DNA of 64,000 bases from Acrocarpospora macrocephala (GTDB lineage: Bacteria > Actinomycetota > Actinomycetes > Streptosporangiales > Streptosporangiaceae), in NCBI RefSeq assembly GCF_009687865.1, contig NZ_BLAE01000050.1:17577-81576 (forward strand), in the 5' to 3' direction. Shown here piece after piece: positions 1-64,000 of this stretch. Each line of letters starts with the position of its first letter. Positions within the stretch are counted from its first letter, which is position 1. The notes below the pieces were generated by a model. The model had not been told where the DNA came from and did no database searches. It saw only the letters and a list, made by a program, of their open reading frames with translations. A program made the position numbers and the translations under genes.

Positions 1-1098
1 GGGGGGTGGGGTGTGCGCGGGGGCGGGGTGGTCGTCGAAGCGGAGCGGCGGGCCTGGGAGCGTGATGCGGCCGAGGACGGGGTGGTCGACGTCGACCAGG
101 AGGCCCTGCGAGTGGACCTGGTCCCAGCTGTAGACCTCGTCGATGGTGCGGATGGCTCCGGCGGGAACGCCGAGGTCGGCGAGCGCGGACAGCCAGTGTG
201 CGCGATCGTGTCCGGCCAGGGCTTTCTCCATGTCGGAGATCAACTCATCCCGATGCGCAAATCTTTCCCTATTTGTCGCATATTTCGGGATGTTGGGGTC
301 GATGTCTAGTAGGCGGGCGACCTTCTGCCACTGGCCGTCGTTCGCGACGGCGATCTGGAGCATGCCGTCCGCGCAGTGGAAGGCGCCGTACGGGGCGATC
401 GAGGCGTGGTGGTTGCCGTTGGCGGCGGGGAGCTTGCCGCCGACCGTCCAGGAGGTGCCGTGGTAGGAGTGCACGCCGACGACGGAGGCCAGCAGCGAGG
501 TGCGCACCACGGTGCCCTTGCCGGTGCGCTCGCGCTCGTAGAGTGCGGCCACCACGCCGTACGCGCCGTGGATGCCCGCGAGCAGGTCGGCGATGGACGC
601 TCCCACCCGGTACGGCTCGCCGGGCGGCCCGGTGAGCGACATCAGGCCCGCCTCGCCCTGGGCGATCTGGTCGTAACCGGGGCGCCCGCCTTCGGGGCCG
701 TCGTGGCCGAAACCGGTGATGGACAGCACGATCAGGCGCGGGTTGAGTTCGTGGAGCCGGTCAGCGCTGAAACCGAGCCGGTCGAGCACCCCCGTGCGGA
801 AGTTCTCGATCAGCACGTCGCTCCGGCGCACCAGCCGCTCCACGAGCTCACGGCCTTCTGCGGTCTTCAGGTCAATGGTGATCGACTGCTTGTTCCGATT
901 CGCCGCCAGGAAGTATGTCGAAATATCGGCATCTGGGCCGACGAAGGGCGGGCCCCAGCCGCGGGACTCGTCGCCGGACGGGTGCTCGACCTTGATCACG
1001 TGTGCGCCGAGGTCGCCGAGCATCTGGGCGGCATGCGGCCCGGCCAGCGCCCGGGACAGGTCGAGCACGACGACGTCGCCGAGAGGTCCCTGCATCAT
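1..1098 (-). CDS. CaiB/BaiF-type (family III) CoA-transferase, 3' end cut by window edge
   Basis: Translating the minus strand from an ATG-ATG pair (1098/1095) gives an open frame to the left edge, about 366 codons so far. It begins MMQGPLGDVVVLDLSRALAG and continues with GDLGAHVIKVEHP, ANRNKQS, SDVLIENFRTG and GEPYRVGASIADLLAG, which are standard family III CoA-transferase blocks. Asp171 in the last block is the expected catalytic aspartate that carries the acyl-anhydride intermediate. Family members move CoA between acyl-CoA and a carboxylic acid in the cytoplasm; the substrate cannot be read from sequence. A GGAG Shine-Dalgarno sits about 7 bases before the second ATG. The stop codon lies outside the window, so pathway partners to the left are unknown. 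The family is secure, the substrate is not. Confidence 0.9.
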   Translation of the reverse strand, partial: MMQGPLGDVVVLDLSRALAGPHAAQMLGDLGAHVIKVEHPSGDESRGWGPPFVGPDADISTYFLAANRNKQSITIDLKTAEGRELVERLVRRSDVLIENFRTGVLDRLGFSADRLHELNPRLIVLSITGFGHDGPEGGRPGYDQIAQGEAGLMSLTGPPGEPYRVGASIADLLAGIHGAYGVVAALYERERTGKGTVVRTSLLASVVGVHSYHGTSWTVGGKLPAANGNHHASIAPYGAFHCADGMLQIAVANDGQWQKVARLLDIDPNIPKYATNRERFAHRDELISDMEKALAGHDRAHWLSALADLGVPAGAIRTIDEVYSWDQVHSQGLLVDVDHPVLGRITLPGPPLRFDDHPAPAHTPPP

Positions 1099-1144
1099 CA
1101 CTCCTGGAACAGGCTGTGTATATGGCCGATCCTCCGGATCGGCG

Positions 1145-1318
1145 GGCTTGGCCGCCTTCAGCCTGTGTCTTCCCTCGTCACTCCGGGCCGCTTCGCGACC
1201 CTGCGTTCCTCAGTCCAGACACAGGCGCGGCCAAGCCGGGACATACGACTGAAGGCGCGGCGGTTGCCAGACTTCGGGAGCTGTGTTCCTCGGTCTAGAC
1301 ACAGGCGCTGCCAAAGCC
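1145..1318. repeat. Three related 20-bp elements, one inverted and two direct
   Basis: 1218-1237 (GACACAGGCGCGGCCAAGCC) recurs as a near copy at 1298-1318. The direct repeats extend leftward, so 1201-1237 and 1281-1318 align with an 80-bp offset. An inverted copy interrupted by five bases lies at 1145-1169. The 1099-1352 spacer between the CoA-transferase start and the DUF397 stop holds nothing else I recognise. The elements could be a small non-autonomous repeat family or operators for the CoA-transferase. Confidence 0.6.
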
Positions 1319-1352
1319 TACCCTTCCTGCCCTGCCAGGTGTGATTACCCGA

Positions 1353-1532
1353 TCATTCTGTGATCAGATCGTCGAACTCACCGTCCTTCACGCCCCGCAG
1401 GAAAGCGATGATCTCGGCCGTCGTGAAACACAGGACGGCGCCGTCCGGCTGTCCGGAGTTGCGCATCGCGAAGCCGTCGCCGAGCGCGGCCAGCTCGACG
1501 GCCGGGCCGTGGCTGGAGCGGATCCAGGTCAT
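1353..1532 (-). CDS. DUF397 domain protein (59 aa)
   Basis: The minus strand from ATG at 1532 encodes a 59-residue protein beginning MTWIRSSHGPAVELAALGDG and containing MRNSGQPDGAVLCFTTAEI and FLRGVKDGEFDD. This is the usual DUF397 pattern: an N-terminal W-x-x-S segment and a C-terminal aspartate-rich tail ending the family helix. Its start overlaps the stop of the upstream methyltransferase by ATGA, so the two are probably translationally coupled. In actinomycetes DUF397 proteins are nearly always encoded beside XRE/DUF5753 regulators and several act as their partners or antagonists. The XRE gene is two genes upstream here, which fits. The exact role is inferred from family context. Confidence 0.85.
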   Translation of the reverse strand: MTWIRSSHGPAVELAALGDGFAMRNSGQPDGAVLCFTTAEIIAFLRGVKDGEFDDLITE

Positions 1533-2374
1533 GGTTTCACTCCCACCGCGCCGAAGATCGGGACGTCCGGGTCGAAGCGGAGCACGAGATCGTCGGGGTG
1601 CCAGTGCTTGAGCCGGACCAGGCCGGGTTCGATCATGGTCAGGCCCTCGAAGAACGCGGCCACCTCGGCGTCCGAGCGCAGCACGGCGGGCGAGCTCGCC
1701 CGGGCATAGGCCCTGGTGGCCGCCTCCAGGCGTTTCGTGCGTTCCACGTGTGAGATGACCAGGCAGGAGCCGGGAACGAGGTGGGACATCAGCGACGCCA
1801 CCGCGCCGTACGGGTCCTCGGCGTCGGTGACGAAGTGCAGGACCGCGACCATCAGCACGCCGACCGGGCGGGACAGGTCCAGCAGGCCGCGCAGTTCGGC
1901 GTCGGCCAGGATCTCCAGCGGTCGCCGGGCGTCGCCGGAGATTGCCAGCGTCTGCGGATCGCGGGCGAGCAACGCGCGGGCGTGCACGAGCACCACCGGA
2001 TCGTTGTCCACGTAGACCACGCGGGCGTCGGGGTTGGCGCGTTGCGCGACCTGGTGCACGTTCTCCCGGGTGGGTAAACCCGCACCGATGTCAATGAACT
2101 GGTCGATGCCCTGCTCCTCGGCCAGGAACCGGACCGCCCGGCCGAGGAAACGCCGGTTCGCCCACGCGATGTCGCGGGTCTGCGGGATCTCGCGGATGAC
2201 TTCTTCCGCGCACTCCCGGTCGGCGAGGGTGTTGTCTTTGCCGCCCAGGTAATAGTCATACATGCGAGCCACGTTGGGGACCTTCACGTCGATCGTGACG
2301 GGTGGTGGCTCGGGGCGTCGATGCCGGCGGAGGTCCGCGTCGGGCGGCTCCATCGGCAGTCCGTGAGGGGTCAT
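1529..2374 (-). CDS. SAM-dependent methyltransferase (PF04672/DUF574 type)
   Basis: A 281-residue cytoplasmic protein. After a variable N-terminus come VPNVARMYDYYLGGKDN (about residues 30-46), ADRECAEEV, the SAM-binding glycine loop QFIDIGAGLPT followed by NVHQVAQ, and ARVVYVDNDPVVLVHARALL. This signature is diagnostic of the actinomycete-specific PF04672 methyltransferases. Substrates for this family are generally unknown. The gene lies between an XRE regulator upstream and a DUF397 gene with which it overlaps by 4 bp, so all three probably form one transcript. This arrangement is a variation on the usual XRE-DUF397 pair. Family assignment is firm; no substrate is proposed. Confidence 0.92.
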   Translation of the reverse strand: MTPHGLPMEPPDADLRRHRRPEPPPVTIDVKVPNVARMYDYYLGGKDNTLADRECAEEVIREIPQTRDIAWANRRFLGRAVRFLAEEQGIDQFIDIGAGLPTRENVHQVAQRANPDARVVYVDNDPVVLVHARALLARDPQTLAISGDARRPLEILADAELRGLLDLSRPVGVLMVAVLHFVTDAEDPYGAVASLMSHLVPGSCLVISHVERTKRLEAATRAYARASSPAVLRSDAEVAAFFEGLTMIEPGLVRLKHWHPDDLVLRFDPDVPIFGAVGVKP

Positions 2375-2406
2375 GGCTTCACGCTAGGAAAGCGGATCAT
2401 CACCGT

Positions 2407-3273
2407 CTAGGATGTTGCCAGATGTTGCACGAGGGCCTCGATATGGCGCTCGATGATCTCCACTGCTTGCTCTCCGTGCACGGCCGAACGCGCAAGGCTG
2501 TCGAAGACCTTGGCGTACATGGCGACCTCGCCGGGCTGGGTGACGCGGATGAATGCGGCGTACGTCTCGGTTTCGGCGGCGGTGTCGTCCAGGATCCAGA
2601 AGTCGCAGAGCGGTGGGTAGTGGGGGGAGCCCAGGGGGACGACGCCGAGCTGGACGGTGCGCAGGCGGGCGATGTGGAGCAGGTGGCGTAGTTGTTCCAG
2701 CATGACGTCCGGCGGCGCCATGGCGGCTATCAGGGCGGTCTCGCACAGGACCAGGTGGAACAGGGATTTGCCGGTCAGCAGCAGCTCGGTGCGCTCCATC
2801 CGGGCGTCCACCGCGGACTCCACGTCCGTCCTGATGCCGGACATTTCGGAAAATTCGGTGAATCGGATGGTGGCGTAGGCGCGGGTTTGGGCGACCGCTG
2901 GGATGAGGAAGGCGGAGAAGCTGCGAATCGAGCGGGTTCGCGCTTCTCGGTCGCGTAGTTCCTGCTGGAAGGCGGCGGATCCGACCTTCTCCAGGCGGCG
3001 CAGCTCGACGTACATCTTCTCGGTGTTGTCGCGCATCGCCAGGAGTTCGGCCAGGTCAGCCAGGGCGTGGCAGTGGAAGCACCACAGGCGCAGGTCGTCC
3101 TCGCTGGGCATGATCCGGCCGTGTTCCAGCTTGGACACTTTGGTGAAGTGCCAGCCGGCACGGCCCGCGAGCTCCCGGCCGGTCACCCGCGCCCCGGCCC
3201 TGATCTCCCGAAGCCGGGCCCCCAGCGCCTCCCTGGCCTGCTGCGCGCCACTGCTCACGCCAACGCCGCCCAT
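2407..3273 (-). CDS. XRE-family regulator with DUF5753 sensor domain
   Basis: 288 residues. An N-terminal helix-turn-helix spans about residues 15-75 (LGARLREIRAGARVTGRELA, then HFTKVSKLEHGRIMPSEDDL). A DUF5753 domain follows from about 105, with the typical RSFSAFLIPAVAQTRAYA, ERTELLLTGKSLFHLVLCE, IARLRTVQLGVVPLG and AMYAKVFDSLARSAVHGEQA. These regulators are abundant in Streptomyces and relatives and often control, or are controlled by, a DUF397 partner. That partner is present at 1353-1532. The gene is probably the first of a three-gene operon running leftward. A tandem 9-bp repeat about 150 bp upstream may be its binding site. Confidence 0.93.
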   Translation of the reverse strand: MGGVGVSSGAQQAREALGARLREIRAGARVTGRELAGRAGWHFTKVSKLEHGRIMPSEDDLRLWCFHCHALADLAELLAMRDNTEKMYVELRRLEKVGSAAFQQELRDREARTRSIRSFSAFLIPAVAQTRAYATIRFTEFSEMSGIRTDVESAVDARMERTELLLTGKSLFHLVLCETALIAAMAPPDVMLEQLRHLLHIARLRTVQLGVVPLGSPHYPPLCDFWILDDTAAETETYAAFIRVTQPGEVAMYAKVFDSLARSAVHGEQAVEIIERHIEALVQHLATS

Positions 3274-3419
3274 GTCATATCTCCCGGGAAATGTTGCTCC
3301 AGCCGCTATGCAAAGCGGTGCTAGTCCAATGGGAAGGGGAGACGGCCCTAAGTGGTGCAGTGATGTCTCTATTTACCCAGGTCATGGTTGCTATAGTCTC
3401 GGAGCGCTCTCGGCTCGGC

Positions 3420-3437
3420 ATGTTGCACATGTTGCAC
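3420..3437. promoter_or_regulatory. Perfect tandem ATGTTGCAC repeat upstream of the XRE gene
   Basis: ATGTTGCAC occurs twice head to tail at 3420-3428 and 3429-3437. A further perfect copy (2422-2430) and a near copy (2412-2420) lie at the 3' end of the XRE gene, just before the methyltransferase. Recurrence on both sides of a DNA-binding regulator suggests an operator, but no consensus for this regulator is known to me. The rest of the 3274-3518 spacer shows only a short CTCCC/GGGAG hairpin near 3493-3510. Confidence 0.35.
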
Positions 3438-3518
3438 GATGATCGAGAATTGCGGAAGAGATGTAGCGCAGCGGCGACTCATTGGATGGCAGGACTCCCT
3501 CACGGGAGGGTTGCCCTC

Positions 3519-3555
3519 ATATCCGGTGACGGAAATATCCCCCGCCACCGGATAT
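3519..3555 (-). terminator. Hairpin overlapping the hyuB stop codon
   Basis: Perfect 10-bp arms ATATCCGGTG (3519-3528) and CACCGGATAT (3546-3555) are separated by 17 bases. The right arm overlaps the TGA of the hydantoinase B gene. There is no U-tract on the minus strand, so this is either a factor-assisted terminator or an mRNA 3'-end stabilising hairpin. Confidence 0.5.
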
Positions 3556-5372
3556 CAGCGGAGATCGACCTCCGCGTGCGGCTGGCCGCCGGACAGCTTC
3601 GGATAGCCCGGCCCGCGGTCGAAGAACGCCTCCGACAGAACGGGCATACTCGCTCGAAGCTCCTCCGTGGCCGCCTCGTCCACGACCAAGTCGGCGGAGA
3701 GCACCACGCCGTACTCGTGCCGCGCGCACTCCAGGGACACCTTCCCGTCCCGCACGTCGTCCGCCACCCGCTGCGGCTCCCGCTCGAAGGGCGACCCCCA
3801 GCCACCCCCGCCGGTGGTACGAACCCGGACGATCTCCCCTTCCCGCACCGGGAAGTCGTCCACGAGCCCGTCCATCTCGACCCCGTTGACGGTCACCACG
3901 AACGGCCGCCCGGCCCGCCCGCCGTTGACTCCCCAGCAGCTCAGGATCGACCGGTCCGCGATGGACATGAACGACGCGTCCCGCAACATCCGGATGTGCT
4001 TGTCGTAGCCCAGACCGCCCCGGAACCTCCCAGGACCGCCGCTGTCCACGGCCAGGCCGAGGCGCTCCACCCGGAACGGCCAGCGGGCCTCGGCGAACTC
4101 GACCGGGATGTTCCGGGAATCCGGCACGATGTGGATGGTGTCCTCGCCGTCGGCGTACCAGCGTCCGCCGGAGCCGCCGCCGAGGACCTCGCGCATCAGG
4201 TAGTCGTTGCCGTTGTGGTCGTGGCCGTACACACCGGTGTAGCGGATCGTCTCCTGGTCGGCGGGCATGCGCCCGCCGGTCGCCTTGGCCAGCACCCCGG
4301 CGAGCACGCCAAGCAGGCGCAGGATCACGAACGTGCGGGCGTTGGTCGGGGCCGGGAAGATGGGCGTGAGCAGGGTGCCCTTCTCCGGGAACACCATCTT
4401 GATGAGCGGGACCACGCCCTCGTTGACGTCGAGCTCGGCCATGCGTTCCGGCGTCTCGGCCAGGTTGCGCAGGATCGGCGCCAGCCACTTCTTCAGGAAC
4501 ACCCCGTCGGCGTAGTCGCCCGCGTGGTTGATCGGGCCCTTGGCCTGCGGCGACGTGCCGGTGAAGTCGATGATCAGCGGCTCGGGGGCGGCGTGGTCGA
4601 CGGTCAGCGTGATCCGCTGCGCGTGCAGCCGGGGCTCGTCCACACCGTCGTGCTCGGCGTAGTCCTCCCACACGTGCACGCCTTCCGGGATCTTCGCCAG
4701 CAGCTCGCGGCGGAAGGTCTCGGTGGTCTTGCCGATGATCGCGTCGAAGCAGGCGTCGACCGCGTCCCGGCCGTACCGGTCGAAGAGCTCGCCGAGGCGG
4801 CGGGCGCCCATCAGGCAGGCCGAGCACTCCGCGTCCAGGTCGCCGGCCAGCGAGTCGGGCATGCGCGAGTTGCGGGTCATGATCCGCAGCGCGGCGTCGT
4901 TGGGCGTGCCCTGGTCCCAGAGCCGGATCGGCGGGACCATCAGCCCTTCCTCGAACACGCTGCGCGCCCCCGACGGCATCGAGCCCGGGCAGGCCCCGCC
5001 GATGTCGTCGTGGTGCCCGAACGCCTGCACGAACGCGACCACCTCACCGGCGTGGAACACCGGGACGGTCACGCACAGGTCCGGCAGATGCCCAATGCCG
5101 CCTTCGGACAGGTACACGTCGTTGTGGAAGAACACGTCGCCGGGACGCATGGTGCCGATCGGGAAATCCCGCACGATCGGCTGCACCAGCGCCGAATACG
5201 ACCGCCCGGTCAGCTTGCGCAGCTTGACGTCGTGGATGCCGGCCCGGAAGTCGTGCGCGTCCCGGATCATGGGCGAGCGGGCGGTCCTGGCGATGGCGGT
5301 CTCGACCTCCATCTCGACCGAGGCCAGCGTGCCTTCGACGATCTCGATGAGGATCGGGTCAGCCGAGCTCAC
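3555..5372 (-). CDS. hyuB: Hydantoinase B / oxoprolinase family protein
   Basis: 605 residues, the normal length for HyuB. The N-terminus (DPILIEIVEGTLASVEMEVE) and the blocks PIGTMRPGDVFFHNDVYLSE, GHHDDIGGACPGSMP, HAGDYADGVF and the glycine-rich C-terminal GEIVRVRTTGGGGWGSP are characteristic. HyuB pairs with HyuA to form ATP-dependent ring-opening hydrolases (N-methylhydantoinase, 5-oxoprolinase) or the related acetone/acetophenone carboxylases. HyuA is encoded immediately upstream with a 14-bp overlap, so the two form a complex and an operon. No third small carboxylase subunit is present, which favours a hydantoinase or oxoprolinase over a carboxylase. The substrate is not determined by sequence. 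Confidence 0.93.
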   Translation of the reverse strand: MSSADPILIEIVEGTLASVEMEVETAIARTARSPMIRDAHDFRAGIHDVKLRKLTGRSYSALVQPIVRDFPIGTMRPGDVFFHNDVYLSEGGIGHLPDLCVTVPVFHAGEVVAFVQAFGHHDDIGGACPGSMPSGARSVFEEGLMVPPIRLWDQGTPNDAALRIMTRNSRMPDSLAGDLDAECSACLMGARRLGELFDRYGRDAVDACFDAIIGKTTETFRRELLAKIPEGVHVWEDYAEHDGVDEPRLHAQRITLTVDHAAPEPLIIDFTGTSPQAKGPINHAGDYADGVFLKKWLAPILRNLAETPERMAELDVNEGVVPLIKMVFPEKGTLLTPIFPAPTNARTFVILRLLGVLAGVLAKATGGRMPADQETIRYTGVYGHDHNGNDYLMREVLGGGSGGRWYADGEDTIHIVPDSRNIPVEFAEARWPFRVERLGLAVDSGGPGRFRGGLGYDKHIRMLRDASFMSIADRSILSCWGVNGGRAGRPFVVTVNGVEMDGLVDDFPVREGEIVRVRTTGGGGWGSPFEREPQRVADDVRDGKVSLECARHEYGVVLSADLVVDEAATEELRASMPVLSEAFFDRGPGYPKLSGGQPHAEVDLR

Positions 5373-7404
5373 GTCGGACCTCCAGGTTGCCGTAGTCGTC
5401 CATGGTCGCCGTGAAACCGGGATGGATCGGAAGCGTCGAGCCGTACTCCTCGATGACGGCGGGCCCGGTCACCACCGCGCCGGCGCCGAGCTCGCGCCGG
5501 CGATAGATCACCGTGCGGGCCCAGCCCTCGTAGAAGACGTCCCGCGTGCAGACCGGGCTGGGCTCCTCCGGCTGGTACGGCCTGCGCGCCACGGTCGGCC
5601 GGGTGATCGGCCCGATGCCGGAAACCCGCAGGTTCACCCATTCGACGGCGTGCTGGGGGTCGTCGCGGTAGCCGTACCCGTAAAGCTTGAAATGGGCTTC
5701 GTGGAAGCGCTCCAGGACGGCCTCGCGCCAGGCCGGGGTGAGGGGGCCTTCGGGCGCGGGCACGCGGACCTCGTAGGCCTGGCCGTAGTAGCGGAGATCG
5801 GCGCTGCGCGCGTACACGTGGTCGGTGAAGCCCTCCCGGTCCAGCGCCTCGGCGGCCTGGGCCTCCAGCTCCGCGAGGATCCCGGACATGGTCTCCAGCG
5901 ACGGATCCCTGGTCACGTGAGTCCGGACATAGTCGTTCTTGACGTCCACGGTGAGCAGCCCGAACGCGGACACGTTGCCCGGCTCGGGCGGAATGATCGC
6001 GGCTTTGAGGCCCAGCACGTCGATCAGGCGGCAGGCCAGCAGCGGGCCGGACCCGCCGAACGCGACCAGCGGGAAGTCGCGCACGTCGAGGCCGCGCTTG
6101 ACGGTGATCTGCCGGATCGCGTTGGACTGGTTGAACGCGCTGATCTCCAGGATGCCGGTCGCGCAGCGTTCCGGGGTGAGGCCGAGCTTGGCGGCGAGCC
6201 CTTCGATCCCGGCCCTGGCCGCCGCCGCGTCCAGCGGGATCTCGCCGCCGAGCAGGTGCGGGGGGACCCGGCCGAGGAACACGTGGGCGTCGGTGACGGT
6301 CACCTCGGTGCCGCCCTTGCCGTAACACATCGGCCCCGGGTCTGCGCCCGCGGACTTGGGGCCGACCTTGAGGGTGCCCTCCGGGGAGATCCACGCGATC
6401 GAGCCGCCGCCCGCCCCCACGGTCACGATGTCGATCATCGGGATCTTGCACGGGTAGCGGCCGATGCTGCCCTCGGTGGTCTGGGAGGGCTCGCCGTCCA
6501 CGACCACGGCCACGTCGGTGGAGGTGCCGCCGCCGTCCAGGGTGATCACGGAGGGGTGCCCCGCCGTACTCGCGATCAGGGCCGCGCCGAGCGCGCCCGC
6601 CGCGGGTCCGGACAGGACGGTGGTGATCGGCTGGTGCACCACCTCGGCGGCCGAGAGCACGCCGCCGTTGCTCTTCATCACCGAGAAGCTCCGCCCGAGC
6701 CGGTCGGAGAGGTTGTCGATGTATTTCCGCATGATGGGTTTCACGGCGGCGTCGACCAGGGTGGTCACGGAACGCTCGTACTCGCGGTATTCGCGCAGCA
6801 CGTCGCTGGAGAGCGAGACCACCGCGTCCGGATGCTCCGCGGCCAGGACCTGCCGCATGCGGCGCTCGTGCTCCGGGTTGGCGTAGGAGTGCAGGAAGCA
6901 CACCCCGATCGCGGTGACGCCCTGCTCGCGGAACCAGCGCGCGACCTCGATCGCCGCGCCCTCGTCGAACGGGCGCACCTCCGCGCCCAGATGGTCGAGC
7001 CGCCCGCCCACCGTCTTCACCCGGTGCACGGGCACGATCCGGGGCGGTTTCACCCAGAAGTAGGAGTTCCCGTAGCCGTCCGGCACGCTCTGGCGGGCGA
7101 TCTCCAGGATGAACTCGAAACCTTCGGTCGTGACGAAGCCCAGGTGGGCGGTCCCGTCCTGCCGGTCTTCCAGCAGCTGGTTGGTGGCCACCGTGGTGCC
7201 GTGCACCAGCGCGGACACGGCGTCCAGACTCTCTGTGCTCCCGTGCAGTTCAAGAACCTTGTGCACCCCTGCCAGAAATCCGTCGGCCGGATTGGCAGGA
7301 GTAGAGGGAGTCTTGGTCGTGACGATCTGGCCGGAAGCCTCATCCACCAGAACCACGTCGGTGAACGTGCCGCCGGTGTCGACCCCGATACGGACGCTGT
7401 GCAT
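5359..7404 (-). CDS. hyuA: Hydantoinase A / oxoprolinase family protein
   Basis: 681 residues. The N-terminal actin-like ATPase signature VRIGVDTGGTFTDVVLVDEA is followed by LVHGTTVATNQLLE (about residues 67-80), KSNGGVLSAAEV, VLSGPAAGALGAA and TLDGGGTSTDVAVV, the phosphate-binding loops of the HyuA fold. The C-terminal part contains the expected VAFGGSGPLLACRLIDVLG. HyuA supplies ATP-driven activation in the HyuAB amidohydrolase complex. Its 3' end overlaps hyuB by 14 bp. A GGAG motif sits very close to the ATG, so the start is probably right but not certain. There is no dedicated regulator or transporter next door; the XRE gene downstream reads as a separate unit. Confidence 0.93.
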   Translation of the reverse strand: MHSVRIGVDTGGTFTDVVLVDEASGQIVTTKTPSTPANPADGFLAGVHKVLELHGSTESLDAVSALVHGTTVATNQLLEDRQDGTAHLGFVTTEGFEFILEIARQSVPDGYGNSYFWVKPPRIVPVHRVKTVGGRLDHLGAEVRPFDEGAAIEVARWFREQGVTAIGVCFLHSYANPEHERRMRQVLAAEHPDAVVSLSSDVLREYREYERSVTTLVDAAVKPIMRKYIDNLSDRLGRSFSVMKSNGGVLSAAEVVHQPITTVLSGPAAGALGAALIASTAGHPSVITLDGGGTSTDVAVVVDGEPSQTTEGSIGRYPCKIPMIDIVTVGAGGGSIAWISPEGTLKVGPKSAGADPGPMCYGKGGTEVTVTDAHVFLGRVPPHLLGGEIPLDAAAARAGIEGLAAKLGLTPERCATGILEISAFNQSNAIRQITVKRGLDVRDFPLVAFGGSGPLLACRLIDVLGLKAAIIPPEPGNVSAFGLLTVDVKNDYVRTHVTRDPSLETMSGILAELEAQAAEALDREGFTDHVYARSADLRYYGQAYEVRVPAPEGPLTPAWREAVLERFHEAHFKLYGYGYRDDPQHAVEWVNLRVSGIGPITRPTVARRPYQPEEPSPVCTRDVFYEGWARTVIYRRRELGAGAVVTGPAVIEEYGSTLPIHPGFTATMDDYGNLEVRRELG

Positions 7405-7495
7405 GCTCCAGTTTCTACCGACGACCTGCGAGGTGTGAAATCAGCGCACTATGCCGAAGAATCTGGAAATCGTCGTCAGAGCCTGCCCGCCGACC

Positions 7496-7873
7496 TCACC
7501 CACGACCCGGCCGCCGCACCGGCCCCATGATGTGGTCGATGTTCTGCGGCCCGACATACGCGGCCATCCTGGTCGCCCGATCATTGGCCCGCCGCAACTC
7601 CGCCTCGGCCCTGTCCTTCCCCGACTGCCCCGCCTGCACCCCAAAGTACGCCCCGATGATCGTCCCCACGACGCCGGCCATCCCCGCGAACAAGGTCCCC
7701 GCTTCCCCCGTCCGCAAGACGGCCACCGCGAACCCGACCAGAATCACCACCAGCCCAGTGAGCACGACATAGAACCCGTACCGCCAGCGCGCCGCGTCCG
7801 ACTGCGCCTCGGTCATGTCATCCGGGACCATCATCGCGTCCAGATCAGCGGGGGTCTCGCCTGGTGTGGTCAC
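7496..7873 (-). CDS. Small membrane protein of unknown function
   Basis: 125 residues starting at GTG with an AGGAGG Shine-Dalgarno six bases upstream. An acidic N-terminus (about 30 residues) is followed by two hydrophobic segments, roughly residues 32-53 (YGFYVVLTGLVVILVGFAVA) and 60-80 (LFAGMAGVVGTIIGAYFGVQ), and a charged helix (SGKDRAEAELRRANDRATRM). The second segment carries GxxxG/GxYFG packing motifs. This pattern occurs in small actinobacterial membrane proteins of no assigned role. It could be co-transcribed with hyuA about 90 bp downstream, but the gap makes that uncertain. Confidence 0.75.
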   Translation of the reverse strand: MTTPGETPADLDAMMVPDDMTEAQSDAARWRYGFYVVLTGLVVILVGFAVAVLRTGEAGTLFAGMAGVVGTIIGAYFGVQAGQSGKDRAEAELRRANDRATRMAAYVGPQNIDHIMGPVRRPGRG

Positions 7874-8019
7874 GGTTGCCTCCTGGGGCTCTCAGATACC
7901 TAGGGGAGAAATCTCCCACGAAGCCCGGATCCAGCCAATACCCAGACCAGTACCACAACATCACGATAAGCGATCGATTAGTCACCCTGGGCAAGGTGGA
8001 CTCTCTTGCCTTGCACGAG

Positions 8020-8045
8020 AAAACCTCCAACCTTACGGTCGGAGG
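8020..8045 (-). terminator. Intrinsic terminator on the minus strand with no obvious gene
   Basis: Read on the minus strand, CCTCCGACC (8045-8037), a GTAA loop of GNRA type and GGTTGGAGG (8032-8024) form a 9-bp stem with one G-U pair, followed directly by TTTTCT. This is a strong Rho-independent terminator shape. No recognisable minus-strand gene lies to its right before the AfsR-like gene. Confidence 0.6.
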
Positions 8046-8489
8046 CTTCCCGCAAACACGGTCCAAAACTAAGGCAACAAGCCGAAACCGAAGAGATAGA
8101 AGATAAACATCGGATCTTCGGTGCCATCTTGCCCGGGCTCTTCTTTGCGCATATCAGTCTTTCTTGTATCACTAAGTGTCCGATTGGACGAAATGTCGCC
8201 TTTGCCCGGTGATCTTGGGCACGACAGGAACACCTTAATGGTCTTCTCCCTAGACGTAAAGGGCTGCCAGAACAAGGTAGGTGAGCAGACCGAAACCCGA
8301 GAGTAACTTAGATGAAGAGTTCCGAGCGAACATAATTCGGTCGCGGCTCGACAGACCGAAACCATGGCCCGGCATCCGTTTCCGGCGACCAAGTCGCCCG
8401 CGAGCCGACGAACCTTACAGTTCACGCTGAAGCGGCCTAATCCTGGATTTCCGTATCCGATGATGAGAAACTCTCGGAAAGTCCCCTGT

Positions 8490-8503
8490 CCCCTACTTAG
8501 GGG
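8490..8503 (+). promoter_or_regulatory. Hairpin sequestering the AfsR-like gene's ribosome binding site
   Basis: CCCCTA-CT-TAGGGG forms a self-complementary element whose right arm contains AGGGG, the likely Shine-Dalgarno for the GTG start at 8509. A second potential anti-SD, TCCCCT, occurs at 8482-8487. Pairing would hide the RBS and limit translation; whether it is regulated is unknown. Confidence 0.4.
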
Positions 8504-8508
8504 CTCTC

Positions 8509-11500
8509 GTGGAATTCCGGATACTCGGCCCTATCGAACTCTGGCACAAACAGACACGCCATAATGTCGGGTGGGCGAGAGAGCGCCATGTGCTGGCGGC
8601 TTTGGCGCTCACCCCAGGGGAACCGGTCCCGACCGAAATACTCATCGACCGAGTATGGGACGGCCATCCACCGAATAATGCCCGGCGTAATTTATACAGC
8701 AATGCCAGCCGACTCAGAACACGGCTGCAGGATATCGGGGCCGATGCCTTGATCAGCAATCGCGCCGGGGCGTACATTCTGGAGACCGATCCCGAGAACG
8801 TGGATTACTACCGCTTCCGGCAATTGCGCACCCAGGCGCGGTCCATCGCCAAAAGCGGCGACGAGCAGGAGGCCGTGCGGCTATTGAACGAGGCGGCGAC
8901 GCTGTGGCGCGGAGAACCGCTAGCGGGCCTTTCCGGATCCTGGGCCAATCGCGTCAGGAAGGGCATCGAAGACGAACTCCTCGGTGGCACCATCGAGCGC
9001 ATAGAATTCGAACTACAGCTCGGACGGCACGCCGACATGGTGGCGGAACTTTCGGCCCTCGTGGACGGGTACCCGTACCACGAGAAACTGGTCGAATTGC
9101 TGATGACCGCGCTCTTCCGTAGCGGCCGTCAAATCGAGGCCCAGAAGGTCTACCTGCGCGCCCGGCAGCACCTGGTCACCGGATTCGCCTCCGACGCCGG
9201 TCCGCAACTACGGGAACTCCACCAGCGCATCCTGCACGGCGACGCCTCATTGCTGCTACCCCCCGGCATGGGCCAGGCGCGGAACAACCTGCCCCGCGAC
9301 AGTTCCACCTTCACCGGTCGCACCAGCGAGATCACCCGACTGCTGGCCATGGCCACGCCGCACGAGACCGCGGTCACCGTGCTGGCCATCGACGGAATGC
9401 CGGGGGTCGGGAAATCCGCGCTGGCCGTGCATCTGGCTCATCGGCTCGCCGGGCGGTATCCGGACGGGCAACTCCATCTCGATCTTTATGGTCATGACGC
9501 GGAGCGCGCGCCGCTCGATCCGCTCACCGCGCTGGACCAGTTGCTGCGCATGCTCGGCATCCACGCCGCGCGGATCCCGGACGGCCTGGACCAGCGCGCG
9601 ACATTGTGGCGGGCCGAGTTGGCCCGGCGTAAGGTCCTGATCGTGCTGGACGGCGCGGCCGGGCACGAGCAGATCCGCCATCTCCTGCCGGGCTCGCCCG
9701 GATGTCTGGTCCTGATCACCAGTCGTCGCCACCTGGCCGGGCTGGACGACATTCAATCGCTCCCGCTGGAAGTGCTGCCGCCGGAAGATGCGGCCACGCT
9801 GTTCGGCCGGATCATCGGCCACGGCCGCGCCCGCGAGACGGACGAGGTGTCCACACTCATGCGGCTGTGCGGCTACCTGCCCATGGCCATCCAACTGGTC
9901 GGCAACCGGATCCAGCACCGGCCTTCCTGGCAGGTCGCGGACCTGGTCGCGATGCTCGGCGACAACAATCGGCGGCTGGCCGAGATCCGGGCCGACAACC
10001 GGGAGATCACCGCGGCCTTCGAACTGTCGTATCAAGGACTCGACCCTCCGCACCAGGAGGCGTTCCGGCTGCTCGGACTCCACCCAGGAGCCGACTTCGG
10101 CGTCGACAGCTCCGCGGCGCTGCTCCAGGCGGATCCGCACAGCACGGCACGAATGCTGGACGACCTGCTCGATCACCACCTCATCGCCGAGCCACGACGC
10201 GGCAGGTACCAGTTCCACGACCTCATCCGCGACTACGCACGCCAGCTGTCCGCCGACCGACCCGAGCCCGAACGCCGCCTGGCACGTTCCCGGCTACTCG
10301 ACTTCTACCTGCACACCGCGGATCGCGCCGATCGGCTCCTCCATGCGCGGAGTACGAGCCTGCCGATGGAGATCAGCGGTTCGCCACCCGTCCTGCCCCG
10401 GCTGGAGACCGCCGAGGACGCGCGGACCTGGCTGACCGACGAAATCGACAACCTTCTTCATCTCGCCGCGTACGCCGCCGACGATCAATGGCCGGGACAC
10501 GCGGCATCGCTCGCGCACGTGCTCAGCCAGTTCTTGGAGACGTCCGGGCACTGGAAGGAGGCCGTTGCCCTGCATCAGCGCGCGATCGACGCATGCCGGC
10601 ATCTCGGCGACCACGCCGGGGCTGCGCGGGCGCGCGCCGACATCGCCCGCATCTGGTCGCGGGCCGGTAATCTAGACGACGCCCTCGAACAAGCCACTCA
10701 GGCGCTGACCGTCCAGCGCGCGCTGAACGACCAGCGTGCTATCGCGGACCTTCTCGATCTGATCGGCGTCATCCATATATACCGCTCCGAATACACGATC
10801 GCCCTGGAGTACTGCCAGCTGGCGCTCCAGACCCACAGGACGCTGAGCAACCATCGGGGCGAGGCGGCGAGCCTTGGCTATGCGGGCATCGCCCTGTGGC
10901 ACCTAGGCGACTATCCGGAGGCCGACGACCGGATGCGCCGGTCGCTGGCCATCTGGGAGCAAATCGATGATCCACGCGGCAGGCAGAGCACGTTGAACAA
11001 CATGGGCGACCTGGATTTCCGGCTCGGTCGCCCGGCGTCAGCACTCCGGTACTACGAGCAGGCCGCCGCCGCCGACCCGGAAATGGGCCCGCAGATTCAG
11101 GCCATAATCTCCAACAATATTGCCAACGTGCGCCAGAAAATGGGCGACCTCGCCGAGGCCAATCAGCACTACCGGACTGCGGTGAAGCTCTACCGGGAGA
11201 TCGGCGACCGACGCGGCGAAGCCGACGCGCTGAACAATATCGGCACTTGCTACCTACGTATGGGTCGCGACAACGAGGCCTTCATCCACTTCCAGAAAGC
11301 CCGGAATATCGCCGTCGAAATCTCCGAGAGATTCATCGAATCGGAGGCCGTCAGCCGACTCGCCGACGTGCACCAGCGCGCCGGACGCCACGACATCGCG
11401 CTGGACGGCTACGGCCAGGCTCTCGAGCTCGCCCGCGCCATCGGCGACCTCTACCAGCAGGCCCGCACCCTCGACCAGATGGGATTCTCCCTGCTCAACA

Positions 11501-11640
11501 CCGGTAACGCGGGCCGCTCCGAAGAATGCTGGCAGCAGGCGCTCGCCCTGTACGACCAACTGGGCGTACCGGAAGCCGAAGACACCCGCACCCGTCTCGG
11601 CGCCGCACACGCTCCAGATCGAACGGATTCCACCGCTTGA
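8509..11640 (+). CDS. AfsR/SARP-family regulator with NB-ARC and TPR domains
   Basis: 1043 residues from a GTG start. Residues about 1-95 are an OmpR-like winged helix (EFRILGPIELW, LLALTPGEPV-like stretch, TEILIDRVWDG). Residues about 100-245 are a bacterial transcriptional activation domain (LVDGYPYHEKLVELLMTALF). An NB-ARC ATPase follows with Walker A GMPGVGKSALAVHLA near 297 and Walker B-like KVLIVLDGAAG near 372. From about 690 to the end are TPR repeats (for example LNNMGDLDFRLGRPASALRY, ALNNIGTCYLRMGRDNEAFI). This is the AfsR architecture, an ATP-dependent activator usually tied to secondary metabolism or development. No biosynthetic cluster adjoins it, so targets are unknown. Codon use near the 5' end is less GC-rich than the rest. 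Confidence 0.93.
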   Translation: MEFRILGPIELWHKQTRHNVGWARERHVLAALALTPGEPVPTEILIDRVWDGHPPNNARRNLYSNASRLRTRLQDIGADALISNRAGAYILETDPENVDYYRFRQLRTQARSIAKSGDEQEAVRLLNEAATLWRGEPLAGLSGSWANRVRKGIEDELLGGTIERIEFELQLGRHADMVAELSALVDGYPYHEKLVELLMTALFRSGRQIEAQKVYLRARQHLVTGFASDAGPQLRELHQRILHGDASLLLPPGMGQARNNLPRDSSTFTGRTSEITRLLAMATPHETAVTVLAIDGMPGVGKSALAVHLAHRLAGRYPDGQLHLDLYGHDAERAPLDPLTALDQLLRMLGIHAARIPDGLDQRATLWRAELARRKVLIVLDGAAGHEQIRHLLPGSPGCLVLITSRRHLAGLDDIQSLPLEVLPPEDAATLFGRIIGHGRARETDEVSTLMRLCGYLPMAIQLVGNRIQHRPSWQVADLVAMLGDNNRRLAEIRADNREITAAFELSYQGLDPPHQEAFRLLGLHPGADFGVDSSAALLQADPHSTARMLDDLLDHHLIAEPRRGRYQFHDLIRDYARQLSADRPEPERRLARSRLLDFYLHTADRADRLLHARSTSLPMEISGSPPVLPRLETAEDARTWLTDEIDNLLHLAAYAADDQWPGHAASLAHVLSQFLETSGHWKEAVALHQRAIDACRHLGDHAGAARARADIARIWSRAGNLDDALEQATQALTVQRALNDQRAIADLLDLIGVIHIYRSEYTIALEYCQLALQTHRTLSNHRGEAASLGYAGIALWHLGDYPEADDRMRRSLAIWEQIDDPRGRQSTLNNMGDLDFRLGRPASALRYYEQAAAADPEMGPQIQAIISNNIANVRQKMGDLAEANQHYRTAVKLYREIGDRRGEADALNNIGTCYLRMGRDNEAFIHFQKARNIAVEISERFIESEAVSRLADVHQRAGRHDIALDGYGQALELARAIGDLYQQARTLDQMGFSLLNTGNAGRSEECWQQALALYDQLGVPEAEDTRTRLGAAHAPDRTDSTA

Positions 11641-11743
11641 GATAATCGTCACTTGCACGCAAGAATTCATCCCTGATCTGGAGGCCTTCCAACGGTTCAG
11701 CAGATGTTTCCATCGCATGGCGTGTCTCGATCGCAAATTGGTT

Positions 11744-12118
11744 TCACGGTGAGACGTTCGGCCGGAATTCATTCTCGCTGGGTGGTTTTATTGCGAGGCA
11801 TGCGATCATTCGGTTCTGCGAAGGAGCCAGGAACAGTTGGAAGTAGAATCCGCCCCTACTCCGGTCATCCACGTAGCCGAGAACGGCCGACGCACCGTCG
11901 TAAGCAGTCAACGCATCAAGGGCACTATCAAACCCGAGCGAGGGCTGGCCCCTTCGTTCGGCGGTACGCCTGCGCCTGCTGTAGATCGACACAAGGCGCG
12001 CGGTCGGCACTTCCCCGGGCCAGATTTCGAATGCTGCACCCCCTGCGAGCGCCGCCCTCGCGAGGGCGAGCACGTCATCATCACCCGCCAGGAGTCGAGC
12101 CAAGCGTCCGACTCCCAT
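11744..12118 (-). CDS. Hypothetical protein (124 aa)
   Basis: I do not recognise the family. It starts MGVGRLARLLAGDDDVLALA with a good AGGAG Shine-Dalgarno about six bases upstream. An alanine-rich N-terminal half gives way to a basic RRRRTAERRG stretch and a C-terminal segment with VLGYVDDRSRGGFYFQLFL and MIACLAIKPP. No signal peptide or membrane segment is seen. It lies 19 bp downstream of the 298-residue unknown gene and is probably co-transcribed with it. A cognate protein pair is possible, but nothing in the sequence proves it. The 11641-11743 gap before it, facing the AfsR-like gene's end, holds nothing recognised. Confidence 0.6.
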   Translation of the reverse strand: MGVGRLARLLAGDDDVLALARAALAGGAAFEIWPGEVPTARLVSIYSRRRRTAERRGQPSLGFDSALDALTAYDGASAVLGYVDDRSRGGFYFQLFLAPSQNRMIACLAIKPPSENEFRPNVSP

Positions 12119-12137
12119 CGTGCTCTCCTCTAGAAGG

Positions 12138-13034
12138 TCAGCGGGTCATGTCGTCAATGCGGCGGGCGAGCTGGTCGGGTTCGGCGTCGATGAGGGCGGA
12201 GACGGCGCGCCACCAGGCGAACCATTCGGCGCTGCGCCACATCCAGTCGACGCGTTCGACGGCGGCGGTTACGTCGCCTCGGGTTTCCCAGGGTGGGCCG
12301 ACGTGGTCGAGGGTTGCGCCGTGGTGGAGGGCCCAGTCGCGGAGGATTGTGCTGGGGGTGGGGTCGACTGGGTCGGCGTAGGGGTCGGGGTTTTCGTCGG
12401 GGAGGGGGTGGGGACCGAGGCCGGCGGCGACGCCCCAGCTCCATTGGGCTTCGGCGGGGCGGGAGTAGCGGAGGGAGGAGAAGTCGAGGTTGGAGCCGAG
12501 GTCGTCGTCTTTGCGGGTGACGACGACGGCGTCCAGGCGGCCGCCGGCGTCGAAGGCGACGACCAGGCGGTTTCCGGCGCGGGCGTCGGGAGGGAGGGGG
12601 ACGCGGTCTTCCGCTTGCCAGGAGTTGAGGTCGGCGGTGCCGACGGGTGGGCCCCAGATGGCGTCGGCGACGTCGTCGGAGATCCAGGCGGCGAGCATTT
12701 CCAGGACGGTCAGGTCCGTCCAGGGGTCGAGGGAGGCGGCTTTGACGAGGACTTCCTCGGGGGGTGGGAGGGTGCCGCCGCGGCTGACCGTCCACCAGCC
12801 GGGGCCTAGCTCGCCCGTACCCACGAAAAGGGCCGCGATGGCGGCGAGTTCGGCTGAGCGGCGGGTGAGGGGGGCGCCGCGGGCCAGTTCGGCGGCGCGG
12901 CGGGTGCGTTCCCGGCCGAGTACGGTTCGCGCCTCGTTGAGCAAGGTGCCGGCTGTGGGGCGTTCCTCGCCCAACAGGTCGAGAATCAGTCGCTTGGCCT
13001 CAGATCGTGCGTCCTCCGCGTGAGCCTCCCGCAT
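12138..13034 (-). CDS. Hypothetical protein (298 aa)
   Basis: A soluble acidic protein with no family I can name. It opens MREAHAEDARSEAKRLILDL and has a Trp-rich centre and end (GPGWWTVSRGG, WQAEDRVPLPPDA, WMWRSAEWFAWWRAVSALI). The 3' half has actinomycete-like third-position GC, which supports real coding. No Shine-Dalgarno precedes the ATG, so it may be leaderless or start slightly further in. It is the first gene of a likely two-gene unit with 11744-12118. An imperfect tandem repeat lies just upstream at 13083-13253. Confidence 0.7.
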   Translation of the reverse strand: MREAHAEDARSEAKRLILDLLGEERPTAGTLLNEARTVLGRERTRRAAELARGAPLTRRSAELAAIAALFVGTGELGPGWWTVSRGGTLPPPEEVLVKAASLDPWTDLTVLEMLAAWISDDVADAIWGPPVGTADLNSWQAEDRVPLPPDARAGNRLVVAFDAGGRLDAVVVTRKDDDLGSNLDFSSLRYSRPAEAQWSWGVAAGLGPHPLPDENPDPYADPVDPTPSTILRDWALHHGATLDHVGPPWETRGDVTAAVERVDWMWRSAEWFAWWRAVSALIDAEPDQLARRIDDMTR

Positions 13035-13082
13035 AGGGCAAACCTACGCCCAAATGATCGCCCACGGCGATAGTGCCCCGGT

Positions 13083-13253
13083 GAGATGTGCTCACGTGCG
13101 CGTCACCGTTGCTCGAACGCGACCTACGCCGCCGTGCGCAGGGGAGATGTGCTCACGCGGACGGCACCGTTGCTCGAACGCGACCTCCCCCGACGCACGC
13201 AGGTCACGCGGGCGGCACCGTTGCGCAGGTGCGCTTACGTGCGTCACCGTTTG
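13083..13253. repeat. Imperfect tandem repeats, period about 61 then 51 and 30 bp
   Basis: Two 43-bp copies (13083-13125 and 13144-13186) share GAGATGTGCTCACG and CACCGTTGCTCGAACGCGAC. Shorter related copies of the TCACG...CACCGTTG core follow at 13204-13223 and 13234-13253. The array fills the gap between the 298-residue gene's start and the coxG stop. The repeated CTCACG/CACCG core could be an operator array or a decayed minisatellite. Confidence 0.6.
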
Positions 13254-13885
13254 CGGGAGCGGCCGAGGAGCCAGCCGATGACCGCGCTGCCGAGGGCGAT
13301 GCCGGCGCCCATGCCGAATGCCGTGATGACCGCCCAGGGTGGGGGGCCCTGCTTCGCGGCGGCGGCTTGCGGGAGGCGGGTGAAGATCTGGGCGGTCTCC
13401 GCGGCAGCCGGGATGGGGGCTTCGATTGAGGGCACGACCACGGCAGGACCGGCGAGGAGGTGTTCCTCGACGGCGGAGAAGAACTCGCCGGCGGTTTTGC
13501 GGGCGACCGAGCCGAGCATGCGCTGGCCGACGCCGCCGATCATGCCGCCCACGATGGCTTCGGCGTCGTAGTCGACGCGGGTGCCGCCGTCCACCTCGCT
13601 GAGCTGCACTCGGACGGTAGCGTCCACCGTTCCGGGAGCGCCCTGGCCGCGCGCCCGCAGTACGAAACGCTCCGGCTCCTCGGGTTCGGCCAGGGCGACC
13701 TCGCCCTGGTAGACGCCTTTGATCGACGCCACTCCGGCGTGGACGGTCATGCGGTAGGTGTCGACGCCGATGGACTCCAGACGTTCGCAGCCGGGGATCG
13801 TCCGGACGAGCACGCCGGGATCCTGCAGCGCGGACCAGACTTTCGCACGTTCCACCCCGAGCAAAGCGCTGCCGACGACCTTCAA
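13244..13885 (-). CDS. coxG: CoxG family protein (SRPBCC fold, CO dehydrogenase subunit G)
   Basis: About 213 residues from a TTG at 13885, giving the family-typical opening LKVVGSALLGVERAKVWSAL; an in-frame TTG 15 bp upstream would overlap the GGAGG ribosome site. Residues 1-150 form the CoxG/SRPBCC domain (DPGVLVRTIPGCERLESIG, GGMIGGVGQRMLGSVARKTA). A proline/alanine linker then leads to a single C-terminal membrane helix (WAVITAFGMGAGIALGSAVI) ending GRSRKR. In Oligotropha, CoxG anchors CO dehydrogenase to the cytoplasmic face of the membrane, and the tail anchor here fits that role. It is the last gene of the coxM-S-L cluster. Confidence 0.9.
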   Translation of the reverse strand: MKVVGSALLGVERAKVWSALQDPGVLVRTIPGCERLESIGVDTYRMTVHAGVASIKGVYQGEVALAEPEEPERFVLRARGQGAPGTVDATVRVQLSEVDGGTRVDYDAEAIVGGMIGGVGQRMLGSVARKTAGEFFSAVEEHLLAGPAVVVPSIEAPIPAAAETAQIFTRLPQAAAAKQGPPPWAVITAFGMGAGIALGSAVIGWLLGRSRKR

Positions 13886-13979
13886 TGCTCCCACCTCCAA
13901 TGCCGCACACTAGAGAATCTAGAGCAGCGAGGATAACGGCAAGATCTGCCCCCTCGGTCGAGTCCGCGCTTGCAGATCT

Positions 13980-14777
13980 TCACATTCGGGCGGCGAGCAC
14001 CTCCGCGTAGACGGTGAGAGCGATCTCCGCGGGGGTCCTGGCGCCAAGATCGAGCCCTGCGGGGCTGTGCACGTCTTCGGAGCCCGGAATTCCCGCCAGT
14101 ACGGCACTGCCCCGCTTGCGGCTGGCGACCAGGCCGATGTATGGAACGCGGGCCTCGATGGCACGAGTCAGGATCGGGACCTCCGCCACACCATGAGACG
14201 CCACGATCACGGCGGACGTGTCCGGAGCAAGCGCCACAAGAGGGTCGTCGGTGAGCTCGGTCGCGTAGCCCAGCGCGGATCCGACCGTGTCGAGGGACTG
14301 CGCGATCGGCCCCTGGCCGTACACGAGGACGAGCCTGGGCGGGATCACCGCTTCAAGGAAGATCTCCAAGGTCCCGCCGGACAGGCATGGCTGCCCGACC
14401 GCGACCAGCCCCTCCTCCTCGTACGGCTCCGCCGCCTCCGGCGTGATCCGCAGCAACGTGGAACTACCGCCGGTCAGCAGCCGAAGCCCCTGGGTACGCA
14501 CCGCCGCCAGGGCGCAATGCCCCCCGACGAACCCTTCGATCGTCCCGTCCGCCAGCACGAGCGCGCGGTCCCCGGCCTTGGCGCTGGTGGGCCGCGCCGC
14601 CCGGACGACGGTCGCCATCACGTACGGCTGCCGCCCCGCGCTCAACGCTCTCGCCCGCTGGCCGAGCCCGGCGTCCCACCCAGCCGAGCCACCGAACGCG
14701 CGACCCTGCGACGGGGCCGCAGTACGCCGGATCTCCGGCATCCCAAGGAATTCGTCGGAAGTGTGATGTGTGGTCAT
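13980..14777 (-). CDS. XdhC/CoxI-family molybdenum cofactor insertion protein
   Basis: 265 residues. An N-terminal XdhC domain (GQRARALSAGRQPYVMATVV, then GDRALVLADGTIEGFVGGHC near residue 85) and a C-terminal Rossmann domain (PRLVLVYGQGPIAQSL, AVIVASHGVAEVPIL, YIGLVASRKRGSAVL) match XdhC/CoxF/CoxI proteins. These deliver and sulfurate the molybdopterin cofactor for xanthine dehydrogenase-family enzymes. The position directly downstream of coxL, 75 bp away, indicates service to that enzyme. The conserved GGHC cysteine is the residue expected in such proteins. It is the only maturation factor recognised in this cluster. Confidence 0.88.
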   Translation of the reverse strand: MTTHHTSDEFLGMPEIRRTAAPSQGRAFGGSAGWDAGLGQRARALSAGRQPYVMATVVRAARPTSAKAGDRALVLADGTIEGFVGGHCALAAVRTQGLRLLTGGSSTLLRITPEAAEPYEEEGLVAVGQPCLSGGTLEIFLEAVIPPRLVLVYGQGPIAQSLDTVGSALGYATELTDDPLVALAPDTSAVIVASHGVAEVPILTRAIEARVPYIGLVASRKRGSAVLAGIPGSEDVHSPAGLDLGARTPAEIALTVYAEVLAARM

Positions 14778-14852
14778 GATTTGACCATTTCCGTTGGTTT
14801 TGTTCTCCGTGGATGCTCGGCCAGGCGGCCCGAAGCCGCCTGGCCAGGAATG

Positions 14853-17222
14853 TCATGAGATGGCCAGGTCCGTACGGATGGGGTTGCCCTGCATCGCGCG
14901 CCAGACTCCGGCGGGGGTGAGGGGCATGTCCGCATGCCGTACCCCAAAGGGCCTGAGGGCGTCGAGGACGGCGTTGACCACGGCGGGAGGCGAGCCCACG
15001 GTGGCCGATTCGCCGACGCCCTTCGCGCCGATGGGGTGGTGCGGAGAGGGAGTGACCGTTTCGCCCAGTTCCCAGGAGGGGCATTCCATGGCGGTCGGGA
15101 GCAGGTAGTCCATGAAGGAGGCGCCCAGGTGGTTGCCGTCCTCGTCGAAGGCCATGAGCTGCATGAGCGCCATGCCGACGCCGTCGGCGAGGCCGCCGTG
15201 GACCTGGCCTTCGACGATCATGGGGTTGATGCGCACGCCACAGTCGTCGACCGCGATGAAGCGGCGGACCTTCACCTGGCCGGTGCCGGGGTCGACGTCG
15301 ACCACGCAGATGTACGCGCCGAACGGGTAGGTCAGGTTGGGCGGGTTGTACACACAGGTGGCGTCCAGATGGCCTTCGATGCCTTCGGGGAGTTCCAGGC
15401 TGGAATGGGCGGCGAGGGCGATCTCCTGGATGGTCTTTCCCGCGCCAGTTCCGGCGACCGTCCACGCGCCGCCGGACTCGTTGACGGCCCATTCGAGGTC
15501 CTCAGGGGAGGCCTCCAGCATGGCGGCGGCCACCTGGCGGGCGCGTTCCCTGACTTTTCTGGACACCATCGCGGCGGCGGCCCCGGAGACGGGCGTGGAG
15601 CGTGAGCCGTACGTGCCGAGCCCGAAGGGCGTCTGGTCGGTGTCGCCGTGCACGACGTCCACGTCGTCAGGGGAGATGCCCAGTTCAGAGGCGACGATCT
15701 GGGCGAATGTGGTCTCGTGGCCCTGGCCCTGGGACTGGCAGGAGACGCGGAGCACGGCCTTGCCGGTCGGGTGCACGCGGAGTTCGGCGCCGTCGGCCAT
15801 GCCAAGGCCGAGAATGTCCATGTGCTTGCGCGGGCCGGCGCCGACGGCCTCGGTGAAGAACGCGATGCCGATGCCCATGAGCTCGCCGCGGTCCCGCTTC
15901 TCGGCCTGCTCGCGGCGGAGCGCGTCGTATCCGGCCATGTCCATGGCGAGTTGCAGAGTCTTCTGGTAGTCGCCGGAGTCGTACTCCCAGCCGGTCGGGG
16001 AGGTGTAGGGGAACTGCTCGGAGCGCAGCAGGTTCTTCATGCGCAGTTCGGCGGGGTCGGCGCCGAGTTCCATGGCGAGCACGTCGATCATGCGTTCGAC
16101 CAGGTAGACGGCTTCGGTGATGCGGAAGGAGCAGGCGTAGGCGACGCCGCCGGGGGCCTTGTTGGTGTAGACGCCGGTGACTTCGCAGTGGGCGGCCCGC
16201 AGGTCGTACGAGCCGGTGAAAACGTGGAAGAAGCCGGCGGGGAACTTGGTCGGCTGGGCGGTGCCGTTGAAGGCGCCGTGGTCGGCGAGGACCTTGACGC
16301 GGATGGCCTGGATCTTGCCGTCCCGGGTCGCGGCGACTTCGCCGCGCATGTGGTAGTCCCGGGCGAAGGAGGTGCTCATCAGGTTCTCTGAGCGGTCTTC
16401 CATCCATTTCACGGGTTTGCCGGTGACGATAGACCCGACGATCGCGCAGACATATCCCGGATATATCCCGACTTTGTTGCCGAAGCCGCCGCCGATGTCG
16501 GGGGAGATGACGCGGATCTTGTGTTCGGGGAGGCCGGCGACCAGGGCGTAGAGGGTGCGGTGGGCGTGCGGGGCCTGGGTCGGGCACCAGACGGTCAGCT
16601 TGCCGGTGACCTTGTCGAAGTCGGCTACGGCGCCGCAGGTCTCCAGCGGGGCGGGGTGCACGCGCGGGTACAGCATGTCCTGCGTGACCGTCACCTCAGC
16701 CTGAGCGAAAACGGCGTCGGTGGTGGCTTTGTCCCCAGCCTCCCAGTCGAAGATCTTGTTGTCGGCCCGGCCCTCGTGATCGTCGCGGATGATGGGCGCG
16801 TCCGGGTCCAGGGATTTCCTGGCGTCAATCACGGCGTCCAGCGCGTCGTACTCGACGTCGATCAGCTCCAGCGCGTCCCGCGCCGAATACCGGTCCTCGG
16901 CGACGACGAACGCGACCTCCTGCCCCTGGAACCTGACCTTGTCGGTGGCCAGCACGGCCTGCGTGTCGGCCGAAAGGGTCGGCATCCAGGCCAGGTTCAG
17001 CCCCGCCAGCGTCTCGCCGGTGATGACCGCTTTGACCTTCGGGTGGGCGAGCGCCGCCGAAGTGTCGATGGAGACGATCCTGGCGTGCGCGTGCGGGCTG
17101 CGCAGGATCGCGCCGTACAGCATGCCGGGCAGGTTGACGTCGTCCACATAGCCGCCGCGGCCCCGGATGAAGCGCGCGTCCTCCTTGCGGTGCATGCGGC
17201 CGAATCCCATCGGAGTGCTCAT
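14853..17222 (-). CDS. coxL: Aerobic CO dehydrogenase large subunit, form I (molybdenum)
   Basis: 789 residues from ATG at 17222, whose first bases overlap the coxS stop (ATGA). Xanthine dehydrogenase-family Mo-binding subunit with [20 protein letters not shown] at the N-terminus and the cofactor loop [18 protein letters not shown]. Residues 361-367 read AYACSFR, matching the form I active-site loop AYxCSFR, so Cys364 corresponds to the cysteine that binds the Cu-S-Mo centre in Oligotropha CoxL. The C-terminal [16 protein letters not shown] supplies the catalytic Glu. With CoxM and CoxS it would oxidise CO to CO2 and pass electrons to the quinone pool. Form I identity makes true CO oxidation likely, but the variable loop residue is Ala rather than the usual Arg. 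Confidence 0.94.
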
Positions 17223-17686
17223 ACCGACGCCTCCTTCTCCGCCGCCCAGCGCACCGAACGGACGATGTTCTCGTAGCCGGTGCACCTGCACAGCTGCCCG
17301 GAAATGGCCTCGCGGATCTCGCCCTCGTCCGGGTCGGGGTTGCGGTCGAGCAGCCAGCGGGCGGTCATCAGCATGCCCGGCGTGCAGAACCCGCACTGCA
17401 GCCCGTGACACTGCACGAACCCCTCCTGAACGGGATCAAGCGCGCCGTCCTTCTCCAGCCCCTCCACGGTCGTCACCTCGTGCCCGTCGGCCATGACCGC
17501 GAGCACCGTGCACGATTTCACCGGTACGCCATCGAGTTGCACCACGCACACCCCGCAGTTGGAGGTGTCACACCCCCAGTGCGTGCCGGTAAGGCGGAGT
17601 TCGTCCCGCAGGAAGTGCACCAGCAGCAGCCTCGGCTCGACGTCCCGCACGTAGTTCTGGCCGTTCACCGTGACACTGACCCTCAT
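17219..17686 (-). CDS. coxS: CO dehydrogenase small [2Fe-2S] subunit
   Basis: 155 residues from ATG at 17686, giving [20 protein letters not shown]. The N-terminal plant-type [2Fe-2S] motif C-x4-C-G-x-C reads CDTSNCGVC and is followed by a fourth Cys in VKSCTVLA. The C-terminal cluster motif reads QCGFC and [13 protein letters not shown]. This is the electron-transfer subunit of the CoxLSM hexamer, linking the Mo site to FAD. It overlaps coxM by ATGA upstream and coxL by ATGA downstream, so all three are translationally coupled. Longer frames extend upstream of the chosen ATG but lie inside coxM. Confidence 0.95.
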
Positions 17687-18549
17687 GCTCGGCTCCTCTC
17701 GGCGGCGCGGCTGAGCGCCCGGTAGGTGAGTTCTCCGGCGAGATGCCGCTTGTAGTCGACCGGGCCGCGCTGATCGGCCTGCGGCGCGCAACTCGCCGCG
17801 GCGATCCGCGCCGCCTCCCGCAGCACGTCCTCCCCCGCCGCCTTCCCGATCAGGTACGCCTCCGCGTCCGGCGCCGCGAAATGCTCCGCCCCCACCGCCG
17901 TCAGCCCAAGCCCCGCCTCGACGATCATGCCTTCGTTCGTCCGCAGGTACGCCCCCACCGCGGCCACCGGCCAGTCCCCGACCCGCCGCTCGACCTTCTC
18001 GTACGCGCTGCCCGCGCCCGGCTTGATCCGCACCCGGAGCTCGGTGAGGATCTCGCCGGGCTCGACCACCGTCTCGTACGGCCCGACGTGGAACTCCCGG
18101 ATCGGGACGGTACGGCTTCCGCCCGGCCCCACGATGACGGCGTCCGCCCGTACCGCGGCGAACGCGGCGGAAAGATCCTCGGAGGGATCCGCCTGGCAGA
18201 GCGATCCCCCCACCGTCCCCCTGTTGCGGACCACGGGATCCGCGATCACCCGCTCCGCTTCATGAAATATCGGGAAATATGCGCCTACAGCATCGTCGGC
18301 GAGCAGGGCGGCGTGCCGGACGAGCGCCCCGATGACCAGCGTGTCCCCCTCCACCCCCAGCTGGGACAACTCCGCGAGCCCGTTGATGTCGATCAGCGCG
18401 TCCGGCTGGGCCAGCCGCAGCTTCATCATCGGGATCAGGCTGTGACCCCCGGCGACCAGCCGGGCCTCCGGGCCATACCGTTCGAGCAGCTCCAGAGCGT
18501 GTGGCACGCTCTCAGCCCGCTCGAACTCGAAGCTGGCGGGAACCTGCAT
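17683..18549 (-). CDS. coxM: CO dehydrogenase medium (FAD) subunit
   Basis: 288 residues from ATG at 18549, chosen because AGGAGG lies six bases upstream and the protein then begins [20 protein letters not shown] as in CoxM. FAD-binding motifs [14 protein letters not shown] (about residues 32-45) and [18 protein letters not shown] (near 112) are intact. The C-terminal CO dehydrogenase flavoprotein domain ends [15 protein letters not shown]. The subunit takes electrons from CoxS and hands them to the respiratory quinone. It is the first gene of the minus-strand cluster and is divergent from a LysR regulator 113 bp away. That is the arrangement known from mycobacterial CO dehydrogenase (cut) loci. 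Confidence 0.95.
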
Positions 18550-18662
18550 ATCGACCTCCTCGCCGAGTGCCCCCGCCCATGCGACAGCGCACGGAACGGC
18601 AGGCACTTGTCACCTTCCCCCGCGCCGAATCCCGCCACAATCCACGAATAAGGGGTTACTTA

Positions 18663-19637
18663 ATGCCAGTGGTGGGTCTAGAAAGAAGGTCAGACCGCGG
18701 TCCTGAGCCTGGCGAGGGAGGACAATTGACCTTGACCCAGCTGAGCGCCTTCGTCTTCGTCGGCAGGCTCGGATCGGTCAAAGCCGCGGCCCGCGCCCTC
18801 GGCGTCAGCGAACCCGCGATCTCCCAAGCCCTGGCCGCGTTGCGCGTACACATGGGCGATGCCCTCGTGGTCAGATCCGGCGACCGCATGCTCCTCACCG
18901 AGGGCGGCCGCCGCCTGTTCCCGATCGCCTCCCAGATGGTCGCGTTGGGCGCCGAAGCCGAAGCCGCCGTACAAACGGTCCGCGCCGACCGCCTGCACCT
19001 GGTCGCCTCCGGCGCGATCGCCGAATTCGTCGCCTCCTCCCTCACCGACGTCTTCGGCCGCCGCCGCGCCATGGAGACCACCTGCGGCGAAGCCGCCAGC
19101 GAGGAAATCCCCCTCCTCCTCACCAGCCGCGTCGCCGACGTCGCCCTGGGCCCCCGCATAACCGGAGAACGCCTGGTCAGCGAGCCCGTCCTCCGCTGCC
19201 GCCTGGTCGCCGTAGGCTCCCCGGCAGGCCACCGGGACACCTGGCTCGTCGACCCCTCGGTCGAAGACCCCGCCAGCGACGCCAGCCGATTACTCCAGCG
19301 CCTCCGCGTCCCCGAATCCCGCATCCGCGTCTTCCCCAACCAGACAGCCGCCTGGGACGCCGCCGCCGCGGGCACCGGAATCGCCCCCGCCATCGGCCAC
19401 CTCGTCACCCGCCACCTCCGCAAAGGCGACCTCACCGTAATCGAAACAGCGGCCACCCCCATGGACATCAGCTGGTACGCCACCGCCTTAGAACCAGGCA
19501 ACCGCTCCCCCCTGGCCAGCACATTCCTGGAATTCCTCGGCACCCCCGCCGCCACCCAACTCATGCACTCCCCGGAAGCCGGCGTCCCCAGAACCAGATT
19601 CCGCCCAACCGTCCACGTCTCCATCTGGAAACAGTGA
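18663..19637 (+). CDS. LysR-family regulator of the CO dehydrogenase cluster
   Basis: 324 residues from ATG at 18663, preceded by AAGGGG at 7 bases. TTG codons at 18726 and 18732 behind GGGAGG are alternative starts that would put the helix-turn-helix at the very N-terminus. The DNA-binding domain reads LTLTQLSAFVFVGRLGSVKA, ARALGVSEPAISQALAAL and MGDALVVRSGDRMLLTEGG. An effector domain follows (DRLHLVASGAIAEFVASSL and GTGIAPAIGHLVTRHL). It is divergent from coxM, the position of CutR in mycobacteria, so it most likely activates the cox operon. I could not identify a convincing T-N11-A box in the short intergenic gap. Confidence 0.9.
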   Translation: MPVVGLERRSDRGPEPGEGGQLTLTQLSAFVFVGRLGSVKAAARALGVSEPAISQALAALRVHMGDALVVRSGDRMLLTEGGRRLFPIASQMVALGAEAEAAVQTVRADRLHLVASGAIAEFVASSLTDVFGRRRAMETTCGEAASEEIPLLLTSRVADVALGPRITGERLVSEPVLRCRLVAVGSPAGHRDTWLVDPSVEDPASDASRLLQRLRVPESRIRVFPNQTAAWDAAAAGTGIAPAIGHLVTRHLRKGDLTVIETAATPMDISWYATALEPGNRSPLASTFLEFLGTPAATQLMHSPEAGVPRTRFRPTVHVSIWKQ

Positions 19638-19641
19638 CCGT

Positions 19642-20490
19642 TCAGGCTGGGCGGGGTGTCGGTATCGCGTTGACGACGGCGGTGAGGGTGGGGCCGAGGG
19701 GAACGTCCAGTCGGATCAGAGCCAAGTCGTCACCCGCCGTCGGTTCTTGGTTGACGATGGCGATCGGGATGCCGAGGGCCGCTGCCCGTGCCACGAATCG
19801 ATAGCCGGAGCGGACCGCGAGCGAGGAGCCGAGGACGAGCAGCGCGCGGGCTGCGGCGACCTGTGCGAAGCACGTGTCGACCCGGGGGCGGGGAACGTTC
19901 TCGCCGAAGAAGATCACGTCGGGCTTGAGTAGTCCGTCGCAGGTCAGGCAATCGACGACCTGGAAGGCCGCGACGAGTTCGTCCGGCAGAACCGCGTCGC
20001 CGTCGGGGTTGAACTGGGAGGCGGTGGCGTGCCAGCCGGGGTTGGCCGCGTGCAGCCGCCGGTCGAGGTCGGCGCGAGGGCTGCGCTCCCGGCAGCCCAG
20101 GCACACCACCCGATCGAGCCCGCCGTGCAGTTCGGTCACCCGCTGGGCCCCTGCCGCCTGGTGCAGTCCATCCACGTTCTGGGTGATGATCGCCTCGACC
20201 AGACTATGGCGCTCCAACTCGGCGACCGCATGGTGTCCCGCGTTGGGACGGGCCAGGCCCAGCTGCCGCCAGCCGACATGGCTGCGCGCCCAGTAGCGCT
20301 GCCGGGCCTGCGCGCTGTCCGCGAATTTCTGGTACGTCATGGGTTCGGCCCGGCGGCCCCGCCCTGTTGGACCTCGGTAGTCGGGGATGCCCGATTCGGT
20401 GGACAGCCCCGCTCCACTCAGCACAACCACGCCGCCTTCGGCGACCAACCCCGCCAGCTCCGCAACTGAGCCTGGCCTCGCGTTCCGCAC
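19642..20490 (-). CDS. Sir2-family NAD-dependent protein deacylase (class II-like)
   Basis: 282 residues from GTG at 20490. Sirtuin motifs are complete: VVLSGAGLSTESGIPDYRGP (about 22-41), IITQNVDGLHQAAGAQRV (near 103), catalytic His in ELHGGLDRVVC, zinc cysteines CLGC and CLTC, and the late ALLVLGSSLAVRSG and IPIAIVNQEPT. The spacing and the AGxxxVxELHG block resemble class II (SIRT4-like) sirtuins. It would use NAD to remove acyl groups from lysine, or act as an ADP-ribosyltransferase. The GGGAGG directly abuts GTG, so the true start is uncertain. An ADP-ribosylglycohydrolase remnant is encoded divergently next door. It converges with the LysR gene with a 4-bp gap. Confidence 0.92.
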   Translation of the reverse strand: MRNARPGSVAELAGLVAEGGVVVLSGAGLSTESGIPDYRGPTGRGRRAEPMTYQKFADSAQARQRYWARSHVGWRQLGLARPNAGHHAVAELERHSLVEAIITQNVDGLHQAAGAQRVTELHGGLDRVVCLGCRERSPRADLDRRLHAANPGWHATASQFNPDGDAVLPDELVAAFQVVDCLTCDGLLKPDVIFFGENVPRPRVDTCFAQVAAARALLVLGSSLAVRSGYRFVARAAALGIPIAIVNQEPTAGDDLALIRLDVPLGPTLTAVVNAIPTPRPA

Positions 20491-20707
20491 CCTCCCATCG
20501 TGCCCTATGGCCCCGACGGCGGAAGCCCTCGCAGGACCGCTACTGACTCACTGGCCAGCTCACGTGCGTGATCATGCTGCTGCCGGGACGCAGGGTTCTC
20601 GCCGAACGAGGTGGCCAGGCTCTGGTACGGGCGGCGACGAAACCGCCGACGGACATCGTCAAGCCCTAAGCGGAGTTGCGGGGACACAAGGCTCAAAGCC
20701 TGTCGTT

Positions 20708-21355
20708 GTGAATCATGTGAAGCGTGCCGCCGGCGCGGTTGTGGGTTCTGTGGTGGGCGACGCGTTGGGTGCCCCTTTCGAGTTCGGTCCAGCGGGCGCG
20801 TTCTCCGCGCGATTTCCGGTGCCGGGTACTGGTGGTGAGATGTGCGGGGGCGGCGGCTGGGACACCGGGGAGGCTAACGACGACACTCAGATGGCTGTCC
20901 ATGTCGCCGAATCACTGGTGGAACGTGGCGACCCGGATCTGCCGGATATCTTCGCCCGTTTCCAGCGATGGGCGACCGATGAGCCAAAGGACATCGGGCT
21001 GCAGACTGACGATGTTCTGACCTCCGGCCTGCCCTGGGACCAGGCCGCCGCCGCCCACTTCCGGAGGAGCCACCACGCTGCGGGCAATGGTTCATTGATG
21101 CGGGCCACCCCCTCCGCCGTGTACTTCGCCCGCGAAGGGCAGCAGGCCACCATGGACGCCGCCCGCCGGATCGCCGCACTCACCCACGGCGACCCCGCGG
21201 CTTGGGAAGGCACCGCGATCTTTCATGATCTGATACGTGTCGCTTTGAACAGCGCGGACCCCTTGGACAACCTCCCGCAGACGCTCGCCGCCATCCATCC
21301 CGACCACCGTGAGCCTGCTCGAACCAGCCTGCTCGAACGCGCGGCGACCCGATGA
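20708..21355 (+). CDS. ADP-ribosylglycohydrolase family protein, C-terminally shortened
   Basis: About 215 residues from GTG at 20708 (VNHVKRAAGAVVGSVVGDALG); GTG at 20717 is an alternative. The N-terminal family pattern is clear: GSVVGDALGAPFEFGPAG, then WDTGEANDDTQMAVHVAESL with the first metal-binding acidic cluster, and HHAAGNGSLMRATPSAVYFA. Family members usually run to about 300 residues and end with a second metal-binding Asp-x-Asp segment. That part is missing. The frame stops after TLAAIHPDHREPARTSLLERAATR, where a 13-bp motif is directly duplicated (AGCCTGCTCGAAC around 21312-21336). I could not find the missing half in any frame downstream. The protein is probably inactive, possibly a decaying partner of the divergent sirtuin. 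The 20491-20707 gap holds nothing else recognised. Confidence 0.75.
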   Translation: MNHVKRAAGAVVGSVVGDALGAPFEFGPAGAFSARFPVPGTGGEMCGGGGWDTGEANDDTQMAVHVAESLVERGDPDLPDIFARFQRWATDEPKDIGLQTDDVLTSGLPWDQAAAAHFRRSHHAAGNGSLMRATPSAVYFAREGQQATMDAARRIAALTHGDPAAWEGTAIFHDLIRVALNSADPLDNLPQTLAAIHPDHREPARTSLLERAATR

Positions 21356-21430
21356 CACCCGGCTCGTGATCTTCTGTGGGTCACTGCCTCCACGCCCATG
21401 GTGCTGGTCTAGCCGCGCTCGTGGGCGAGG

Positions 21431-24109
21431 TTACCCGACGTCTGCCTGTAGGCGCGCGTCATCCGCCCGGGCCGGGGCCGGGTGTGGAGTCGGGTACGCA
21501 GCCGGAGTCACTTGCCACCTCCCGGGCGAGGGCTGGGTTGAGTGCGGCACCGGTGGGGGCGATGCCGGCGTCGGATGCGGTGGCGTTGGAGGCCATGACG
21601 GGGTCGGGTGTGACATCCCGGGCGATGCCGGAGCGGGGCGCAACGCCGGTGCGGGCGATGCCGGCGGCGGATGCGACGGCGGCGGAGGCCATGCTCGGGG
21701 TCGGGTGCGGCTCCCCGGACGGGCTGGGGTCGGGTTTGTGGGTGTTTGCTGCCCGGGCTGCTGGGGATGCCAGGAGCGCCCGGGTTGTTGGGGTTGCCCG
21801 GGTTGTTGGGGTTGCCCAGGTTGTTGGGGTTGCCCAGGTTGTTGGGGTTGCCCAGGTTGTTGGGGTTGCCCAGGTTGTTGGGGTTGCCCAGGTTGGTGGG
21901 GTTGCCCAGGTTGGTGGGGTTGCCCAGGTTGTTGGGGTTGCCCAGGTTGGTGGCGGGGCTGGTAGGGCCGCTTTCGGGGGTGGAGTTTGGGGTGGCGGTG
22001 GAAGCGCATCACCACGGTGCCGTTGGGTTGGTCGATGATTTCGACGCGGTCGGGGTGGCGGGATTTCCATTTGTTGTCGGGGGTGCAGAGGGGGGCGAGG
22101 TTGGTCAGGTCGGTGCGGCCGGTGGGGTGCCAGGGTTGGATGTGGTCGATTTCGGCGAGGTAGGCGGGGACATCACATCCTTCGCGGGCGCAGGTGGTGT
22201 ATTGGGCGAGGATGGCTTCGCGCTGGTCGGTGGAGGCCAGCCGGCGGGCGCGGCCCAGGTCCAGGAGGGCGCCGTCGGCGTCGCGCAGCACGCGGCGCAG
22301 GTCGGCGGTGTAGGCCATGCGGCGGGCGTCGGCGGCCGGGATCGCGGTCCCGTCCTGCAGATAGGCCGGATCCTCGGACTGGCCGGTGAGGGTTTGCTCG
22401 GTGACCGCCACGTGCATCACGGTGCGGCGTCCGCCGCCGGACAGGCGCACGGCCAGGGCGTCGGCCATCCGCCGCCCATGGGTACGGGTGTCCTCGACCC
22501 CGTTCTTGACCGCCAAAGGTTCCAGCCAGGTTTGGAACTGCAGCGTCAGTTCCGGATCCAGCAGACCGCTGACGTGGCCCATCCCGCTCAGCGTGGTGGA
22601 AATGGCCAGGTGCTGGCGTTCGGTCGCCGCGGCGGCGCGGGCCAACCGCCCGTCGGGGTCGACGGTCTCCAGGATCGCCCGACCGGCCTGGCTCACATCC
22701 TCCACGGTGGTGGCCGGATCATCAGCCAGGGTCAGCAGGATCGGCTCGGCCAGCCGAGTCTCCTCATCATCCAGATGCCGGACCGCTGAGGCGACCGCCG
22801 CCGCGGCCCCGAAGGGCATACGGCCCTCGGCCAGCCGCGCGGCCAGATCCGGCAGCCGCGACAGTTGGCGGGCCAGAGTGACCCGCTCCCCCGCCCGGGC
22901 GGCACGGGAACCGGTGGCCGCGGCCAGCCACGCCCCGAGCGACCGCCGCCCGAACAGCTGCTGGCCTTTCCCGGCATCGGCCACGGCCAACCGGACCGCG
23001 ATCGCCGCCTCAGCCCGATCAATCACCGCCGACCACGCCACAATCTCCGCCATCGCCGCCTCCACATCCGACGGCACCAGCGACCGGTCAGCGGCGAGCA
23101 CCTCGGCCTGGCGCAGCAACTCCCGTATCGCCGCCCCGGCCAAACCCAGATCCGGATGATCAGAATGGCCAGGATGATCAGAGCGATCAGAGCGGCCAGA
23201 GCGGCCGGAATAGCCGGCGTGGCCGGAATAGCCGGAATGACCAGAGCGATCTTGGCGGTCGGAGTGGTCAGAGCGATCGGGATGGTCAGGGCGATCCCCG
23301 CATCCTGCATCACTACCAGCACCCTGATCGGTCTCCCGCCCACGACCGGAATCCCGCTCAGTCTCCTCGGCATCCCGATCCGCCCTCCAGGCACCCCAAT
23401 CAGCCTTCTGGGCAGCGTGACCGGCCTCCCCGAAATCCCGACCGGCCTGCCAGGCAGCGTGATCAGCCTGCCGGACACCAGCACCGGCCTGTTGAACACG
23501 CGGGTCGGACACGTTCCCGCTGCCGGAGGGCCCTCGCCCGGATCCGGGTGAGGGACGGTGACCGCCAGGGGGCTGCACACCGGGCTGCTGGGCAGGACTG
23601 AACTGGGCAGGGCCGAACTGGGCAGGGCCGAACTGGGCAGGGCCGAACTGGGCAGGGCCGAACTGGGCAGGGCCGAACTGGGCAGGGCCGAACTGGGTGT
23701 TGGCGGGCTCAGCGGTGGCCCGGGCGGTGCTGGAACGCGCCGTTGCGGAGTCCGCTCTGCCCGAACGAGAGGTGCCGGAGTTGTTGCCGGAGTCGGCTGT
23801 GGGAACTCGGACCCGGGAAGGGTCGAAAAACAGGACCGCGCCACGGGAATCGCAGGGAATACGGCCGGTTTCCTGTGCCCCGGCACGTCGCCGGGGCGGA
23901 CGTGTTTCCGGGTGGAGGATCAGCACGTCGGCTGAGTGGACGTTGAGGGAAAGTCCGGCGGGTTCGCGATCGCCGTGGTCGGGTGGAGCGCAGGATCGCG
24001 GAGAAAGAGAGAGAGGGAAGGGGTCAGCCGGAGAGCAGGTGGGGGAACCAGCGGGGGAACAAGTGGCGGCACAGTGGTCGGACAACAGGACCGCACCCGA
24101 CGTCATCAT
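21431..24109 (-). CDS. DUF222 / HNH endonuclease (13E12-type) with expanded repeat segments
   Basis: 892 residues from ATG at 24109, supported by AGGAGG nine bases upstream. The conserved core is a DUF222 helical domain (about residues 315-600; FGRRSLGAWLAAATGSRAAR, LAEGRMPFGAAAAVASAVRH) followed by an HNH nuclease motif near 638-680 (CAREGCDVPAYLAEIDHIQP, then LTNLAPLCTPDNKWK). The N-terminal 300 residues are low complexity, including seven FGPAQ-type pentapeptides (about 138-173) and His/Ser/Asp/Gly-rich repeats (about 270-320). The C-terminus has a Gln-Pro-Gly repeat (about 716-776) and a Pro-rich tail. Typical family members are near 400-500 residues. The family is multicopy in actinomycetes and of uncertain function. 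Confidence 0.88.
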   Translation of the reverse strand: MMTSGAVLLSDHCAATCSPAGSPTCSPADPFPLSLSPRSCAPPDHGDREPAGLSLNVHSADVLILHPETRPPRRRAGAQETGRIPCDSRGAVLFFDPSRVRVPTADSGNNSGTSRSGRADSATARSSTARATAEPANTQFGPAQFGPAQFGPAQFGPAQFGPAQFGPAQFSPAQQPGVQPPGGHRPSPGSGRGPSGSGNVSDPRVQQAGAGVRQADHAAWQAGRDFGEAGHAAQKADWGAWRADRDAEETERDSGRGRETDQGAGSDAGCGDRPDHPDRSDHSDRQDRSGHSGYSGHAGYSGRSGRSDRSDHPGHSDHPDLGLAGAAIRELLRQAEVLAADRSLVPSDVEAAMAEIVAWSAVIDRAEAAIAVRLAVADAGKGQQLFGRRSLGAWLAAATGSRAARAGERVTLARQLSRLPDLAARLAEGRMPFGAAAAVASAVRHLDDEETRLAEPILLTLADDPATTVEDVSQAGRAILETVDPDGRLARAAAATERQHLAISTTLSGMGHVSGLLDPELTLQFQTWLEPLAVKNGVEDTRTHGRRMADALAVRLSGGGRRTVMHVAVTEQTLTGQSEDPAYLQDGTAIPAADARRMAYTADLRRVLRDADGALLDLGRARRLASTDQREAILAQYTTCAREGCDVPAYLAEIDHIQPWHPTGRTDLTNLAPLCTPDNKWKSRHPDRVEIIDQPNGTVVMRFHRHPKLHPRKRPYQPRHQPGQPQQPGQPHQPGQPHQPGQPQQPGQPQQPGQPQQPGQPQQPGQPQQPGQPQQPGRSWHPQQPGQQTPTNPTPARPGSRTRPRAWPPPPSHPPPASPAPALRPAPASPGMSHPTPSWPPTPPHPTPASPPPVPHSTQPSPGRWQVTPAAYPTPHPAPARADDARLQADVG
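21782..21961. repeat. 18-bp in-frame minisatellite, about 10 units
   Basis: Units of the form AGGTTGTTGGGGTTGCCC run head to tail from 21782, with the last unit degenerate. On the minus strand they encode the hexapeptide Gly-Gln-Pro-(Gln/His)-Gln-Pro near the C-terminus of the HNH protein. Unit length is a multiple of three, so copy-number change keeps the frame. Confidence 0.95.
23591..23695. repeat. 15-bp in-frame minisatellite, 7 units
   Basis: Seven 15-bp units GGCAGGGCCGAACTG, the first with one or two changes, encode Gln-Phe-Gly-Pro-Ala repeats in the N-terminal region of the HNH protein. The last five to six units are identical, which points to recent expansion. Confidence 0.95.
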
Positions 24110-24457
24110 CGTGGGACACCTCCTGTCTGAGATCGGCTGGCCAACTCGCTTCCCAGGGTATCGCTCGTACGTTCGATTAACAACTCTGTGTAGTCGCTTA
24201 TGCTCGAATTGTTAGCGATGTGTGGCGTTGTCTTCGCGGTGAGTCCGTGCTGCCCCCTGATGCGGGGCGGGATCCATGGGAGCGCTGCGGGAGCACTGTG
24301 CGCGAGGAGACTTGCCCGTTGAGCGGGCTCGGCGCGAAGTCGCCGAGGATGCGGCGGATCTCTCCCATGGCTCGGATCTTCCGCTCAGCCGAGGGGATGA
24401 CGCGGGTTCGCGGATAGGCCGGTCCGGATCGGGTCTCGGCTGGCAAGATGATGCGCC

Positions 24458-25309
24458 ATGGCTCGGGGGATGTTGTGGCGCATCATGGTTGCTGGTGGGG
24501 CTGTTGTGGTGCTGGTGGGCTGTGCGGCGAATGAGGGTAAGACGCCGCAGCCGCTGAATACCGTGCTGGGGGCCGGGCAGCCGATCACGGTCTCGTCGCC
24601 GACGCCCTCGCCGACGCCGGTTGGGCCGGCTGGCGTGCTGCCCATCCCGGGTGAGGTCGGGAAGATCGACATGGGCGAGTTGCCGCCGGTGATCAGCTCG
24701 ATTCCGACGACCAGGAAGGTGGTCTTCCTCACCATCGACGACGGGTGGGAGCAGGATCCGGGGTTCGCCAGGCAGGTGCTGAAGAAGCGGATCCCGATCA
24801 CCGTGTTCGCGATGCGGGACGCCGTGGAGGCGAGAGGGCCGGTCGACCCGGCGGCCACCGGGGGGCGGTTCGTGGGGGCGGGCGGCTGGTCGTACTTCCA
24901 GGATCTGGGGGTGCCGATCGAGAATCACACGCTGACGCATCCGAATATGCGGACGCTCGGGTTCGACGCGCAGAAGGCGGAGATCTGCGGGGCGTCGCGG
25001 GCGATCAAGCGGCGAATGGGGGTACGGCCGCTGCTGTTCAGGCCGCCGTTCGGGAACTACAACACCGACACGCTGCGGGCGGCGAAAGAGTGCGGGATCA
25101 GAGTGGTGCTGCTGTGGACCGCGAGCGTGCAACCGGGCGGGAAGATCGCCTATCAAACGCCGGACAAGAAGCTGCACGCGGGGGACATCCTGCTGCTGCA
25201 CTTCCGTCCGAACCTGTCCAGGGATTTCCGCGTCCTCGTCAACAAGATCAAGCGGCGGGGGTTCGCGCTGGGCAACCTCGATGCCTACCTCGACGAGGCG
25301 ATGCGGTGA
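24458..25309 (+). CDS. Secreted polysaccharide deacetylase lipoprotein (NodB domain)
   Basis: 283 residues. A lipoprotein signal peptide ends in LVGC with Cys22 as the acylation site. A Ser/Thr/Pro linker follows, then a NodB carbohydrate esterase 4 domain from about residue 86: VVFLTIDDGWEQDP (motif 1, Asp94-Asp95), NHTLTHPNM (motif 2 metal ligands His157 and His161), FRPPFGNYN (motif 3) and DILLLHF (motif 5). It would remove acetyl groups from cell-wall glycan or a similar polymer outside the membrane. Motif 1 is TIDDG rather than TFDDG. It stands alone between the HNH gene and cydA. The 24110-24457 gap upstream shows no clear promoter or structure. Confidence 0.9.
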   Translation: MARGMLWRIMVAGGAVVVLVGCAANEGKTPQPLNTVLGAGQPITVSSPTPSPTPVGPAGVLPIPGEVGKIDMGELPPVISSIPTTRKVVFLTIDDGWEQDPGFARQVLKKRIPITVFAMRDAVEARGPVDPAATGGRFVGAGGWSYFQDLGVPIENHTLTHPNMRTLGFDAQKAEICGASRAIKRRMGVRPLLFRPPFGNYNTDTLRAAKECGIRVVLLWTASVQPGGKIAYQTPDKKLHAGDILLLHFRPNLSRDFRVLVNKIKRRGFALGNLDAYLDEAMR

Positions 25310-25830
25310 CCTGCGGACGGCGGACGGCCGCCTCCTGCCATAGCCTCCGCCGGGACGAGCCGAAGGCCACTCCCCCAGCCGATTCCGCGACCGCTCACCC
25401 TTCCTGGGCGGGTCTGTTCTCGGTGCGCAGCTGGAGCGTGCACACGCGGCCGAGTTCCCCGAGGCCGGCGACGCGATCCCCCGCAGTCCAGCGACGCCGC
25501 CTATCGAAGGAGCGACAGGTCCACTCGGCGGCGGGACAAGGGCGGAGTGGTCATGGACAGACGATCACGAACCGTCACCCGGGAGGCGTACCTGGGAATC
25601 ACCCCCGCGGTGGACGCCGTGGGCCTGGGTGTTTGCCCATGATTGGTCCCGTAAGGGCTCCCGGGAAGTCGGGGCGGCGGTCCCTGTGAACCGGGACATC
25701 GCCTCCGGCATTCTCGGTTAAGCACGGGGTTGGTGCCGGGATCCGAGGCGGGGGGCCTCGGGTCTTCGGCCTGCCGTCAGGCAGCCGGCAACTGATGTGA
25801 CGTAGATCGCAGGCACCCGACCCTCCATTG
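25310..25830. other. Intergenic region before cydA
   Basis: About 520 bp with no frame I can support. Short frames on both strands have no homology I recognise and no convincing ribosome site. The right part becomes less GC-rich and leads into the palindrome at 25831-25877. Confidence 0.5.
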
Positions 25831-25877
25831 CTCTACAGGCCGTAGTACTACTTGAAGTAGAACTACGTCTTGTAGAG
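25831..25877. promoter_or_regulatory. 47-bp near-perfect palindrome upstream of cydA
   Basis: The element is centred on G25854. The core CTACTTGAAGTAG is flanked by CGTAGT/ACTACG and CTCTACA/TGTAGAG. Of 23 base pairs about the centre, 20 are complementary. It ends 24 bp before the cydA ATG. Its size and symmetry suggest an operator for a dimeric or tetrameric redox or oxygen regulator, or an mRNA leader hairpin. It does not match the Rex or FNR consensus as I know them. The second cydA gene in the window lacks it. Confidence 0.75.
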
Positions 25878-25901
25878 CTCCGGAACACCCCGGAGGGGGA
25901 T

Positions 25902-27356
25902 ATGGAAGCACTTGATCTGGCACGGTGGCAGTTCGGGGTCACCACCGTTTACCACTTTCTCTTCGTACCCCTGACGATTGGTTTGGGCGTTTTCGTGGCG
26001 GGGTTGCAGACCGCCTGGCACCGCACGGGCAAAGAGCACTACCTCACGCTGACCAAGTTCTTCGGGAAGCTGTTCCTGATCAACTTCGCGATGGGCGTGG
26101 TCACCGGCATCGTGCAGGAGTTCCAGTTCGGCATGAACTGGAGCGAGTACTCGACGTTCGTCGGCGACGTCTTCGGGGCGCCGCTGGCCATGGAGGCGCT
26201 GCTGGCGTTCTTCCTGGAGTCCACGTTCCTGGGGCTGTGGATCTTCGGATGGGACCGGCTGCCCAAGCGGGTGCACCTGGCCTGCCTGTGGATCGCGGTG
26301 ATCGGCTCCAACCTGTCGGCGTACTTCATCCTGGCGGCCAACGCGTGGATGAAGCACCCGGTCGGCTACCAGGTCGTGGACGGCAAGGCGCAGATGACCG
26401 ACCTGTGGGCGGTGCTGACCAACTCGACGGCGCTGGCCCAGGTGCCGCACGTGGTGGGCGCGTCGTTCGTGGTGGCGGGCGTGTTCGTGCTCGCGGTCAG
26501 CGGCTACCGCATCCTGAAGGACCGCGGCACGAAGGGCCTGCTCCCCCGCAAGACCGACTTCACCACCCCCCATGAGCGGAAATTTCCGGACATGTGGCGG
26601 ACGAGTCTTCGGGGGGCGCTCGTCATGACGGCGATCGCGGGGGTGGTCGTCGCGGGTAGCGGGGACCTGTCGGGGCAGCTCCTCCGTGAGCAGCAGCCGA
26701 TGAAGCTGGCGGCGGCCGAAGGGCTGCGGCAGGACACCGCGGGCGCGCCGTTCTCGCCGGTGCCGGGCGTGGAGATTCCGCACCTGCTGAGCCTGCTCGC
26801 CGCGCACGACCCCAACGCCGTCGTGCAGGGCGTCGACGACATCCAGCAGCGGTTCGAAGCCCAGTTCGGGCCGGGCGACTACATGCCCAACCTGCCCGTC
26901 GTGTTCTGGTCGTTCCGGGTGATGGTCATGCTGGGGTCGGCGGCCATCGGCCTGTCCTTGCTGGGGTTGTGGCTGACCCGGGGCCGGGGCCGCCGGGCCA
27001 GGAACGTGCCGACGTGGTTCGCCAAGGCGTGCGTGCTCGCGCTGCCGCTGCCGGTGCTCGCGATGATCGCGGGCTGGCTGCTCAGCGAGATCGGCCGCCA
27101 GCCGTGGACGGTCGCGGGCGAACTCCTCACCGCCGCCAGCGTCTCCCCCGGCGTCACGCTCACCGAGATCGCCATCTCCCTCGCCGTCTTCACCCTCCTG
27201 TACGGCCTGCTCGCCCTGGCCGAAGCCGGACTCATCCTCCGGCACGTGAAGGCCGGCCCCGAGATCCCCGCCACGCGCTCCGACGAAGGTTCCGACGAGA
27301 CCGTGCTGATCCCCCGCCAGCTCCAGGCCGAATCCCGGCCGACCTTGATGTACTGA
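25902..27356 (+). CDS. cydA: Cytochrome bd oxidase subunit I (first copy)
   Basis: 484 residues, nine-helix membrane protein. GGAGGGGG precedes the ATG. Conserved features: ARWQFGVTTVYHFLFVPLTI with haem b595 ligand His18, FGAPLAMEALLAFFLES with Glu98 and Glu106 of the proton path, VPHVVGASFVVAG with His183 (haem b558 ligand), SFRVMVMLG with the Met ligand, and the quinone-site GRQPWTV. The Q-loop is of the short type usual in actinobacteria. With CydB it oxidises menaquinol and reduces O2 at high affinity. cydB follows 10 bp downstream. No cydDC exporter genes are nearby. Confidence 0.96.
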   Translation: MEALDLARWQFGVTTVYHFLFVPLTIGLGVFVAGLQTAWHRTGKEHYLTLTKFFGKLFLINFAMGVVTGIVQEFQFGMNWSEYSTFVGDVFGAPLAMEALLAFFLESTFLGLWIFGWDRLPKRVHLACLWIAVIGSNLSAYFILAANAWMKHPVGYQVVDGKAQMTDLWAVLTNSTALAQVPHVVGASFVVAGVFVLAVSGYRILKDRGTKGLLPRKTDFTTPHERKFPDMWRTSLRGALVMTAIAGVVVAGSGDLSGQLLREQQPMKLAAAEGLRQDTAGAPFSPVPGVEIPHLLSLLAAHDPNAVVQGVDDIQQRFEAQFGPGDYMPNLPVVFWSFRVMVMLGSAAIGLSLLGLWLTRGRGRRARNVPTWFAKACVLALPLPVLAMIAGWLLSEIGRQPWTVAGELLTAASVSPGVTLTEIAISLAVFTLLYGLLALAEAGLILRHVKAGPEIPATRSDEGSDETVLIPRQLQAESRPTLMY

Positions 27357-27366
27357 GGATCCCGCC

Positions 27367-28275
27367 ATGACCACGTTCTGGTTCATCGTCATCGCGTTCC
27401 TCTGGACGGGCTATTTCGTCCTGGAGGGATTTGACTTCGGCGTCGGCGCGCTGCTGCCGGTGCTGTCCCGGGGGCCGGCCGAACGCCGCCAGGTCCTCGG
27501 CACGATCGGCCCGGTCTGGGACGGCAACGAGGTGTGGCTGATCTCCGCGGTCGGCGCCATGTTCGCCGCCTTCCCGGCCTGGTATTCGGGCTTAATGAGC
27601 GAGTTCTACCTGGCCATGGTGCTGATCGTGGCGGGCCTCATCGTCCGCGGCGTCGGCTTGGAGTGGCGCGGCAAGGTGCGCTCGGGCAAGGAGGTGGCGC
27701 TGTGCGACGCGGGGATCGTGACCGGCAGCGTGCTGGTGGCGTTCCTGTGGGGGGCGATCTTCGGCAACCTGCTGTTCGGCACGGGTCTGGCCACCATGCT
27801 CGGGGGCGCGCTGTCGCTGTCGCTCTCGGTGCTGCACGGCGCGGTGTTCGTGGCGCTGAAGACCGACGGCGCGGTGCGCGCCCGGGCCCGGCTGGCGGCG
27901 CTGCTGGCCTCGGTCGGGACGTTGCCGGTCGCCGTCGCGGGGCTGTCCGCGCTCCCCAGCGGGGTGGACTCGGCTCCGCTGTGGGGGGTGGCGGGGGCCG
28001 CGATGGCGGCGCTCGCGGCCGGAGTGGCGCTGGTGTGGCGGCGGCGGGAGGGGTGGGCCTTCGCGGCCACCGCGTCCGCGATCGCGCTGGCCACGGCGTC
28101 GCTGTTCGGGGCGCTCTATCCGGCGCCGCTGCCCGGGCTGACCGTGGCGGAGATGGCGTCGGCGCCGTACACGCTGACGGTGCTCACCTGGATCGGGTTG
28201 GTGGCCCTGCCGGGGGTCATCGCCTATCAAAGCTGGACGTACTGGGTCTTTAGGAAGCGGTTGACCCGAGTCTGA
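27367..28275 (+). CDS. cydB: Cytochrome bd oxidase subunit II (first copy)
   Basis: 302 residues, hydrophobic throughout. The opening FWFIVIAFLWTGYFVLEGFD and the block GTIGPVWDGNEVWLISAVGA are family signatures. The C-terminus ends with TWIGLVALPGVIAYQSWTYW followed by VFRKRL, as in most CydB proteins. The protein stabilises the haem-bearing CydA and completes the oxidase. It is co-transcribed with cydA. The desaturase operon begins 90 bp further on the same strand, close enough that read-through from cydAB is possible. Confidence 0.95.
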   Translation: MTTFWFIVIAFLWTGYFVLEGFDFGVGALLPVLSRGPAERRQVLGTIGPVWDGNEVWLISAVGAMFAAFPAWYSGLMSEFYLAMVLIVAGLIVRGVGLEWRGKVRSGKEVALCDAGIVTGSVLVAFLWGAIFGNLLFGTGLATMLGGALSLSLSVLHGAVFVALKTDGAVRARARLAALLASVGTLPVAVAGLSALPSGVDSAPLWGVAGAAMAALAAGVALVWRRREGWAFAATASAIALATASLFGALYPAPLPGLTVAEMASAPYTLTVLTWIGLVALPGVIAYQSWTYWVFRKRLTRV

Positions 28276-28365
28276 GGCGGGGGCGCGGCTTGCGATCTTT
28301 TCCCTAGCTGGGGAGACTACTGATAGTCAGATTGCATAGCCTTGGGTAACCAACGAGGAGCGCCC

Positions 28366-29292
28366 TTGTCTGCCGTCGCCGGGCTCGTGCCCGCCCCCCG
28401 CTCGGCTCGTTACCGGATCTCCATGGTGGTGCTGTTCGGCGCGCTGCCCCTGATCGGTCTGGCGGTCGCCGTCCCGGCCGCGTGGGGGTGGGGGCTCGGC
28501 TGGCGGGATGTGGGCATCGCCGCGGTGATGTACACGATCTGCATCTTCGGCATCGGGGTCGGCTTCCACCGGCTGTTCACGCACCGGGCGTTCAAGGCTT
28601 CCCGCCCGCTGCGGATCGCGCTGGCGGTGGCCGGGTCGCTGGCCATGGAGTCCCCGCTCACCTCCTGGGTGTCGGAGCACCGAAGACACCACAAATACGC
28701 CGACCGCGAGGGGGATCCCCACTCCCCCTGGCGGTATGGCGAGGACTGGAAGGGCCTGGCCAAGGGCCTGATCTTCGCGCAGGTGGGCTGGTTCATCGTC
28801 GGCGCCGAACGCGCCGATCCCCGGCACTACGCCCCCGACATCCTGGGCGACCGCGACCTGCGCCACTTCTCGATGCGCACCTACGCGGCCTTCGGCGCGG
28901 TCTCGATGCTGCTGCCGCCGCTCGCGGGCGGCCTGCTCTCCTGGTCCTGGCACGGCGCGCTCACCGCGTTCGTCTGGGGCTCCCTCGTACGGTACGCGTT
29001 GGTTCACCACGTCACCTGGCTGGTCAACTCGATCTGCCATACCTTCGGGGACCGGGAGTTCGCCACCTCCGACCGGGCGGGGAACGTGCGCTGGGTGGCG
29101 CTGCTGACGTTCGGCGAGGGCTGGCACAACTACCACCACGCCGACCCGACCGCGGCCCGGCACGGCGTGCTCAAGGGCCAGTGGGACGCCAGCGCCCGGC
29201 TGATCTGGCTGTTCGAGAAGTTCGGCTGGGCGTTCGACGTGCGCTGGCCCGATCAGCAGCGGGTGAGCGCGAAACGGAGTGCGGCGCGATGA
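28366..29292 (+). CDS. Membrane fatty-acid desaturase (acyl-CoA/acyl-lipid type)
   Basis: 308 residues from TTG at 28366, chosen because GAGGAG lies about six bases upstream; an in-frame ATG 24 bp earlier lacks such a site. The three histidine boxes of the di-iron centre are present: HRLFTH at 68-73, HRRHH at 105-109 and HNYHH near residue 250. Four hydrophobic segments bracket them. The pattern fits delta-9-like desaturases that insert a double bond into a saturated acyl chain using O2. Its stop overlaps the P450 start (ATGA), which ties it to the oxygenase genes downstream. It probably supplies the unsaturated fatty acid that the dioxygenase needs, an inference from context. Confidence 0.93.
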   Translation: MSAVAGLVPAPRSARYRISMVVLFGALPLIGLAVAVPAAWGWGLGWRDVGIAAVMYTICIFGIGVGFHRLFTHRAFKASRPLRIALAVAGSLAMESPLTSWVSEHRRHHKYADREGDPHSPWRYGEDWKGLAKGLIFAQVGWFIVGAERADPRHYAPDILGDRDLRHFSMRTYAAFGAVSMLLPPLAGGLLSWSWHGALTAFVWGSLVRYALVHHVTWLVNSICHTFGDREFATSDRAGNVRWVALLTFGEGWHNYHHADPTAARHGVLKGQWDASARLIWLFEKFGWAFDVRWPDQQRVSAKRSAAR

Positions 29293-30518
29293 GCTATCTG
29301 GACCGTTACGAGCGGTTGTTGGCTAAGGATCCGGCGCAAGCCGTGCAGGCGGTCGCGCACTGGATCGGCGCCGAGTGGCGGCCGTTCTTCGCCGAACTCC
29401 GCGAGGCTCGGCCGGTGCTGGCGACACCCGCGTTCACGCTGGTGACCCGGTTCGCGGATGTCATCGAGGTGCTGTCGCGGGAGAAGGTGTTCACGGTCCG
29501 GCTCTATGGGGAGCCGATGGAGGCCGTGCTGGGCGGGCCGTACATGCTGACGCAGGACGCCACTCCGCTGCACTGGGCCGAACGGGGGCTGACCCAGGCG
29601 GTGCTGCCGGCGCACGACGTGCCGCGGGTTCGCGAGCTGGCCGGGCAGTACGCGGACGAGGCCCTGGATATGGCCCTGCCCGCCGGGCGGATCGACGCGG
29701 TGGAAGGGCTCGCGCGGTATGTCCTGCTGCGGATCTGCGGTGACTACCTGGGGGTTCCCGGGCCGGATCCGGCGACGTTGTCCGAATGGTCGCGGGCGTC
29801 GATGCACGACATCATTAGAAATCTTCCTCGTGATCCGAATGTGCATGCGACGGCCTGCGCGGCGGGTTCCGCGTTGCGGGCGCATGTCAGCGAGTTGATC
29901 GCGGAACGCAGGCGGACCCCCGGGGAGGACGCGCTGTCGCGGCTGGTCTCGCTCGTCCCGCCCGCCTCGCTCGGCTTCGACGAGCTCCGGCTGATGGTGA
30001 ACGGCGCCGGGCTGCCGCTCGGCCTGGTGGAGAACGCCGCCCAGTCGATCGTCCAGATCATCCGGCACCTGCTCGGCCGCGAGGACGGCGTCCGGGAGGA
30101 GGCCATCGCCGCCGCCCGTGCCGGCGAGCCCTTCGACGGCTACGCCTGGGAGGCCCTGCGCTTCGCCCCCTTCAACCCGCTCATCTTCCGGTTCTGCGAG
30201 CGGGACCACCGCCTGGCCTCGGGCGCGCTCATCAAGGCGGGCACCCCGGTCTTCGCCTGCACCTCCTCGGCGGGCATGGACGAGGAGGCGGTGGCCGACC
30301 CGGCGAAGTTCCGGATCGACCGGCCGGACTTCGTCCGCCTGCATTTCGGCTACGGCCCCCACGACTGCGTCGGCAAACACGTCGGCGTCGCCGTCATCCC
30401 CGAGGTGGTCCGCCGGGTGCTGCGACGACCGGGCGTGGCCTTGCTCCCCGGCGAGTCAATCGATTTCGACGGTGGACCGTTCCCGCGCCGCTTCCCAATC
30501 TCCCTGGGAGCGTCGTGA
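29289..30518 (+). CDS. Cytochrome P450, hydroperoxide-isomerase-like
   Basis: 409 residues. The haem-binding loop FGYGPHDCVG gives Cys360 as thiolate ligand, and ExxR is Glu288-Arg291 (EALR). The I-helix (about 237-256, GAGLPLGLVENAAQSIVQII) lacks the usual Ala/Gly-Gly-x-Asp/Glu-Thr-Thr oxygen-activation motif. It instead carries Asn249-x-x-Gln252. Fungal linoleate diol synthase P450 domains use an I-helix Asn/Gln amide pair to rearrange fatty-acid hydroperoxides without O2 or reductase. The neighbour is a cyclooxygenase-like dioxygenase, so I infer a peroxide-shunt isomerase, allene oxide synthase or related activity. No ferredoxin or reductase is encoded nearby. A conventional monooxygenase remains possible. 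Confidence 0.88.
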   Translation: MSYLDRYERLLAKDPAQAVQAVAHWIGAEWRPFFAELREARPVLATPAFTLVTRFADVIEVLSREKVFTVRLYGEPMEAVLGGPYMLTQDATPLHWAERGLTQAVLPAHDVPRVRELAGQYADEALDMALPAGRIDAVEGLARYVLLRICGDYLGVPGPDPATLSEWSRASMHDIIRNLPRDPNVHATACAAGSALRAHVSELIAERRRTPGEDALSRLVSLVPPASLGFDELRLMVNGAGLPLGLVENAAQSIVQIIRHLLGREDGVREEAIAAARAGEPFDGYAWEALRFAPFNPLIFRFCERDHRLASGALIKAGTPVFACTSSAGMDEEAVADPAKFRIDRPDFVRLHFGYGPHDCVGKHVGVAVIPEVVRRVLRRPGVALLPGESIDFDGGPFPRRFPISLGAS

Positions 30519-30760
30519 CGGCGGGTGCGGGAGCCATGACCTGGGGGTATGGGAAGGCTGGGGGCGCCGTGACGAGGGGAACGCGCTTGAACGCGCGGAA
30601 GTCACGAGCTACGGGAGCCGGGGGCATCGTGATGGGGGAGATCATGCCGGGGCGCACGGAAGTCAGTTCGGGGAAACCGGGGGCGTCGTGACGAGGGAGA
30701 GCGTGCCCATGCGCGCGGAATCCATGAACCGGGTTATCGGGAAGCTGGGGGCGTTGTGAA
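30506..30760 (+). repeat. Five imperfect 54-68 bp tandem repeats between P450 and dioxygenase genes
   Basis: Units start at 30506, 30560, 30620, 30679 and 30747, each opening with GGGGGCGTCGTGACG or a close variant. The first unit includes the P450 stop codon and the last includes the GTG start of the dioxygenase gene. Each unit therefore repeats a ribosome-site-like GGGGGC plus GTGA element. The array looks like successive duplication of an original overlapping stop/start junction. Confidence 0.75.
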
Positions 30761-32297
30761 GCCGAGTGCGCGGATCGGCTGGCGTAACTATCTGGAGTTC
30801 TGGGTGTTGACCAGCGGGGAGCCGGTGTGGCAGTTGATTCGGGGGATTCCGCCGCTGCATGCTGCGATCAACCGGTTCCTGGTGGATCGGCTGGTGATGA
30901 AGCTGCCCATCCGGCCCAATCCGCTGAGCACCATGGGGCGGTACACCTCGTGGGAGTCTCTCACCAACCGCACCTTCGACAGTCGCCATCTGCCGCCCGT
31001 GCCGCCGTCCAGGTCGGCTCCTGACCCGGTCGACGTCGCGCAGCTGTTCCGGCGGGACGGGGAGACCGCGCTGTGCCCGCGCTCGACCGTGCTGTTCGCG
31101 TATTTCGCGCAGTGGTTCACCGACGGCTTCCTGCGCGGCGACATGCACATCCCCCGCGATCCGCGCAAGAACAGCTCCAATCACGAGATCGACCTGAACC
31201 AGCTCTACGGGCTCACGCCGACGGTCACGGCCGCGCTGCGGACCCGTTCGGGCGGGCTGCTCAAGAGCCAGATCGTCAACGGCGGCGAGTTCCCGCCGTA
31301 CCTGTGCGAGCTGGGCCGGATCAAGGACGAGTTCGCGCCGCTGAGCGTGATCCGGTTCGACGACATCCCGTTCGGCGCGCGGGACGCGCTGTTCGCCTGC
31401 GGCAGCGACCGGGCCAACCTGCACATCGGCTTCACCATGCTGACCACGCTGTTCCTGCGCGAGCACAACCGGGTGGCCCGCCTGCTGGCCGAGCACCATC
31501 CGGACTGGGACGACGAGCGGCTGTTCCAGACCACCAGGAACATCCTCGTGGTGCTGCTCATCAAGATCGTCCTTGAGGAGTACATCAACCACATCACGCC
31601 CACCCTGTTCCAGGTGGTGCTGGATCCGGCCGTGTCCAGGACGGCGGTGTGGCACCGGACCAACCACATGGCGATCGAGTTCAACTTGCTCTACCGCTGG
31701 CACAGCCTCATCCCGTCGGCGCTGCTCGCGGGCGGCCGGGAGCGCCCGCTGGCCGACACCCTGGCCGGGAACCGGCTGCTCCCCGACTGCGGTCTCGGTC
31801 CGCTCTTCGAGGACGCCTCCACCCAGCGCGCCGGGCGCATCGGCCTGTTCAACACCGACCCGGTCCTGCTCCACGTCGAGGAGCTGAGCGTCGCCGAAGG
31901 CCGCGTGGTGGAGCTGGCCTCCTTCAACGACTACCGCGCCTACTGCGGCTTCCCGCGCCTGAAGTCGTTCGCCGAGGTCTCCTCGGATCCACGCGTGCAG
32001 CGCGGCCTCGCCGAGCTGTACGCGAGCGTGGACGACATCGACTTCTACACCGGCATCTTCGCCGAGGACCCGCTGCCCGGCTCGCTGCTCTCCCCGGTCA
32101 TGCAGCGGATCATCACGGTGGACGCGTTCTCCCAGGCGTACACCAACCCGCTGCTGTCGCCGCAGGTGTACGGTCCCGACACCTTCTCCCCCACCGGAAT
32201 GGAGATCATCGAGACCACCGCCAGGCTCTCGGACGTGCTCAACCGCAATCTCCCGGAGGTGACCCGTCCCTACCAAGCGCGGATGACACACAAGTAG
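30756..32297 (+). CDS. Cyclooxygenase/linoleate-dioxygenase-like haem protein
   Basis: 513 residues from GTG at 30756, animal haem peroxidase superfamily. EFNLLYRWHSLIP places catalytic Tyr313 and proximal haem His316 in a YRWH motif, matching Tyr385/His388 of cyclooxygenase-1; YRWH is the form in fungal fatty-acid dioxygenases. FLREHNRVARLLAEHHPDWD is the superfamily helix. FAYFAQWFTDGFL aligns with the distal helix: Gln119 is kept but the distal His is Asp123. DAFSQAYTNPLLSPQVYG near 456-473 aligns with the cyclooxygenase Ser530 region. Expected reaction: stereospecific O2 insertion into an unsaturated fatty acid, yielding a hydroperoxide. Loss of distal His predicts weak peroxidase activity. 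There is no signal peptide or EGF domain. Confidence 0.92.
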   Translation: MKPSARIGWRNYLEFWVLTSGEPVWQLIRGIPPLHAAINRFLVDRLVMKLPIRPNPLSTMGRYTSWESLTNRTFDSRHLPPVPPSRSAPDPVDVAQLFRRDGETALCPRSTVLFAYFAQWFTDGFLRGDMHIPRDPRKNSSNHEIDLNQLYGLTPTVTAALRTRSGGLLKSQIVNGGEFPPYLCELGRIKDEFAPLSVIRFDDIPFGARDALFACGSDRANLHIGFTMLTTLFLREHNRVARLLAEHHPDWDDERLFQTTRNILVVLLIKIVLEEYINHITPTLFQVVLDPAVSRTAVWHRTNHMAIEFNLLYRWHSLIPSALLAGGRERPLADTLAGNRLLPDCGLGPLFEDASTQRAGRIGLFNTDPVLLHVEELSVAEGRVVELASFNDYRAYCGFPRLKSFAEVSSDPRVQRGLAELYASVDDIDFYTGIFAEDPLPGSLLSPVMQRIITVDAFSQAYTNPLLSPQVYGPDTFSPTGMEIIETTARLSDVLNRNLPEVTRPYQARMTHK

Positions 32298-32350
32298 CCC
32301 CGCGCTTGTTGATCTTGTCTCCCGGCTACCGACAAGAGGATGGTGCACCA

Positions 32351-33730
32351 GTGAGCGAAGCTGACGTGCCCCGGGACCGGCGGCGGCTGCTCCAGGCCGC
32401 CGCCGATCTCGTCGCCGTGGCGGAGGAGATCGAAGCCGTCGCCGTGCGGGCCACCGCCGCCCTCACCCGGGAACTGCGCCCGCGCGCCCTCCTCCGGGCC
32501 GCGCCGGGATTCCGTCCCCAGCGCCGCCTGCTGCGGGCGCTCACCCACCGGTCGGGCCTCGGCATCGCCTTCTCCGGCGGCCCGCTCGGCCGCCCGATCG
32601 CCCGCCTGTCCGGTATGGCCGGGCCGGGCCGGCTGGCCGTGCACGTGCTCGTGCTCTCGCTCCGCCTGCGCATCGCCGCCGTCGAGCTCACCCACCCGGA
32701 GGTGAGCCGCGACCCGGTGCTGCAACGGCTCGTCGCGGCGATCGCCGAGGACCGGGACGTGGCGGCGGCCCGGGCGTTACGCGCCCTGTTCCGGGATCGG
32801 GGCGCTCAGGACGCGCTGAGCGCGATCGCCCCCATGTTCGGCGAGATCCTCGCCCTGCGCGCCCTGCTCGACGAGAACCCGTTCAACGACGCCGTCGGCT
32901 GGGCGATGGCGACCGGGCGCGGCGTCATGAACACCGACCCCATCCTCGGCATCACCACCCGCGTCATGTCCTCGATGGACCGCGGCGCCGGCGCCGCCCG
33001 CCCCACCGACCCCACCCCCGAGGAGACCGCCCGCATCCGCACCGGCGACTCGATCGTCGCCATCCTGCGCAACATCCAGGCCATCGGCACCGACGGCCGC
33101 GTCCTCATCCAGAGCGTCCTCGGCCCCGACGATGTCGTGCGATACGTCGTGCAGGCCCCCGGCATGCGCCCCGGCGGCCCTCGCAACGACTCCCCTCAGG
33201 ACCTCGTCGGCGCCTTCCGGAACACCGTCCTGCGCGCCTCGCCGTACACCGGGGCATTGAAGGACGCGATCGCCCAATTCGGCGTCCCCGACCAGGCGGA
33301 CATCGCCCTGACCGGCCACAGCGCGGGCGGCTCCGCCGTCATGAACCTCGCCCAGGACCCCGACTTCTGCCGCCGCTACCGCGTCACCCACGTCATCACC
33401 GCGGGCTCCCCCATCGACTTCAAAACCCCCGCCGACCCCCGCACCTGGATCGCCTCCATCACCAACCAGCACGACCTGATCCCCGTCCTGGACGGCCAGG
33501 GCTCCGGCACCTGCTTCGACCTCCACCCCACCTGGTACACGGTCGACTACGCCGACCCCACCCACCGCTTCCCGCTCTGCCACAGCGTCGCCCAGTACGC
33601 CGCCAACCTCGCCAACGACCTCCCCGAGGCCCGCACCCACATCGACACCCAACTGGCCCCCTATCGAGGCTCGCTCGTCCGCTCCCAGCTCTACCTCATG
33701 CTCGACCACGCCCCCGAGGACCCACGATGA
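32351..33730 (+). CDS. Lipase-like alpha/beta hydrolase
   Basis: 459 residues from GTG at 32351 with AGAGG about ten bases upstream. The C-terminal half is an alpha/beta hydrolase: GHSAGGSAV gives nucleophile Ser324, followed by VTHVITAGSPIDF, TNQHDLIPVLD (candidate Asp375) and FPLCHSVAQYA (candidate His411). This layout is that of class 3-type lipases. The N-terminal 200 residues are helical, alanine/leucine/arginine-rich and unassigned. The gene lies 53 bp behind the dioxygenase gene. A lipase here would free fatty acids from lipids as substrate for the dioxygenase, an inference from gene order. An esterase acting on an oxidised product is the alternative. Confidence 0.82.
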   Translation: MSEADVPRDRRRLLQAAADLVAVAEEIEAVAVRATAALTRELRPRALLRAAPGFRPQRRLLRALTHRSGLGIAFSGGPLGRPIARLSGMAGPGRLAVHVLVLSLRLRIAAVELTHPEVSRDPVLQRLVAAIAEDRDVAAARALRALFRDRGAQDALSAIAPMFGEILALRALLDENPFNDAVGWAMATGRGVMNTDPILGITTRVMSSMDRGAGAARPTDPTPEETARIRTGDSIVAILRNIQAIGTDGRVLIQSVLGPDDVVRYVVQAPGMRPGGPRNDSPQDLVGAFRNTVLRASPYTGALKDAIAQFGVPDQADIALTGHSAGGSAVMNLAQDPDFCRRYRVTHVITAGSPIDFKTPADPRTWIASITNQHDLIPVLDGQGSGTCFDLHPTWYTVDYADPTHRFPLCHSVAQYAANLANDLPEARTHIDTQLAPYRGSLVRSQLYLMLDHAPEDPR

Positions 33731-33915
33731 TCGAACTAGCCCGCACCCTGGAAGCCTGCGCGACCAAACTCTCCGAACTGGCCGACCGCCTCCACGACGA
33801 CCCAGCCGCACCCCCCTGGTTCACCACCACCGCCCGCACCTACGCCACCCGCTGCCACCAAGCCGCCACCGACCTGACCGCCGCGTCACACGAAGCTCAG
33901 CGTCCACGCCCCTGA
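33727..33915 (+). CDS. Small helical protein (62 aa), unknown
   Basis: Starts at ATG overlapping the lipase stop (ATGA), so it is coupled to it. The sequence MIELARTLEACATKLSELAD suggests an amphipathic helix, followed by a short Pro-rich turn and a second helix containing TYATRCHQAATDLTAAS. Two cysteines are present. No family is recognised. It could be an accessory subunit of the lipase or dioxygenase. It converges with the form II large-subunit gene, overlapping it by 19 bp, which lowers confidence in its 3' end. Confidence 0.6.
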   Translation: MIELARTLEACATKLSELADRLHDDPAAPPWFTTTARTYATRCHQAATDLTAASHEAQRPRP

Positions 33916-36287
33916 CGAAGGGCATGCAGGTCGGAGGGGGAGATCGGCATGCGGTCGATCGGGAGGCCTTCCGCGTCCTCGATGGCGGCCGCGATCACGG
34001 CGGAGACCGGGATGACGCCCGCTTCGCCGGCGCCCTTGATGCCCAGAGGGTTCAGTGGGGAGGGGGTTTCCAGGTGGTCGGTTTCTATGTGGGGGATTTC
34101 GGTGGCGTACGGCATGAGGAAATCCATGAACGAGGCGTTCAGGAGTTGGCCGTGGTCGTCGTAGACCATTTTTTCGTAGAGGGCGCCGCCGACGCCCTGG
34201 GCGACGCCGCCGTGGATCTGGCCTTCGACCAGCATGGGGTTGATCATTTTGCCGCAGTCGTGGACGACGGCGTAGCGGAGGATGCGGATTTCGGCGGTGT
34301 CGGGGTCGGTTTCGACGATGGCGGCGTGCATGCCGGAGGCGAAGGTGGAGCGGATCGGGGAGTAGTAGTCCTTGCCTTCGAGGCCGGGTTCCTCGCCTTC
34401 GCTGACGGGAGGGCGGTCCATGCCGCCGGTGGAGGCGAACTGGGTGGCGCGCTTGGCCTCCTCGTCGAAGGCGTACCTGAGGGGGTTGGAGAGGACGGCG
34501 ACGGTGGCGAGCGGGATCGAGGCGGCGGGGGCGCCGACGACGTGCACGACGCCGTCGGTGATCTCCAGGTCGCGGGGGTCGGCCTCCAGGGCGTCGGCGG
34601 CCACGCGCAGGGCCTTCTCGCGGACCTTGCGGCAGGCCAGGGCGATGGCGTTGCCGCTCATCACGGCGGCGCGGGAGGCGAACGTGCCGACGGCGTAGCC
34701 GAAGCGGCGGGTGTCGCCGGTGACGACGGAGACGCGGTCGATGGGGACGCCGAGTTCGGTGGCGGCGATCTGGGCGAAGACGGTCTCGTGGCCCTGGCCC
34801 TGAGAGGTGAGGCCGGTGGAGACGTGCACCCGGCCGTCGGAGGTGATCTGGATGTGGCCGCCCTCGTAGGGGCCGACGCCGGTGCCTTCCACGTAGCAGC
34901 CGAGGCCGATGCCCAGCCGTCGCCCGTCCGCCCGGGCGGACTCCCGCAAAGCGGGAAAATCATCCCAGCCGATCAAATCCTTCAGTTTGCGCAGTGATTC
35001 CGGATAATCGCCGCTGTCGTAGATAAGCGGGCGGCCATCCTGAAAAATCATGCCCTGGTCGTACGGGAACTGGTCGGGCTGGATGAAGTTGGCGGCCCGC
35101 ACCTCGGTCCGGTCGAGCCCCAGATGCTGGGCGATCTTGTCCATCGTGCGTTCCATGCAGAACGCCGCCTGCGGCCGCCCCGCCCCCCGGTACGGCGTCA
35201 CCTGAACCGTGTTCGTGTAGATCGAGGAGAACTCCACCCGATAGGCCCCGATCCGGTACGGCCCGAGCAGCTGCGTCGACGTGATGATCGGCACGATGAT
35301 CCCGTAATGCGTGTACGCGCCATGATCATGCAAGATCTCCACGGACAGCCCCAGCACCCGCCCGGCCTCGTCGAACCCCACCTGAACGTGCTGCACCTGA
35401 GCCCGCTCGTGCGCGCTCCCGATGAAGTGCTCCCGCCGATCCTCGGTCCACTTGATCTCCTGGCCGAGCACCCGCGCCGCCCACGGCACCAGCACCTCCT
35501 CCGGCCACGGATGCACGATCTTGACGCCGAAGCCGCCCCCGACGTCGGGCGCGATCACCTCGACCTTCGGCAGCGGCAGCCCCAGCTTGGCGGCCAGCGC
35601 CATCCGTACGCTGGTGGAGGTCTGGGTGGAGGAGTAGATCCGCAGCGACTGGTCGTCGGCGTCCCAGCGGGCGTACACACCCTTGCCCTCCAGCGGCATG
35701 CTGGCGCTGCGCTCGATGTCCAGCCGGAAGGAGAGCGTGTGCGGCGCGGCCGCGATGGCCTCGGCGGCCGAGCGGCCGTCAGCTGAGGGGACCTCCTGGA
35801 CCAGGTGCGCGCCCACGTTGCCGGGCACGTCCTCGTGCACGAGATGCGCGCCGGAGACGGCCTCCTCCAGGCCGATCACGGGCTTGAGGAACTCGTAGCT
35901 GACCTCGATCAGCGAGCAGATGTCCTCGGCCAGGTAACGGTCGCGGGCCACCACCATCACGATCGGCTCGCCCACGTGCCGCACGACCTCGCGGGCCAGC
36001 GGGTAGGCGGTGCGGCCGTGGGTGAGCGCCGGATGCGGGATCAGCAGCGGCAGCGGCTCGCACACTCCCTCGGGCAGGTCCTCCCAGGTGTAGATGGCGA
36101 CCAGGCCGTCCACCTCGAGGGCGGCGTCCACGTCGATGCCGGTGATCCGGGCGTGCGCGTGCGGCGAGCGGACGAACGCGGCCGCCAGCGCGTGCTGGCC
36201 GAGGTCGTCCAGGTAGCGGCCCTGCCCGCTGATCAGCCGCGCGTCCTCCCGCCGCCGGACCGGTTCGCCGAACAGCTTGGTGGTCAC
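33897..36287 (-). CDS. Form II CoxL-like molybdenum hydroxylase large subunit
   Basis: 796 residues from GTG at 36287, with GGAGG seven bases upstream and a 4-bp overlap with the small subunit. Typical molybdopterin-binding blocks are present: KLFGEPVRRREDARLISGQG, APDVGGGFGVKIVHPWPEE and GIKGAGEAGVIPVSAV with the catalytic Glu. Residues 365-372 read PYRGAGRP, the form II signature, instead of the AYxCSFR loop of true CO dehydrogenase. Form II enzymes are not reliably linked to CO oxidation and probably hydroxylate N-heterocycles or aldehydes. The adjacent NCS2 permease, PucR regulator and AllFGH-type genes favour a purine or pyrimidine substrate, an inference only. Confidence 0.9.
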   Translation of the reverse strand: MTTKLFGEPVRRREDARLISGQGRYLDDLGQHALAAAFVRSPHAHARITGIDVDAALEVDGLVAIYTWEDLPEGVCEPLPLLIPHPALTHGRTAYPLAREVVRHVGEPIVMVVARDRYLAEDICSLIEVSYEFLKPVIGLEEAVSGAHLVHEDVPGNVGAHLVQEVPSADGRSAAEAIAAAPHTLSFRLDIERSASMPLEGKGVYARWDADDQSLRIYSSTQTSTSVRMALAAKLGLPLPKVEVIAPDVGGGFGVKIVHPWPEEVLVPWAARVLGQEIKWTEDRREHFIGSAHERAQVQHVQVGFDEAGRVLGLSVEILHDHGAYTHYGIIVPIITSTQLLGPYRIGAYRVEFSSIYTNTVQVTPYRGAGRPQAAFCMERTMDKIAQHLGLDRTEVRAANFIQPDQFPYDQGMIFQDGRPLIYDSGDYPESLRKLKDLIGWDDFPALRESARADGRRLGIGLGCYVEGTGVGPYEGGHIQITSDGRVHVSTGLTSQGQGHETVFAQIAATELGVPIDRVSVVTGDTRRFGYAVGTFASRAAVMSGNAIALACRKVREKALRVAADALEADPRDLEITDGVVHVVGAPAASIPLATVAVLSNPLRYAFDEEAKRATQFASTGGMDRPPVSEGEEPGLEGKDYYSPIRSTFASGMHAAIVETDPDTAEIRILRYAVVHDCGKMINPMLVEGQIHGGVAQGVGGALYEKMVYDDHGQLLNASFMDFLMPYATEIPHIETDHLETPSPLNPLGIKGAGEAGVIPVSAVIAAAIEDAEGLPIDRMPISPSDLHALRQGRGR

Positions 36288-36760
36288 GAGGGTTCCTCCG
36301 CGAGCAGTTCCGCCGCGCGGTGCACGGACTTGACGATGTTCTGGTAGCCGGTGCACCGGCACAGGTTGCCGGAGATGCCCTCCAGCACCTCCTCGTCGGT
36401 CGGCGCCGGGTTCTCCCGCAGGAACGCGGTCGTGGTGCAGAGGAAGCCGGGGGTGCAGAAGCCGCACTGCAGGCCGTGGCACTCGGCGAAGGCCCGCTGC
36501 ACCGGCGACAACCGCCCGCCGGTGGCCAGCCCCTCCACCGTGGTGATCTCCCGGCCGTCGACGGTGACCGCGAAGGTCAGGCAGGAGCGCACCGGCTCGC
36601 CGTCCAGCAGGACCGTGCAGGCGCCGCAGACGCCGTGCTCGCAGCCCACATGGGTGCCGGTCAGGCCGAGGTCGTGGCGCAGGCAGTCCGACAGCAGCCG
36701 CCGCGCGGGCACGCGCGCCTCGCGCGGCACGCCGTTGACGATGAGCGTGATGTCATACAT
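36284..36760 (-). CDS. Molybdenum hydroxylase small [2Fe-2S] subunit
   Basis: 158 residues. The N-terminal cluster ligands lie in CEHGVCGACTVLLDG with the fourth Cys in VRSCLTFAV. The C-terminal cluster ligands are in [12 protein letters not shown] and NLCRCTGYQNIVKSV. It transfers electrons from the Mo centre of the large subunit to FAD. It overlaps both neighbours, the medium-subunit gene upstream by 8 bp and the large-subunit gene downstream by 4 bp, the tight packing expected for a stoichiometric complex. The ATG is preceded by a ribosome site inside the upstream gene. Confidence 0.94.
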   Translation of the reverse strand: MYDITLIVNGVPREARVPARRLLSDCLRHDLGLTGTHVGCEHGVCGACTVLLDGEPVRSCLTFAVTVDGREITTVEGLATGGRLSPVQRAFAECHGLQCGFCTPGFLCTTTAFLRENPAPTDEEVLEGISGNLCRCTGYQNIVKSVHRAAELLAEEPS

Positions 36761-37604
36761 CGGCCGCCGCCTTGATCGCCCGCTCGACCAGCACCCCGGT
36801 CAGGTGCCGCCGGTAGTCCGCCGTCGCGTGAATGTCCGCCTCCGGTTCGATCCGATCCTGTACGGCCGCCACCACCGAACCCCACTCCACCGACGCGACC
36901 GGCCGCCCGCCGCAGGCCGCGGTGACGTCCACCACCACCGGCGCGGGCCCCACGCTGACGCACGCCACCTTGGCGGCGGTGACGCGCAGGTCCTCGTCCA
37001 GCCGGACGGCGGCGGCCACCCCGGCCATGGCGTAGTCGCCGTGCCTGCGGGCCACCTCGAGGAACTTGGTCCCGCCGTCCCAGGCCGGGAAGAACGCGGA
37101 GACCGCCAGCTCGCCGGGCCTGGTGGCCGACTCCATCGGGCCGGTGAAGAAGTCTGCGGCGGCGACCTCGCGCTCGCCGGTCGTGCTCGCCAGCCGTACC
37201 GAACCGCCGAGCAGGGCCAGGACGGCGGGGAGTTCGGCGGCGGGGTCGGCGTGCACGAGGCTGCCGACGATGGTGCCGCGGTTGCGGATGACCGGGTGCG
37301 CGACCAGCTTGAGCGCCTGCCGGAGCAGCGGCTGGGCCAGGCTGGCGGCGGCGGAACGCTCCACCGCGGCGTGCCTGACCAGCGCTCCGACCCGGACGCC
37401 GGTCGCGTCCGTGCGGATCTCGCCGAGCCCGGCCACCCGGTTGATGTCGACCAGGTGGGCCGGGGCGGCGATCCGCATGTTGAGCAGGGGGATCAGGCTC
37501 TGGCCTCCGGCCAGCACCTTTCCGTGCGCGCCCACCTCGGCGAGGACCTCAACGGCCTCGCGCACCGAGGTGGGCGCGTGATAGTCGAACGGCGGCGGTT
37601 TCAC
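36753..37604 (-). CDS. Molybdenum hydroxylase medium (FAD) subunit
   Basis: 283 residues from GTG at 37604. FAD-binding loops read VLAGGQSLIPLLNMRIAAP (about residues 30-48) and HPVIRNRGTIVGSLVHADP, the latter with Ile-Val where CoxM proteins have Val-Gly. The protein ends DYRRHLTGVLVERAIKAA, the usual CoxM-type C-terminus. It is the first gene of the form II operon. The ribosome site is weak, so the start is moderately sure. Only about 38 bp separate it from the permease gene upstream, which could place all four genes on one transcript. Confidence 0.93.
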   Translation of the reverse strand: MKPPPFDYHAPTSVREAVEVLAEVGAHGKVLAGGQSLIPLLNMRIAAPAHLVDINRVAGLGEIRTDATGVRVGALVRHAAVERSAAASLAQPLLRQALKLVAHPVIRNRGTIVGSLVHADPAAELPAVLALLGGSVRLASTTGEREVAAADFFTGPMESATRPGELAVSAFFPAWDGGTKFLEVARRHGDYAMAGVAAAVRLDEDLRVTAAKVACVSVGPAPVVVDVTAACGGRPVASVEWGSVVAAVQDRIEPEADIHATADYRRHLTGVLVERAIKAAADV

Positions 37605-37642
37605 GAAAGTCGTTCTACTCCGATCGCGTTACGGATAGTGGC

Positions 37643-38980
37643 TCAACCGTTGGAATTTTTCACCACATCCGACGGGGACAGCGCGCGCAGCAGGTGGTAG
37701 CCGCCGAGCACGACGATCGTGCCCAGGGCGATGCCCGCGAGCGAGAAGTCGTCGGTGATCGTGTGGCTCACCGGGCCGATGGCCAGGATGATGCCCGCTC
37801 CGATCGGGAGCATGTTCACGGGGTCGGCGAAGTTCACCCTGTTCTCCACCCAGATCTTGGCGCCGAGCAGGCCGATCATGCCGTAGAGGATGACCGTGAT
37901 GCCGCCCAGCACCCCGCCGGGGGTGGCCGCGACGAGCGCGCCGAACTTGGGGATGAGGCCGAACAGGATGGCGATGACGCCGGCGATGTAGTAGGCGGCG
38001 GTGGAGTAGACCCGGGTCGCCGCCATGACGCCGATGTTCTCGGCGTAGGTGGTGGTGGGCGAGCCGCCGACGGCGGAGGTGAGCACGGTGCCGACACCGT
38101 CGCCGATGACGGCACGCCCGATGTACGGATCCACGTCGGTCCCGGTCATCTCGCCGACGGCCTTGACGTGGCCCACGTTCTCGGCGATCAGCGCGATCAC
38201 CGCGGGCAGCACCAGCACGATGGCCGACACCTTGAACTCCGGCCCGTGGAAGCTGGGCAGGCCGAACCAGTCCGCCGAGGCCACCGCGTCGAAGTTGACC
38301 CGGGGGTGGGTGTCGACCGCGCTGGTGCCCGCGTTGAACGCGGTGATGTCGCCGAAGATCTTGTCGGCGAGCCAGGACAGCAGGAAGCCGATGACCAGGC
38401 CGAGCAGGATGCCGATCCGGCCGAGGAAGCCCTTGAACAGCGCGATGATCATGAACGTCACGATCATCGTGATCAGCGCGATCCAGTGGTCCTGCGGCCA
38501 GTAGACGTCGGCGACCACGAACGCCAGGCCGAAGCCGATCAGCATGACCACCGCGCCGGTCACCACCGGCGGGAAGATCTTGTGAATGACCTGGACGCCG
38601 AGGTAGTGGATGGCCACACCGCACAGCGCGAGCACGAGGCCGGCCACCAGGATGGCGCCGGTGACGGTGGCGCTGTCGCCCTGGGCGGCCCGGATCGCCA
38701 CCACCGCGCCGACGAACGAGGCCGAGGTGCCCAGGTAGCTGGGCACCTTGCCCTGCACGATCAGCAGGAACAGGATCGTCGCGACCCCCGACATCATCAC
38801 CGCGACGTTCGGGTCCAAGCCCATGACCAGCGGGAACACGAACGTGGCGCCGAACATGGCGATCACGTGCTGGGCGCCGAAACCGACCATGCGCGGCCAG
38901 GACAGGCGTTCGTCCGGCTTGACGACCTCGCCCGGCGCGAGACCGCGTCCCTCTCCGTGTACCTTCCATCCGAAAGCCAT
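37643..38980 (-). CDS. NCS2-family uracil/xanthine permease
   Basis: 445 residues, about 14 membrane segments. AAGGGG lies upstream of the ATG. Family blocks include FGAQHVIAMFGATFVFPLVM at the N-terminus, AENVGHVKAVGEMTG in TM8, and GGSPTTTYAENIGVMAATRV in TM10. The TTYAENIGV form resembles UraA-type uracil carriers more than the QNxGV purine type. It would import a nucleobase by proton symport. Genes on both sides (form II hydroxylase, PucR, AllFGH-like) indicate use of purines or pyrimidines as nitrogen source. Substrate choice between uracil and a purine is not certain. Confidence 0.9.
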   Translation of the reverse strand: MAFGWKVHGEGRGLAPGEVVKPDERLSWPRMVGFGAQHVIAMFGATFVFPLVMGLDPNVAVMMSGVATILFLLIVQGKVPSYLGTSASFVGAVVAIRAAQGDSATVTGAILVAGLVLALCGVAIHYLGVQVIHKIFPPVVTGAVVMLIGFGLAFVVADVYWPQDHWIALITMIVTFMIIALFKGFLGRIGILLGLVIGFLLSWLADKIFGDITAFNAGTSAVDTHPRVNFDAVASADWFGLPSFHGPEFKVSAIVLVLPAVIALIAENVGHVKAVGEMTGTDVDPYIGRAVIGDGVGTVLTSAVGGSPTTTYAENIGVMAATRVYSTAAYYIAGVIAILFGLIPKFGALVAATPGGVLGGITVILYGMIGLLGAKIWVENRVNFADPVNMLPIGAGIILAIGPVSHTITDDFSLAGIALGTIVVLGGYHLLRALSPSDVVKNSNG

Positions 38981-39134
38981 GTGAGCCCCTTTACTTGCCT
39001 GGGCCGACGTCCGGTGGCCACCCCGCGGGCATCCCAGCGCGGCATCGCTTCACGAGCCTCCTACCAGGCCCGTTGCGGGCACATTAGGACTGTGATCGCC
39101 GTTGCACACGGGCATCATCTGCCAAACCGCGTGC

Positions 39135-40769
39135 TCAGATACCACGCATGTTCAGCACATGGAGGGCGAGGGTGAGGTTCAGCCGAAGGTGGGCGTCCTC
39201 GGTGAAGTTGCCGAGCATGCGCTCCAGCTTGCCGATGCGGTAGCGCAGCGTGTTGTAGTGGAAATGCAGCCGGCGCGCGGTCTCGGCCACGTTGAGGTTG
39301 GTCTCCAGCAGCACGTGCAGGGTGCGGCGCAGGTCGGCGTTCTCGGCGTCGTCGTCGCCGGCCAGCGCGCCGAGCGTCTCGCGGACGAAGGAGTGCAGTT
39401 CGGTGGTGTCGCTGACCAGGGAGAGCAGGCGGTAGACGCCGAGCTGGTCGAAGTGGGCGACCGCGCCGGGGCCGTGCAGCTGGCGGCCCACCCGGGCGGC
39501 TTTGAGCGCCTGGCCGTACGCGTCGGCGAGGGCCTCCGCCCCGGGGGCGATCCTGCTCATCCCGGTGGAAAAAGTACAGTCGGCGAAGGTCGCGGAGGCG
39601 GCCGAGGTGAGCCGGGCCGTGTCTACGCCGGAGCCGACGATGGCGACCACCTCGTGCGAGAACCCGGCGACCGCGCCGCGCGGGTCGTGCCGCCGGACCG
39701 AGGCCTGCCAGGCGGCGAGCAGCCGGTCCTGCGCGGTGCGCTCGTCGCTCTCCGGGTCGAGTTCGGCGACCAGCACGGAGACCGGGCGCTCCAGATCCCA
39801 GCCGAACGCCTTGGCGCGCTCGGCGATCCGGGTGCCGCCGCGGCCGGTGAGCACGTCGCGCAGGAAGTCGGCGCGGTATTTGCTCTCGACGGCGGTGACG
39901 GCCTCCTGCTTGGTGACCACCAGGGCGGCCACGGTGGCGGCCCGCTCCAGGATGCGGATGTCACTGTCGCGGAGCGTGCCGGCCTGGCTGAAGGCGGCGA
40001 TCCTGCCGTGGTGGTGGCCGCCGGCCACGATGGGTACGACCGCGTAGTGGCCGTCCGCGCGGACCAGCGGGTCGGCCGCGTCGGTGCGGGTCGGCTCCGG
40101 GCTGGTGCTCAGGTTGGCGCTCAGCACGTACGCCTCCCGCAGCATGGCCACCTGCTCCGCGCCCCCGGCCGAGGCCAGCACGTGCCCGCCCACGTCCACG
40201 GCGGCCACGGCCACGTCCAGCAGCCCGGCCACCTCGGCGGTGACCTCGCGCAGGCCGCCCCCGGCCAGGATGATCTGGACCAGCGCGCGGTGCGCCTCCT
40301 CGGCCCTGGCCAGGGTGGCGGCCTGCCGGTTGAGGATGTCGGTGAGCACCTGGTTCAGGATGTCGTCGAAGCCGACGTCGTTGGGGAGCAGGATGAGCGG
40401 GAAGTTGAGCCGGTCGGCCTGCTCCACCATCTCCTCCGGCAGCTCGTCGAGGTAGCGGCCCAGCTTGATGGCCAGCGCGGAGAGCCCGCGTTCGTCAAGA
40501 TCCGCCACAAGGCGGCCGAGCGACTGGGGAGTGTTCCTGAGCGGATAGCCTGTGGTGAGCAGAAGCTCGTTCGGTTTCACCCAGGCGAGGATGTCCGGCA
40601 CTTCCATGACGTTGAGCCGCTGGACGATCCGGTCCAGGCCGCCCTTGCCCGCGATCAGCCGGGCCCCGGCGAGCGTGGAGACCCCGAGCACCTCGCCTAC
40701 GGCGACACCGTGAATGATCGTTCCAGTGCTGGCCAGGCGCATGGCGGGGGCCGCGGGGTCACTCGTCAT
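39135..40769 (-). CDS. PucR-family purine catabolism regulator
   Basis: 544 residues. An N-terminal PucR sensor domain (VGEVLGVSTLAGARLIAGKG, EVPDILAWVKPNELLLTTGY, YLDELPEEMVEQADRLNFPL), a central GAF-like/GGDEF-like region, and a C-terminal PucR helix-turn-helix: LHVLLETNLNVAETARRLHF and HYNTLRYRIGKLERMLG. PucR proteins sense purine breakdown intermediates and activate uptake and catabolic genes. The gene lies between the permease and the AllH/AllFG genes and is divergent from the latter, so both sets are likely targets. The 40770-40921 gap must hold the divergent promoters; I see no clear operator there. Confidence 0.92.
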   Translation of the reverse strand: MTSDPAAPAMRLASTGTIIHGVAVGEVLGVSTLAGARLIAGKGGLDRIVQRLNVMEVPDILAWVKPNELLLTTGYPLRNTPQSLGRLVADLDERGLSALAIKLGRYLDELPEEMVEQADRLNFPLILLPNDVGFDDILNQVLTDILNRQAATLARAEEAHRALVQIILAGGGLREVTAEVAGLLDVAVAAVDVGGHVLASAGGAEQVAMLREAYVLSANLSTSPEPTRTDAADPLVRADGHYAVVPIVAGGHHHGRIAAFSQAGTLRDSDIRILERAATVAALVVTKQEAVTAVESKYRADFLRDVLTGRGGTRIAERAKAFGWDLERPVSVLVAELDPESDERTAQDRLLAAWQASVRRHDPRGAVAGFSHEVVAIVGSGVDTARLTSAASATFADCTFSTGMSRIAPGAEALADAYGQALKAARVGRQLHGPGAVAHFDQLGVYRLLSLVSDTTELHSFVRETLGALAGDDDAENADLRRTLHVLLETNLNVAETARRLHFHYNTLRYRIGKLERMLGNFTEDAHLRLNLTLALHVLNMRGI

Positions 40770-40921
40770 CGTCTGCTCCGGGGGGGTTGGTACATCTCCC
40801 GCCGATTGTGCCCGACTATCCGACTGTCAGGAAGAGCCAAGCATTTGGCCGACTGTTGGCAGTTTTCCCCGTACGGCCTCTGGAGGGCTCGTTCTAACGT
40901 CACCCTGATGAGGGAGGTCTG

Positions 40922-41818
40922 GTGACCGTAGGCACCCGCCCGAGAGCGCGCCGATCCCCGGCCCGTTCTACTGGGGCGACCCTGGACCGTACGTACGTGC
41001 CCGGCGCGGCCAGCATGGCCGTGCGACCCGCGCTGGAGACGCCGCGACGCCCGGCCCGGGTGCTCGCGGCGTTCCCCGCCGCGGTCTACCTGGAACTGAG
41101 GACGGAGGTCGAGCCGCATGTCATCGCCCTGGTGACCGGGGAGGCGACCCGGTTGCCCAACGCCGTCGTGCTGACCGATCCGCTGGACGGATTCGCCGCC
41201 GGGGACGAGGCCTGGGTGGGCGACGGGTTCATCGAGGTGGGCGGCCTGGCCATCCGGATCCGCCGCTGGTGGGATCCGGCTCCGGCGCTGCCCCGGACGA
41301 ACCTGGCCCGGCTGGCCGAGTCGCTGGCCCAGCTGGGTGAGATCTGCGACGCGTCCGCGCGGCGCCCCGGGCTGACCGGCGGCGCGTGCGAGCTGCTCGC
41401 CGACGGCTGCCATTCCGGGTCGCTGGTGAACGCGGTGACCTCGGCCGAGCAGCTGATGGGCCTGGGCCCGGGGCTGACCCCGAGCGGCGACGACATGCTG
41501 GCCGGGCTGCTGGTGGCGCTGCGCCAGCTGGGCGCGGCGGCGGGCGTGGACCGGGCGGTCTGGCTGGCCGGGTGGCTGGCGGCGGCCGTCACATTCGACG
41601 CCAGGACGCGGACCACGCCGATCTCGGCCACCCTGCTGGACTGCGCGGCGCGCGGCGAGGCGAGCATGGAGGTGCTGGCCGTGCTGCGCGCGCTGGCGGG
41701 CGGGCAGCCGATCGAGCCGTCGCTGCACCGGCTGCTGCATCTGGGTCACACCTCGGGCGCGGATCTCGCCTGGGGCGTACGCACCGGGTTGTCGGCCGTC
41801 CTTCACCTGTCCAACTAA
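40922..41818 (+). CDS. DUF2877 protein, AllH-like (oxamate carbamoyltransferase component)
   Basis: 298 residues from GTG at 40922. The DUF2877 signature GLGPGLTPSGDDMLAGLLVA is present near residue 178, preceded by VNAVTSAEQLM and followed by HTSGADLAWGVRTGL near the C-terminus. In Escherichia coli the DUF2877 protein AllH acts with AllF (FdrA) and AllG (DUF1116) as oxamate carbamoyltransferase at the end of allantoin breakdown. An AllF-AllG fusion follows 12 bp downstream, so the same complex is likely here. The first 45 residues are basic, unlike the core, so the start may lie further in. Confidence 0.87.
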   Translation: MTVGTRPRARRSPARSTGATLDRTYVPGAASMAVRPALETPRRPARVLAAFPAAVYLELRTEVEPHVIALVTGEATRLPNAVVLTDPLDGFAAGDEAWVGDGFIEVGGLAIRIRRWWDPAPALPRTNLARLAESLAQLGEICDASARRPGLTGGACELLADGCHSGSLVNAVTSAEQLMGLGPGLTPSGDDMLAGLLVALRQLGAAAGVDRAVWLAGWLAAAVTFDARTRTTPISATLLDCAARGEASMEVLAVLRALAGGQPIEPSLHRLLHLGHTSGADLAWGVRTGLSAVLHLSN

Positions 41819-41830
41819 CTAGGGGCGTTC

Positions 41831-44650
41831 GTGAATCTCGTCGAAGTGCGTAGCGGGGTCTACCACGATTCGGTCAGCCTGATGCGGGTCAGCCAGGCGC
41901 TGGCCAGCCGGGCCGGGGTGTCGGTCGCGATCGTCGCGATGGCGACCGAGCTGAACGTGGATCTGGCCAGGGAGGCGGGCTTCGACGTGCCCCCGGCGAC
42001 GCCGGGGGATCTGCTGGTGGCGGTCCGGGCGGATTCCGCCGAGGAGCTGGCGGCGGCTTCTGACGAGTTGGGGCGGCAGCTGTCGGCGCGGGCCTCTTCG
42101 GAGGGCGCGCGAGAGATCGCGCCGCCGCGGACCACCAGGACGGCGGCCCGCAGGGCGGAGAGCGCGAGCGTGGTGCTGGTCAGCGTGCCGGGGGAGCACG
42201 CGTTCGCCGAGGCGATGGACGCGGTGGACGCCGGGCTGTCAGTGATGATCTTCAGTGACAACGTGCCGGTGGAGCGGGAGGTGCTGCTCAAGGAGCGGGC
42301 CGAGGCGGCCGGGGTGCTGGTGATGGGGCCCGACTGCGGGACCGCCGTGGTGGGCGGGGCGGGTCTCGGCTTCGCCAACGTGCTGCGGCCGGGGCCGGTC
42401 GGGATCGTGGCCGCGTCGGGGACGGGGGCGCAGCAGGTGTCCAGCCTGCTGGATCTGGCCGGGGTGGGGGTCAGCCATCTGCTCGGTGTGGGCGGGCGGG
42501 ATCTGTCGGCGGAGGTGGGCGGGCGGTCCACGCTGCGGGCGCTGGAGGCGCTGGACCAGGATCCGGGGACGGAGCTGATCGTGGTCATCTCCAAGCCCGC
42601 CGATCCTTCGGTGGCAGAGCGGGTGCGGGCGGCTGTGGAGCGGTCCGGTACGCCGGTGGTGATGGCGTTGCTCGGTCCCGGACAGGATGATTTGACGGCC
42701 GCCACCGAGAATGTGCTGGCGGCGCTCGGCAAGGAAGTCCCGGTCTGGCCTAGCTGGGGCGAGGCCAGTGCGCCTGGCAGTGCGGGGCCGCTGGTCGGCC
42801 TTTATTCGGGTGGCACATTGTGCACCGAGGCGAAGCTGATCGCGGGAGGCGGGACATTCACCGACTTCGGAGATGACGAGTACACCCGTGGACGGGCTCA
42901 TCCGATGATCGACCCGGCGCTGCGGCTGGAGGCGCTGGCCGCCGTGGAGTCCGGCGTGGTGCTCATGGACGTGGTTCTCGGCCACGGGTCCGATCCCGAC
43001 CCGGCGGCCCGGCTGGCGCCCGCGCTCGCCGAGGCCGGATCCCGGGGCGCTTCGGTCGTGGTCGCCCTGGTGGGGACCGAGGGCGATCCCCAGGACCTCC
43101 AGGCACAGGCGGAACGCCTCGCCGCCGCCGGAGCCGCCGTGTTCACCTCCAACGCCGCAGCCGCCCGGCACGCGAGCGCCCTCGCCGGTCTGACACCCGC
43201 CACTTCGCCCGCCGCGCGACCCGCCCCGCATGCGGGTTCCGGCGCGAACCCCGGACCTGAGCTGGCGTTGCTCGTCTCCGAGCCGCACGTGATCGCGGTG
43301 GGGACGTCCGTACTGGCCGAGGCTCTGGACCAGCAGGCGGTGCCGCACGCCGTGGTCGACTGGCGGCCCCCGCTGGCCGGGACCTCGGACGCGCTGAACC
43401 GGGTCCTCGCCGACCCGCGCCGCACCGCCGCCAACACCCGCGCTGCCGAACGGCTCCTTTCCGCCCGCCCGCAACTCGTCGGCGTACGCCGTGCGGGTGA
43501 CGTCCTCGACCTGCCTCCCGGCACCTTCTTCCACGCCGGACCCCCGATCGAGTGGGAGCGCGCGTCCGGCCCGATGCGCGGCGCGCTGATGGGCGGCATG
43601 CTCTTCGAAGGCCTCGCCGCCTCCCCCGCCGAAGCCGAGGAGAAGCTCGCCACCGGCTCCATCCGGCTCGACTCCTGCCACCACCACCGCACGGTCGGCC
43701 CGATGGCGGGCGTCGTCAGCCCGTCCATGTGGATGCTGGAGGTGCACGACGCCGAACACGGCGGCACCGCGTACTGCTCGCTCAACGAGGGCCTCGGCAA
43801 GGTCCTCCGCTACGGCGCGTACGGGCCCGAGGTGGTCGAGCGGCTGCGCTGGATGGGCGAGGTGCTCGGGCCCGCCCTGCAGGCCGCCCTGGAGCTGGGC
43901 GGCCCCCTGGATCTGCGCAACCTGATCGCGCAGGCGCTGCAGATGGGCGACGAGCTGCACAACAGGAACCGGGCGGCCACCTCGCTGCTGGTCCGCGAGC
44001 TCGCCCCCGCCATCGTGGACGCCGCGCCCGGCCAGGCCGGGGACGTGCTCCGCTTCATCAACGGCAACGACCACTTCTTCCTGAACGCGGGCATGGCCGC
44101 CGCCAAGGTCAGCGCCGACGCCGCCAGGGACGTGCCAGGCTCCAGCCTGGTCGTGGCGATGGCCAGGAACGGCACCGACTTCGGCATCCAGATCTCCGGC
44201 TGCGGCGACCGCTGGTTCACCGGCCCCGCGGGCGTGCCCGACGGCCTCTACCTCGGCCAGTACGGCCCCGCCGACGCCAACCCCGACATCGGCGACTCCA
44301 CCATCACCGAGACGGTGGGCCTGGGCGGCTTCTCAATGGCCGCAGCGCCCGCGATCGTCCGGTTCGTGGGCGGGGACGTGGCGGACGCGGTGGCGGCCAC
44401 CACCGCCATGTACGAGATCACCCTGGCCGAACATCCGACCTACCAGATTCCCGGGCTCGGCTTCCGCGGCACCCCCGTCGGCATCGACGTCACCCTGGTT
44501 GCCCGTACCGGCGTGCTCCCGGTCGTCAACACCGGCATCGCCGGGCGTGTGGCCGGAACAGGCCAGGTCGGAGCCGGTCTGGTGAGCCCCCCGCCGGAGG
44601 CGTTCGTGGCCGCGGCCAACGCGCTGGCCGGGGCCTTGACGGGCGAATGA
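41831..44650 (+). CDS. AllF (FdrA)-AllG (DUF1116) fusion protein
   Basis: 939 residues from GTG at 41831. Residues 1 to about 450 are FdrA/AllF: an N-terminal subdomain (VYHDSVSLMRVSQALASRAG), then succinyl-CoA-synthetase-like Rossmann domains (GVLVMGPDCGTAVVGGAGLG, GPVGIVAASGTGAQQVSSLL). A Pro/Ala/Gly linker at about 456-477 leads to DUF1116/AllG (about 478-939) with GPPIEWERASGPMRGALMGG, SCHHHRTVGPMAGVVSPSMW and VLRFINGNDHFFLNAGMAAA. In E. coli these are separate proteins that act with AllH to convert oxalurate and phosphate to oxamate and carbamoyl phosphate. I know of no described single-chain version. No carbamate kinase gene is in the window. Confidence 0.88.
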   Translation: MNLVEVRSGVYHDSVSLMRVSQALASRAGVSVAIVAMATELNVDLAREAGFDVPPATPGDLLVAVRADSAEELAAASDELGRQLSARASSEGAREIAPPRTTRTAARRAESASVVLVSVPGEHAFAEAMDAVDAGLSVMIFSDNVPVEREVLLKERAEAAGVLVMGPDCGTAVVGGAGLGFANVLRPGPVGIVAASGTGAQQVSSLLDLAGVGVSHLLGVGGRDLSAEVGGRSTLRALEALDQDPGTELIVVISKPADPSVAERVRAAVERSGTPVVMALLGPGQDDLTAATENVLAALGKEVPVWPSWGEASAPGSAGPLVGLYSGGTLCTEAKLIAGGGTFTDFGDDEYTRGRAHPMIDPALRLEALAAVESGVVLMDVVLGHGSDPDPAARLAPALAEAGSRGASVVVALVGTEGDPQDLQAQAERLAAAGAAVFTSNAAAARHASALAGLTPATSPAARPAPHAGSGANPGPELALLVSEPHVIAVGTSVLAEALDQQAVPHAVVDWRPPLAGTSDALNRVLADPRRTAANTRAAERLLSARPQLVGVRRAGDVLDLPPGTFFHAGPPIEWERASGPMRGALMGGMLFEGLAASPAEAEEKLATGSIRLDSCHHHRTVGPMAGVVSPSMWMLEVHDAEHGGTAYCSLNEGLGKVLRYGAYGPEVVERLRWMGEVLGPALQAALELGGPLDLRNLIAQALQMGDELHNRNRAATSLLVRELAPAIVDAAPGQAGDVLRFINGNDHFFLNAGMAAAKVSADAARDVPGSSLVVAMARNGTDFGIQISGCGDRWFTGPAGVPDGLYLGQYGPADANPDIGDSTITETVGLGGFSMAAAPAIVRFVGGDVADAVAATTAMYEITLAEHPTYQIPGLGFRGTPVGIDVTLVARTGVLPVVNTGIAGRVAGTGQVGAGLVSPPPEAFVAAANALAGALTGE

Positions 44651-44750
44651 ATGCGCGTTGACCTCTGATTGACCTACTATCAGTCCCCAACCTCTCATTT
44701 CGCACGGAGTTCTCGCGCGAACCAAACGAGGAGAATTGGGGATACTGCCT

Positions 44751-47261
44751 ATGACAACCGACCGCCTCCTCGGTATGGTCCCCCCTATGCCGGAGGGTCA
44801 AGGCGGTGCCGGAGCCACTCCTGGAGGGGCGCCGGAAGGGCAGGGGCGACTGGTGGGCAGGCGATACCGCCTGCTTTCGCCCGTCGGCCGTGGCGGCATG
44901 GGCATGGTGTGGCACGCGCATGACGTCCTGCTGGACCGGGACGTGGCGGTCAAGGAGCTCATCCTGCCGTACGGTCTTGACGCCGCCGGACGCCAGGTCG
45001 CCCACCGCCGGATGCTGCGCGAGGCGCGCTCCGCGGCCCGGCTGAGCCACCCGGGCATCGTCACCGTCCACGACGTCGTCGAGGAGGACGGGCGGCCCTG
45101 GATCGTCATGGAGCTGGTCCGGGCGTGGTCCCTTGAGCAGGCCGTACGGCAGAGCGGGCCGTTGCCGGTGAGCCAGGTGGCCGAGATCGGCATCCGGGTG
45201 CTGGACGCGCTCAGGCACGCGCACGCCGCCGGGATCCTGCATCGGGACGTCAAGCCCGGCAACGTGCTGCTGACCACGGACCGGGTGGTGCTGACCGACT
45301 TCGGCATCGCCGCCATCGAGGGCGATGTCACGATCACCCAGACCGGGTTGCTGATGGGGTCGCCGGCGTACATTCCGCCGGAGCGGCTGCAGGGGCGCAC
45401 GATCACGCACGCGGCCGATCTGTGGTCGTTCGGGGCCACGCTGTACGCGGCGGTGGAGGGGCGGCCGCCGTACGAAGGGCCGGACGCGGTGGCCGTGCTC
45501 GGCGCGGTGCTCACCCAGGAGCCGAACCGGCCGCAGCGCGCCGGGGTGCTGCTGCCCGTCATCGAGGGCCTGCTGCGCAAGAACCCCGCCGACCGGATCG
45601 GCGCCGCTCAGGTGGCCGACATGCTCGAACGGGTGCTGCTCGCGGTCGGCAACGGCCTGCGTGGGCATTCCGGCATGCCGTCCCCCGCGCCGGTCGAGGC
45701 GACCCCCATGCAGATGCTCCCGCCCTTGGACTCCCCGTCGGGCCCGCTCCCGTCGCGCATCATCGAAACCCCCTCGGGTCCGGTACGGGTTCCCTACACC
45801 AATCCGTCCGGCGGCTATGCGATGGCGTCCTTCCAGCCATCCGCCTCCGACCCCCAGCTCCAGCCTCCGGGCGGCTACGACGCCCTGGCCAGCACGTCCG
45901 GGATGTTCAACGCCCCTGGCACACCCGGCGGGCCCGGCCCGGGCACTCCCGCTTCCGGCTTCCCCGCGCACAGCCCGGGCAGGCCCGGCATGGACACCTC
46001 CGGTCCTGGAACGTCCGGTCCTAGCCCATTTGGTCCCGGCACCTTCGGCCCTGGAACGTCCGGCCCCGGCGCTTACGGTCCGGGTACCTCCGGTCCTGGC
46101 GGTTCTGGTCCTAGCGCATTTGGTCCCGGCACCTCCAATCCTGGAGCCTCCGGTCCTGGCGCGTACGGTCCCGAGGGCACTGGCCCTGGCGCGTCTGGTT
46201 CTGGAGCCACCGGTTCCGGTTTCCTCACGTCCGGTACCAATGCGCCCAACGAGGCGGCGAACCGTCCCGCTCCGCAACGCGCGATGGGTGGGCAGTTCGG
46301 TGCGCCGGTGCACGACAGCGGCCCGGGCGCGGCGTTCTTCAACGCTTCGGGGGGCGGACCGCAGTCGACCGCGCCCCGGGACCCGATGTTCGATCCGCTG
46401 GACGCGCTGACCAGCCCGTCCGGGTCGACGCACGCGCCCGAGCGACCCACCGGCGGCGGCCGCTGGCCGACCCCAGGACCCGCCGACCTGCCCGGGCAGC
46501 TGGCCCGCGACCTGGCCCGCGACCTGGCGCTCGACCCCGACGACCCGTTCTCCACCGGAAGCGGGCGCTCCCGCTCCGCGGCGTCCACGACCGGCGAGCA
46601 CGCCACCCGCACCGGCGGCAGCCGCCGCCGCAGCAAGGACAACGACGACGACGCCCCCGGCCGCGGCGGCGCGATGGTCGTGGTGGCCGCGGTCGCCGTG
46701 ATCGCGCTCATCGTGCTGGTGCTCCTGATCATGCTCCCCGGCGGAGACGACACGCCGGACACCAGGGCCACCGTCAACAATCCCGCGCTGACCGCCCCCG
46801 GCTCCTCCGCTGCGGAATCCGGCGGCGCCGAGGCGCCGATCCCGAAGGGTTTCAAGCGCCAGACCCTCGGCGGCGTGACCGTGGCCGTCCCCCTCACCTG
46901 GAAGATCACCGCCGAAGACGACGGCGTACGCCTCGTCGGCCCGCCCGACAGCGCCCAGAGCGGCCTGATCGTGAAGATCCCCGACGGCAGCCTCAACGCC
47001 CTCCAGCAGGTCGCCAAGAAGGCCGCCGGCTTCGACGAGTACACCCAGGTCACCCTCGGCCCGGTCAACTACCGCTGGCCCGCCGCCGAATGGGAGTACA
47101 CCTACCGCGACGCCACCAACGTCACCATCCGCACCATCACCCGCTACATCCAAGCCGACGACCAGTCCTACTCCCTCACCTTCACCGCCCCCGACTACGA
47201 ATGGTCCGAAACCGCCGCCACCATCCGCCAGGTCCTCTGGACCACCTTCTCCCCCGCCTGA
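44751..47261 (+). CDS. Membrane-anchored Ser/Thr protein kinase (PknB/Hanks type)
   Basis: 836 residues from ATG at 44751; a TTG 15 bp earlier is possible. Kinase domain about residues 38-300: VGRGGMGMVWHAHD (P-loop), VAVKELILP (Lys), HRDVKPGNVLLT (catalytic Asp), LTDFGIA (DFG) and GLLMGSPAYIPPERL (activation segment). A long Gly/Pro/Ser-rich juxtamembrane region follows, with degenerate GPGTSGPGAYGPG-type repeats at about 415-490. One membrane helix (MVVVAAVAVIALIVLVLLIM, near 643) leads to a 165-residue extracellular domain with no recognised ligand-binding fold and no PASTA repeats. It would signal from the cell surface by phosphorylating cytoplasmic targets. It appears monocistronic. Confidence 0.93.
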   Translation: MTTDRLLGMVPPMPEGQGGAGATPGGAPEGQGRLVGRRYRLLSPVGRGGMGMVWHAHDVLLDRDVAVKELILPYGLDAAGRQVAHRRMLREARSAARLSHPGIVTVHDVVEEDGRPWIVMELVRAWSLEQAVRQSGPLPVSQVAEIGIRVLDALRHAHAAGILHRDVKPGNVLLTTDRVVLTDFGIAAIEGDVTITQTGLLMGSPAYIPPERLQGRTITHAADLWSFGATLYAAVEGRPPYEGPDAVAVLGAVLTQEPNRPQRAGVLLPVIEGLLRKNPADRIGAAQVADMLERVLLAVGNGLRGHSGMPSPAPVEATPMQMLPPLDSPSGPLPSRIIETPSGPVRVPYTNPSGGYAMASFQPSASDPQLQPPGGYDALASTSGMFNAPGTPGGPGPGTPASGFPAHSPGRPGMDTSGPGTSGPSPFGPGTFGPGTSGPGAYGPGTSGPGGSGPSAFGPGTSNPGASGPGAYGPEGTGPGASGSGATGSGFLTSGTNAPNEAANRPAPQRAMGGQFGAPVHDSGPGAAFFNASGGGPQSTAPRDPMFDPLDALTSPSGSTHAPERPTGGGRWPTPGPADLPGQLARDLARDLALDPDDPFSTGSGRSRSAASTTGEHATRTGGSRRRSKDNDDDAPGRGGAMVVVAAVAVIALIVLVLLIMLPGGDDTPDTRATVNNPALTAPGSSAAESGGAEAPIPKGFKRQTLGGVTVAVPLTWKITAEDDGVRLVGPPDSAQSGLIVKIPDGSLNALQQVAKKAAGFDEYTQVTLGPVNYRWPAAEWEYTYRDATNVTIRTITRYIQADDQSYSLTFTAPDYEWSETAATIRQVLWTTFSPA

Positions 47262-47420
47262 CCTCCCGAGCCCTCCCCCAGAATCTCCGTCAGGCCCCTC
47301 ACCACCCTCCAGCCTGTCCTCTCCGGCCTCCATCGTTTTCCAACCCCACAACCCCTCACGGGACACGCCTCCCAACCCTCGGCCCGCACCACGACCCTCA
47401 CGGCCTCCTTCCCTGGGCCT

Positions 47421-47668
47421 GTCACCAGGGCTTCGTGGCGCTGGCGCGGCGAGACGTGGTACGGAGATGATCGGCGCCGGATAACGGCGAGCGGCCCGGC
47501 GTCTCACTCGTTGAGCGGGCTCATCCGCCGTCTACCCTCAGCCGGTCACCGGACCTTCACAGCGCCGGTGCGGCGAGACGTGGCCCGGACGTGGTCGGCG
47601 CCGGATAGCGGCGGGCGGCCTGGTGGCTCGGTCGTTGTGTGGGGTCGTCTGCCGTTGGCAGAACTCGA
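47421..47668. repeat. Two imperfect tandem copies of a 124-bp unit
   Basis: 47421-47544 aligns with 47545-47668 at a constant 124-bp offset. Shared blocks are GTCACC, GCGGCGAGACGTGG, TCGGCGCCGGATA and a common ending near GTC/TCCGCCG-like bases. The duplicate lies in the 442-bp gap between the kinase and MFS genes, close to the latter's start. The remainder of the gap (47262-47420) is C-rich and shows no gene. Confidence 0.7.
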
Positions 47669-47703
47669 TTGGTTGGCGACATGAGTCATGGCAAACTTCG
47701 CGC

Positions 47704-49161
47704 ATGACATCGGCCCCCCACATTCCCGGCATACGTTCTGCGGCGATTGACCTGCGGGCGGCGCAGCGTCGGACTCTTGGTGTGCTCGCGCTGGCGCAGA
47801 TCAGCAGTGGGGTGGGGGTGGCGGTGAGTGTCGCGCTCAGTTCGTTGTTCGTCGCCAAGCTGTCCGGATCGACCGCGATCAGTGGCCTGGCCGGGACGGC
47901 CACGGTTCTTGGTGCCGCCTTGCTGGCTTTGCCCACCGCCAGGACCACCGGGCGTAGCGGGCGTCGAGCGGGGCTCACTCTCGCGTACGGGTCGGCGGTC
48001 GCCGGGTGTCTCATCGCGGTCGTGGCGGTCGTCCTCAGTTCGTGGCCTTTACTGCTGGCGGCGCTGATTCTGGTCGGCGGGGCGAGTGCCGGGAATCTCT
48101 CCGCCCGCTATTCGGCCACGGATCTGGCGCCGGAGGGGCACGCGGCTCGGCATCTTTCGCTCGTCGTCTGGTCGGCGACGTTCGGCACGGTGACCGGACC
48201 CAATCTCGCCGAGCCCGCCGCCAATCTGGCCGAAGCACTCGCTTTTCCCCGGGCGGCCGGACCTTTCGCGCTGGCCGGCATCACCTTCGCCGTCGCGACC
48301 CTCATCATCAATCTCGGCCTCCGCCCCGACCCGCTCCTCCTGGCCCGGTCCGTCCACCGCTTCTCCGCTCCGCCCGACGCTGAACCCGCCCTCGAAGGGA
48401 GCAGCCCTCAAAGCGGAGCCTTTCCCGAAGCCGCTCCCCCTGGGCGAGCCGCCACTAGATCCGCTCCCCCGGCGAAGGCCGTTTCCGAAACCGTTCCCCA
48501 GGTGGGAGCCGTCTCCGGAACTGCTCCCCAAGGGAAGGCCGATGTTGAGGTGAAGGCGTCGCTGGTGGATACGTTGCGCGATGCATGGGGGACGATCCGG
48601 GGGATTCCGGCGGCTCGGCGGGCGCTGGTGGCGATTGCGGTCAGTCACACCGCGATGGTCTCGATCATGTCGATGACGCCGGTTCACCTCGATCACGGCC
48701 ACGCGGGGATCTCCGTGATCGGCATCGTGATCAGCCTGCACATCGCCGGAATGTACGTGCTCTCACCGGTTGTCGGCTGGCTGGCCGACCGTCTTGGCCG
48801 CTCCCCCGTCCTGATCTCCGGCATGGTCCTGCTCCTGATCTCGGCCGCGCTCGCGGGAACGGCGGGCTACGGAGTCCCGCAGATCTCCGCCGGATTGTTC
48901 GTCCTCGGCCTTGGCTGGTCCTGCGGCCTGGTCGCTGGTTCGGCCCTTCTGACCGAATCGGTTCCGCTCGACCGCCGCCCGGCCGTCCAGGGTCTCTCCG
49001 ATCTCACCATGAACGTCTGCGGTGCGACCGGCGCCCTCCTCGCCGGCGCCGTCGTCAGCACCACTTCCTTCGCGACCCTCAACACCGCTGTAGCGGTCAT
49101 GGTCGCCTTCACCGCCCTAACCTTGATCCGCGGCCACCGAACCCCCGCAAACCCCGCCTAG
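47704..49161 (+). CDS. MFS transporter (drug/metabolite exporter type)
   Basis: 485 residues from ATG at 47704, with twelve probable membrane helices in two halves. Between them lies a long cytoplasmic loop (about 220-280) made of degenerate repeats rich in Ala, Pro and Val (GRAATRSAPPAKAVSETVPQ and similar). MFS motif A is seen in the second half as GWLADRLGRSPVLISGMVLL. The substrate is unknown; the general layout matches proton-driven exporters. The loop repeats arise from imperfect 39-bp DNA units (about 48405-48545), another in-frame repeat in this window. It is followed by a convergent TetR gene. Confidence 0.9.
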   Translation: MTSAPHIPGIRSAAIDLRAAQRRTLGVLALAQISSGVGVAVSVALSSLFVAKLSGSTAISGLAGTATVLGAALLALPTARTTGRSGRRAGLTLAYGSAVAGCLIAVVAVVLSSWPLLLAALILVGGASAGNLSARYSATDLAPEGHAARHLSLVVWSATFGTVTGPNLAEPAANLAEALAFPRAAGPFALAGITFAVATLIINLGLRPDPLLLARSVHRFSAPPDAEPALEGSSPQSGAFPEAAPPGRAATRSAPPAKAVSETVPQVGAVSGTAPQGKADVEVKASLVDTLRDAWGTIRGIPAARRALVAIAVSHTAMVSIMSMTPVHLDHGHAGISVIGIVISLHIAGMYVLSPVVGWLADRLGRSPVLISGMVLLLISAALAGTAGYGVPQISAGLFVLGLGWSCGLVAGSALLTESVPLDRRPAVQGLSDLTMNVCGATGALLAGAVVSTTSFATLNTAVAVMVAFTALTLIRGHRTPANPA

Positions 49162-49239
49162 CGCCATCTGGCGCCCGTCCAGCCCTATTCACCGTCCACG
49201 CACAGGAGACCGAACTCGCGGACAAGCACTCGCATCCTC

Positions 49240-49806
49240 CTAGGTGGATGTCGTTGGCTTCGCCAGGAGGCCGTCGATGACGAGGGTGAGGATTCGTGCG
49301 GCTCTTGCCTCGCCGTCGCGGGCCGGATCGATCCGCCACAGCACGCTGAGCTGGAGCAGGACGTCTTCCGGGACGAGGTCGGGTTTGAGTGAGCCGGCGG
49401 CGCTTCCGGCGTTGAGCAGGACGGCGATGGCGTCGACGAAGGGCTGGTAGTACTCGTCGTCGAGGCCGCCGTTGGTCGCCGCGTGGATGACCTCGGCGAC
49501 GCCGTACTTGAGGCGGCCGTAGCGGGCGACCTCCTCGAACCAGCGGCGGAGTGCCGCCAACGGAGGATGTGACTCCAGCAGCGCGGGAGCCAGGTCGATG
49601 AGCTGCTGAATGTCGTGGCGGTAGAGCTCGAGGATGAGGGATTCCCGGGTCGGGAAATGGCGGTAAAGGGTTCCGATGCCGACTCCGGCCTGCTTGGCGA
49701 TCGCCGTGAGGGACGCACTGGTCGAGGCCGCCAGCGCATCACGGGCGACGGTCAAGATCCGCTCCCGGTTGCCGAGTGCGTCCTTCCTGGTCGGCTTCGA
49801 GTTCAC
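49240..49806 (-). CDS. TetR-family repressor
   Basis: 188 residues from GTG at 49806. The N-terminal helix-turn-helix reads ILTVARDALAASTSASLTAI, AKQAGVGIGTLYRHFPTRES and LILELY. A C-terminal TetR ligand domain follows (ALRRWFEEVARYGRLKYGVA). It is divergent from an NAD(P)-dependent reductase gene and the 119-bp gap holds two copies of a palindromic site, so it most likely represses both itself and the reductase. Related repressors adjacent to such reductases respond to small hydrophobic ligands; the ligand here is unknown. Confidence 0.92.
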   Translation of the reverse strand: MNSKPTRKDALGNRERILTVARDALAASTSASLTAIAKQAGVGIGTLYRHFPTRESLILELYRHDIQQLIDLAPALLESHPPLAALRRWFEEVARYGRLKYGVAEVIHAATNGGLDDEYYQPFVDAIAVLLNAGSAAGSLKPDLVPEDVLLQLSVLWRIDPARDGEARAARILTLVIDGLLAKPTTST

Positions 49807-49836
49807 GTGTCAGCCATCCGTCCCGTACGTCTTGCG

Positions 49837-49888
49837 AATCGGAGGGGCCTCCGTTACCGTGAATCCGTAATCGGAGGGGTCTCCGGTT
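49837..49888. promoter_or_regulatory. Two TetR-operator-like palindromes
   Basis: AATCGGAGGGGCCTCCGTTA (49837-49856) and AATCGGAGGGGTCTCCGGTT (49869-49888) share an inverted CGGAG/CTCCG core and are spaced 32 bp centre to centre, about three helical turns. Placement in the divergent TetR/reductase promoter gap supports operator function. Confidence 0.75.
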
Positions 49889-49925
49889 CATTCTGGCACA
49901 GCGCGCCCACCGCGGAGGACGATTC

Positions 49926-50945
49926 ATGGCCGAATTGGTGCTGGTAACGGGAGGCAGCGGCTACGTCGCCGGCTGGTGCATCGCCGAACTCCTGAACCGC
50001 GGATACGACGTACGCACGACGGTGCGCGGCCCGGGCAAGGAGGAGAGCCTCACCCAGGCCGTGTCGACCGTCGCCGACCCGGCCGGCCGGCTGACCTTCG
50101 CCGTCGCCGACCTCCTCGCGGATGACGGCTGGGACGCCGCGGTCAAGGGCGTCGACCGTGTCCTGCACGTCGCGTCCCCCCTCGGAATCACCGCCGGGGA
50201 TCCGGCCGCCATGATCGCCGCCGCCCGCGACGGCACGTTGCGCGTCCTGCGCGCCGCGACCGCGGCCGGAGTGAAACGCGTCGTGATGACCTCGGCCGCG
50301 AACACCGCCAGCCCCTCGTCGTACGCCACCGAAGGCACGACGGACGAGACGCTGTGGACTGATCCCGACGACCCCACACTGATCCCCTACCGACGTTCGA
50401 AGACCCTCGCCGAGCGTGCGGCCTGGGACTTCATGAGCGGCCACGAAGGACCGACCGAGCTGACCACCGTGCTCCCCGGCGCCGTGTTCGGTCCCATCCT
50501 CAGCACGGGCACCATCGGTTCCGTCGGCATCATCGGCCGCATGATCTCCGGCAGCATGCCCGGCGTCCCCAGGATCGGGCTCGAAATCGTGGATGTCCGC
50601 GACATCGCCGACATTCACCTCCGGGCCATGACCGCGCCGGCCGCGGCGGGCGAGCGCTTCCTGGCCACCGGAGAGTTCACCTGGATGCGGGAGATGGCCC
50701 ACTTCCTGCGCGACGGCCTGGGCCCGCACGGCCACAAGGTCTCCACCCGGCAGATCCCCGACTTCGCGGTCCGGCTCACGGCCAGATTCCGCGACCCATC
50801 GCTCCGCGAAATCACCCCCTCGCTGGGCCGCCGCAACCGCCACAGCACCGACAAAGCCAGCCGTATGCTCGGCTGGCACCCACGCCCCGCGAAACAAACC
50901 GTCCTCAACTGCGCCCAAAGCCTCATCGCACACGGCGCGGTTTAG
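49926..50945 (+). CDS. NAD(P)-dependent epimerase/dihydroflavonol-reductase-like oxidoreductase
   Basis: 339 residues from ATG at 49926, after a GGAGG site. The extended SDR fold shows the nucleotide loop LVLVTGGSGYVAGWCIAELL, VDRVLHVASPLG, VVMTSAANTASPSSY with the Ser of the active site, and YRRSK supplying catalytic Tyr and Lys. The C-terminal segment includes VDVRDIADIHLRAM, typical of dihydroflavonol 4-reductase-like members that reduce ketones or aldehydes. Expression is probably controlled by the divergent TetR. The physiological substrate is unknown. A good terminator follows at 51041. Confidence 0.92.
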   Translation: MAELVLVTGGSGYVAGWCIAELLNRGYDVRTTVRGPGKEESLTQAVSTVADPAGRLTFAVADLLADDGWDAAVKGVDRVLHVASPLGITAGDPAAMIAAARDGTLRVLRAATAAGVKRVVMTSAANTASPSSYATEGTTDETLWTDPDDPTLIPYRRSKTLAERAAWDFMSGHEGPTELTTVLPGAVFGPILSTGTIGSVGIIGRMISGSMPGVPRIGLEIVDVRDIADIHLRAMTAPAAAGERFLATGEFTWMREMAHFLRDGLGPHGHKVSTRQIPDFAVRLTARFRDPSLREITPSLGRRNRHSTDKASRMLGWHPRPAKQTVLNCAQSLIAHGAV

Positions 50946-51040
50946 GCCCTGTCCTAGAAGCCGGCTGTGGTATGGCCGCCCGCGATCGGCGAGAACTCCT
51001 TCACAGCCAGCGTGAACATGATCTGCGAGTGACCCGCTGG

Positions 51041-51071
51041 CGCGCCCCAGTCCAAACAGGGCTGGGGCGCG
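51041..51071. terminator. Intrinsic-type hairpin between reductase and DNA polymerase-like genes
   Basis: Perfect 10-bp arms CGCGCCCCAG (51041-51050) and CTGGGGCGCG (51062-51071) with an 11-base loop, followed by TCTTTG. It sits about 95 bp past the reductase stop and can serve the plus strand, and possibly the convergent polymerase-like gene. The rest of the 50946-51217 gap shows no gene. Confidence 0.75.
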
Positions 51072-51217
51072 TCTTTGAAATCACGCCAACTTGCTCCAGC
51101 GATCTCTCAGCAACGCGACTTCCGTGATCACCTCCACCACTGGCCGCAGCTCTCGCTTCCATCGAGCAACGTGGCACCATTCAGCGTCCGCCCAGCCCTG
51201 TCGGGACGTCCGTGTGG

Positions 51218-53173
51218 CTATTTGGCGTCTGCGTAGCAGGAGACGGCGATGGCTTCCATGGGGAAGCGGACGGGGGTTTCGCCGAAGAGGAGGCGGGTGG
51301 CTTCGTCGGCGGCGGAGGTGATGGCGGCCTGGACGGTGGTGGTTTGGGGGAGGGGGCAGTGGACCATGACCTCGTCGTGTTGGAAGAAGACGATTCTGGC
51401 GGGGTCGGGGAGGTGGTTGCGGAGGATGGCCATCAGGGTGGCGGCCCATTCGGCGGCGGTGGCCTGGACGACGAAGTTGCGGGTGAACCTGCCGCGGTCG
51501 CGGGCCGCGCGGGTGCCTTCGGGGCCGGAGACGAGCTCGCGCCAGCGCGCGGACGGGGGCGGCGAGGTGCGGCCGAGCCAGGATCGCACCAGGCGGCCCT
51601 CCTCACCGGCGCGGGCGGCGTCCTCGACGAAGGCGTACGCCTGGGGGAAACGTTGCCGCATCACCGCCAGCAGTTTGGGGGCGTCGCCGCTGGTCCCGCC
51701 GTACATGGCGGAGAGCATGGCGATCTTGGCGGCGTCGCGCTGGCCGCCGAAGGCCTTGGCCAGCGCGGCGTAGAGGTCGATCTCTCCGGCCGCCCTGGCC
51801 AGCCCGCCGTCCCCGGCCATGGCGGCGAGCACTCTGGGCTCCAGCTGCGCGGCGTCGGCCACCACGAGGGTCCAGCCCTCGTCGGCGACGACGGCCCGGC
51901 GCATCAGTTTCGGAATCTGCAACGCCCCTCCGCCGCTGGTCGCCCACCGCCCGCTGACCACACCGCCGACCACATATTCGGCCCGGAACCGATCCCCCTT
52001 CACCCACTGATCAGCCCAAACCCACCCGTGAAAGCTGTAGAGCCGAGCCAGCTCCTTGTACGCCAAGAGTGGCTTCACGCCCGGATGATCAACCTGCTTG
52101 AGCACCCAGGACCGCGTGGACGCCACCGTCACCCCCGCCGCCTTGAACGCCTTCACGATCTGCTGTGGCGAATCCGGATTGACCGGCTGCCCGAACGCCG
52201 CCGCCACCTCATCGGCCAGCGCCTGCAACTTCGACGGCCGCATCCCGTGCGCCGGCCGGGCCCCCAGCAGCTCGGTCAGCAACGCGTCGTGCACGGACTC
52301 GCGCCACGGCATCCCGAAGAACCCCATCTCCGCCGCGATCAACGCCCCCGCCGACTCCGCGGCTACCAGCAACCGGAACCGCCCCGGCTCCGCCAGCCGC
52401 CCGATCCGTTCAAGCTGATCGCGATAGACCTCCGCCACCAGCTCGGCCTCGTCCACCCCGAACCCGGTCTCCCGAGGCTCAGCCTCGAACAGGATCCCCT
52501 GACCTCCCTCGGCCACCGCCTCCCGATCCTCCGGCACCGGCAGCCCATGCAACCGCGCATAAGCCGCCTCAGCCGACCGAGGCTCCCCGAACCGCCCCTC
52601 AGCCCCCAGCAACAACGCCTCGGTCAGCGCGACATCATGACACCGCCCAACCCGCACCCCTCGGGCCAGAATCCCCGGATAAACCCTCCGCGCATCCCCC
52701 CAAACCCACCGAACCCCACCGGCCCCCCGCTGCCCGACTCCTCCAGCGTCCCCACCCAACTCCACGCCGCCCTGGGAAGTCCCCCCACCACCAAGTCCGA
52801 GTTCCCGCGCAGCCCTCTCCCGGGGAACACCCAGCCCCGCAACCCCCTCCCAGGAAGCGCCCAATCCCGCAACCCCCTCCCGGGAAGCGCCCAACCCCGC
52901 AACCCCCTCCCGGGAAGCGCCCAACCCCGCAACCCCCTCCCGGGAAGCGCCCAACCCCGCAACCCCCTCGCGGAGAACGCCCAACCCCGGAACCGGCTCC
53001 ACGGAATCACCCGGGTTGCGATCTCCTCTGGACCACGCGCGGATCGTCTCGGCATCCCCTGCGGACCACGCGCGGATCGTCTCGGCCAGATCCGGGACAC
53101 GTGTGGCGGCGCCGCCCTCGGGCCGGATGGTCCCCCCTGGGCCCTCCGGGTCTCCCGCCACCACCACGTGCAT
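51218..53173 (-). CDS. DNA polymerase I-like protein (3'-5' exonuclease/polymerase family)
   Basis: 651 residues from ATG at 53173. Family A polymerase motifs are present: motif A VVADAAQLEPRVLAAMAG (about 437-454), motif B RDAAKIAMLSAMYGGTSG (near 478) and motif C FFQHDEVMVH (near 600, catalytic Asp-Glu). The N-terminal part is a degenerate exonuclease-like domain without the usual carboxylate set that I can find. Into it is inserted a decapeptide repeat, Glu-Gly-Val-Ala-Gly-Leu-Gly-Ala-Ser-Arg, of six copies (about residues 60-118). This shorter actinobacterial PolA relative exists beside the main PolA. Its role is probably repair or mutagenic synthesis, not established. Confidence 0.9.
   Translation of the reverse strand: MHVVVAGDPEGPGGTIRPEGGAATRVPDLAETIRAWSAGDAETIRAWSRGDRNPGDSVEPVPGLGVLREGVAGLGASREGVAGLGASREGVAGLGASREGVAGLGASWEGVAGLGVPRERAARELGLGGGGTSQGGVELGGDAGGVGQRGAGGVRWVWGDARRVYPGILARGVRVGRCHDVALTEALLLGAEGRFGEPRSAEAAYARLHGLPVPEDREAVAEGGQGILFEAEPRETGFGVDEAELVAEVYRDQLERIGRLAEPGRFRLLVAAESAGALIAAEMGFFGMPWRESVHDALLTELLGARPAHGMRPSKLQALADEVAAAFGQPVNPDSPQQIVKAFKAAGVTVASTRSWVLKQVDHPGVKPLLAYKELARLYSFHGWVWADQWVKGDRFRAEYVVGGVVSGRWATSGGGALQIPKLMRRAVVADEGWTLVVADAAQLEPRVLAAMAGDGGLARAAGEIDLYAALAKAFGGQRDAAKIAMLSAMYGGTSGDAPKLLAVMRQRFPQAYAFVEDAARAGEEGRLVRSWLGRTSPPPSARWRELVSGPEGTRAARDRGRFTRNFVVQATAAEWAATLMAILRNHLPDPARIVFFQHDEVMVHCPLPQTTTVQAAITSAADEATRLLFGETPVRFPMEAIAVSCYADAK
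52817..52996. repeat. 30-bp in-frame minisatellite, 6 units
   Basis: Six 30-bp units start at 52817, 52847, 52877, 52907, 52937 and 52967. The third to fifth are identical (CTCCCGGGAAGCGCCCAACC then CCGCAACCCC) and the outer units differ by several bases. They encode the decapeptide repeat in the polymerase-like protein. Identity of the inner units suggests recent expansion. Confidence 0.95.
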
Positions 53174-53255
53174 GACTCCAGAGTGCCAGGTGGCACCGAC
53201 AATCCACTGATGACCATCAGCCCACCCAGCGGACGGCGGAAAGGATCTTGGTTAC

Positions 53256-53366
53256 CGCAGGGCGGCTGCGAGTAGGAACAGCGAGCCTGCGCGGTACGAG
53301 ACCTGTGGGTAGAAACAGGACGCTCGTGGGGTAGGAGACCTGCGGGAAGAAACAGAACGCCTGTGG
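53256..53366. repeat. 37-bp tandem repeats upstream of the leucine-rich-repeat gene
   Basis: 53293-53329 and 53330-53366 are imperfect copies (GGTACGAGACCTGTGGGTAG versus GGTAGGAGACCTGCGGGAAG), and 53256-53292 is a weaker third copy. The array ends at a GTG (53363) that could be mistaken for the gene start. Nothing else is seen in the 53174-53392 gap. Confidence 0.7.
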
Positions 53367-53392
53367 CAAGAGAATCGAGGACAGGGAAGGTT

Positions 53393-54373
53393 ATGGCTGG
53401 GGCGATCGACCAGGCGATAGCGACCGTACGAGCCAGTAGCGGCACCGCGCTGGATCTGTCCGGACTCCGGTTTCGCAAACTACGCGAATCCGTGCGCGAT
53501 CTCACCACGCTGACCCATCTGGACCTGTCCTCCAACCAGCTCGCCACGCTCCCGGACTGGATCGGCGAGCTCACCGCCCTGACCGAGCTCGACCTCCGCG
53601 GCAACGCGCTCACCGAACTGCCGCAGACCATCGGAAACCTCACCGCCCTCACCCGGCTCGACCTACGGGACAACCGGCTGACCGGACTACCGGACCCGAT
53701 TGGAAACCTCACCGCGCTCGCCGAACTCGATCTTTACGGCAACACGCTCACCGAGCTTCCGGAGGCCATCGGGAACCTCACCGCCCTCACCCGGCTCAAC
53801 CTGTGGAACAGCCGCCTGACCGGACTGCCGGACTCCATGGCCAACCTCACCCGGCTGAGATTCCTTGAGCTTTCCCACAACCGGCTCACCGCCCTGCCCA
53901 GCTGGGTGGGCGAGCTCACCGCCCTGACCGAACTCCGGCTGATCCACAACAGGCTGACCAGCCTGCCGGACGCGATCGGGAACCTGCGCTCTCTCACCGT
54001 TCTGGACGCGGCACGCAACAAGCTGACCGCGCTGCCCGACTCGATCGGCGAGCTGACCGCGCTCACCAAACTCGACCTGTGGTCCTGCGACCTCCAAGAG
54101 CTCCCCGACTCGATCGGAAAGCTGACCGCCCTCACCGAACTCGACGTGGCGAACAACCACCTGACCGGACTACCGGACACCATCGGAAACCTGACCTCCC
54201 TCAGGAAGCTCAGTGCCTATCGCAACAAGCTGCGCCGGTTGCCGGACTCGATCGGAAGCCTCACCGCCCTCACCCGCCTCGACCTGAGCCTGAACGAGCT
54301 GACCGAACTGCCCGAGTCGATCGCGGGCCACACCGGCCTCGACGTGGGCGGCAACGCGATCGCCGGATACTAA
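53393..54373 (+). CDS. Leucine-rich-repeat protein
   Basis: 326 residues from ATG at 53393, with AGGGAAGG just upstream; a GTG at 53363 is inside a DNA repeat and less likely. After about 50 residues come roughly eleven 23-residue leucine-rich repeats of the form LTALTELDLRGNALTELPQT followed by IGN. The small-residue, LP-ending type resembles the bacterial LRR class shared with plant Ras-group and effector proteins. There is no signal peptide, membrane segment, kinase or NTPase domain. The protein probably binds another protein in the cytoplasm. The 3' end is duplicated downstream. Confidence 0.92.
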   Translation: MAGAIDQAIATVRASSGTALDLSGLRFRKLRESVRDLTTLTHLDLSSNQLATLPDWIGELTALTELDLRGNALTELPQTIGNLTALTRLDLRDNRLTGLPDPIGNLTALAELDLYGNTLTELPEAIGNLTALTRLNLWNSRLTGLPDSMANLTRLRFLELSHNRLTALPSWVGELTALTELRLIHNRLTSLPDAIGNLRSLTVLDAARNKLTALPDSIGELTALTKLDLWSCDLQELPDSIGKLTALTELDVANNHLTGLPDTIGNLTSLRKLSAYRNKLRRLPDSIGSLTALTRLDLSLNELTELPESIAGHTGLDVGGNAIAGY

Positions 54374-54545
54374 TCCCGTCCCATCAAAGGCCGCATAGCC
54401 GCCAACTGACCGCGCGGCTGTCCAGATCACGAATTCCCTCCCGTCCGGTGACGCCACACAGGCGTGAAATCTGGGCCGGGTTGCCGCCAACGCCGGGTCT
54501 CTGTCGCGCCCGGGGGTCGTCATTTCCGGTCAGCGGGCTCCTCCT

Positions 54546-54688
54546 GGGAGGGGATCTTGACCTCGTCTTCCAAAGGTGGGTTGAGTTCCTGGGCGAAGCA
54601 GCGATGCGGAGTTCGTCGCCCCCGACAGGCGATCGCGGGCCGCACTGAGCTCGACATGCGCGGCAACACGCACGCCGGATAGCAATCC
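54546..54688. repeat. Duplicated remnants of the LRR and phosphoesterase 3' ends
   Basis: 54546-54630 is a diverged, internally deleted copy of the phosphoesterase 3' end (54702 to about 54806): GATCTTGACCTCGTCTTCCA matches GATCTTGATCTCGTCTTCCA. It is joined directly to 54630-54688, a copy of the LRR gene's last bases (54318-54376), including a GCCGGATAG-type stop. The order is therefore LRR end, spacer, phosphoesterase-end copy, LRR-end copy, intact phosphoesterase. The 54377-54545 spacer holds no gene. Confidence 0.75.
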
Positions 54689-54691
54689 TCC

Positions 54692-56203
54692 TCAGGTGAC
54701 CGGGAGGGGGATCTTGATCTCGTCTTCCAAGGGGGGGTTGAGTTCCTGGGCTAGGCAGCCGGTGGCGGCGAAGCAGCGGATGCGGAGTTCGTCGTTCGCG
54801 ACGGAGAGGTGGAGGAAGCTTTTGAAGAAGGGTGGGGTGTCCCAGTCGGAGAGTTCGGAGATCCAGCGGTGGAAGAAGCGGCCGACGGGGAGGCTGAGGG
54901 GGAAGGGCCAGGCGCCGAGGATGCGGGCGGCCCACTTCATGCGGCTGGTGATGGGGACGGGCTCGGTCATGTCGCGGGGCGGGGTGTTGCCGACGCGTTG
55001 GGACATCAGAGCCAGGCCCTGGTCGGGGGTGAGGTAGAGCCATTTCATCCGTAAGCGGCGGCTGTAGAGCAGGCTGTAGAAGGAGAGCGAGTCGCCGCGC
55101 AGGGGGTAGCACTTGAAGGCGTCCTCGGGGACGCGGGTGACCCGGGGGATGGTGTGGGTGGCGTGCATGAACGCGCCGCCGCCGCCCGCGACCAGGTATT
55201 GGATGACGCGGTCGCCGACCTTGACCGGGAAACGCTGGTAATTGTGCACATCACCGCCGATGGCGGCCAGGTAGTTGTGCTGCGGAGCGGTGACGATCTC
55301 GTCCACGGTGCCGCCGCCCTCGATGGGGCAGGGCTTGTAGTCGTCGCGGACGTAGATGGGCTTGCCGGTGATGAGGATCTTGGGGCGCGGGTCGGCGGAG
55401 ACGTGGCGCAGCCATTCGCCCTGCTCGCGGTCGAGGGTGCCGCGGATCCCGGTGTCGATGCCGACGACCAGGAGGCGGCCGAGGTCGAGCACCCAGTACG
55501 GCGCCGGCTGCACCGCCTGCTGGGACGGCCGCCCGCGCAGCTTCCAGGCTTCCGCCAGGGCGGGTTCGTCGATCGCCTCAGGCTTCTTCCAGAGCAGGCC
55601 GCGCAGCCCGGCCGGAGACAGCCGGAAGCCCTCCCCCTGCACCTGCAGCGGCTTGGACCCGCAGAACACCCGCATGAACCCGCCAAGCCCGTCATACCAG
55701 TCGTGATTGCCGGGGATGGCGTAGATGGGGGCGTCGTAATCCTTGAATGGGCGGAAGAACTTGTCGCCGTAGTCGCTGGCCGCGCCGGTCGGGTAGATGA
55801 CGTCGCTGGCGATGACCGCGAACGAGGTGTCCGCGCCGAGTTTCAGCAGGCCGGGCACGACCGCGTACTGCGAGGCGTCGCCTTCGCCGGTGTCGCCGAT
55901 GACCAGGAAGGAGAAGTCCTGGCCGACCTCGCGCGTGATCCGGAAGTCGGGGTCGGCGCCGTTCTCCCGCTGGGAGGCCACCCAGCGGCGCCGTACCTCA
56001 GTGGAGGGGTCGCCGAAGAGCCCGGCCAGGATCTCGTTCCTGGAGCGCCACAGCGTGCGCGGGTTGAGCCAGGTGAAGGTGTCCTTGCTGGGGCGCAGCG
56101 CCTCGAAGGTGCCGATCTGCTGGCCGTCCCAGCCCGCGCCCTCCTCGGACACCCGGGACGAACCCTGTTTCCCCCGCGCCGCCGCGACGTCGACCGTGAC
56201 CAT
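54692..56203 (-). CDS. Calcineurin-like metallophosphoesterase
   Basis: 503 residues. Metal-binding motifs appear in order: FLVIGDTGEGDASQYAVVPG (first Asp, about residue 103), VIASDVIYPTG (in place of the usual GD), IPGNHDWYDGLG (GNHD block, near 165), and AAIGGDVHNYQRF (GGDxHxY block, near 315). The C-terminal 150 residues have hydrophobic patches (KWAARILGAWPFPLSLPVGR) and may dock to membrane. The family hydrolyses phosphomono- or diesters with two metal ions; the substrate is unknown. It ends DEIKIPLPVT next to the duplicated junction. It lies 20 bp downstream of the FAD-oxidase gene, on the same strand, and probably shares its transcript. Confidence 0.9.
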   Translation of the reverse strand: MVTVDVAAARGKQGSSRVSEEGAGWDGQQIGTFEALRPSKDTFTWLNPRTLWRSRNEILAGLFGDPSTEVRRRWVASQRENGADPDFRITREVGQDFSFLVIGDTGEGDASQYAVVPGLLKLGADTSFAVIASDVIYPTGAASDYGDKFFRPFKDYDAPIYAIPGNHDWYDGLGGFMRVFCGSKPLQVQGEGFRLSPAGLRGLLWKKPEAIDEPALAEAWKLRGRPSQQAVQPAPYWVLDLGRLLVVGIDTGIRGTLDREQGEWLRHVSADPRPKILITGKPIYVRDDYKPCPIEGGGTVDEIVTAPQHNYLAAIGGDVHNYQRFPVKVGDRVIQYLVAGGGGAFMHATHTIPRVTRVPEDAFKCYPLRGDSLSFYSLLYSRRLRMKWLYLTPDQGLALMSQRVGNTPPRDMTEPVPITSRMKWAARILGAWPFPLSLPVGRFFHRWISELSDWDTPPFFKSFLHLSVANDELRIRCFAATGCLAQELNPPLEDEIKIPLPVT

Positions 56204-56222
56204 GAATCAATCTTGGCCCTTC

Positions 56223-57818
56223 CTAGGGGATCAGGACACCCGGGTTGAGAATCCCGTAAGGATCGAGTCGCCCCTTGATCGCGCGGACGATCTCCACGCC
56301 GAGGTCGCCGATCTCGCTGGCGTAGGCGGCCCGGTGGTCGCGGCCGACGCCGTGGTGGTGGGAGATGGTGCCGCCGGTGAGGACGATGGCCTTGTTGACG
56401 GCTTTCTTGGCACGGTCCCACTGGGCGAGGGGATCTTCGTCTTGGGCGGCGACCACGGTGAAGTAGAGGGACGCGCCGGTGGCGTACACGTGGGAGACGT
56501 GGCACATCACCAGGGGGTCGTCGAGCGTGGCGCGTAGCGCGAGCCGTACGGCGTCGTAGAGGCGTGGTAAGTCCGCCCAGAAGCCTGCTGTCTCCAAAGT
56601 CTCCACGGTGGCGCCAGCGGCCAGCAGGGAATCGCGCAGGTATGGCGCGGCGTAGCGGCCCTCGTTCCAGCGGTCGCCGGGTTCGGTACCCCGATATGTC
56701 CCGCCAAGTTCGGACAGGATCGCGGCGACGGCCTCACGCCGGTGGGCCACGTCATCCTCCGAGCCCTCGAATCCGGTGATCATCGCGCAACCCGCCTCGG
56801 CCAGGGTGCCGAGTTCGGCCGGACGGGAGAGCCCGATCATGCTCTCCGTCTCGTCGGCGAGCCGGAACACCGTGGGCAGCGGCCCTTCCTGGGCGATACG
56901 CCGCATCGCCACCTGTCCGGCCGTGAACGAGTCGAACCGCCAGCCTTCGTACACCTTGGCCCGCGGCGCGGTCCTGACCCGCAGCTGGAGGGCGGTGATC
57001 ACGCCGAACGCGCCCTCGGAGCCGAGGATGACCTGGCGCAGGTCGGGGCCCGCCGCCGACTTGGGGGCCCGGCCGAGTTCGAGGGTGCCGCGCGGGGTGG
57101 CCACGGTGAGGCCGACCACCATGTCGTCGAAGCGGCCGTACCCGGCGGAGGCCTGGCCGGAGGAGCGGGCGGCGGCGAAACCGCCGAGGGTGGCGTACTC
57201 GTAGGACTGCGGGAAGTGGCCCAGGGTGAGCTCGTGCCTGGCCAGGATCTGCTCGGCCTGGGGGGCGCGCAGGCCGGGCTCGAACTCGGCGATCATGGAC
57301 ACCTTGTCCATGGAGAGCACCCGGTTGAGCCGGGCCAGGTCGAGGGCGATCACGCCGGTGAAGTTGGCCCGGGAGGCGACCAGGCCGCCGACCACGGAGG
57401 TGCCGCCGCCGAACGGGACCACCGCCACCCGGTGCTCGGCGCAGAGCTTGAGCAGGTCCAGGATCTCGCTGTGCGAGCCGGGCAGCACGACCGCGTCGGG
57501 CGCGTCCAAGCCGTCGCCGGCGCGCATCCGGAGCAGGTCGGGGGTGGACTTGCCGCGGGTGTGCCGGATCCTGGCGTCCTCGTCGCAGCGCACGTGCTCG
57601 TCGCCGACCAGCGTGCTCAGCCGGGTCATGACCGGCGCGGGGAGCGCCGAGATGGGCAGTTCGACCTCGCCGAAGCTGGCGGGCGGGTTCTCGGGATCGG
57701 TGACGCCCAGCAGGTCGCCGAGGAGCTTGCGGACCTTAGGCGGCAGCTCCCGCGCCTTCGCCGGATCCCCCCATCCCGACCAGAGCATGGGTTCTATGGC
57801 GGAGCTGGGAGTTTCCAC
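56223..57818 (-). CDS. FAD-binding oxidase, alkyldihydroxyacetonephosphate-synthase-like
   Basis: 531 residues from GTG at 57818, chosen because GAAAGG lies upstream and a longer frame would run into the divergent glpD. FAD-binding type 4 motifs: AVVPFGGGTSVVGGLVASRA, DLARLNRVLSMDKVSMIAEF, and EYATLGGFAAARSSGQASAG. The C-terminal GGTISHHHGVGRDHRAAYAS is the His-rich active-site block of alkylglycerone-phosphate synthases. In eukaryotes that enzyme makes ether-lipid precursors; bacterial homologues are often called FAD-linked oxidases of unknown substrate. Divergence from glpD, which handles glycerol 3-phosphate and yields dihydroxyacetone phosphate, is consistent with a glycerolipid role. Confidence 0.9.
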   Translation of the reverse strand: METPSSAIEPMLWSGWGDPAKARELPPKVRKLLGDLLGVTDPENPPASFGEVELPISALPAPVMTRLSTLVGDEHVRCDEDARIRHTRGKSTPDLLRMRAGDGLDAPDAVVLPGSHSEILDLLKLCAEHRVAVVPFGGGTSVVGGLVASRANFTGVIALDLARLNRVLSMDKVSMIAEFEPGLRAPQAEQILARHELTLGHFPQSYEYATLGGFAAARSSGQASAGYGRFDDMVVGLTVATPRGTLELGRAPKSAAGPDLRQVILGSEGAFGVITALQLRVRTAPRAKVYEGWRFDSFTAGQVAMRRIAQEGPLPTVFRLADETESMIGLSRPAELGTLAEAGCAMITGFEGSEDDVAHRREAVAAILSELGGTYRGTEPGDRWNEGRYAAPYLRDSLLAAGATVETLETAGFWADLPRLYDAVRLALRATLDDPLVMCHVSHVYATGASLYFTVVAAQDEDPLAQWDRAKKAVNKAIVLTGGTISHHHGVGRDHRAAYASEIGDLGVEIVRAIKGRLDPYGILNPGVLIP

Positions 57819-57876
57819 GGGGTCCGGCCTTTCGATTAGGTTACCAAAGAGTAATACGCGCGATTGAGGGATGACC

Positions 57877-59385
57877 ATGAACTCGCCGGACTCCTCGCTC
57901 AACGCCGCCCGCCGCGCCAGGGAACTGCTGGAGGTGCGGGAGCGGGTGGTGGACGTGCTCGTGGTCGGCCTCGGCGCGACCGGGGCGGGCGTGGCGCTGG
58001 ACGCGGCCTCGCGCGGGCTCTCCGTGGCGGCCATCGACGCGTACGACCTGGCGTTCGGCACCTCCCGATGGAGTTCGAAACTGATTCACGGCGGGCTGCG
58101 CTATCTGGCCAAGGGGCAGGTCGGGATCGCCAGGGAGAGCGCGGCCGAGCGCGGCATCCTGCTCCGGCACACGGCCCCGCATCTGGTGCAGGCGCATCCG
58201 TACCTGCTGCCGCTGACCGGGGACGTGTCCCGCGTCCAGGCCCGGCTGGCGATGACGGGCTACCGGCTCGGCGACGCGCTGCGCGTGACCGCGGGCACGC
58301 CACGGCGGCTGCTGCCAGGGCCGGCCCGGATCCCGGCGGGGCGGGCGCTGGATCTGGTGCCCGCACTCGACCCCAAGAACCTGCGCGGGGCGCTGCTGTC
58401 CTGGGACGGGCGGGTGGCCGACGACGCGCGGCTGGTGCTCGCGATCGCCAGGACCGCCGCCGCGCACGGCGCGCGCGTCCTGACCCGCTGCCGCGCGCTC
58501 GCGCTGAGCGGGGACGACGGGCAGGTACGCGACGAGCTCACCGGCCAGGAGTTCACCATCCGGGCCAAGGCGGTCGTCAACGCCACCGGCGTCTGGGCCG
58601 GCGGCCTGGTGCCCGGCGTGGAGCTGCGGCCGTCCCGGGGCACCCACCTGGTCCTGCGCCCGGGCACGCTGGGCACGCTGAGAGCGGGCCTGCACATCCC
58701 GATCCCTGGAGCGGGCAACCGATTCGCCCTGGTCCTCCCGCAACTCGACGGGCGCGTCTACGTGGGCCTCACCGACGAGCCGCTGGACGGGCCCGTCCCC
58801 GACGTCCCGGAAGCCCCCGAGAGCGACGTGAAGTTCCTCCTGGAGGTCCTGGGGTCGGTCCTGGCCGAGCCGCTGCGCCGGGACCAGGTGGCGAGCGCGT
58901 ACGCGGGCCTGCGCCCGCTCCTGGCCGCTGCCGGCGGCGGCACGGCCGACCTGTCCCGGCGGCACGCGGTGCTGCACTCCCCCGACGGCGTGGTGACCGT
59001 GGTCGGCGGCAAGCTCACCACCTACCGCCGGATGGCCGAGGACGCCGTCGACGCCACCGGCCTGCCCGCGCCGCGCAGCAGGACCGCCCGGCTGCCCCTG
59101 GTCGGCGCGACCCAGCGCGGCGACGGGGCCCCGCTCCGGCTGGTACGGCGGTACGGGTCGGAGGCGACAGCCGTACAGGACCTGATGGCGCGAGAGCCGG
59201 AGCTGGCCCGGCCGGTGGTCGAGGGCCTGGCGACCACGCGGGCCGAGCTGGTCTGGGCGGTCCGGCACGAGGGCGCCCTCGACCCCGATGACTTGCTGGA
59301 TCGCCGGACCAGGATCGGCCTGATCCCCGAGGACCGGGCCGCCGCGCTACCCATTGCGGCGGCGGTCTTCGCCAGCGAGGATTAA
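57877..59385 (+). CDS. glpD: Glycerol-3-phosphate dehydrogenase (FAD, aerobic)
   Basis: 502 residues from ATG at 57877, with GAGGG seven bases upstream; an ATG at 57871 directly abuts that site. The N-terminal FAD loop is VDVLVVGLGATGAGVALDAA. Substrate-domain blocks follow: TSRWSSKLIHGGLRYLAKGQ, AVVNATGVWAGGL, RPSRGTHLVLRPGTL and VVTVVGGKLTTYRRMAEDAV. It oxidises glycerol 3-phosphate to dihydroxyacetone phosphate at the membrane and feeds electrons to menaquinone. It shares a short divergent promoter region with the AGPS-like gene. No glpF or glpK is in the window. Confidence 0.94.
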   Translation: MNSPDSSLNAARRARELLEVRERVVDVLVVGLGATGAGVALDAASRGLSVAAIDAYDLAFGTSRWSSKLIHGGLRYLAKGQVGIARESAAERGILLRHTAPHLVQAHPYLLPLTGDVSRVQARLAMTGYRLGDALRVTAGTPRRLLPGPARIPAGRALDLVPALDPKNLRGALLSWDGRVADDARLVLAIARTAAAHGARVLTRCRALALSGDDGQVRDELTGQEFTIRAKAVVNATGVWAGGLVPGVELRPSRGTHLVLRPGTLGTLRAGLHIPIPGAGNRFALVLPQLDGRVYVGLTDEPLDGPVPDVPEAPESDVKFLLEVLGSVLAEPLRRDQVASAYAGLRPLLAAAGGGTADLSRRHAVLHSPDGVVTVVGGKLTTYRRMAEDAVDATGLPAPRSRTARLPLVGATQRGDGAPLRLVRRYGSEATAVQDLMAREPELARPVVEGLATTRAELVWAVRHEGALDPDDLLDRRTRIGLIPEDRAAALPIAAAVFASED

Positions 59386-59431
59386 AACCCCGGACCGGAT
59401 CCCGGTATACGGCAGGTTTGACAGGGCCCAC

Positions 59432-59450
59432 TAAGGTTAGGATTACCTAA
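59432..59450. promoter_or_regulatory. IdeR/DmdR (DtxR-family) iron box
   Basis: TAAGGTTAGGATTACCTAA matches the 19-bp IdeR/DmdR consensus TWAGGTTAGSCTWACCTWA at 18 positions. A TTGACA -35-like element lies at 59418-59423, so the box would cover the -10 region and iron-loaded repressor would block transcription. It is 35 bp before the sucrase/ferredoxin-like gene. Confidence 0.85.
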
Positions 59451-59484
59451 TTCTGAACGTCGCGCACAGGGGGGCGAACCGGGC

Positions 59485-60390
59485 ATGGCCAATGGGTGCG
59501 GGCATCCTGCCGCGCTGCACACCGGTGAAGCGCCCATCCTCGCGAGCGCGACGGTGGGCGCCCGGTTCTGGCTGCTCATCGAGCATTCCGGCCCCTGGGC
59601 GGCGTATCTGGACGAGTGCCGCCTGCCGGACAAGGTCCGGGCCCTGATCGACCGCGCGACCGCGCTCGGCGTGCGCCCCCAGCTCATTCGCAGGACCGGC
59701 CGCCGCAACGGTTCCGGCGGCCCGCTGCACGTTTTCGCGGGCTCCGCGGCCGGTGCCGAGCCCTGGCTGGCCGAGGGCCATTTTGACGACCCGGACGATC
59801 TTGACCTGGACGCACTCGTGCACGGAGTGGTTCCAGAGTCCTGCATACTTGTCAGTGAGCCGGTATTTCTGGTCTGCACGCACGCCAAGCGCAACGCGTG
59901 CTGTGCCCGCATTGGACTGCCGCTCGCGAGATTTCTCGACGAGCAACTACCCGGCCAGGTGTGGGAAACCACACATGTTGGCGGCGATCGATACGCCGCT
60001 AACCTCGTGTGCTTGCCACACGGGCTTTACTACGGCAGCATGTCTCAGGCTGCTGCGATCGCGGCGGCAAACGCGTACCGGCACGGCGAGGTCGTCCTCG
60101 ACCGCTTCCGGGGGCGCGCGGGTATCCCTGAGCCATCGCAAGCCGCCGAGCATTTTGTCCGGTCCCACACGGGCGAGCTCTCGGTCGGCGCAGTGGCCGT
60201 GGAATCCTCCCGGTCGAATGGCGACACCACGGTGTGCATTGTTGTTCGCAATGCACCCGCTGGATCGTCGCGATTTCGGGTAGTGGTCGAACCTGCGGTG
60301 TTCGCGGCACCGTGTGGTCTCGCCTGCGCCGAAGAGATCTCGACCTACAGGTTGGCCGAGCTGAGCTTGCTCACCCCGGCCTTGACCTGA
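59485..60390 (+). CDS. Sucrase/ferredoxin-like family protein, iron-regulated
   Basis: 301 residues from ATG at 59485. The thioredoxin-like ferredoxin fold shows FLVCTHAKRNACCARIGLPL (Cys ligands), then VWETTHVGGDRYAANLVCLP and HGLYYGSM, the signature of the Suc_Fer-like family. A later CGLAC pair is also present near residue 285. Proteins of this family are thought to bind [2Fe-2S] and, in actinobacteria, are commonly derepressed by iron starvation. An IdeR-type box lies in the promoter. A role in siderophore iron release or redox is plausible, not shown. Confidence 0.88.
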   Translation: MANGCGHPAALHTGEAPILASATVGARFWLLIEHSGPWAAYLDECRLPDKVRALIDRATALGVRPQLIRRTGRRNGSGGPLHVFAGSAAGAEPWLAEGHFDDPDDLDLDALVHGVVPESCILVSEPVFLVCTHAKRNACCARIGLPLARFLDEQLPGQVWETTHVGGDRYAANLVCLPHGLYYGSMSQAAAIAAANAYRHGEVVLDRFRGRAGIPEPSQAAEHFVRSHTGELSVGAVAVESSRSNGDTTVCIVVRNAPAGSSRFRVVVEPAVFAAPCGLACAEEISTYRLAELSLLTPALT

Positions 60391-60504
60391 GGCTTCGCCA
60401 GGAGCCGGGAACACCACGGGCAGTTATTGCGTTGGATGCAGGGACGCCATAAGCGTCCAATGCGGCACAAACTCTGAAATACCTCTCACCAAAGGTGGTT
60501 TCTC

Positions 60505-60819
60505 ATGTCTCAGGTACGTCGGCAGCTCGCCCGCCCCCGCCCCAGTTGGGGTTGGCAGGATGATGCCGCGTGCCGGGGAGAGGACCTTGTGCTGTTCTTC
60601 GGCCCCGACGGCGAGCGTCAGCCGGAGCGTGACATCCGCGAGCGCAAGGCCAAGGCCATCTGCGCCGGTTGTCCGGTCCGCGCCGAGTGCCTCGACTACG
60701 CCCTGTCCAGGCCGGAGAAGTACGGCACGTGGGGCGGCCTCAACGAGGACGAGCGCGCCTCCGAGCGCCGTCGTCGGATGCGGCGCGCCGCGAGCGCCGG
60801 CATCAGCGCCGTCGCGTAA
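60505..60819 (+). CDS. WhiB-family iron-sulfur regulator
   Basis: 104 residues with AAAGGTGG upstream of the ATG. Four [4Fe-4S] cysteines: DDAACRGEDLVLFFGPDGER, then ICAGCPVRAECLDYAL, giving the C-xn-C-x2-C-x5-C pattern. The G[V/I/T]WGG turn reads YGTWGGLNEDER, followed by a basic C-terminus (RRRRMRRA). The PDGER segment resembles the WhiB3/WhiD group. Such proteins bind sigma factor region 4 and sense O2 or NO. The adjacent convergent cydAB operon is a reasonable target, an inference from position. Confidence 0.92.
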   Translation: MSQVRRQLARPRPSWGWQDDAACRGEDLVLFFGPDGERQPERDIRERKAKAICAGCPVRAECLDYALSRPEKYGTWGGLNEDERASERRRRMRRAASAGISAVA

Positions 60820-60869
60820 GAACCCCCGGGTCTTTCCACAACGGGTCCGCCCACCCTCCCCGACACGCG

Positions 60870-61868
60870 TCAGTGGCCCGCTGGGATGTTCCGTACGCCG
60901 ATCCGGCGGCGGAACACCCAGTAGGTCCACGACTGGTAGATCAGCACCAGCGGCAGGAACAGCACCGCGACCCACGTCATGATCCTCAAGGTCTTGGCGG
61001 TGGCCGCGGCATTTGTCGTTGTCAGGCTGTTGGCCGGATCGACGGCCGGCAGCACGTTCGGATAGAGCACCGCGAACAGCGTCACCGTGACGAGGCCGAT
61101 GGCCACCGCGGACGCCGTGAACGCCCACCCCTCCCGCCCCACCGCGATAGCCGCCACCGCCAGCGCCCACACCACCACCGCGACGACCCCCAGCGCGATC
61201 GACACCCCCGATCCGCCATGGAACTGGCTCCACACCAGAAACCCGGCCACCAGCATCCCCGCCACGAAGCCCGCCTTCAGGGCCAGCGCCCCCGCCTTCT
61301 CCCGGATCTCCCCCTCCGTCTTCAACGCCAGAAATATGGCCCCATGGGTGACAAATAGCGCCAAAGTGGTAAGGCCACCGAGCAGCGCGTACGGGTTGAG
61401 CAGATCCCAGAAACTCCCCACATAATCGTGCCGCGCGTCCAACTCGACCCCCCGCACGATGTTCCCGAACGCCACCCCCCACAACACCGCCGGCACGATC
61501 GACCCGGCGATGAGACACCGATCCCACCCTCGCCGCCAGCGCACGCTGTCCCGCTTCGCCCGATACTCGAACGCCACCCCCCGCACGATCAGCGTCAGCA
61601 GGATGACCAGCATCGGCAGGTAGAACCCGCTGAACAGCGTCGCGTACCACTCCGGAAACGCCGCGAACGTGGCGGCGCCCACCGTGATCAGCCACACCTC
61701 GTTGCCGTCCCAGACCGGCCCGATCGTGTTGATCATCACCCGGCGTTCGGTGTCGCCGGAGGCCAGGACCGGCAGCAGCGCGCCCACCCCGAAGTCGAAC
61801 CCCTCCAGGATGAAGTAGCCCATCCACAACACCGCGATCGCGGCGAACCAGACGTCGGTCAGGTCCAT
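60870..61868 (-). CDS. cydB: Cytochrome bd oxidase subunit II (second copy)
   Basis: 332 residues, eight hydrophobic segments. N-terminal LTDVWFAAIAVLWMGYFILE, then NTIGPVWDGNEVWLITVGAA, and C-terminal LFLPLVLIYQSWTYWVFRRR identify CydB. It diverges clearly from the first cydB, being 30 residues longer with different middle helices, so the two copies are not a recent duplication. It follows cydA with a 12-bp gap. No cydDC genes are seen to the left; WhiB converges on it. Confidence 0.95.
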   Translation of the reverse strand: MDLTDVWFAAIAVLWMGYFILEGFDFGVGALLPVLASGDTERRVMINTIGPVWDGNEVWLITVGAATFAAFPEWYATLFSGFYLPMLVILLTLIVRGVAFEYRAKRDSVRWRRGWDRCLIAGSIVPAVLWGVAFGNIVRGVELDARHDYVGSFWDLLNPYALLGGLTTLALFVTHGAIFLALKTEGEIREKAGALALKAGFVAGMLVAGFLVWSQFHGGSGVSIALGVVAVVVWALAVAAIAVGREGWAFTASAVAIGLVTVTLFAVLYPNVLPAVDPANSLTTTNAAATAKTLRIMTWVAVLFLPLVLIYQSWTYWVFRRRIGVRNIPAGH

Positions 61869-61880
61869 GTCAGCTCCGGG

Positions 61881-63257
61881 TCAGTACGCGAAGGCCAGCG
61901 GGCCGTCGTCCTCGGTGGCGGGTTGCTCGGGGGGCGGGTCCTGCCTGCCGTACTTCAGGAGGAGGCGGACCTCGATGACGGCGAGCGCGCCGTACAGGAG
62001 GGTGAAGGCGGCCAGGGAGGTCACGACGTGGCCGACGCCGTTGGGCGAGACGCCCGCGGCGGTCTTCATCTGGCCGAACACGATCCAGGGCTGGCGGCCC
62101 ATCTCGGTGAAGATCCAGGCGAAACTGTTGGCCAGGAACGGCAGAACGACCGCCCAGATCGTCGCCGTCCATACCCATTTGTTCTCAGGCAGCCGACCCC
62201 GCCGGGTCAGCCAGAGCATCACCAGCGCGATCAGCACGGCCAGCATCCCGAACCCGATCATGAGCCGGAAGGCCCAGTAGGCCATCGGAATGTAGGGCGC
62301 ATAGTGGCCAGGTCCGTAAATTTTCTGATATTGGGCCTGAATGTTGTTGATGCCCAGGACCTTGCCGTCGAAGCTGCCGGTGGCCAGGAACGACAGCAGG
62401 CCGGGGACGCCGATCGAGAAGATCGGCTCGGAGCCGTCCAGGGTGCCGATGGTGAAGAGCGAGAACGGCGCGGGCTGGGCGGTCTCGTAGAGCGCCTCGG
62501 CGGCGGCCATCTTCATCGGCTGGGTCTGCACCATGACCCTGGCCAGGTTGTCGCCGGTGAACAGCATGCCCGCGCCCGTGACGACCGTCACGGCCATGGC
62601 CAGCCGCATCGGCATGCGGAACACCGCCACGTTGCGGCGGCGCCTGAGATGCCAGGCCGCGACGCAGGCCATCAGCACGCCGCCGGTCAGCCAGCTGGCC
62701 AGCAGCACGTGCGGGAAGGTGGCCAGCGCGACCTTGTTGCCGAACACCGCGCCGAAGTCGGTGAGCTCGGCCCGGGAACCGCGCACGGCGAACCCGACCG
62801 GCCACTGCATGAACGAGTTGGCGACCAGGATGGCGTAGGCGGAGAGGGCCGAGCCGATCGCCACCAGCCAGATGCACGCGGCGTGCACCAGCCGCGGCAG
62901 GCGATTCCACCCGAAGATCCACAGGCCGAGAAAGACGGACTCCAGGAAGAACGTGAGCAGCGCCTCGATCGCCAGCGGAGCCCCGAAGACATCCCCCACG
63001 AAACGCGAGTAGGAGCTCCAGTTCATCCCGAACTGGAACTCCTGCACGATGCCCGTGACCACGCCCATCGCGAAGTTGATCAGAAAGAGCGTGCCGAAGA
63101 ACTTGGTCGCCCGGAGGTGCGCGGCGTTACCCGTGCGCAGCCACACCGTCTGCAGGATCGCCACCAGGAACGCCAGGCCGATGGTGACGGGCACGAACAG
63201 GAAGTGGTAGACCGTGGTGATCCCAAACTGCCACCGCGCCAGATCCAAAGCGTCCAC
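61881..63257 (-). CDS. cydA: Cytochrome bd oxidase subunit I (second copy)
   Basis: 458 residues. ARWQFGITTVYHFLFVPVTI carries haem ligand His18; FGAPLAIEALLTFFLESVFL carries the paired Glu; TFPHVLLASWLTGG carries the second His; FRLMIGFGML carries the Met; and TEMGRQPWIVFGQMKTAAGV forms the quinone-side loop. Membrane topology is as in the first copy. The C-terminus ends in an acidic, Pro-rich tail. The gene and cydB2 are divergent from a DUF1304 gene. Its promoter gap (63258-63320) lacks the 47-bp palindrome of the first copy, so the two oxidases are probably controlled differently. Confidence 0.95.
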   Translation of the reverse strand: MDALDLARWQFGITTVYHFLFVPVTIGLAFLVAILQTVWLRTGNAAHLRATKFFGTLFLINFAMGVVTGIVQEFQFGMNWSSYSRFVGDVFGAPLAIEALLTFFLESVFLGLWIFGWNRLPRLVHAACIWLVAIGSALSAYAILVANSFMQWPVGFAVRGSRAELTDFGAVFGNKVALATFPHVLLASWLTGGVLMACVAAWHLRRRRNVAVFRMPMRLAMAVTVVTGAGMLFTGDNLARVMVQTQPMKMAAAEALYETAQPAPFSLFTIGTLDGSEPIFSIGVPGLLSFLATGSFDGKVLGINNIQAQYQKIYGPGHYAPYIPMAYWAFRLMIGFGMLAVLIALVMLWLTRRGRLPENKWVWTATIWAVVLPFLANSFAWIFTEMGRQPWIVFGQMKTAAGVSPNGVGHVVTSLAAFTLLYGALAVIEVRLLLKYGRQDPPPEQPATEDDGPLAFAY

Positions 63258-63320
63258 GAAATCACCGTACGTGACCGTCGATTACCTAACGTCAAGGCGC
63301 GCTCTATATCGGAGGTTACG

Positions 63321-63671
63321 TTGATCGTCGCTGCATATGCCCTGGTAGGCATCGTCGCCGCAATTCACGTCTACATCCTGATCCTGGAAATGTTCCTCTG
63401 GACCACCCCCCGCGGCCGCGCCGCCTTCGGCACCACCCCCGACTTCGCCACCCAGTCCCGCACCCTCGCCGCCAACCAGGGCCTCTACAACGGCTTCCTC
63501 GCCGCGGGCCTCATCTGGGGCCTCCTCGGCCGCGACCCCGCCGTCCTCACCTTCTTCCTCGCCTGCGTCATCGTCGCCGGCCTGTACGGCGCCGCCACCG
63601 TCAGCCGCCGAATCCTGTACGTCCAGGCGGCCCCCGCCGTACTCGCCCTCATCCTGGTCCTACTGAGCTGA
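63321..63671 (+). CDS. DUF1304 small membrane protein
   Basis: 116 residues from TTG at 63321, supported by GGAGG six bases upstream. Four hydrophobic segments, starting IVAAYALVGIVAAIHVYILI, with the conserved LEMFLWTTPRGRAAFGT loop and NQGLYNGFLAAGLIWG, match DUF1304. The function of the family is unknown. It is divergent from cydA2 and overlaps the 3' end of a convergent gene by 12 bp. Confidence 0.88.
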   Translation: MIVAAYALVGIVAAIHVYILILEMFLWTTPRGRAAFGTTPDFATQSRTLAANQGLYNGFLAAGLIWGLLGRDPAVLTFFLACVIVAGLYGAATVSRRILYVQAAPAVLALILVLLS

Positions 63672-64000
63672 GCTCCTGGCGAGCAACGACAGCACGTCGG
63701 CATCCGTGAGCTGGTCGAACGAGATGTAGTGCTGGCCGACGGCCCGGAAGTGGGAGGGCACGGCCAGCACGACGAGTTCGTCGGCCTCGCCGGCCAATGC
63801 CTGCACGGTCTGCTTGGCGGCCACCGGAACAGCCAGCGTGACCGTGCCCGGACGCGCGGCGGCCTCGGGCCGGGTATCTCGCATTCCGGATCGTGTGGTC
63901 GTCTGGTCCACGGCGGCCTGGGTGCGCATGATCGTGTGGACCGCGCGGAGGGCGGCTCTGGCGGTGCCGCCGGTGGCGAGGCCGTCGTCGACCACGATGA
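63660..64000 (-). CDS. Phosphoribosyltransferase-like protein, 5' end cut by window edge
   Basis: The visible 113 residues begin IVVDDGLATGGTARAALRAV, the PRPP-binding signature of type I phosphoribosyltransferases. Then comes an unusual stretch of about 25 polar residues (TTTRSGMRDTRPEAAARPGT), followed by VTLAVPVAAKQTVQALAGEA and AVPSHFRAVGQHYISFDQLT, typical of the actinobacterial predicted PRTase family often fused or adjacent to dienelactone-hydrolase-like proteins. The polar stretch sits where homologues usually have a short loop and may be an insertion. Start and N-terminal half are outside the window. Confidence 0.85.
   Translation of the reverse strand, partial: IVVDDGLATGGTARAALRAVHTIMRTQAAVDQTTTRSGMRDTRPEAAARPGTVTLAVPVAAKQTVQALAGEADELVVLAVPSHFRAVGQHYISFDQLTDADVLSLLARSSAQ

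Follow-up and report, generated by a model that had tools for sequence, protein, structure and literature searches.

The window analysed here is a stretch of 64,000 nucleotides from Acrocarpospora macrocephala, a soil actinomycete. A reading-frame check confirmed the five plus-strand genes claimed in a preliminary description. They lie at positions 28366-33915 and encode, in order, a desaturase, a cytochrome P450, a cyclooxygenase (COX)-like dioxygenase (DOX), an alpha/beta-hydrolase and a small protein (Table 1). The two 4-bp overlaps of that description are also present, both reading ATGA, one between the desaturase stop and the P450 start (29289-29292) and the other between the hydrolase end and the start of the small protein (33727-33730). 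P450 and DOX are not tightly spaced in the window, being separated by 237 nt. A repeat search found imperfect copies of the P450-stop/DOX-start junction in this spacer (22-nt unit, four copies, 77-82% identical to the reference), and Tandem Repeats Finder reported no repeats there. At the A. corrugata locus (L031), P450 and DOX overlap by 4 nt and the spacer is absent. Pfam matches to cydAB lie upstream of the genes within the window; among the 80 loci from genome contigs, such matches occur in two Acrocarpospora loci only.

Table 1. Features of the A. macrocephala locus, with positions in the window
Feature	Position	Strand	Basis
Membrane fatty-acid desaturase, SCD1/Delta9-type, 308 aa, TTG start	28366..29292	+	Pfam, PDB match, His boxes
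Cytochrome P450 (putative isomerase or lyase of hydroperoxides), 409 aa	29289..30518	+	Pfam, conserved linkage, key residues
P450 Asn249 codon, place of the conserved I-helix Thr	30033..30035	+	Row alignment
P450 Cys360 codon, haem-thiolate ligand in FGYGPHDCVG	30366..30368	+	Row alignment
Spacer with imperfect repeats of the P450-stop/DOX-start junction	30519..30755	+	Repeat search
COX-like haem dioxygenase (DOX), 513 aa, GTG start	30756..32297	+	Pfam, PDB sequence match
DOX Asp123 codon, place of COX distal His207	31122..31124	+	Alignment to COX-2
DOX Tyr313-Arg-Trp-His316, equivalents of COX Tyr385 and proximal His388	31692..31703	+	COX-2 alignment
Alpha/beta-hydrolase, 459 aa, putative lipase/esterase, GTG start	32351..33730	+	Motif and row alignment
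Small protein, 62 aa	33727..33915	+	Reading frame, ATGA overlap with hydrolase

Desaturase and hydrolase

The desaturase belongs to the Pfam family FA_desaturase (E 1.5e-21), and its best PDB match is acyl-CoA desaturase 1 (4ymk, E 2e-28). Its three His boxes, HRLFTH at residue 68, HRRHH at 105 and HNYHH at 254, are kept in all 72 desaturase-family proteins examined. By this match and these boxes the enzyme is SCD1-like, and its earlier naming as a desaturase holds.

The label 'lipase' for the hydrolase rests on a GHSAGG motif and on weak matches to Lipase_3, Abhydrolase_6 or PGAP1 in a few relatives; Lipase_3 was found in 2 of 28 aligned hydrolases (best E 0.0011). Ser324, Asp375 and His411 are invariant in the 28 rows, and the longer relatives (14/28) carry an ADC-like extra part. 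Neither the window hydrolase nor the 62-aa protein has a Pfam match, and a PDB sequence search with the hydrolase returned nothing useful. The preliminary idea of a lipase that frees the fatty-acid chain is a guess for a window protein without a family match, and the putative lipase role is weakly supported. Small proteins of several clusters, judged alike by eye, adjoin the hydrolase gene in many relatives.

Cyclooxygenase-like dioxygenase

DOX matches the Pfam family An_peroxidase (E 3.4e-49), and in a PDB sequence search its residues 16-495 matched COX-2 (3krk) with an E value of 1.8e-63. It is thus a full-length COX relative with the catalytic Tyr and the proximal His, as the cyclooxygenase-like label had implied. 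An alpha-dioxygenase was rejected, since the PDB match to alpha-oxidase reached only 1.9e-15. Compared with mammalian COX-2, the places of Tyr385, His388 and Tyr348 are kept in DOX, whereas His207 is replaced by Asp, Tyr355 by Thr, Ser530 by Ala457 and Gly526 by Ile453. The COX residue numbers follow, in part, PMC13049297. The catalytic Tyr, proximal His (YxWH) and distal Asp are each present in 99/99 aligned rows, of which 98 are distinct. The DOX proteins of L037 and L107 do not differ from each other. Asp123 was partly selected for among the scanned loci, because FAYFAQW and FTDGFLRG were the patterns by which the genome contigs had been scanned. Asp is also found at the distal place in all 19 rows from other searches, 17 of which are left after removal of L148 and L158, repeats of the scanned loci L103 and L068. 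At the Ser530 place, 96 of the 99 rows have Ala and three have Ser. The peroxidase work of COX needs the distal His, and a cyclooxygenase proper was rejected because Asp123 stands where His207 is needed.

Nostoc punctiforme has a 10S-dioxygenase/lyase system reportedly described by Brash et al. in 2014. PMC13049297 and PMC9579011 present it as a linoleate 10S-dioxygenase and a catalase-related 10S-hydroperoxide lyase. Like the window DOX, the Nostoc dioxygenase is COX-like, single-domain and prokaryotic, with Asp at the His207 place. Judged by the motifs printed in PMC13049297 rather than by direct alignment, the two also share FTD[S/G]F, Y-I-x-x-I-T-P (ITP) and DAFxQA, with Ile and Ala at the Gly526 and Ser530 places. 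By motif, the nearest characterised relative of DOX is the Nostoc 10S-dioxygenase, not COX-1 or a fungal Ppo protein.

Cytochrome P450

The window P450 (Pfam p450, E 8.9e-10) was aligned in 75 rows, 73 actinobacterial and two rhizobial. Position 249 is Asn in 40 rows, Ser in 33 and Thr in two. The O2-activating I-helix Thr is missing from all 73 actinobacterial DOX-linked P450s (Asn or Ser in each); as a control, it is kept in 27 of the 28 other P450s of the host genome. Nine of nine proteobacterial relatives examined have the I-helix Glu-Thr. The Cys and His of the HxC motif (H358xC360) are present in 75/75 rows, and this His is not diagnostic, being found in 25/28 of the other host P450s. 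The Cys loop has the form FGxGxHxCxG. Bacterial members of the CYP74 clan are named in PMC10813956. The PDB relatives of the P450 by sequence are ordinary bacterial P450s. When the small gene calls of 81 loci were scanned by motif, no ferredoxin-like gene was found, and a redox-partner gene inside the cluster was dropped as a candidate on this result. The host does have other redox proteins.

Conservation and partner exchange

The preliminary description had counted on linkage being conserved in relatives, and it is: P450 lies immediately upstream of DOX on the same strand in 73/81 loci. The two were called as separate genes in all 73, and they overlap in 34. DOX occurs without P450 in the remaining eight, some of which are on short contigs. 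A check of co-occurrence, also proposed earlier, was made in 297 genomes of the family, with five candidates per genome scored. DOX was found in 62 genomes and P450 in 61, all within the 62, and in 59 of the 61 the P450 lies less than 1 kb from DOX; these genomes are non-independent samples that overlap with the 80 loci. The association of P450 and DOX exceeds chance, and the genes are a conserved unit. The desaturase family is present in 67/81 loci and the hydrolase family in 69/81, despite changing order and surroundings. In one genome (G635), desaturase, P450 and hydrolase are together with DOX elsewhere, so that all four genes are retained. Of 14 Streptomyces loci, six have two desaturases, ten a ketoacyl-synthase cluster member and seven an acyltransferase cluster member, which agrees with the oxylipin-type reading proposed below.

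In seven plasmid DOX loci, the neighbour is a catalase-related gene in three, a P450 of the window family in three and neither in one. Two catalase-related queries gave no match in the 80 genome-contig loci, and such a partner was rejected there. In the DOX tree, rhizobial P450-linked DOX groups with the Paracoccus DOX that has a catalase-related neighbour and is separated from the actinobacterial DOX. The tree was made by a quick method and has long branches meeting, and it fits one or two origins of P450 pairing; the label 'none' of L039 and L087 reflects nothing more than fragmentary P450 frames. Plasmid relatives of the P450 for which no COX-like DOX was found lie beside RoxA-like di-haem proteins in 5/6 cases, and the sixth starts at the record edge. 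These di-haem proteins are in the same superfamily as the Pseudomonas oleate 10S-DOX; they are likened by superfamily, not by direct comparison, and have no YRQH motif of PA2077. The host genome has no match to the Pseudomonas-type NF040606 di-haem (CxxCH) protein.

Discussion

We consider it probable that the five genes form a self-contained oxylipin-type pathway, in which DOX would produce a hydroperoxide and the P450 would rearrange it without a reductant; every reaction, substrate and product, and the redox independence of the P450, we infer. The desaturase would act on a C16 or C18 chain and introduce a double bond there, probably at Delta9. Because the desaturase is single and SCD1-type, linoleate is unlikely to be the native substrate, and a monoene would be likelier. 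Tyr313 of DOX would abstract an allylic hydrogen, and addition of O2 would yield a hydroperoxide of the fatty acid, by analogy the 10S form; from a monoenoic acid this would be a 10-hydroperoxide. Asp in place of the distal His should leave the peroxidase activity of DOX weak, and we propose that the hydroperoxide would therefore leave DOX intact. For the P450 with Asn249, the hydroperoxide would serve as oxidant as well as substrate, and the enzyme would rearrange it, without a redox partner, to a diol, an epoxy alcohol or a cleavage product. The hydrolase would probably free the substrate or the product from a lipid ester.

In the Nostoc system, too, the hydroperoxide-converting haem protein is separate from the dioxygenase. 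A COX-like DOX with a separate lyase is already known there; judged from sequence, what differs here is the P450 partner, where Nostoc has a catalase relative, and the locus's own desaturase and hydrolase. Fungal linoleate diol synthases and Ppo proteins also pair a COX-like dioxygenase with a P450 that has the HxC Cys pocket, which is common in bacterial P450s. The I-helix Asn is found both in GMxxN of fungal 5,8-LDS and in GLVEN of the window P450, but in only 40/75 rows. Unlike Ppo, the window DOX and P450 are two genes without fusion, the distal residue is Asp, not His, and the relatives that the P450 has in the PDB are bacterial P450s. The preliminary reading is partly supported: the P450 departs from O2-activating P450s at the I-helix Thr, but the DOX motifs are nearest to Nostoc, and at sequence level the P450 resembles ordinary bacterial P450s. 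The oleate diol synthase of Pseudomonas aeruginosa (PA2077 10S-DOX and PA2078; FadCcp) would share the two-step 10S-hydroperoxide chemistry, and relatives of the window P450 adjoin RoxA-like di-haem proteins.

The genes could also belong to a specialised-metabolite cluster, in which the oxidised acyl chain would be a precursor loaded into a product of lipid or polyketide-like type, with the resulting ester as the substrate of the hydrolase. This is compatible with the oxylipin-type pathway and is, we think, unlikely. The phylum-level distribution is patchy (7/396 genomes, own genome included), and the ADC-like part of the hydrolases would fit such a product. The ketoacyl-synthase and acyltransferase members of the Streptomyces loci would fit it too. 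However, the flanking genes beyond the core vary between loci, and gene clustering found no carrier or synthase gene common to the Streptosporangiaceae loci.

Somewhat less likely still, the P450 may be an ordinary monooxygenase that depends on O2 and redox partners, with hydroxylation or epoxidation directed at the fatty acid or at the hydroperoxide or hydroxy acid made by DOX. Its ordinary bacterial PDB relatives and the Thr of its proteobacterial relatives are consistent with such a P450. P450cin has Asn at the I-helix Thr place, yet uses O2, and Ser, as in 33/75 rows, may still be compatible with O2 use. Against this stand the loss of Thr in the actinobacterial DOX-linked P450s but not in the other host P450s, the lack of ferredoxin-like genes in the motif scan of the neighbourhoods, and the alternation of catalase-related proteins and P450 next to DOX. 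That DOX is a detoxifying peroxidase without lipid specificity, linked to P450 in a stress operon, is very improbable: it would fit cydAB upstream in the window, but cydAB recurs so narrowly among the loci, DOX is similar to COX over nearly its full length and has lost the distal His, and the desaturase is a recurrent partner.

The exchange of partners leads beyond the preferred pathway to a more tentative idea, which we hold at a little under an even chance. The P450 may represent a new family of bacterial isomerases that act on fatty-acid hydroperoxides without a reductant and serve unrelated 10S-hydroperoxide generators. In actinomycetes and rhizobia the generator would be the distal-Asp COX-like DOX; in Methylobacterium and Bradyrhizobium it would be a RoxA-like di-haem enzyme. 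If so, the P450 would correspond, as an unfused bacterial enzyme, to the fungal Ppo fusion and to the P450s that isomerise prostaglandin H2. DOX pairs with a P450 or a catalase relative, and the P450 with a COX-like or di-haem protein, which makes the substrate of this unassigned P450 family directly testable. The distal Asp in every aligned DOX is a natural test of the purpose of the COX peroxidase site. If the proposed pathway is correct, oxylipin formation would be hard-wired in dozens of actinomycetes, with the dioxygenase and the P450 as separate proteins. The separate halves would be easy to study singly and would offer a bacterial comparison for the fungal fusions and for the COX/prostacyclin-synthase cascade.

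Gene organization of the locus

The group of five genes that the preliminary description had singled out as a candidate oxylipin operon was confirmed, as were its two 4-bp overlaps, between desaturase and P450 and between hydrolase and small protein. The genome is Acrocarpospora-like, and its cyclooxygenase (COX)-like haem dioxygenase (DOX) shares 97% identity with that of A. pleiomorpha. The group is flanked by cydAB (25902-28275) and by minus-strand molybdenum-hydroxylase-like genes (33897-37604, assigned by eye). A second cydAB-like pair of the same clusters lies on the opposite strand at 60870-63257, and the genes at 14853-18549 fall into the same three clusters as those at 33897-37604, interpreted as the large, small and medium subunits of molybdenum hydroxylase.

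Genes of the candidate oxylipin locus (window coordinates)
Gene	Position	Strand
Membrane desaturase	28366-29292	plus
P450	29289-30518	plus
DOX, haem dioxygenase	30756-32297	plus
Alpha/beta-hydrolase	32351-33730	plus
Small protein	33727-33915	plus

P450 and DOX are separated in the window by 237 nt (30519-30755) containing imperfect repeats of the P450-stop/DOX-start junction. Because of these junction copies, and because P450 and DOX of A. corrugata have a 4-nt overlap and no spacer, the gap appears to have arisen by local expansion. The spacer of A. pleiomorpha is 297 nt; in A. phusangensis (locus L030) the P450 frame continues for about 520 nt beyond the tblastn match, ending in a 4-nt overlap with DOX.

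Conservation of the gene unit

When named genomes were scanned with a DOX alignment, 83 relatives were found; the best 80 loci were kept, making 81 with the window. P450 of the same family lies directly upstream of DOX on the same strand in 73 of the 81, and the two overlap by 1 to 22 nt in 34 of these linked loci. The hydrolase and desaturase families occur in 69 and 67 of the 81, several loci being truncated by contig ends. Gene order is variable; the commonest plan (32 loci) is a reversed desaturase followed by P450, DOX, hydrolase and small protein, and the hydrolase or desaturase is relocated in others. Matches to cydAB near DOX were found at only two Acrocarpospora loci among the 80, and therefore the conserved unit consists of desaturase, P450, DOX, hydrolase and small protein, with cydAB outside it.

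Among 297 genomes of the host family, Streptosporangiaceae (five candidates scored per genome; many genomes also among the 80 loci), DOX was found in 62 (E <= 1e-60) and P450 in 61, all within the 62. G558 is the sole DOX-bearing genome without P450, the lists being compared by eye. Fisher's exact test on 61/1/0/235 gave 3e-63, which overstates the evidence because the genomes are related; counted by genus, DOX occurs in 14 of 68 and P450 in 13 of 68. The genes are at most 1 kb apart in 59 of the 61 genomes. G635 has a desaturase-P450-hydrolase group without DOX, which lies elsewhere in the same genome, and P450 and DOX are likewise apart in G570. Conserved co-occurrence of P450 and dioxygenase, proposed as a check in the preliminary description, was thus borne out both by locus linkage and in the family genomes. 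DOX is rare in the phylum (7 of 396 Actinomycetota genomes, including the host). Of the other six genomes, three have a P450 of this family adjoining DOX and a fourth has one about 4 kb away; in the remaining two no such P450 was found within the stretch examined around DOX.

The P450 gene is a fragment in S. cellostaticus (L087:8401-8925) and is split between two frames in N. dietziae (L039:7765-8974, probably the same genome as G691); an Acidobacteria MAG has its DOX gene likewise split between two frames (L108:1433-2699). One Streptosporangium assembly carries the locus on two scaffolds (L037 and L107) with identical DOX proteins, a duplication or an assembly artefact.

Desaturase and hydrolase

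The closest PDB match of the window desaturase is SCD1, and all 72 desaturase-family proteins examined retain three His boxes. Three further PF00487 genes are present in the host. Two desaturases occur in 6 of 14 Streptomyces loci (L082, L087, L088, L090, L093 and L097); a ketoacyl-synthase cluster is represented in ten of the 14 and an acyltransferase cluster in seven, each cluster having one member named by Pfam. Near DOX, the two-desaturase loci have a ketoacyl synthase and, in some of them, a PlsC-type acyltransferase. The Ser-Asp-His set of the hydrolase family is invariant in 28 rows. The median length of the family is 713 aa, compared with 459 aa for the window protein, which lacks the part matched by the ADC model PF06314 in 14 of the 28. 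Relatives of about 700 aa include L032:10770-12866 and L087:10857-12938. A gene resembling flavin amine oxidases (cluster 5, in which Pfam names one member) occurs in 16 of the 81 loci, for example L032:13254-14666.

Dioxygenase and P450

DOX residues 16-495 match COX-2 (E 1.8e-63); the match of DOX to fatty-acid alpha-oxidase is much weaker (1.9e-15). Tyr313 (COX Tyr385), His316 (His388) and Tyr276 (Tyr348) are invariant in 99 aligned rows. Asp replaces the distal His207 of COX in 99/99 rows, 19 of them found independently of the Asp-containing search pattern (two of the 19 repeat genome-scan loci), and the locus was rejected as a COX on this ground. The distal Asp would handicap peroxidase turnover and leave hydroperoxide for a partner.

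According to the review by Oliw (PMC13049297), the Nostoc 10S-dioxygenase has the motifs F143tdsF, IMxxY305IxxIT310P and GxDA487FxQ490A, with Ile483 and Ala487 at the places of COX Gly526 and Ser530, and converts oleate and linoleate to 10S-hydroperoxides; a catalase-related lyase can transform 10S-HPODE. The window DOX reads FTDGF, Y-I-N-H-I-T-P and DAFSQA, with Ile453 and Ala457 at the same two places. Judged by these motifs and residues, the Nostoc 10S-dioxygenase is its nearest characterised enzyme. The preliminary description had proposed fungal Ppo chemistry split into genes; its outline stands, but the Ppo model was rejected in favour of the cyanobacterial 10S-dioxygenase because of the DOX motifs.

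In the P450 family, all 75 rows retain the haem-ligand Cys and the HxC His, and 74 retain ExxR, with one gap. The I-helix Thr position is Asn in 40 rows, Ser in 33 and Thr in two, both rhizobial; it is Thr in 9/9 proteobacterial members examined. In the control set, 28 other P450s of the host genome (46 matches, 30 of which yielded loci), it is Thr in 27 and Ala in one. According to Oliw's review, Asn occurs here in fungal diol and epoxy-alcohol synthases, plant allene oxide synthase and prostacyclin synthase, and is dispensable in some of them. The isomerase activity of PpoA requires a His two residues before Cys, according to PMC9579011. This His is present in the window P450, and also in 25 of the 28 control P450s. 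Two points count against a hydroperoxide-using P450: its PDB relatives are ordinary bacterial P450s, and O2 activation in some P450s can run with Ser or even Asn at the I-helix place.

Exchange of partners on plasmids

A plasmid search with DOX gave 12 records at no less than 80% cover, and the neighbours were examined in seven. DOX has a catalase-related neighbour in Paracoccus yeei (annotated as such, without Pfam match), Methylobacterium currus (Pfam Catalase) and Ruegeria conchae (annotated hypothetical, 27-31% identity to the other two). In Rhizobium gallicum, Sinorhizobium medicae and R. etli the neighbour belongs to the same P450 family as the window protein, and on the Acaryochloris plasmid neither partner adjoins DOX.

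The window P450 matched 380 plasmid records. Among the best 12 of these, the first nine show 36-41% identity and the next drops to 30%. Three of the nine are the rhizobial DOX pairs; the plasmid search with DOX found no COX-like DOX on the other six plasmids. A di-haem cytochrome c peroxidase gene lies two genes upstream of P450 on four Methylobacterium plasmids and directly upstream on a Bradyrhizobium plasmid, which has an oleate hydratase gene about 5 kb off. The ninth P450 starts at the record edge, so that its neighbour could not be judged. The three di-haem proteins scanned (L138, L141 and L143) are NF040606 members with a RoxA-like domain. All five (also L139 and L144) have two CxxCH and P[YF]LHNGSVP, like the Pseudomonas oleate diol synthase PA2077/PA2078 (PMC4496055), but lack the YRQH of PA2077. 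PMC10813956 lists CYP74-clan proteins from Methylobacterium.

In 2015, according to PMC4420034, cyclooxygenases of bacteria had yet to advance beyond putative sequences. The part of PMC11719350 that was examined mentions neither a bacterial COX-like DOX with P450 nor an actinomycete oxylipin operon, and neither appeared among the papers listed in searches of open-licence literature, which is weak evidence of absence. Each of these exchanges fits a scheme in which an enzyme making a 10-hydroperoxide is paired with one that uses hydroperoxides. Among the pairs described here, only the Nostoc one is known to have been tested. In function, the five-gene locus of Acrocarpospora probably resembles a DOX-P450 oxylipin system split into separate genes, with putative chemistry.
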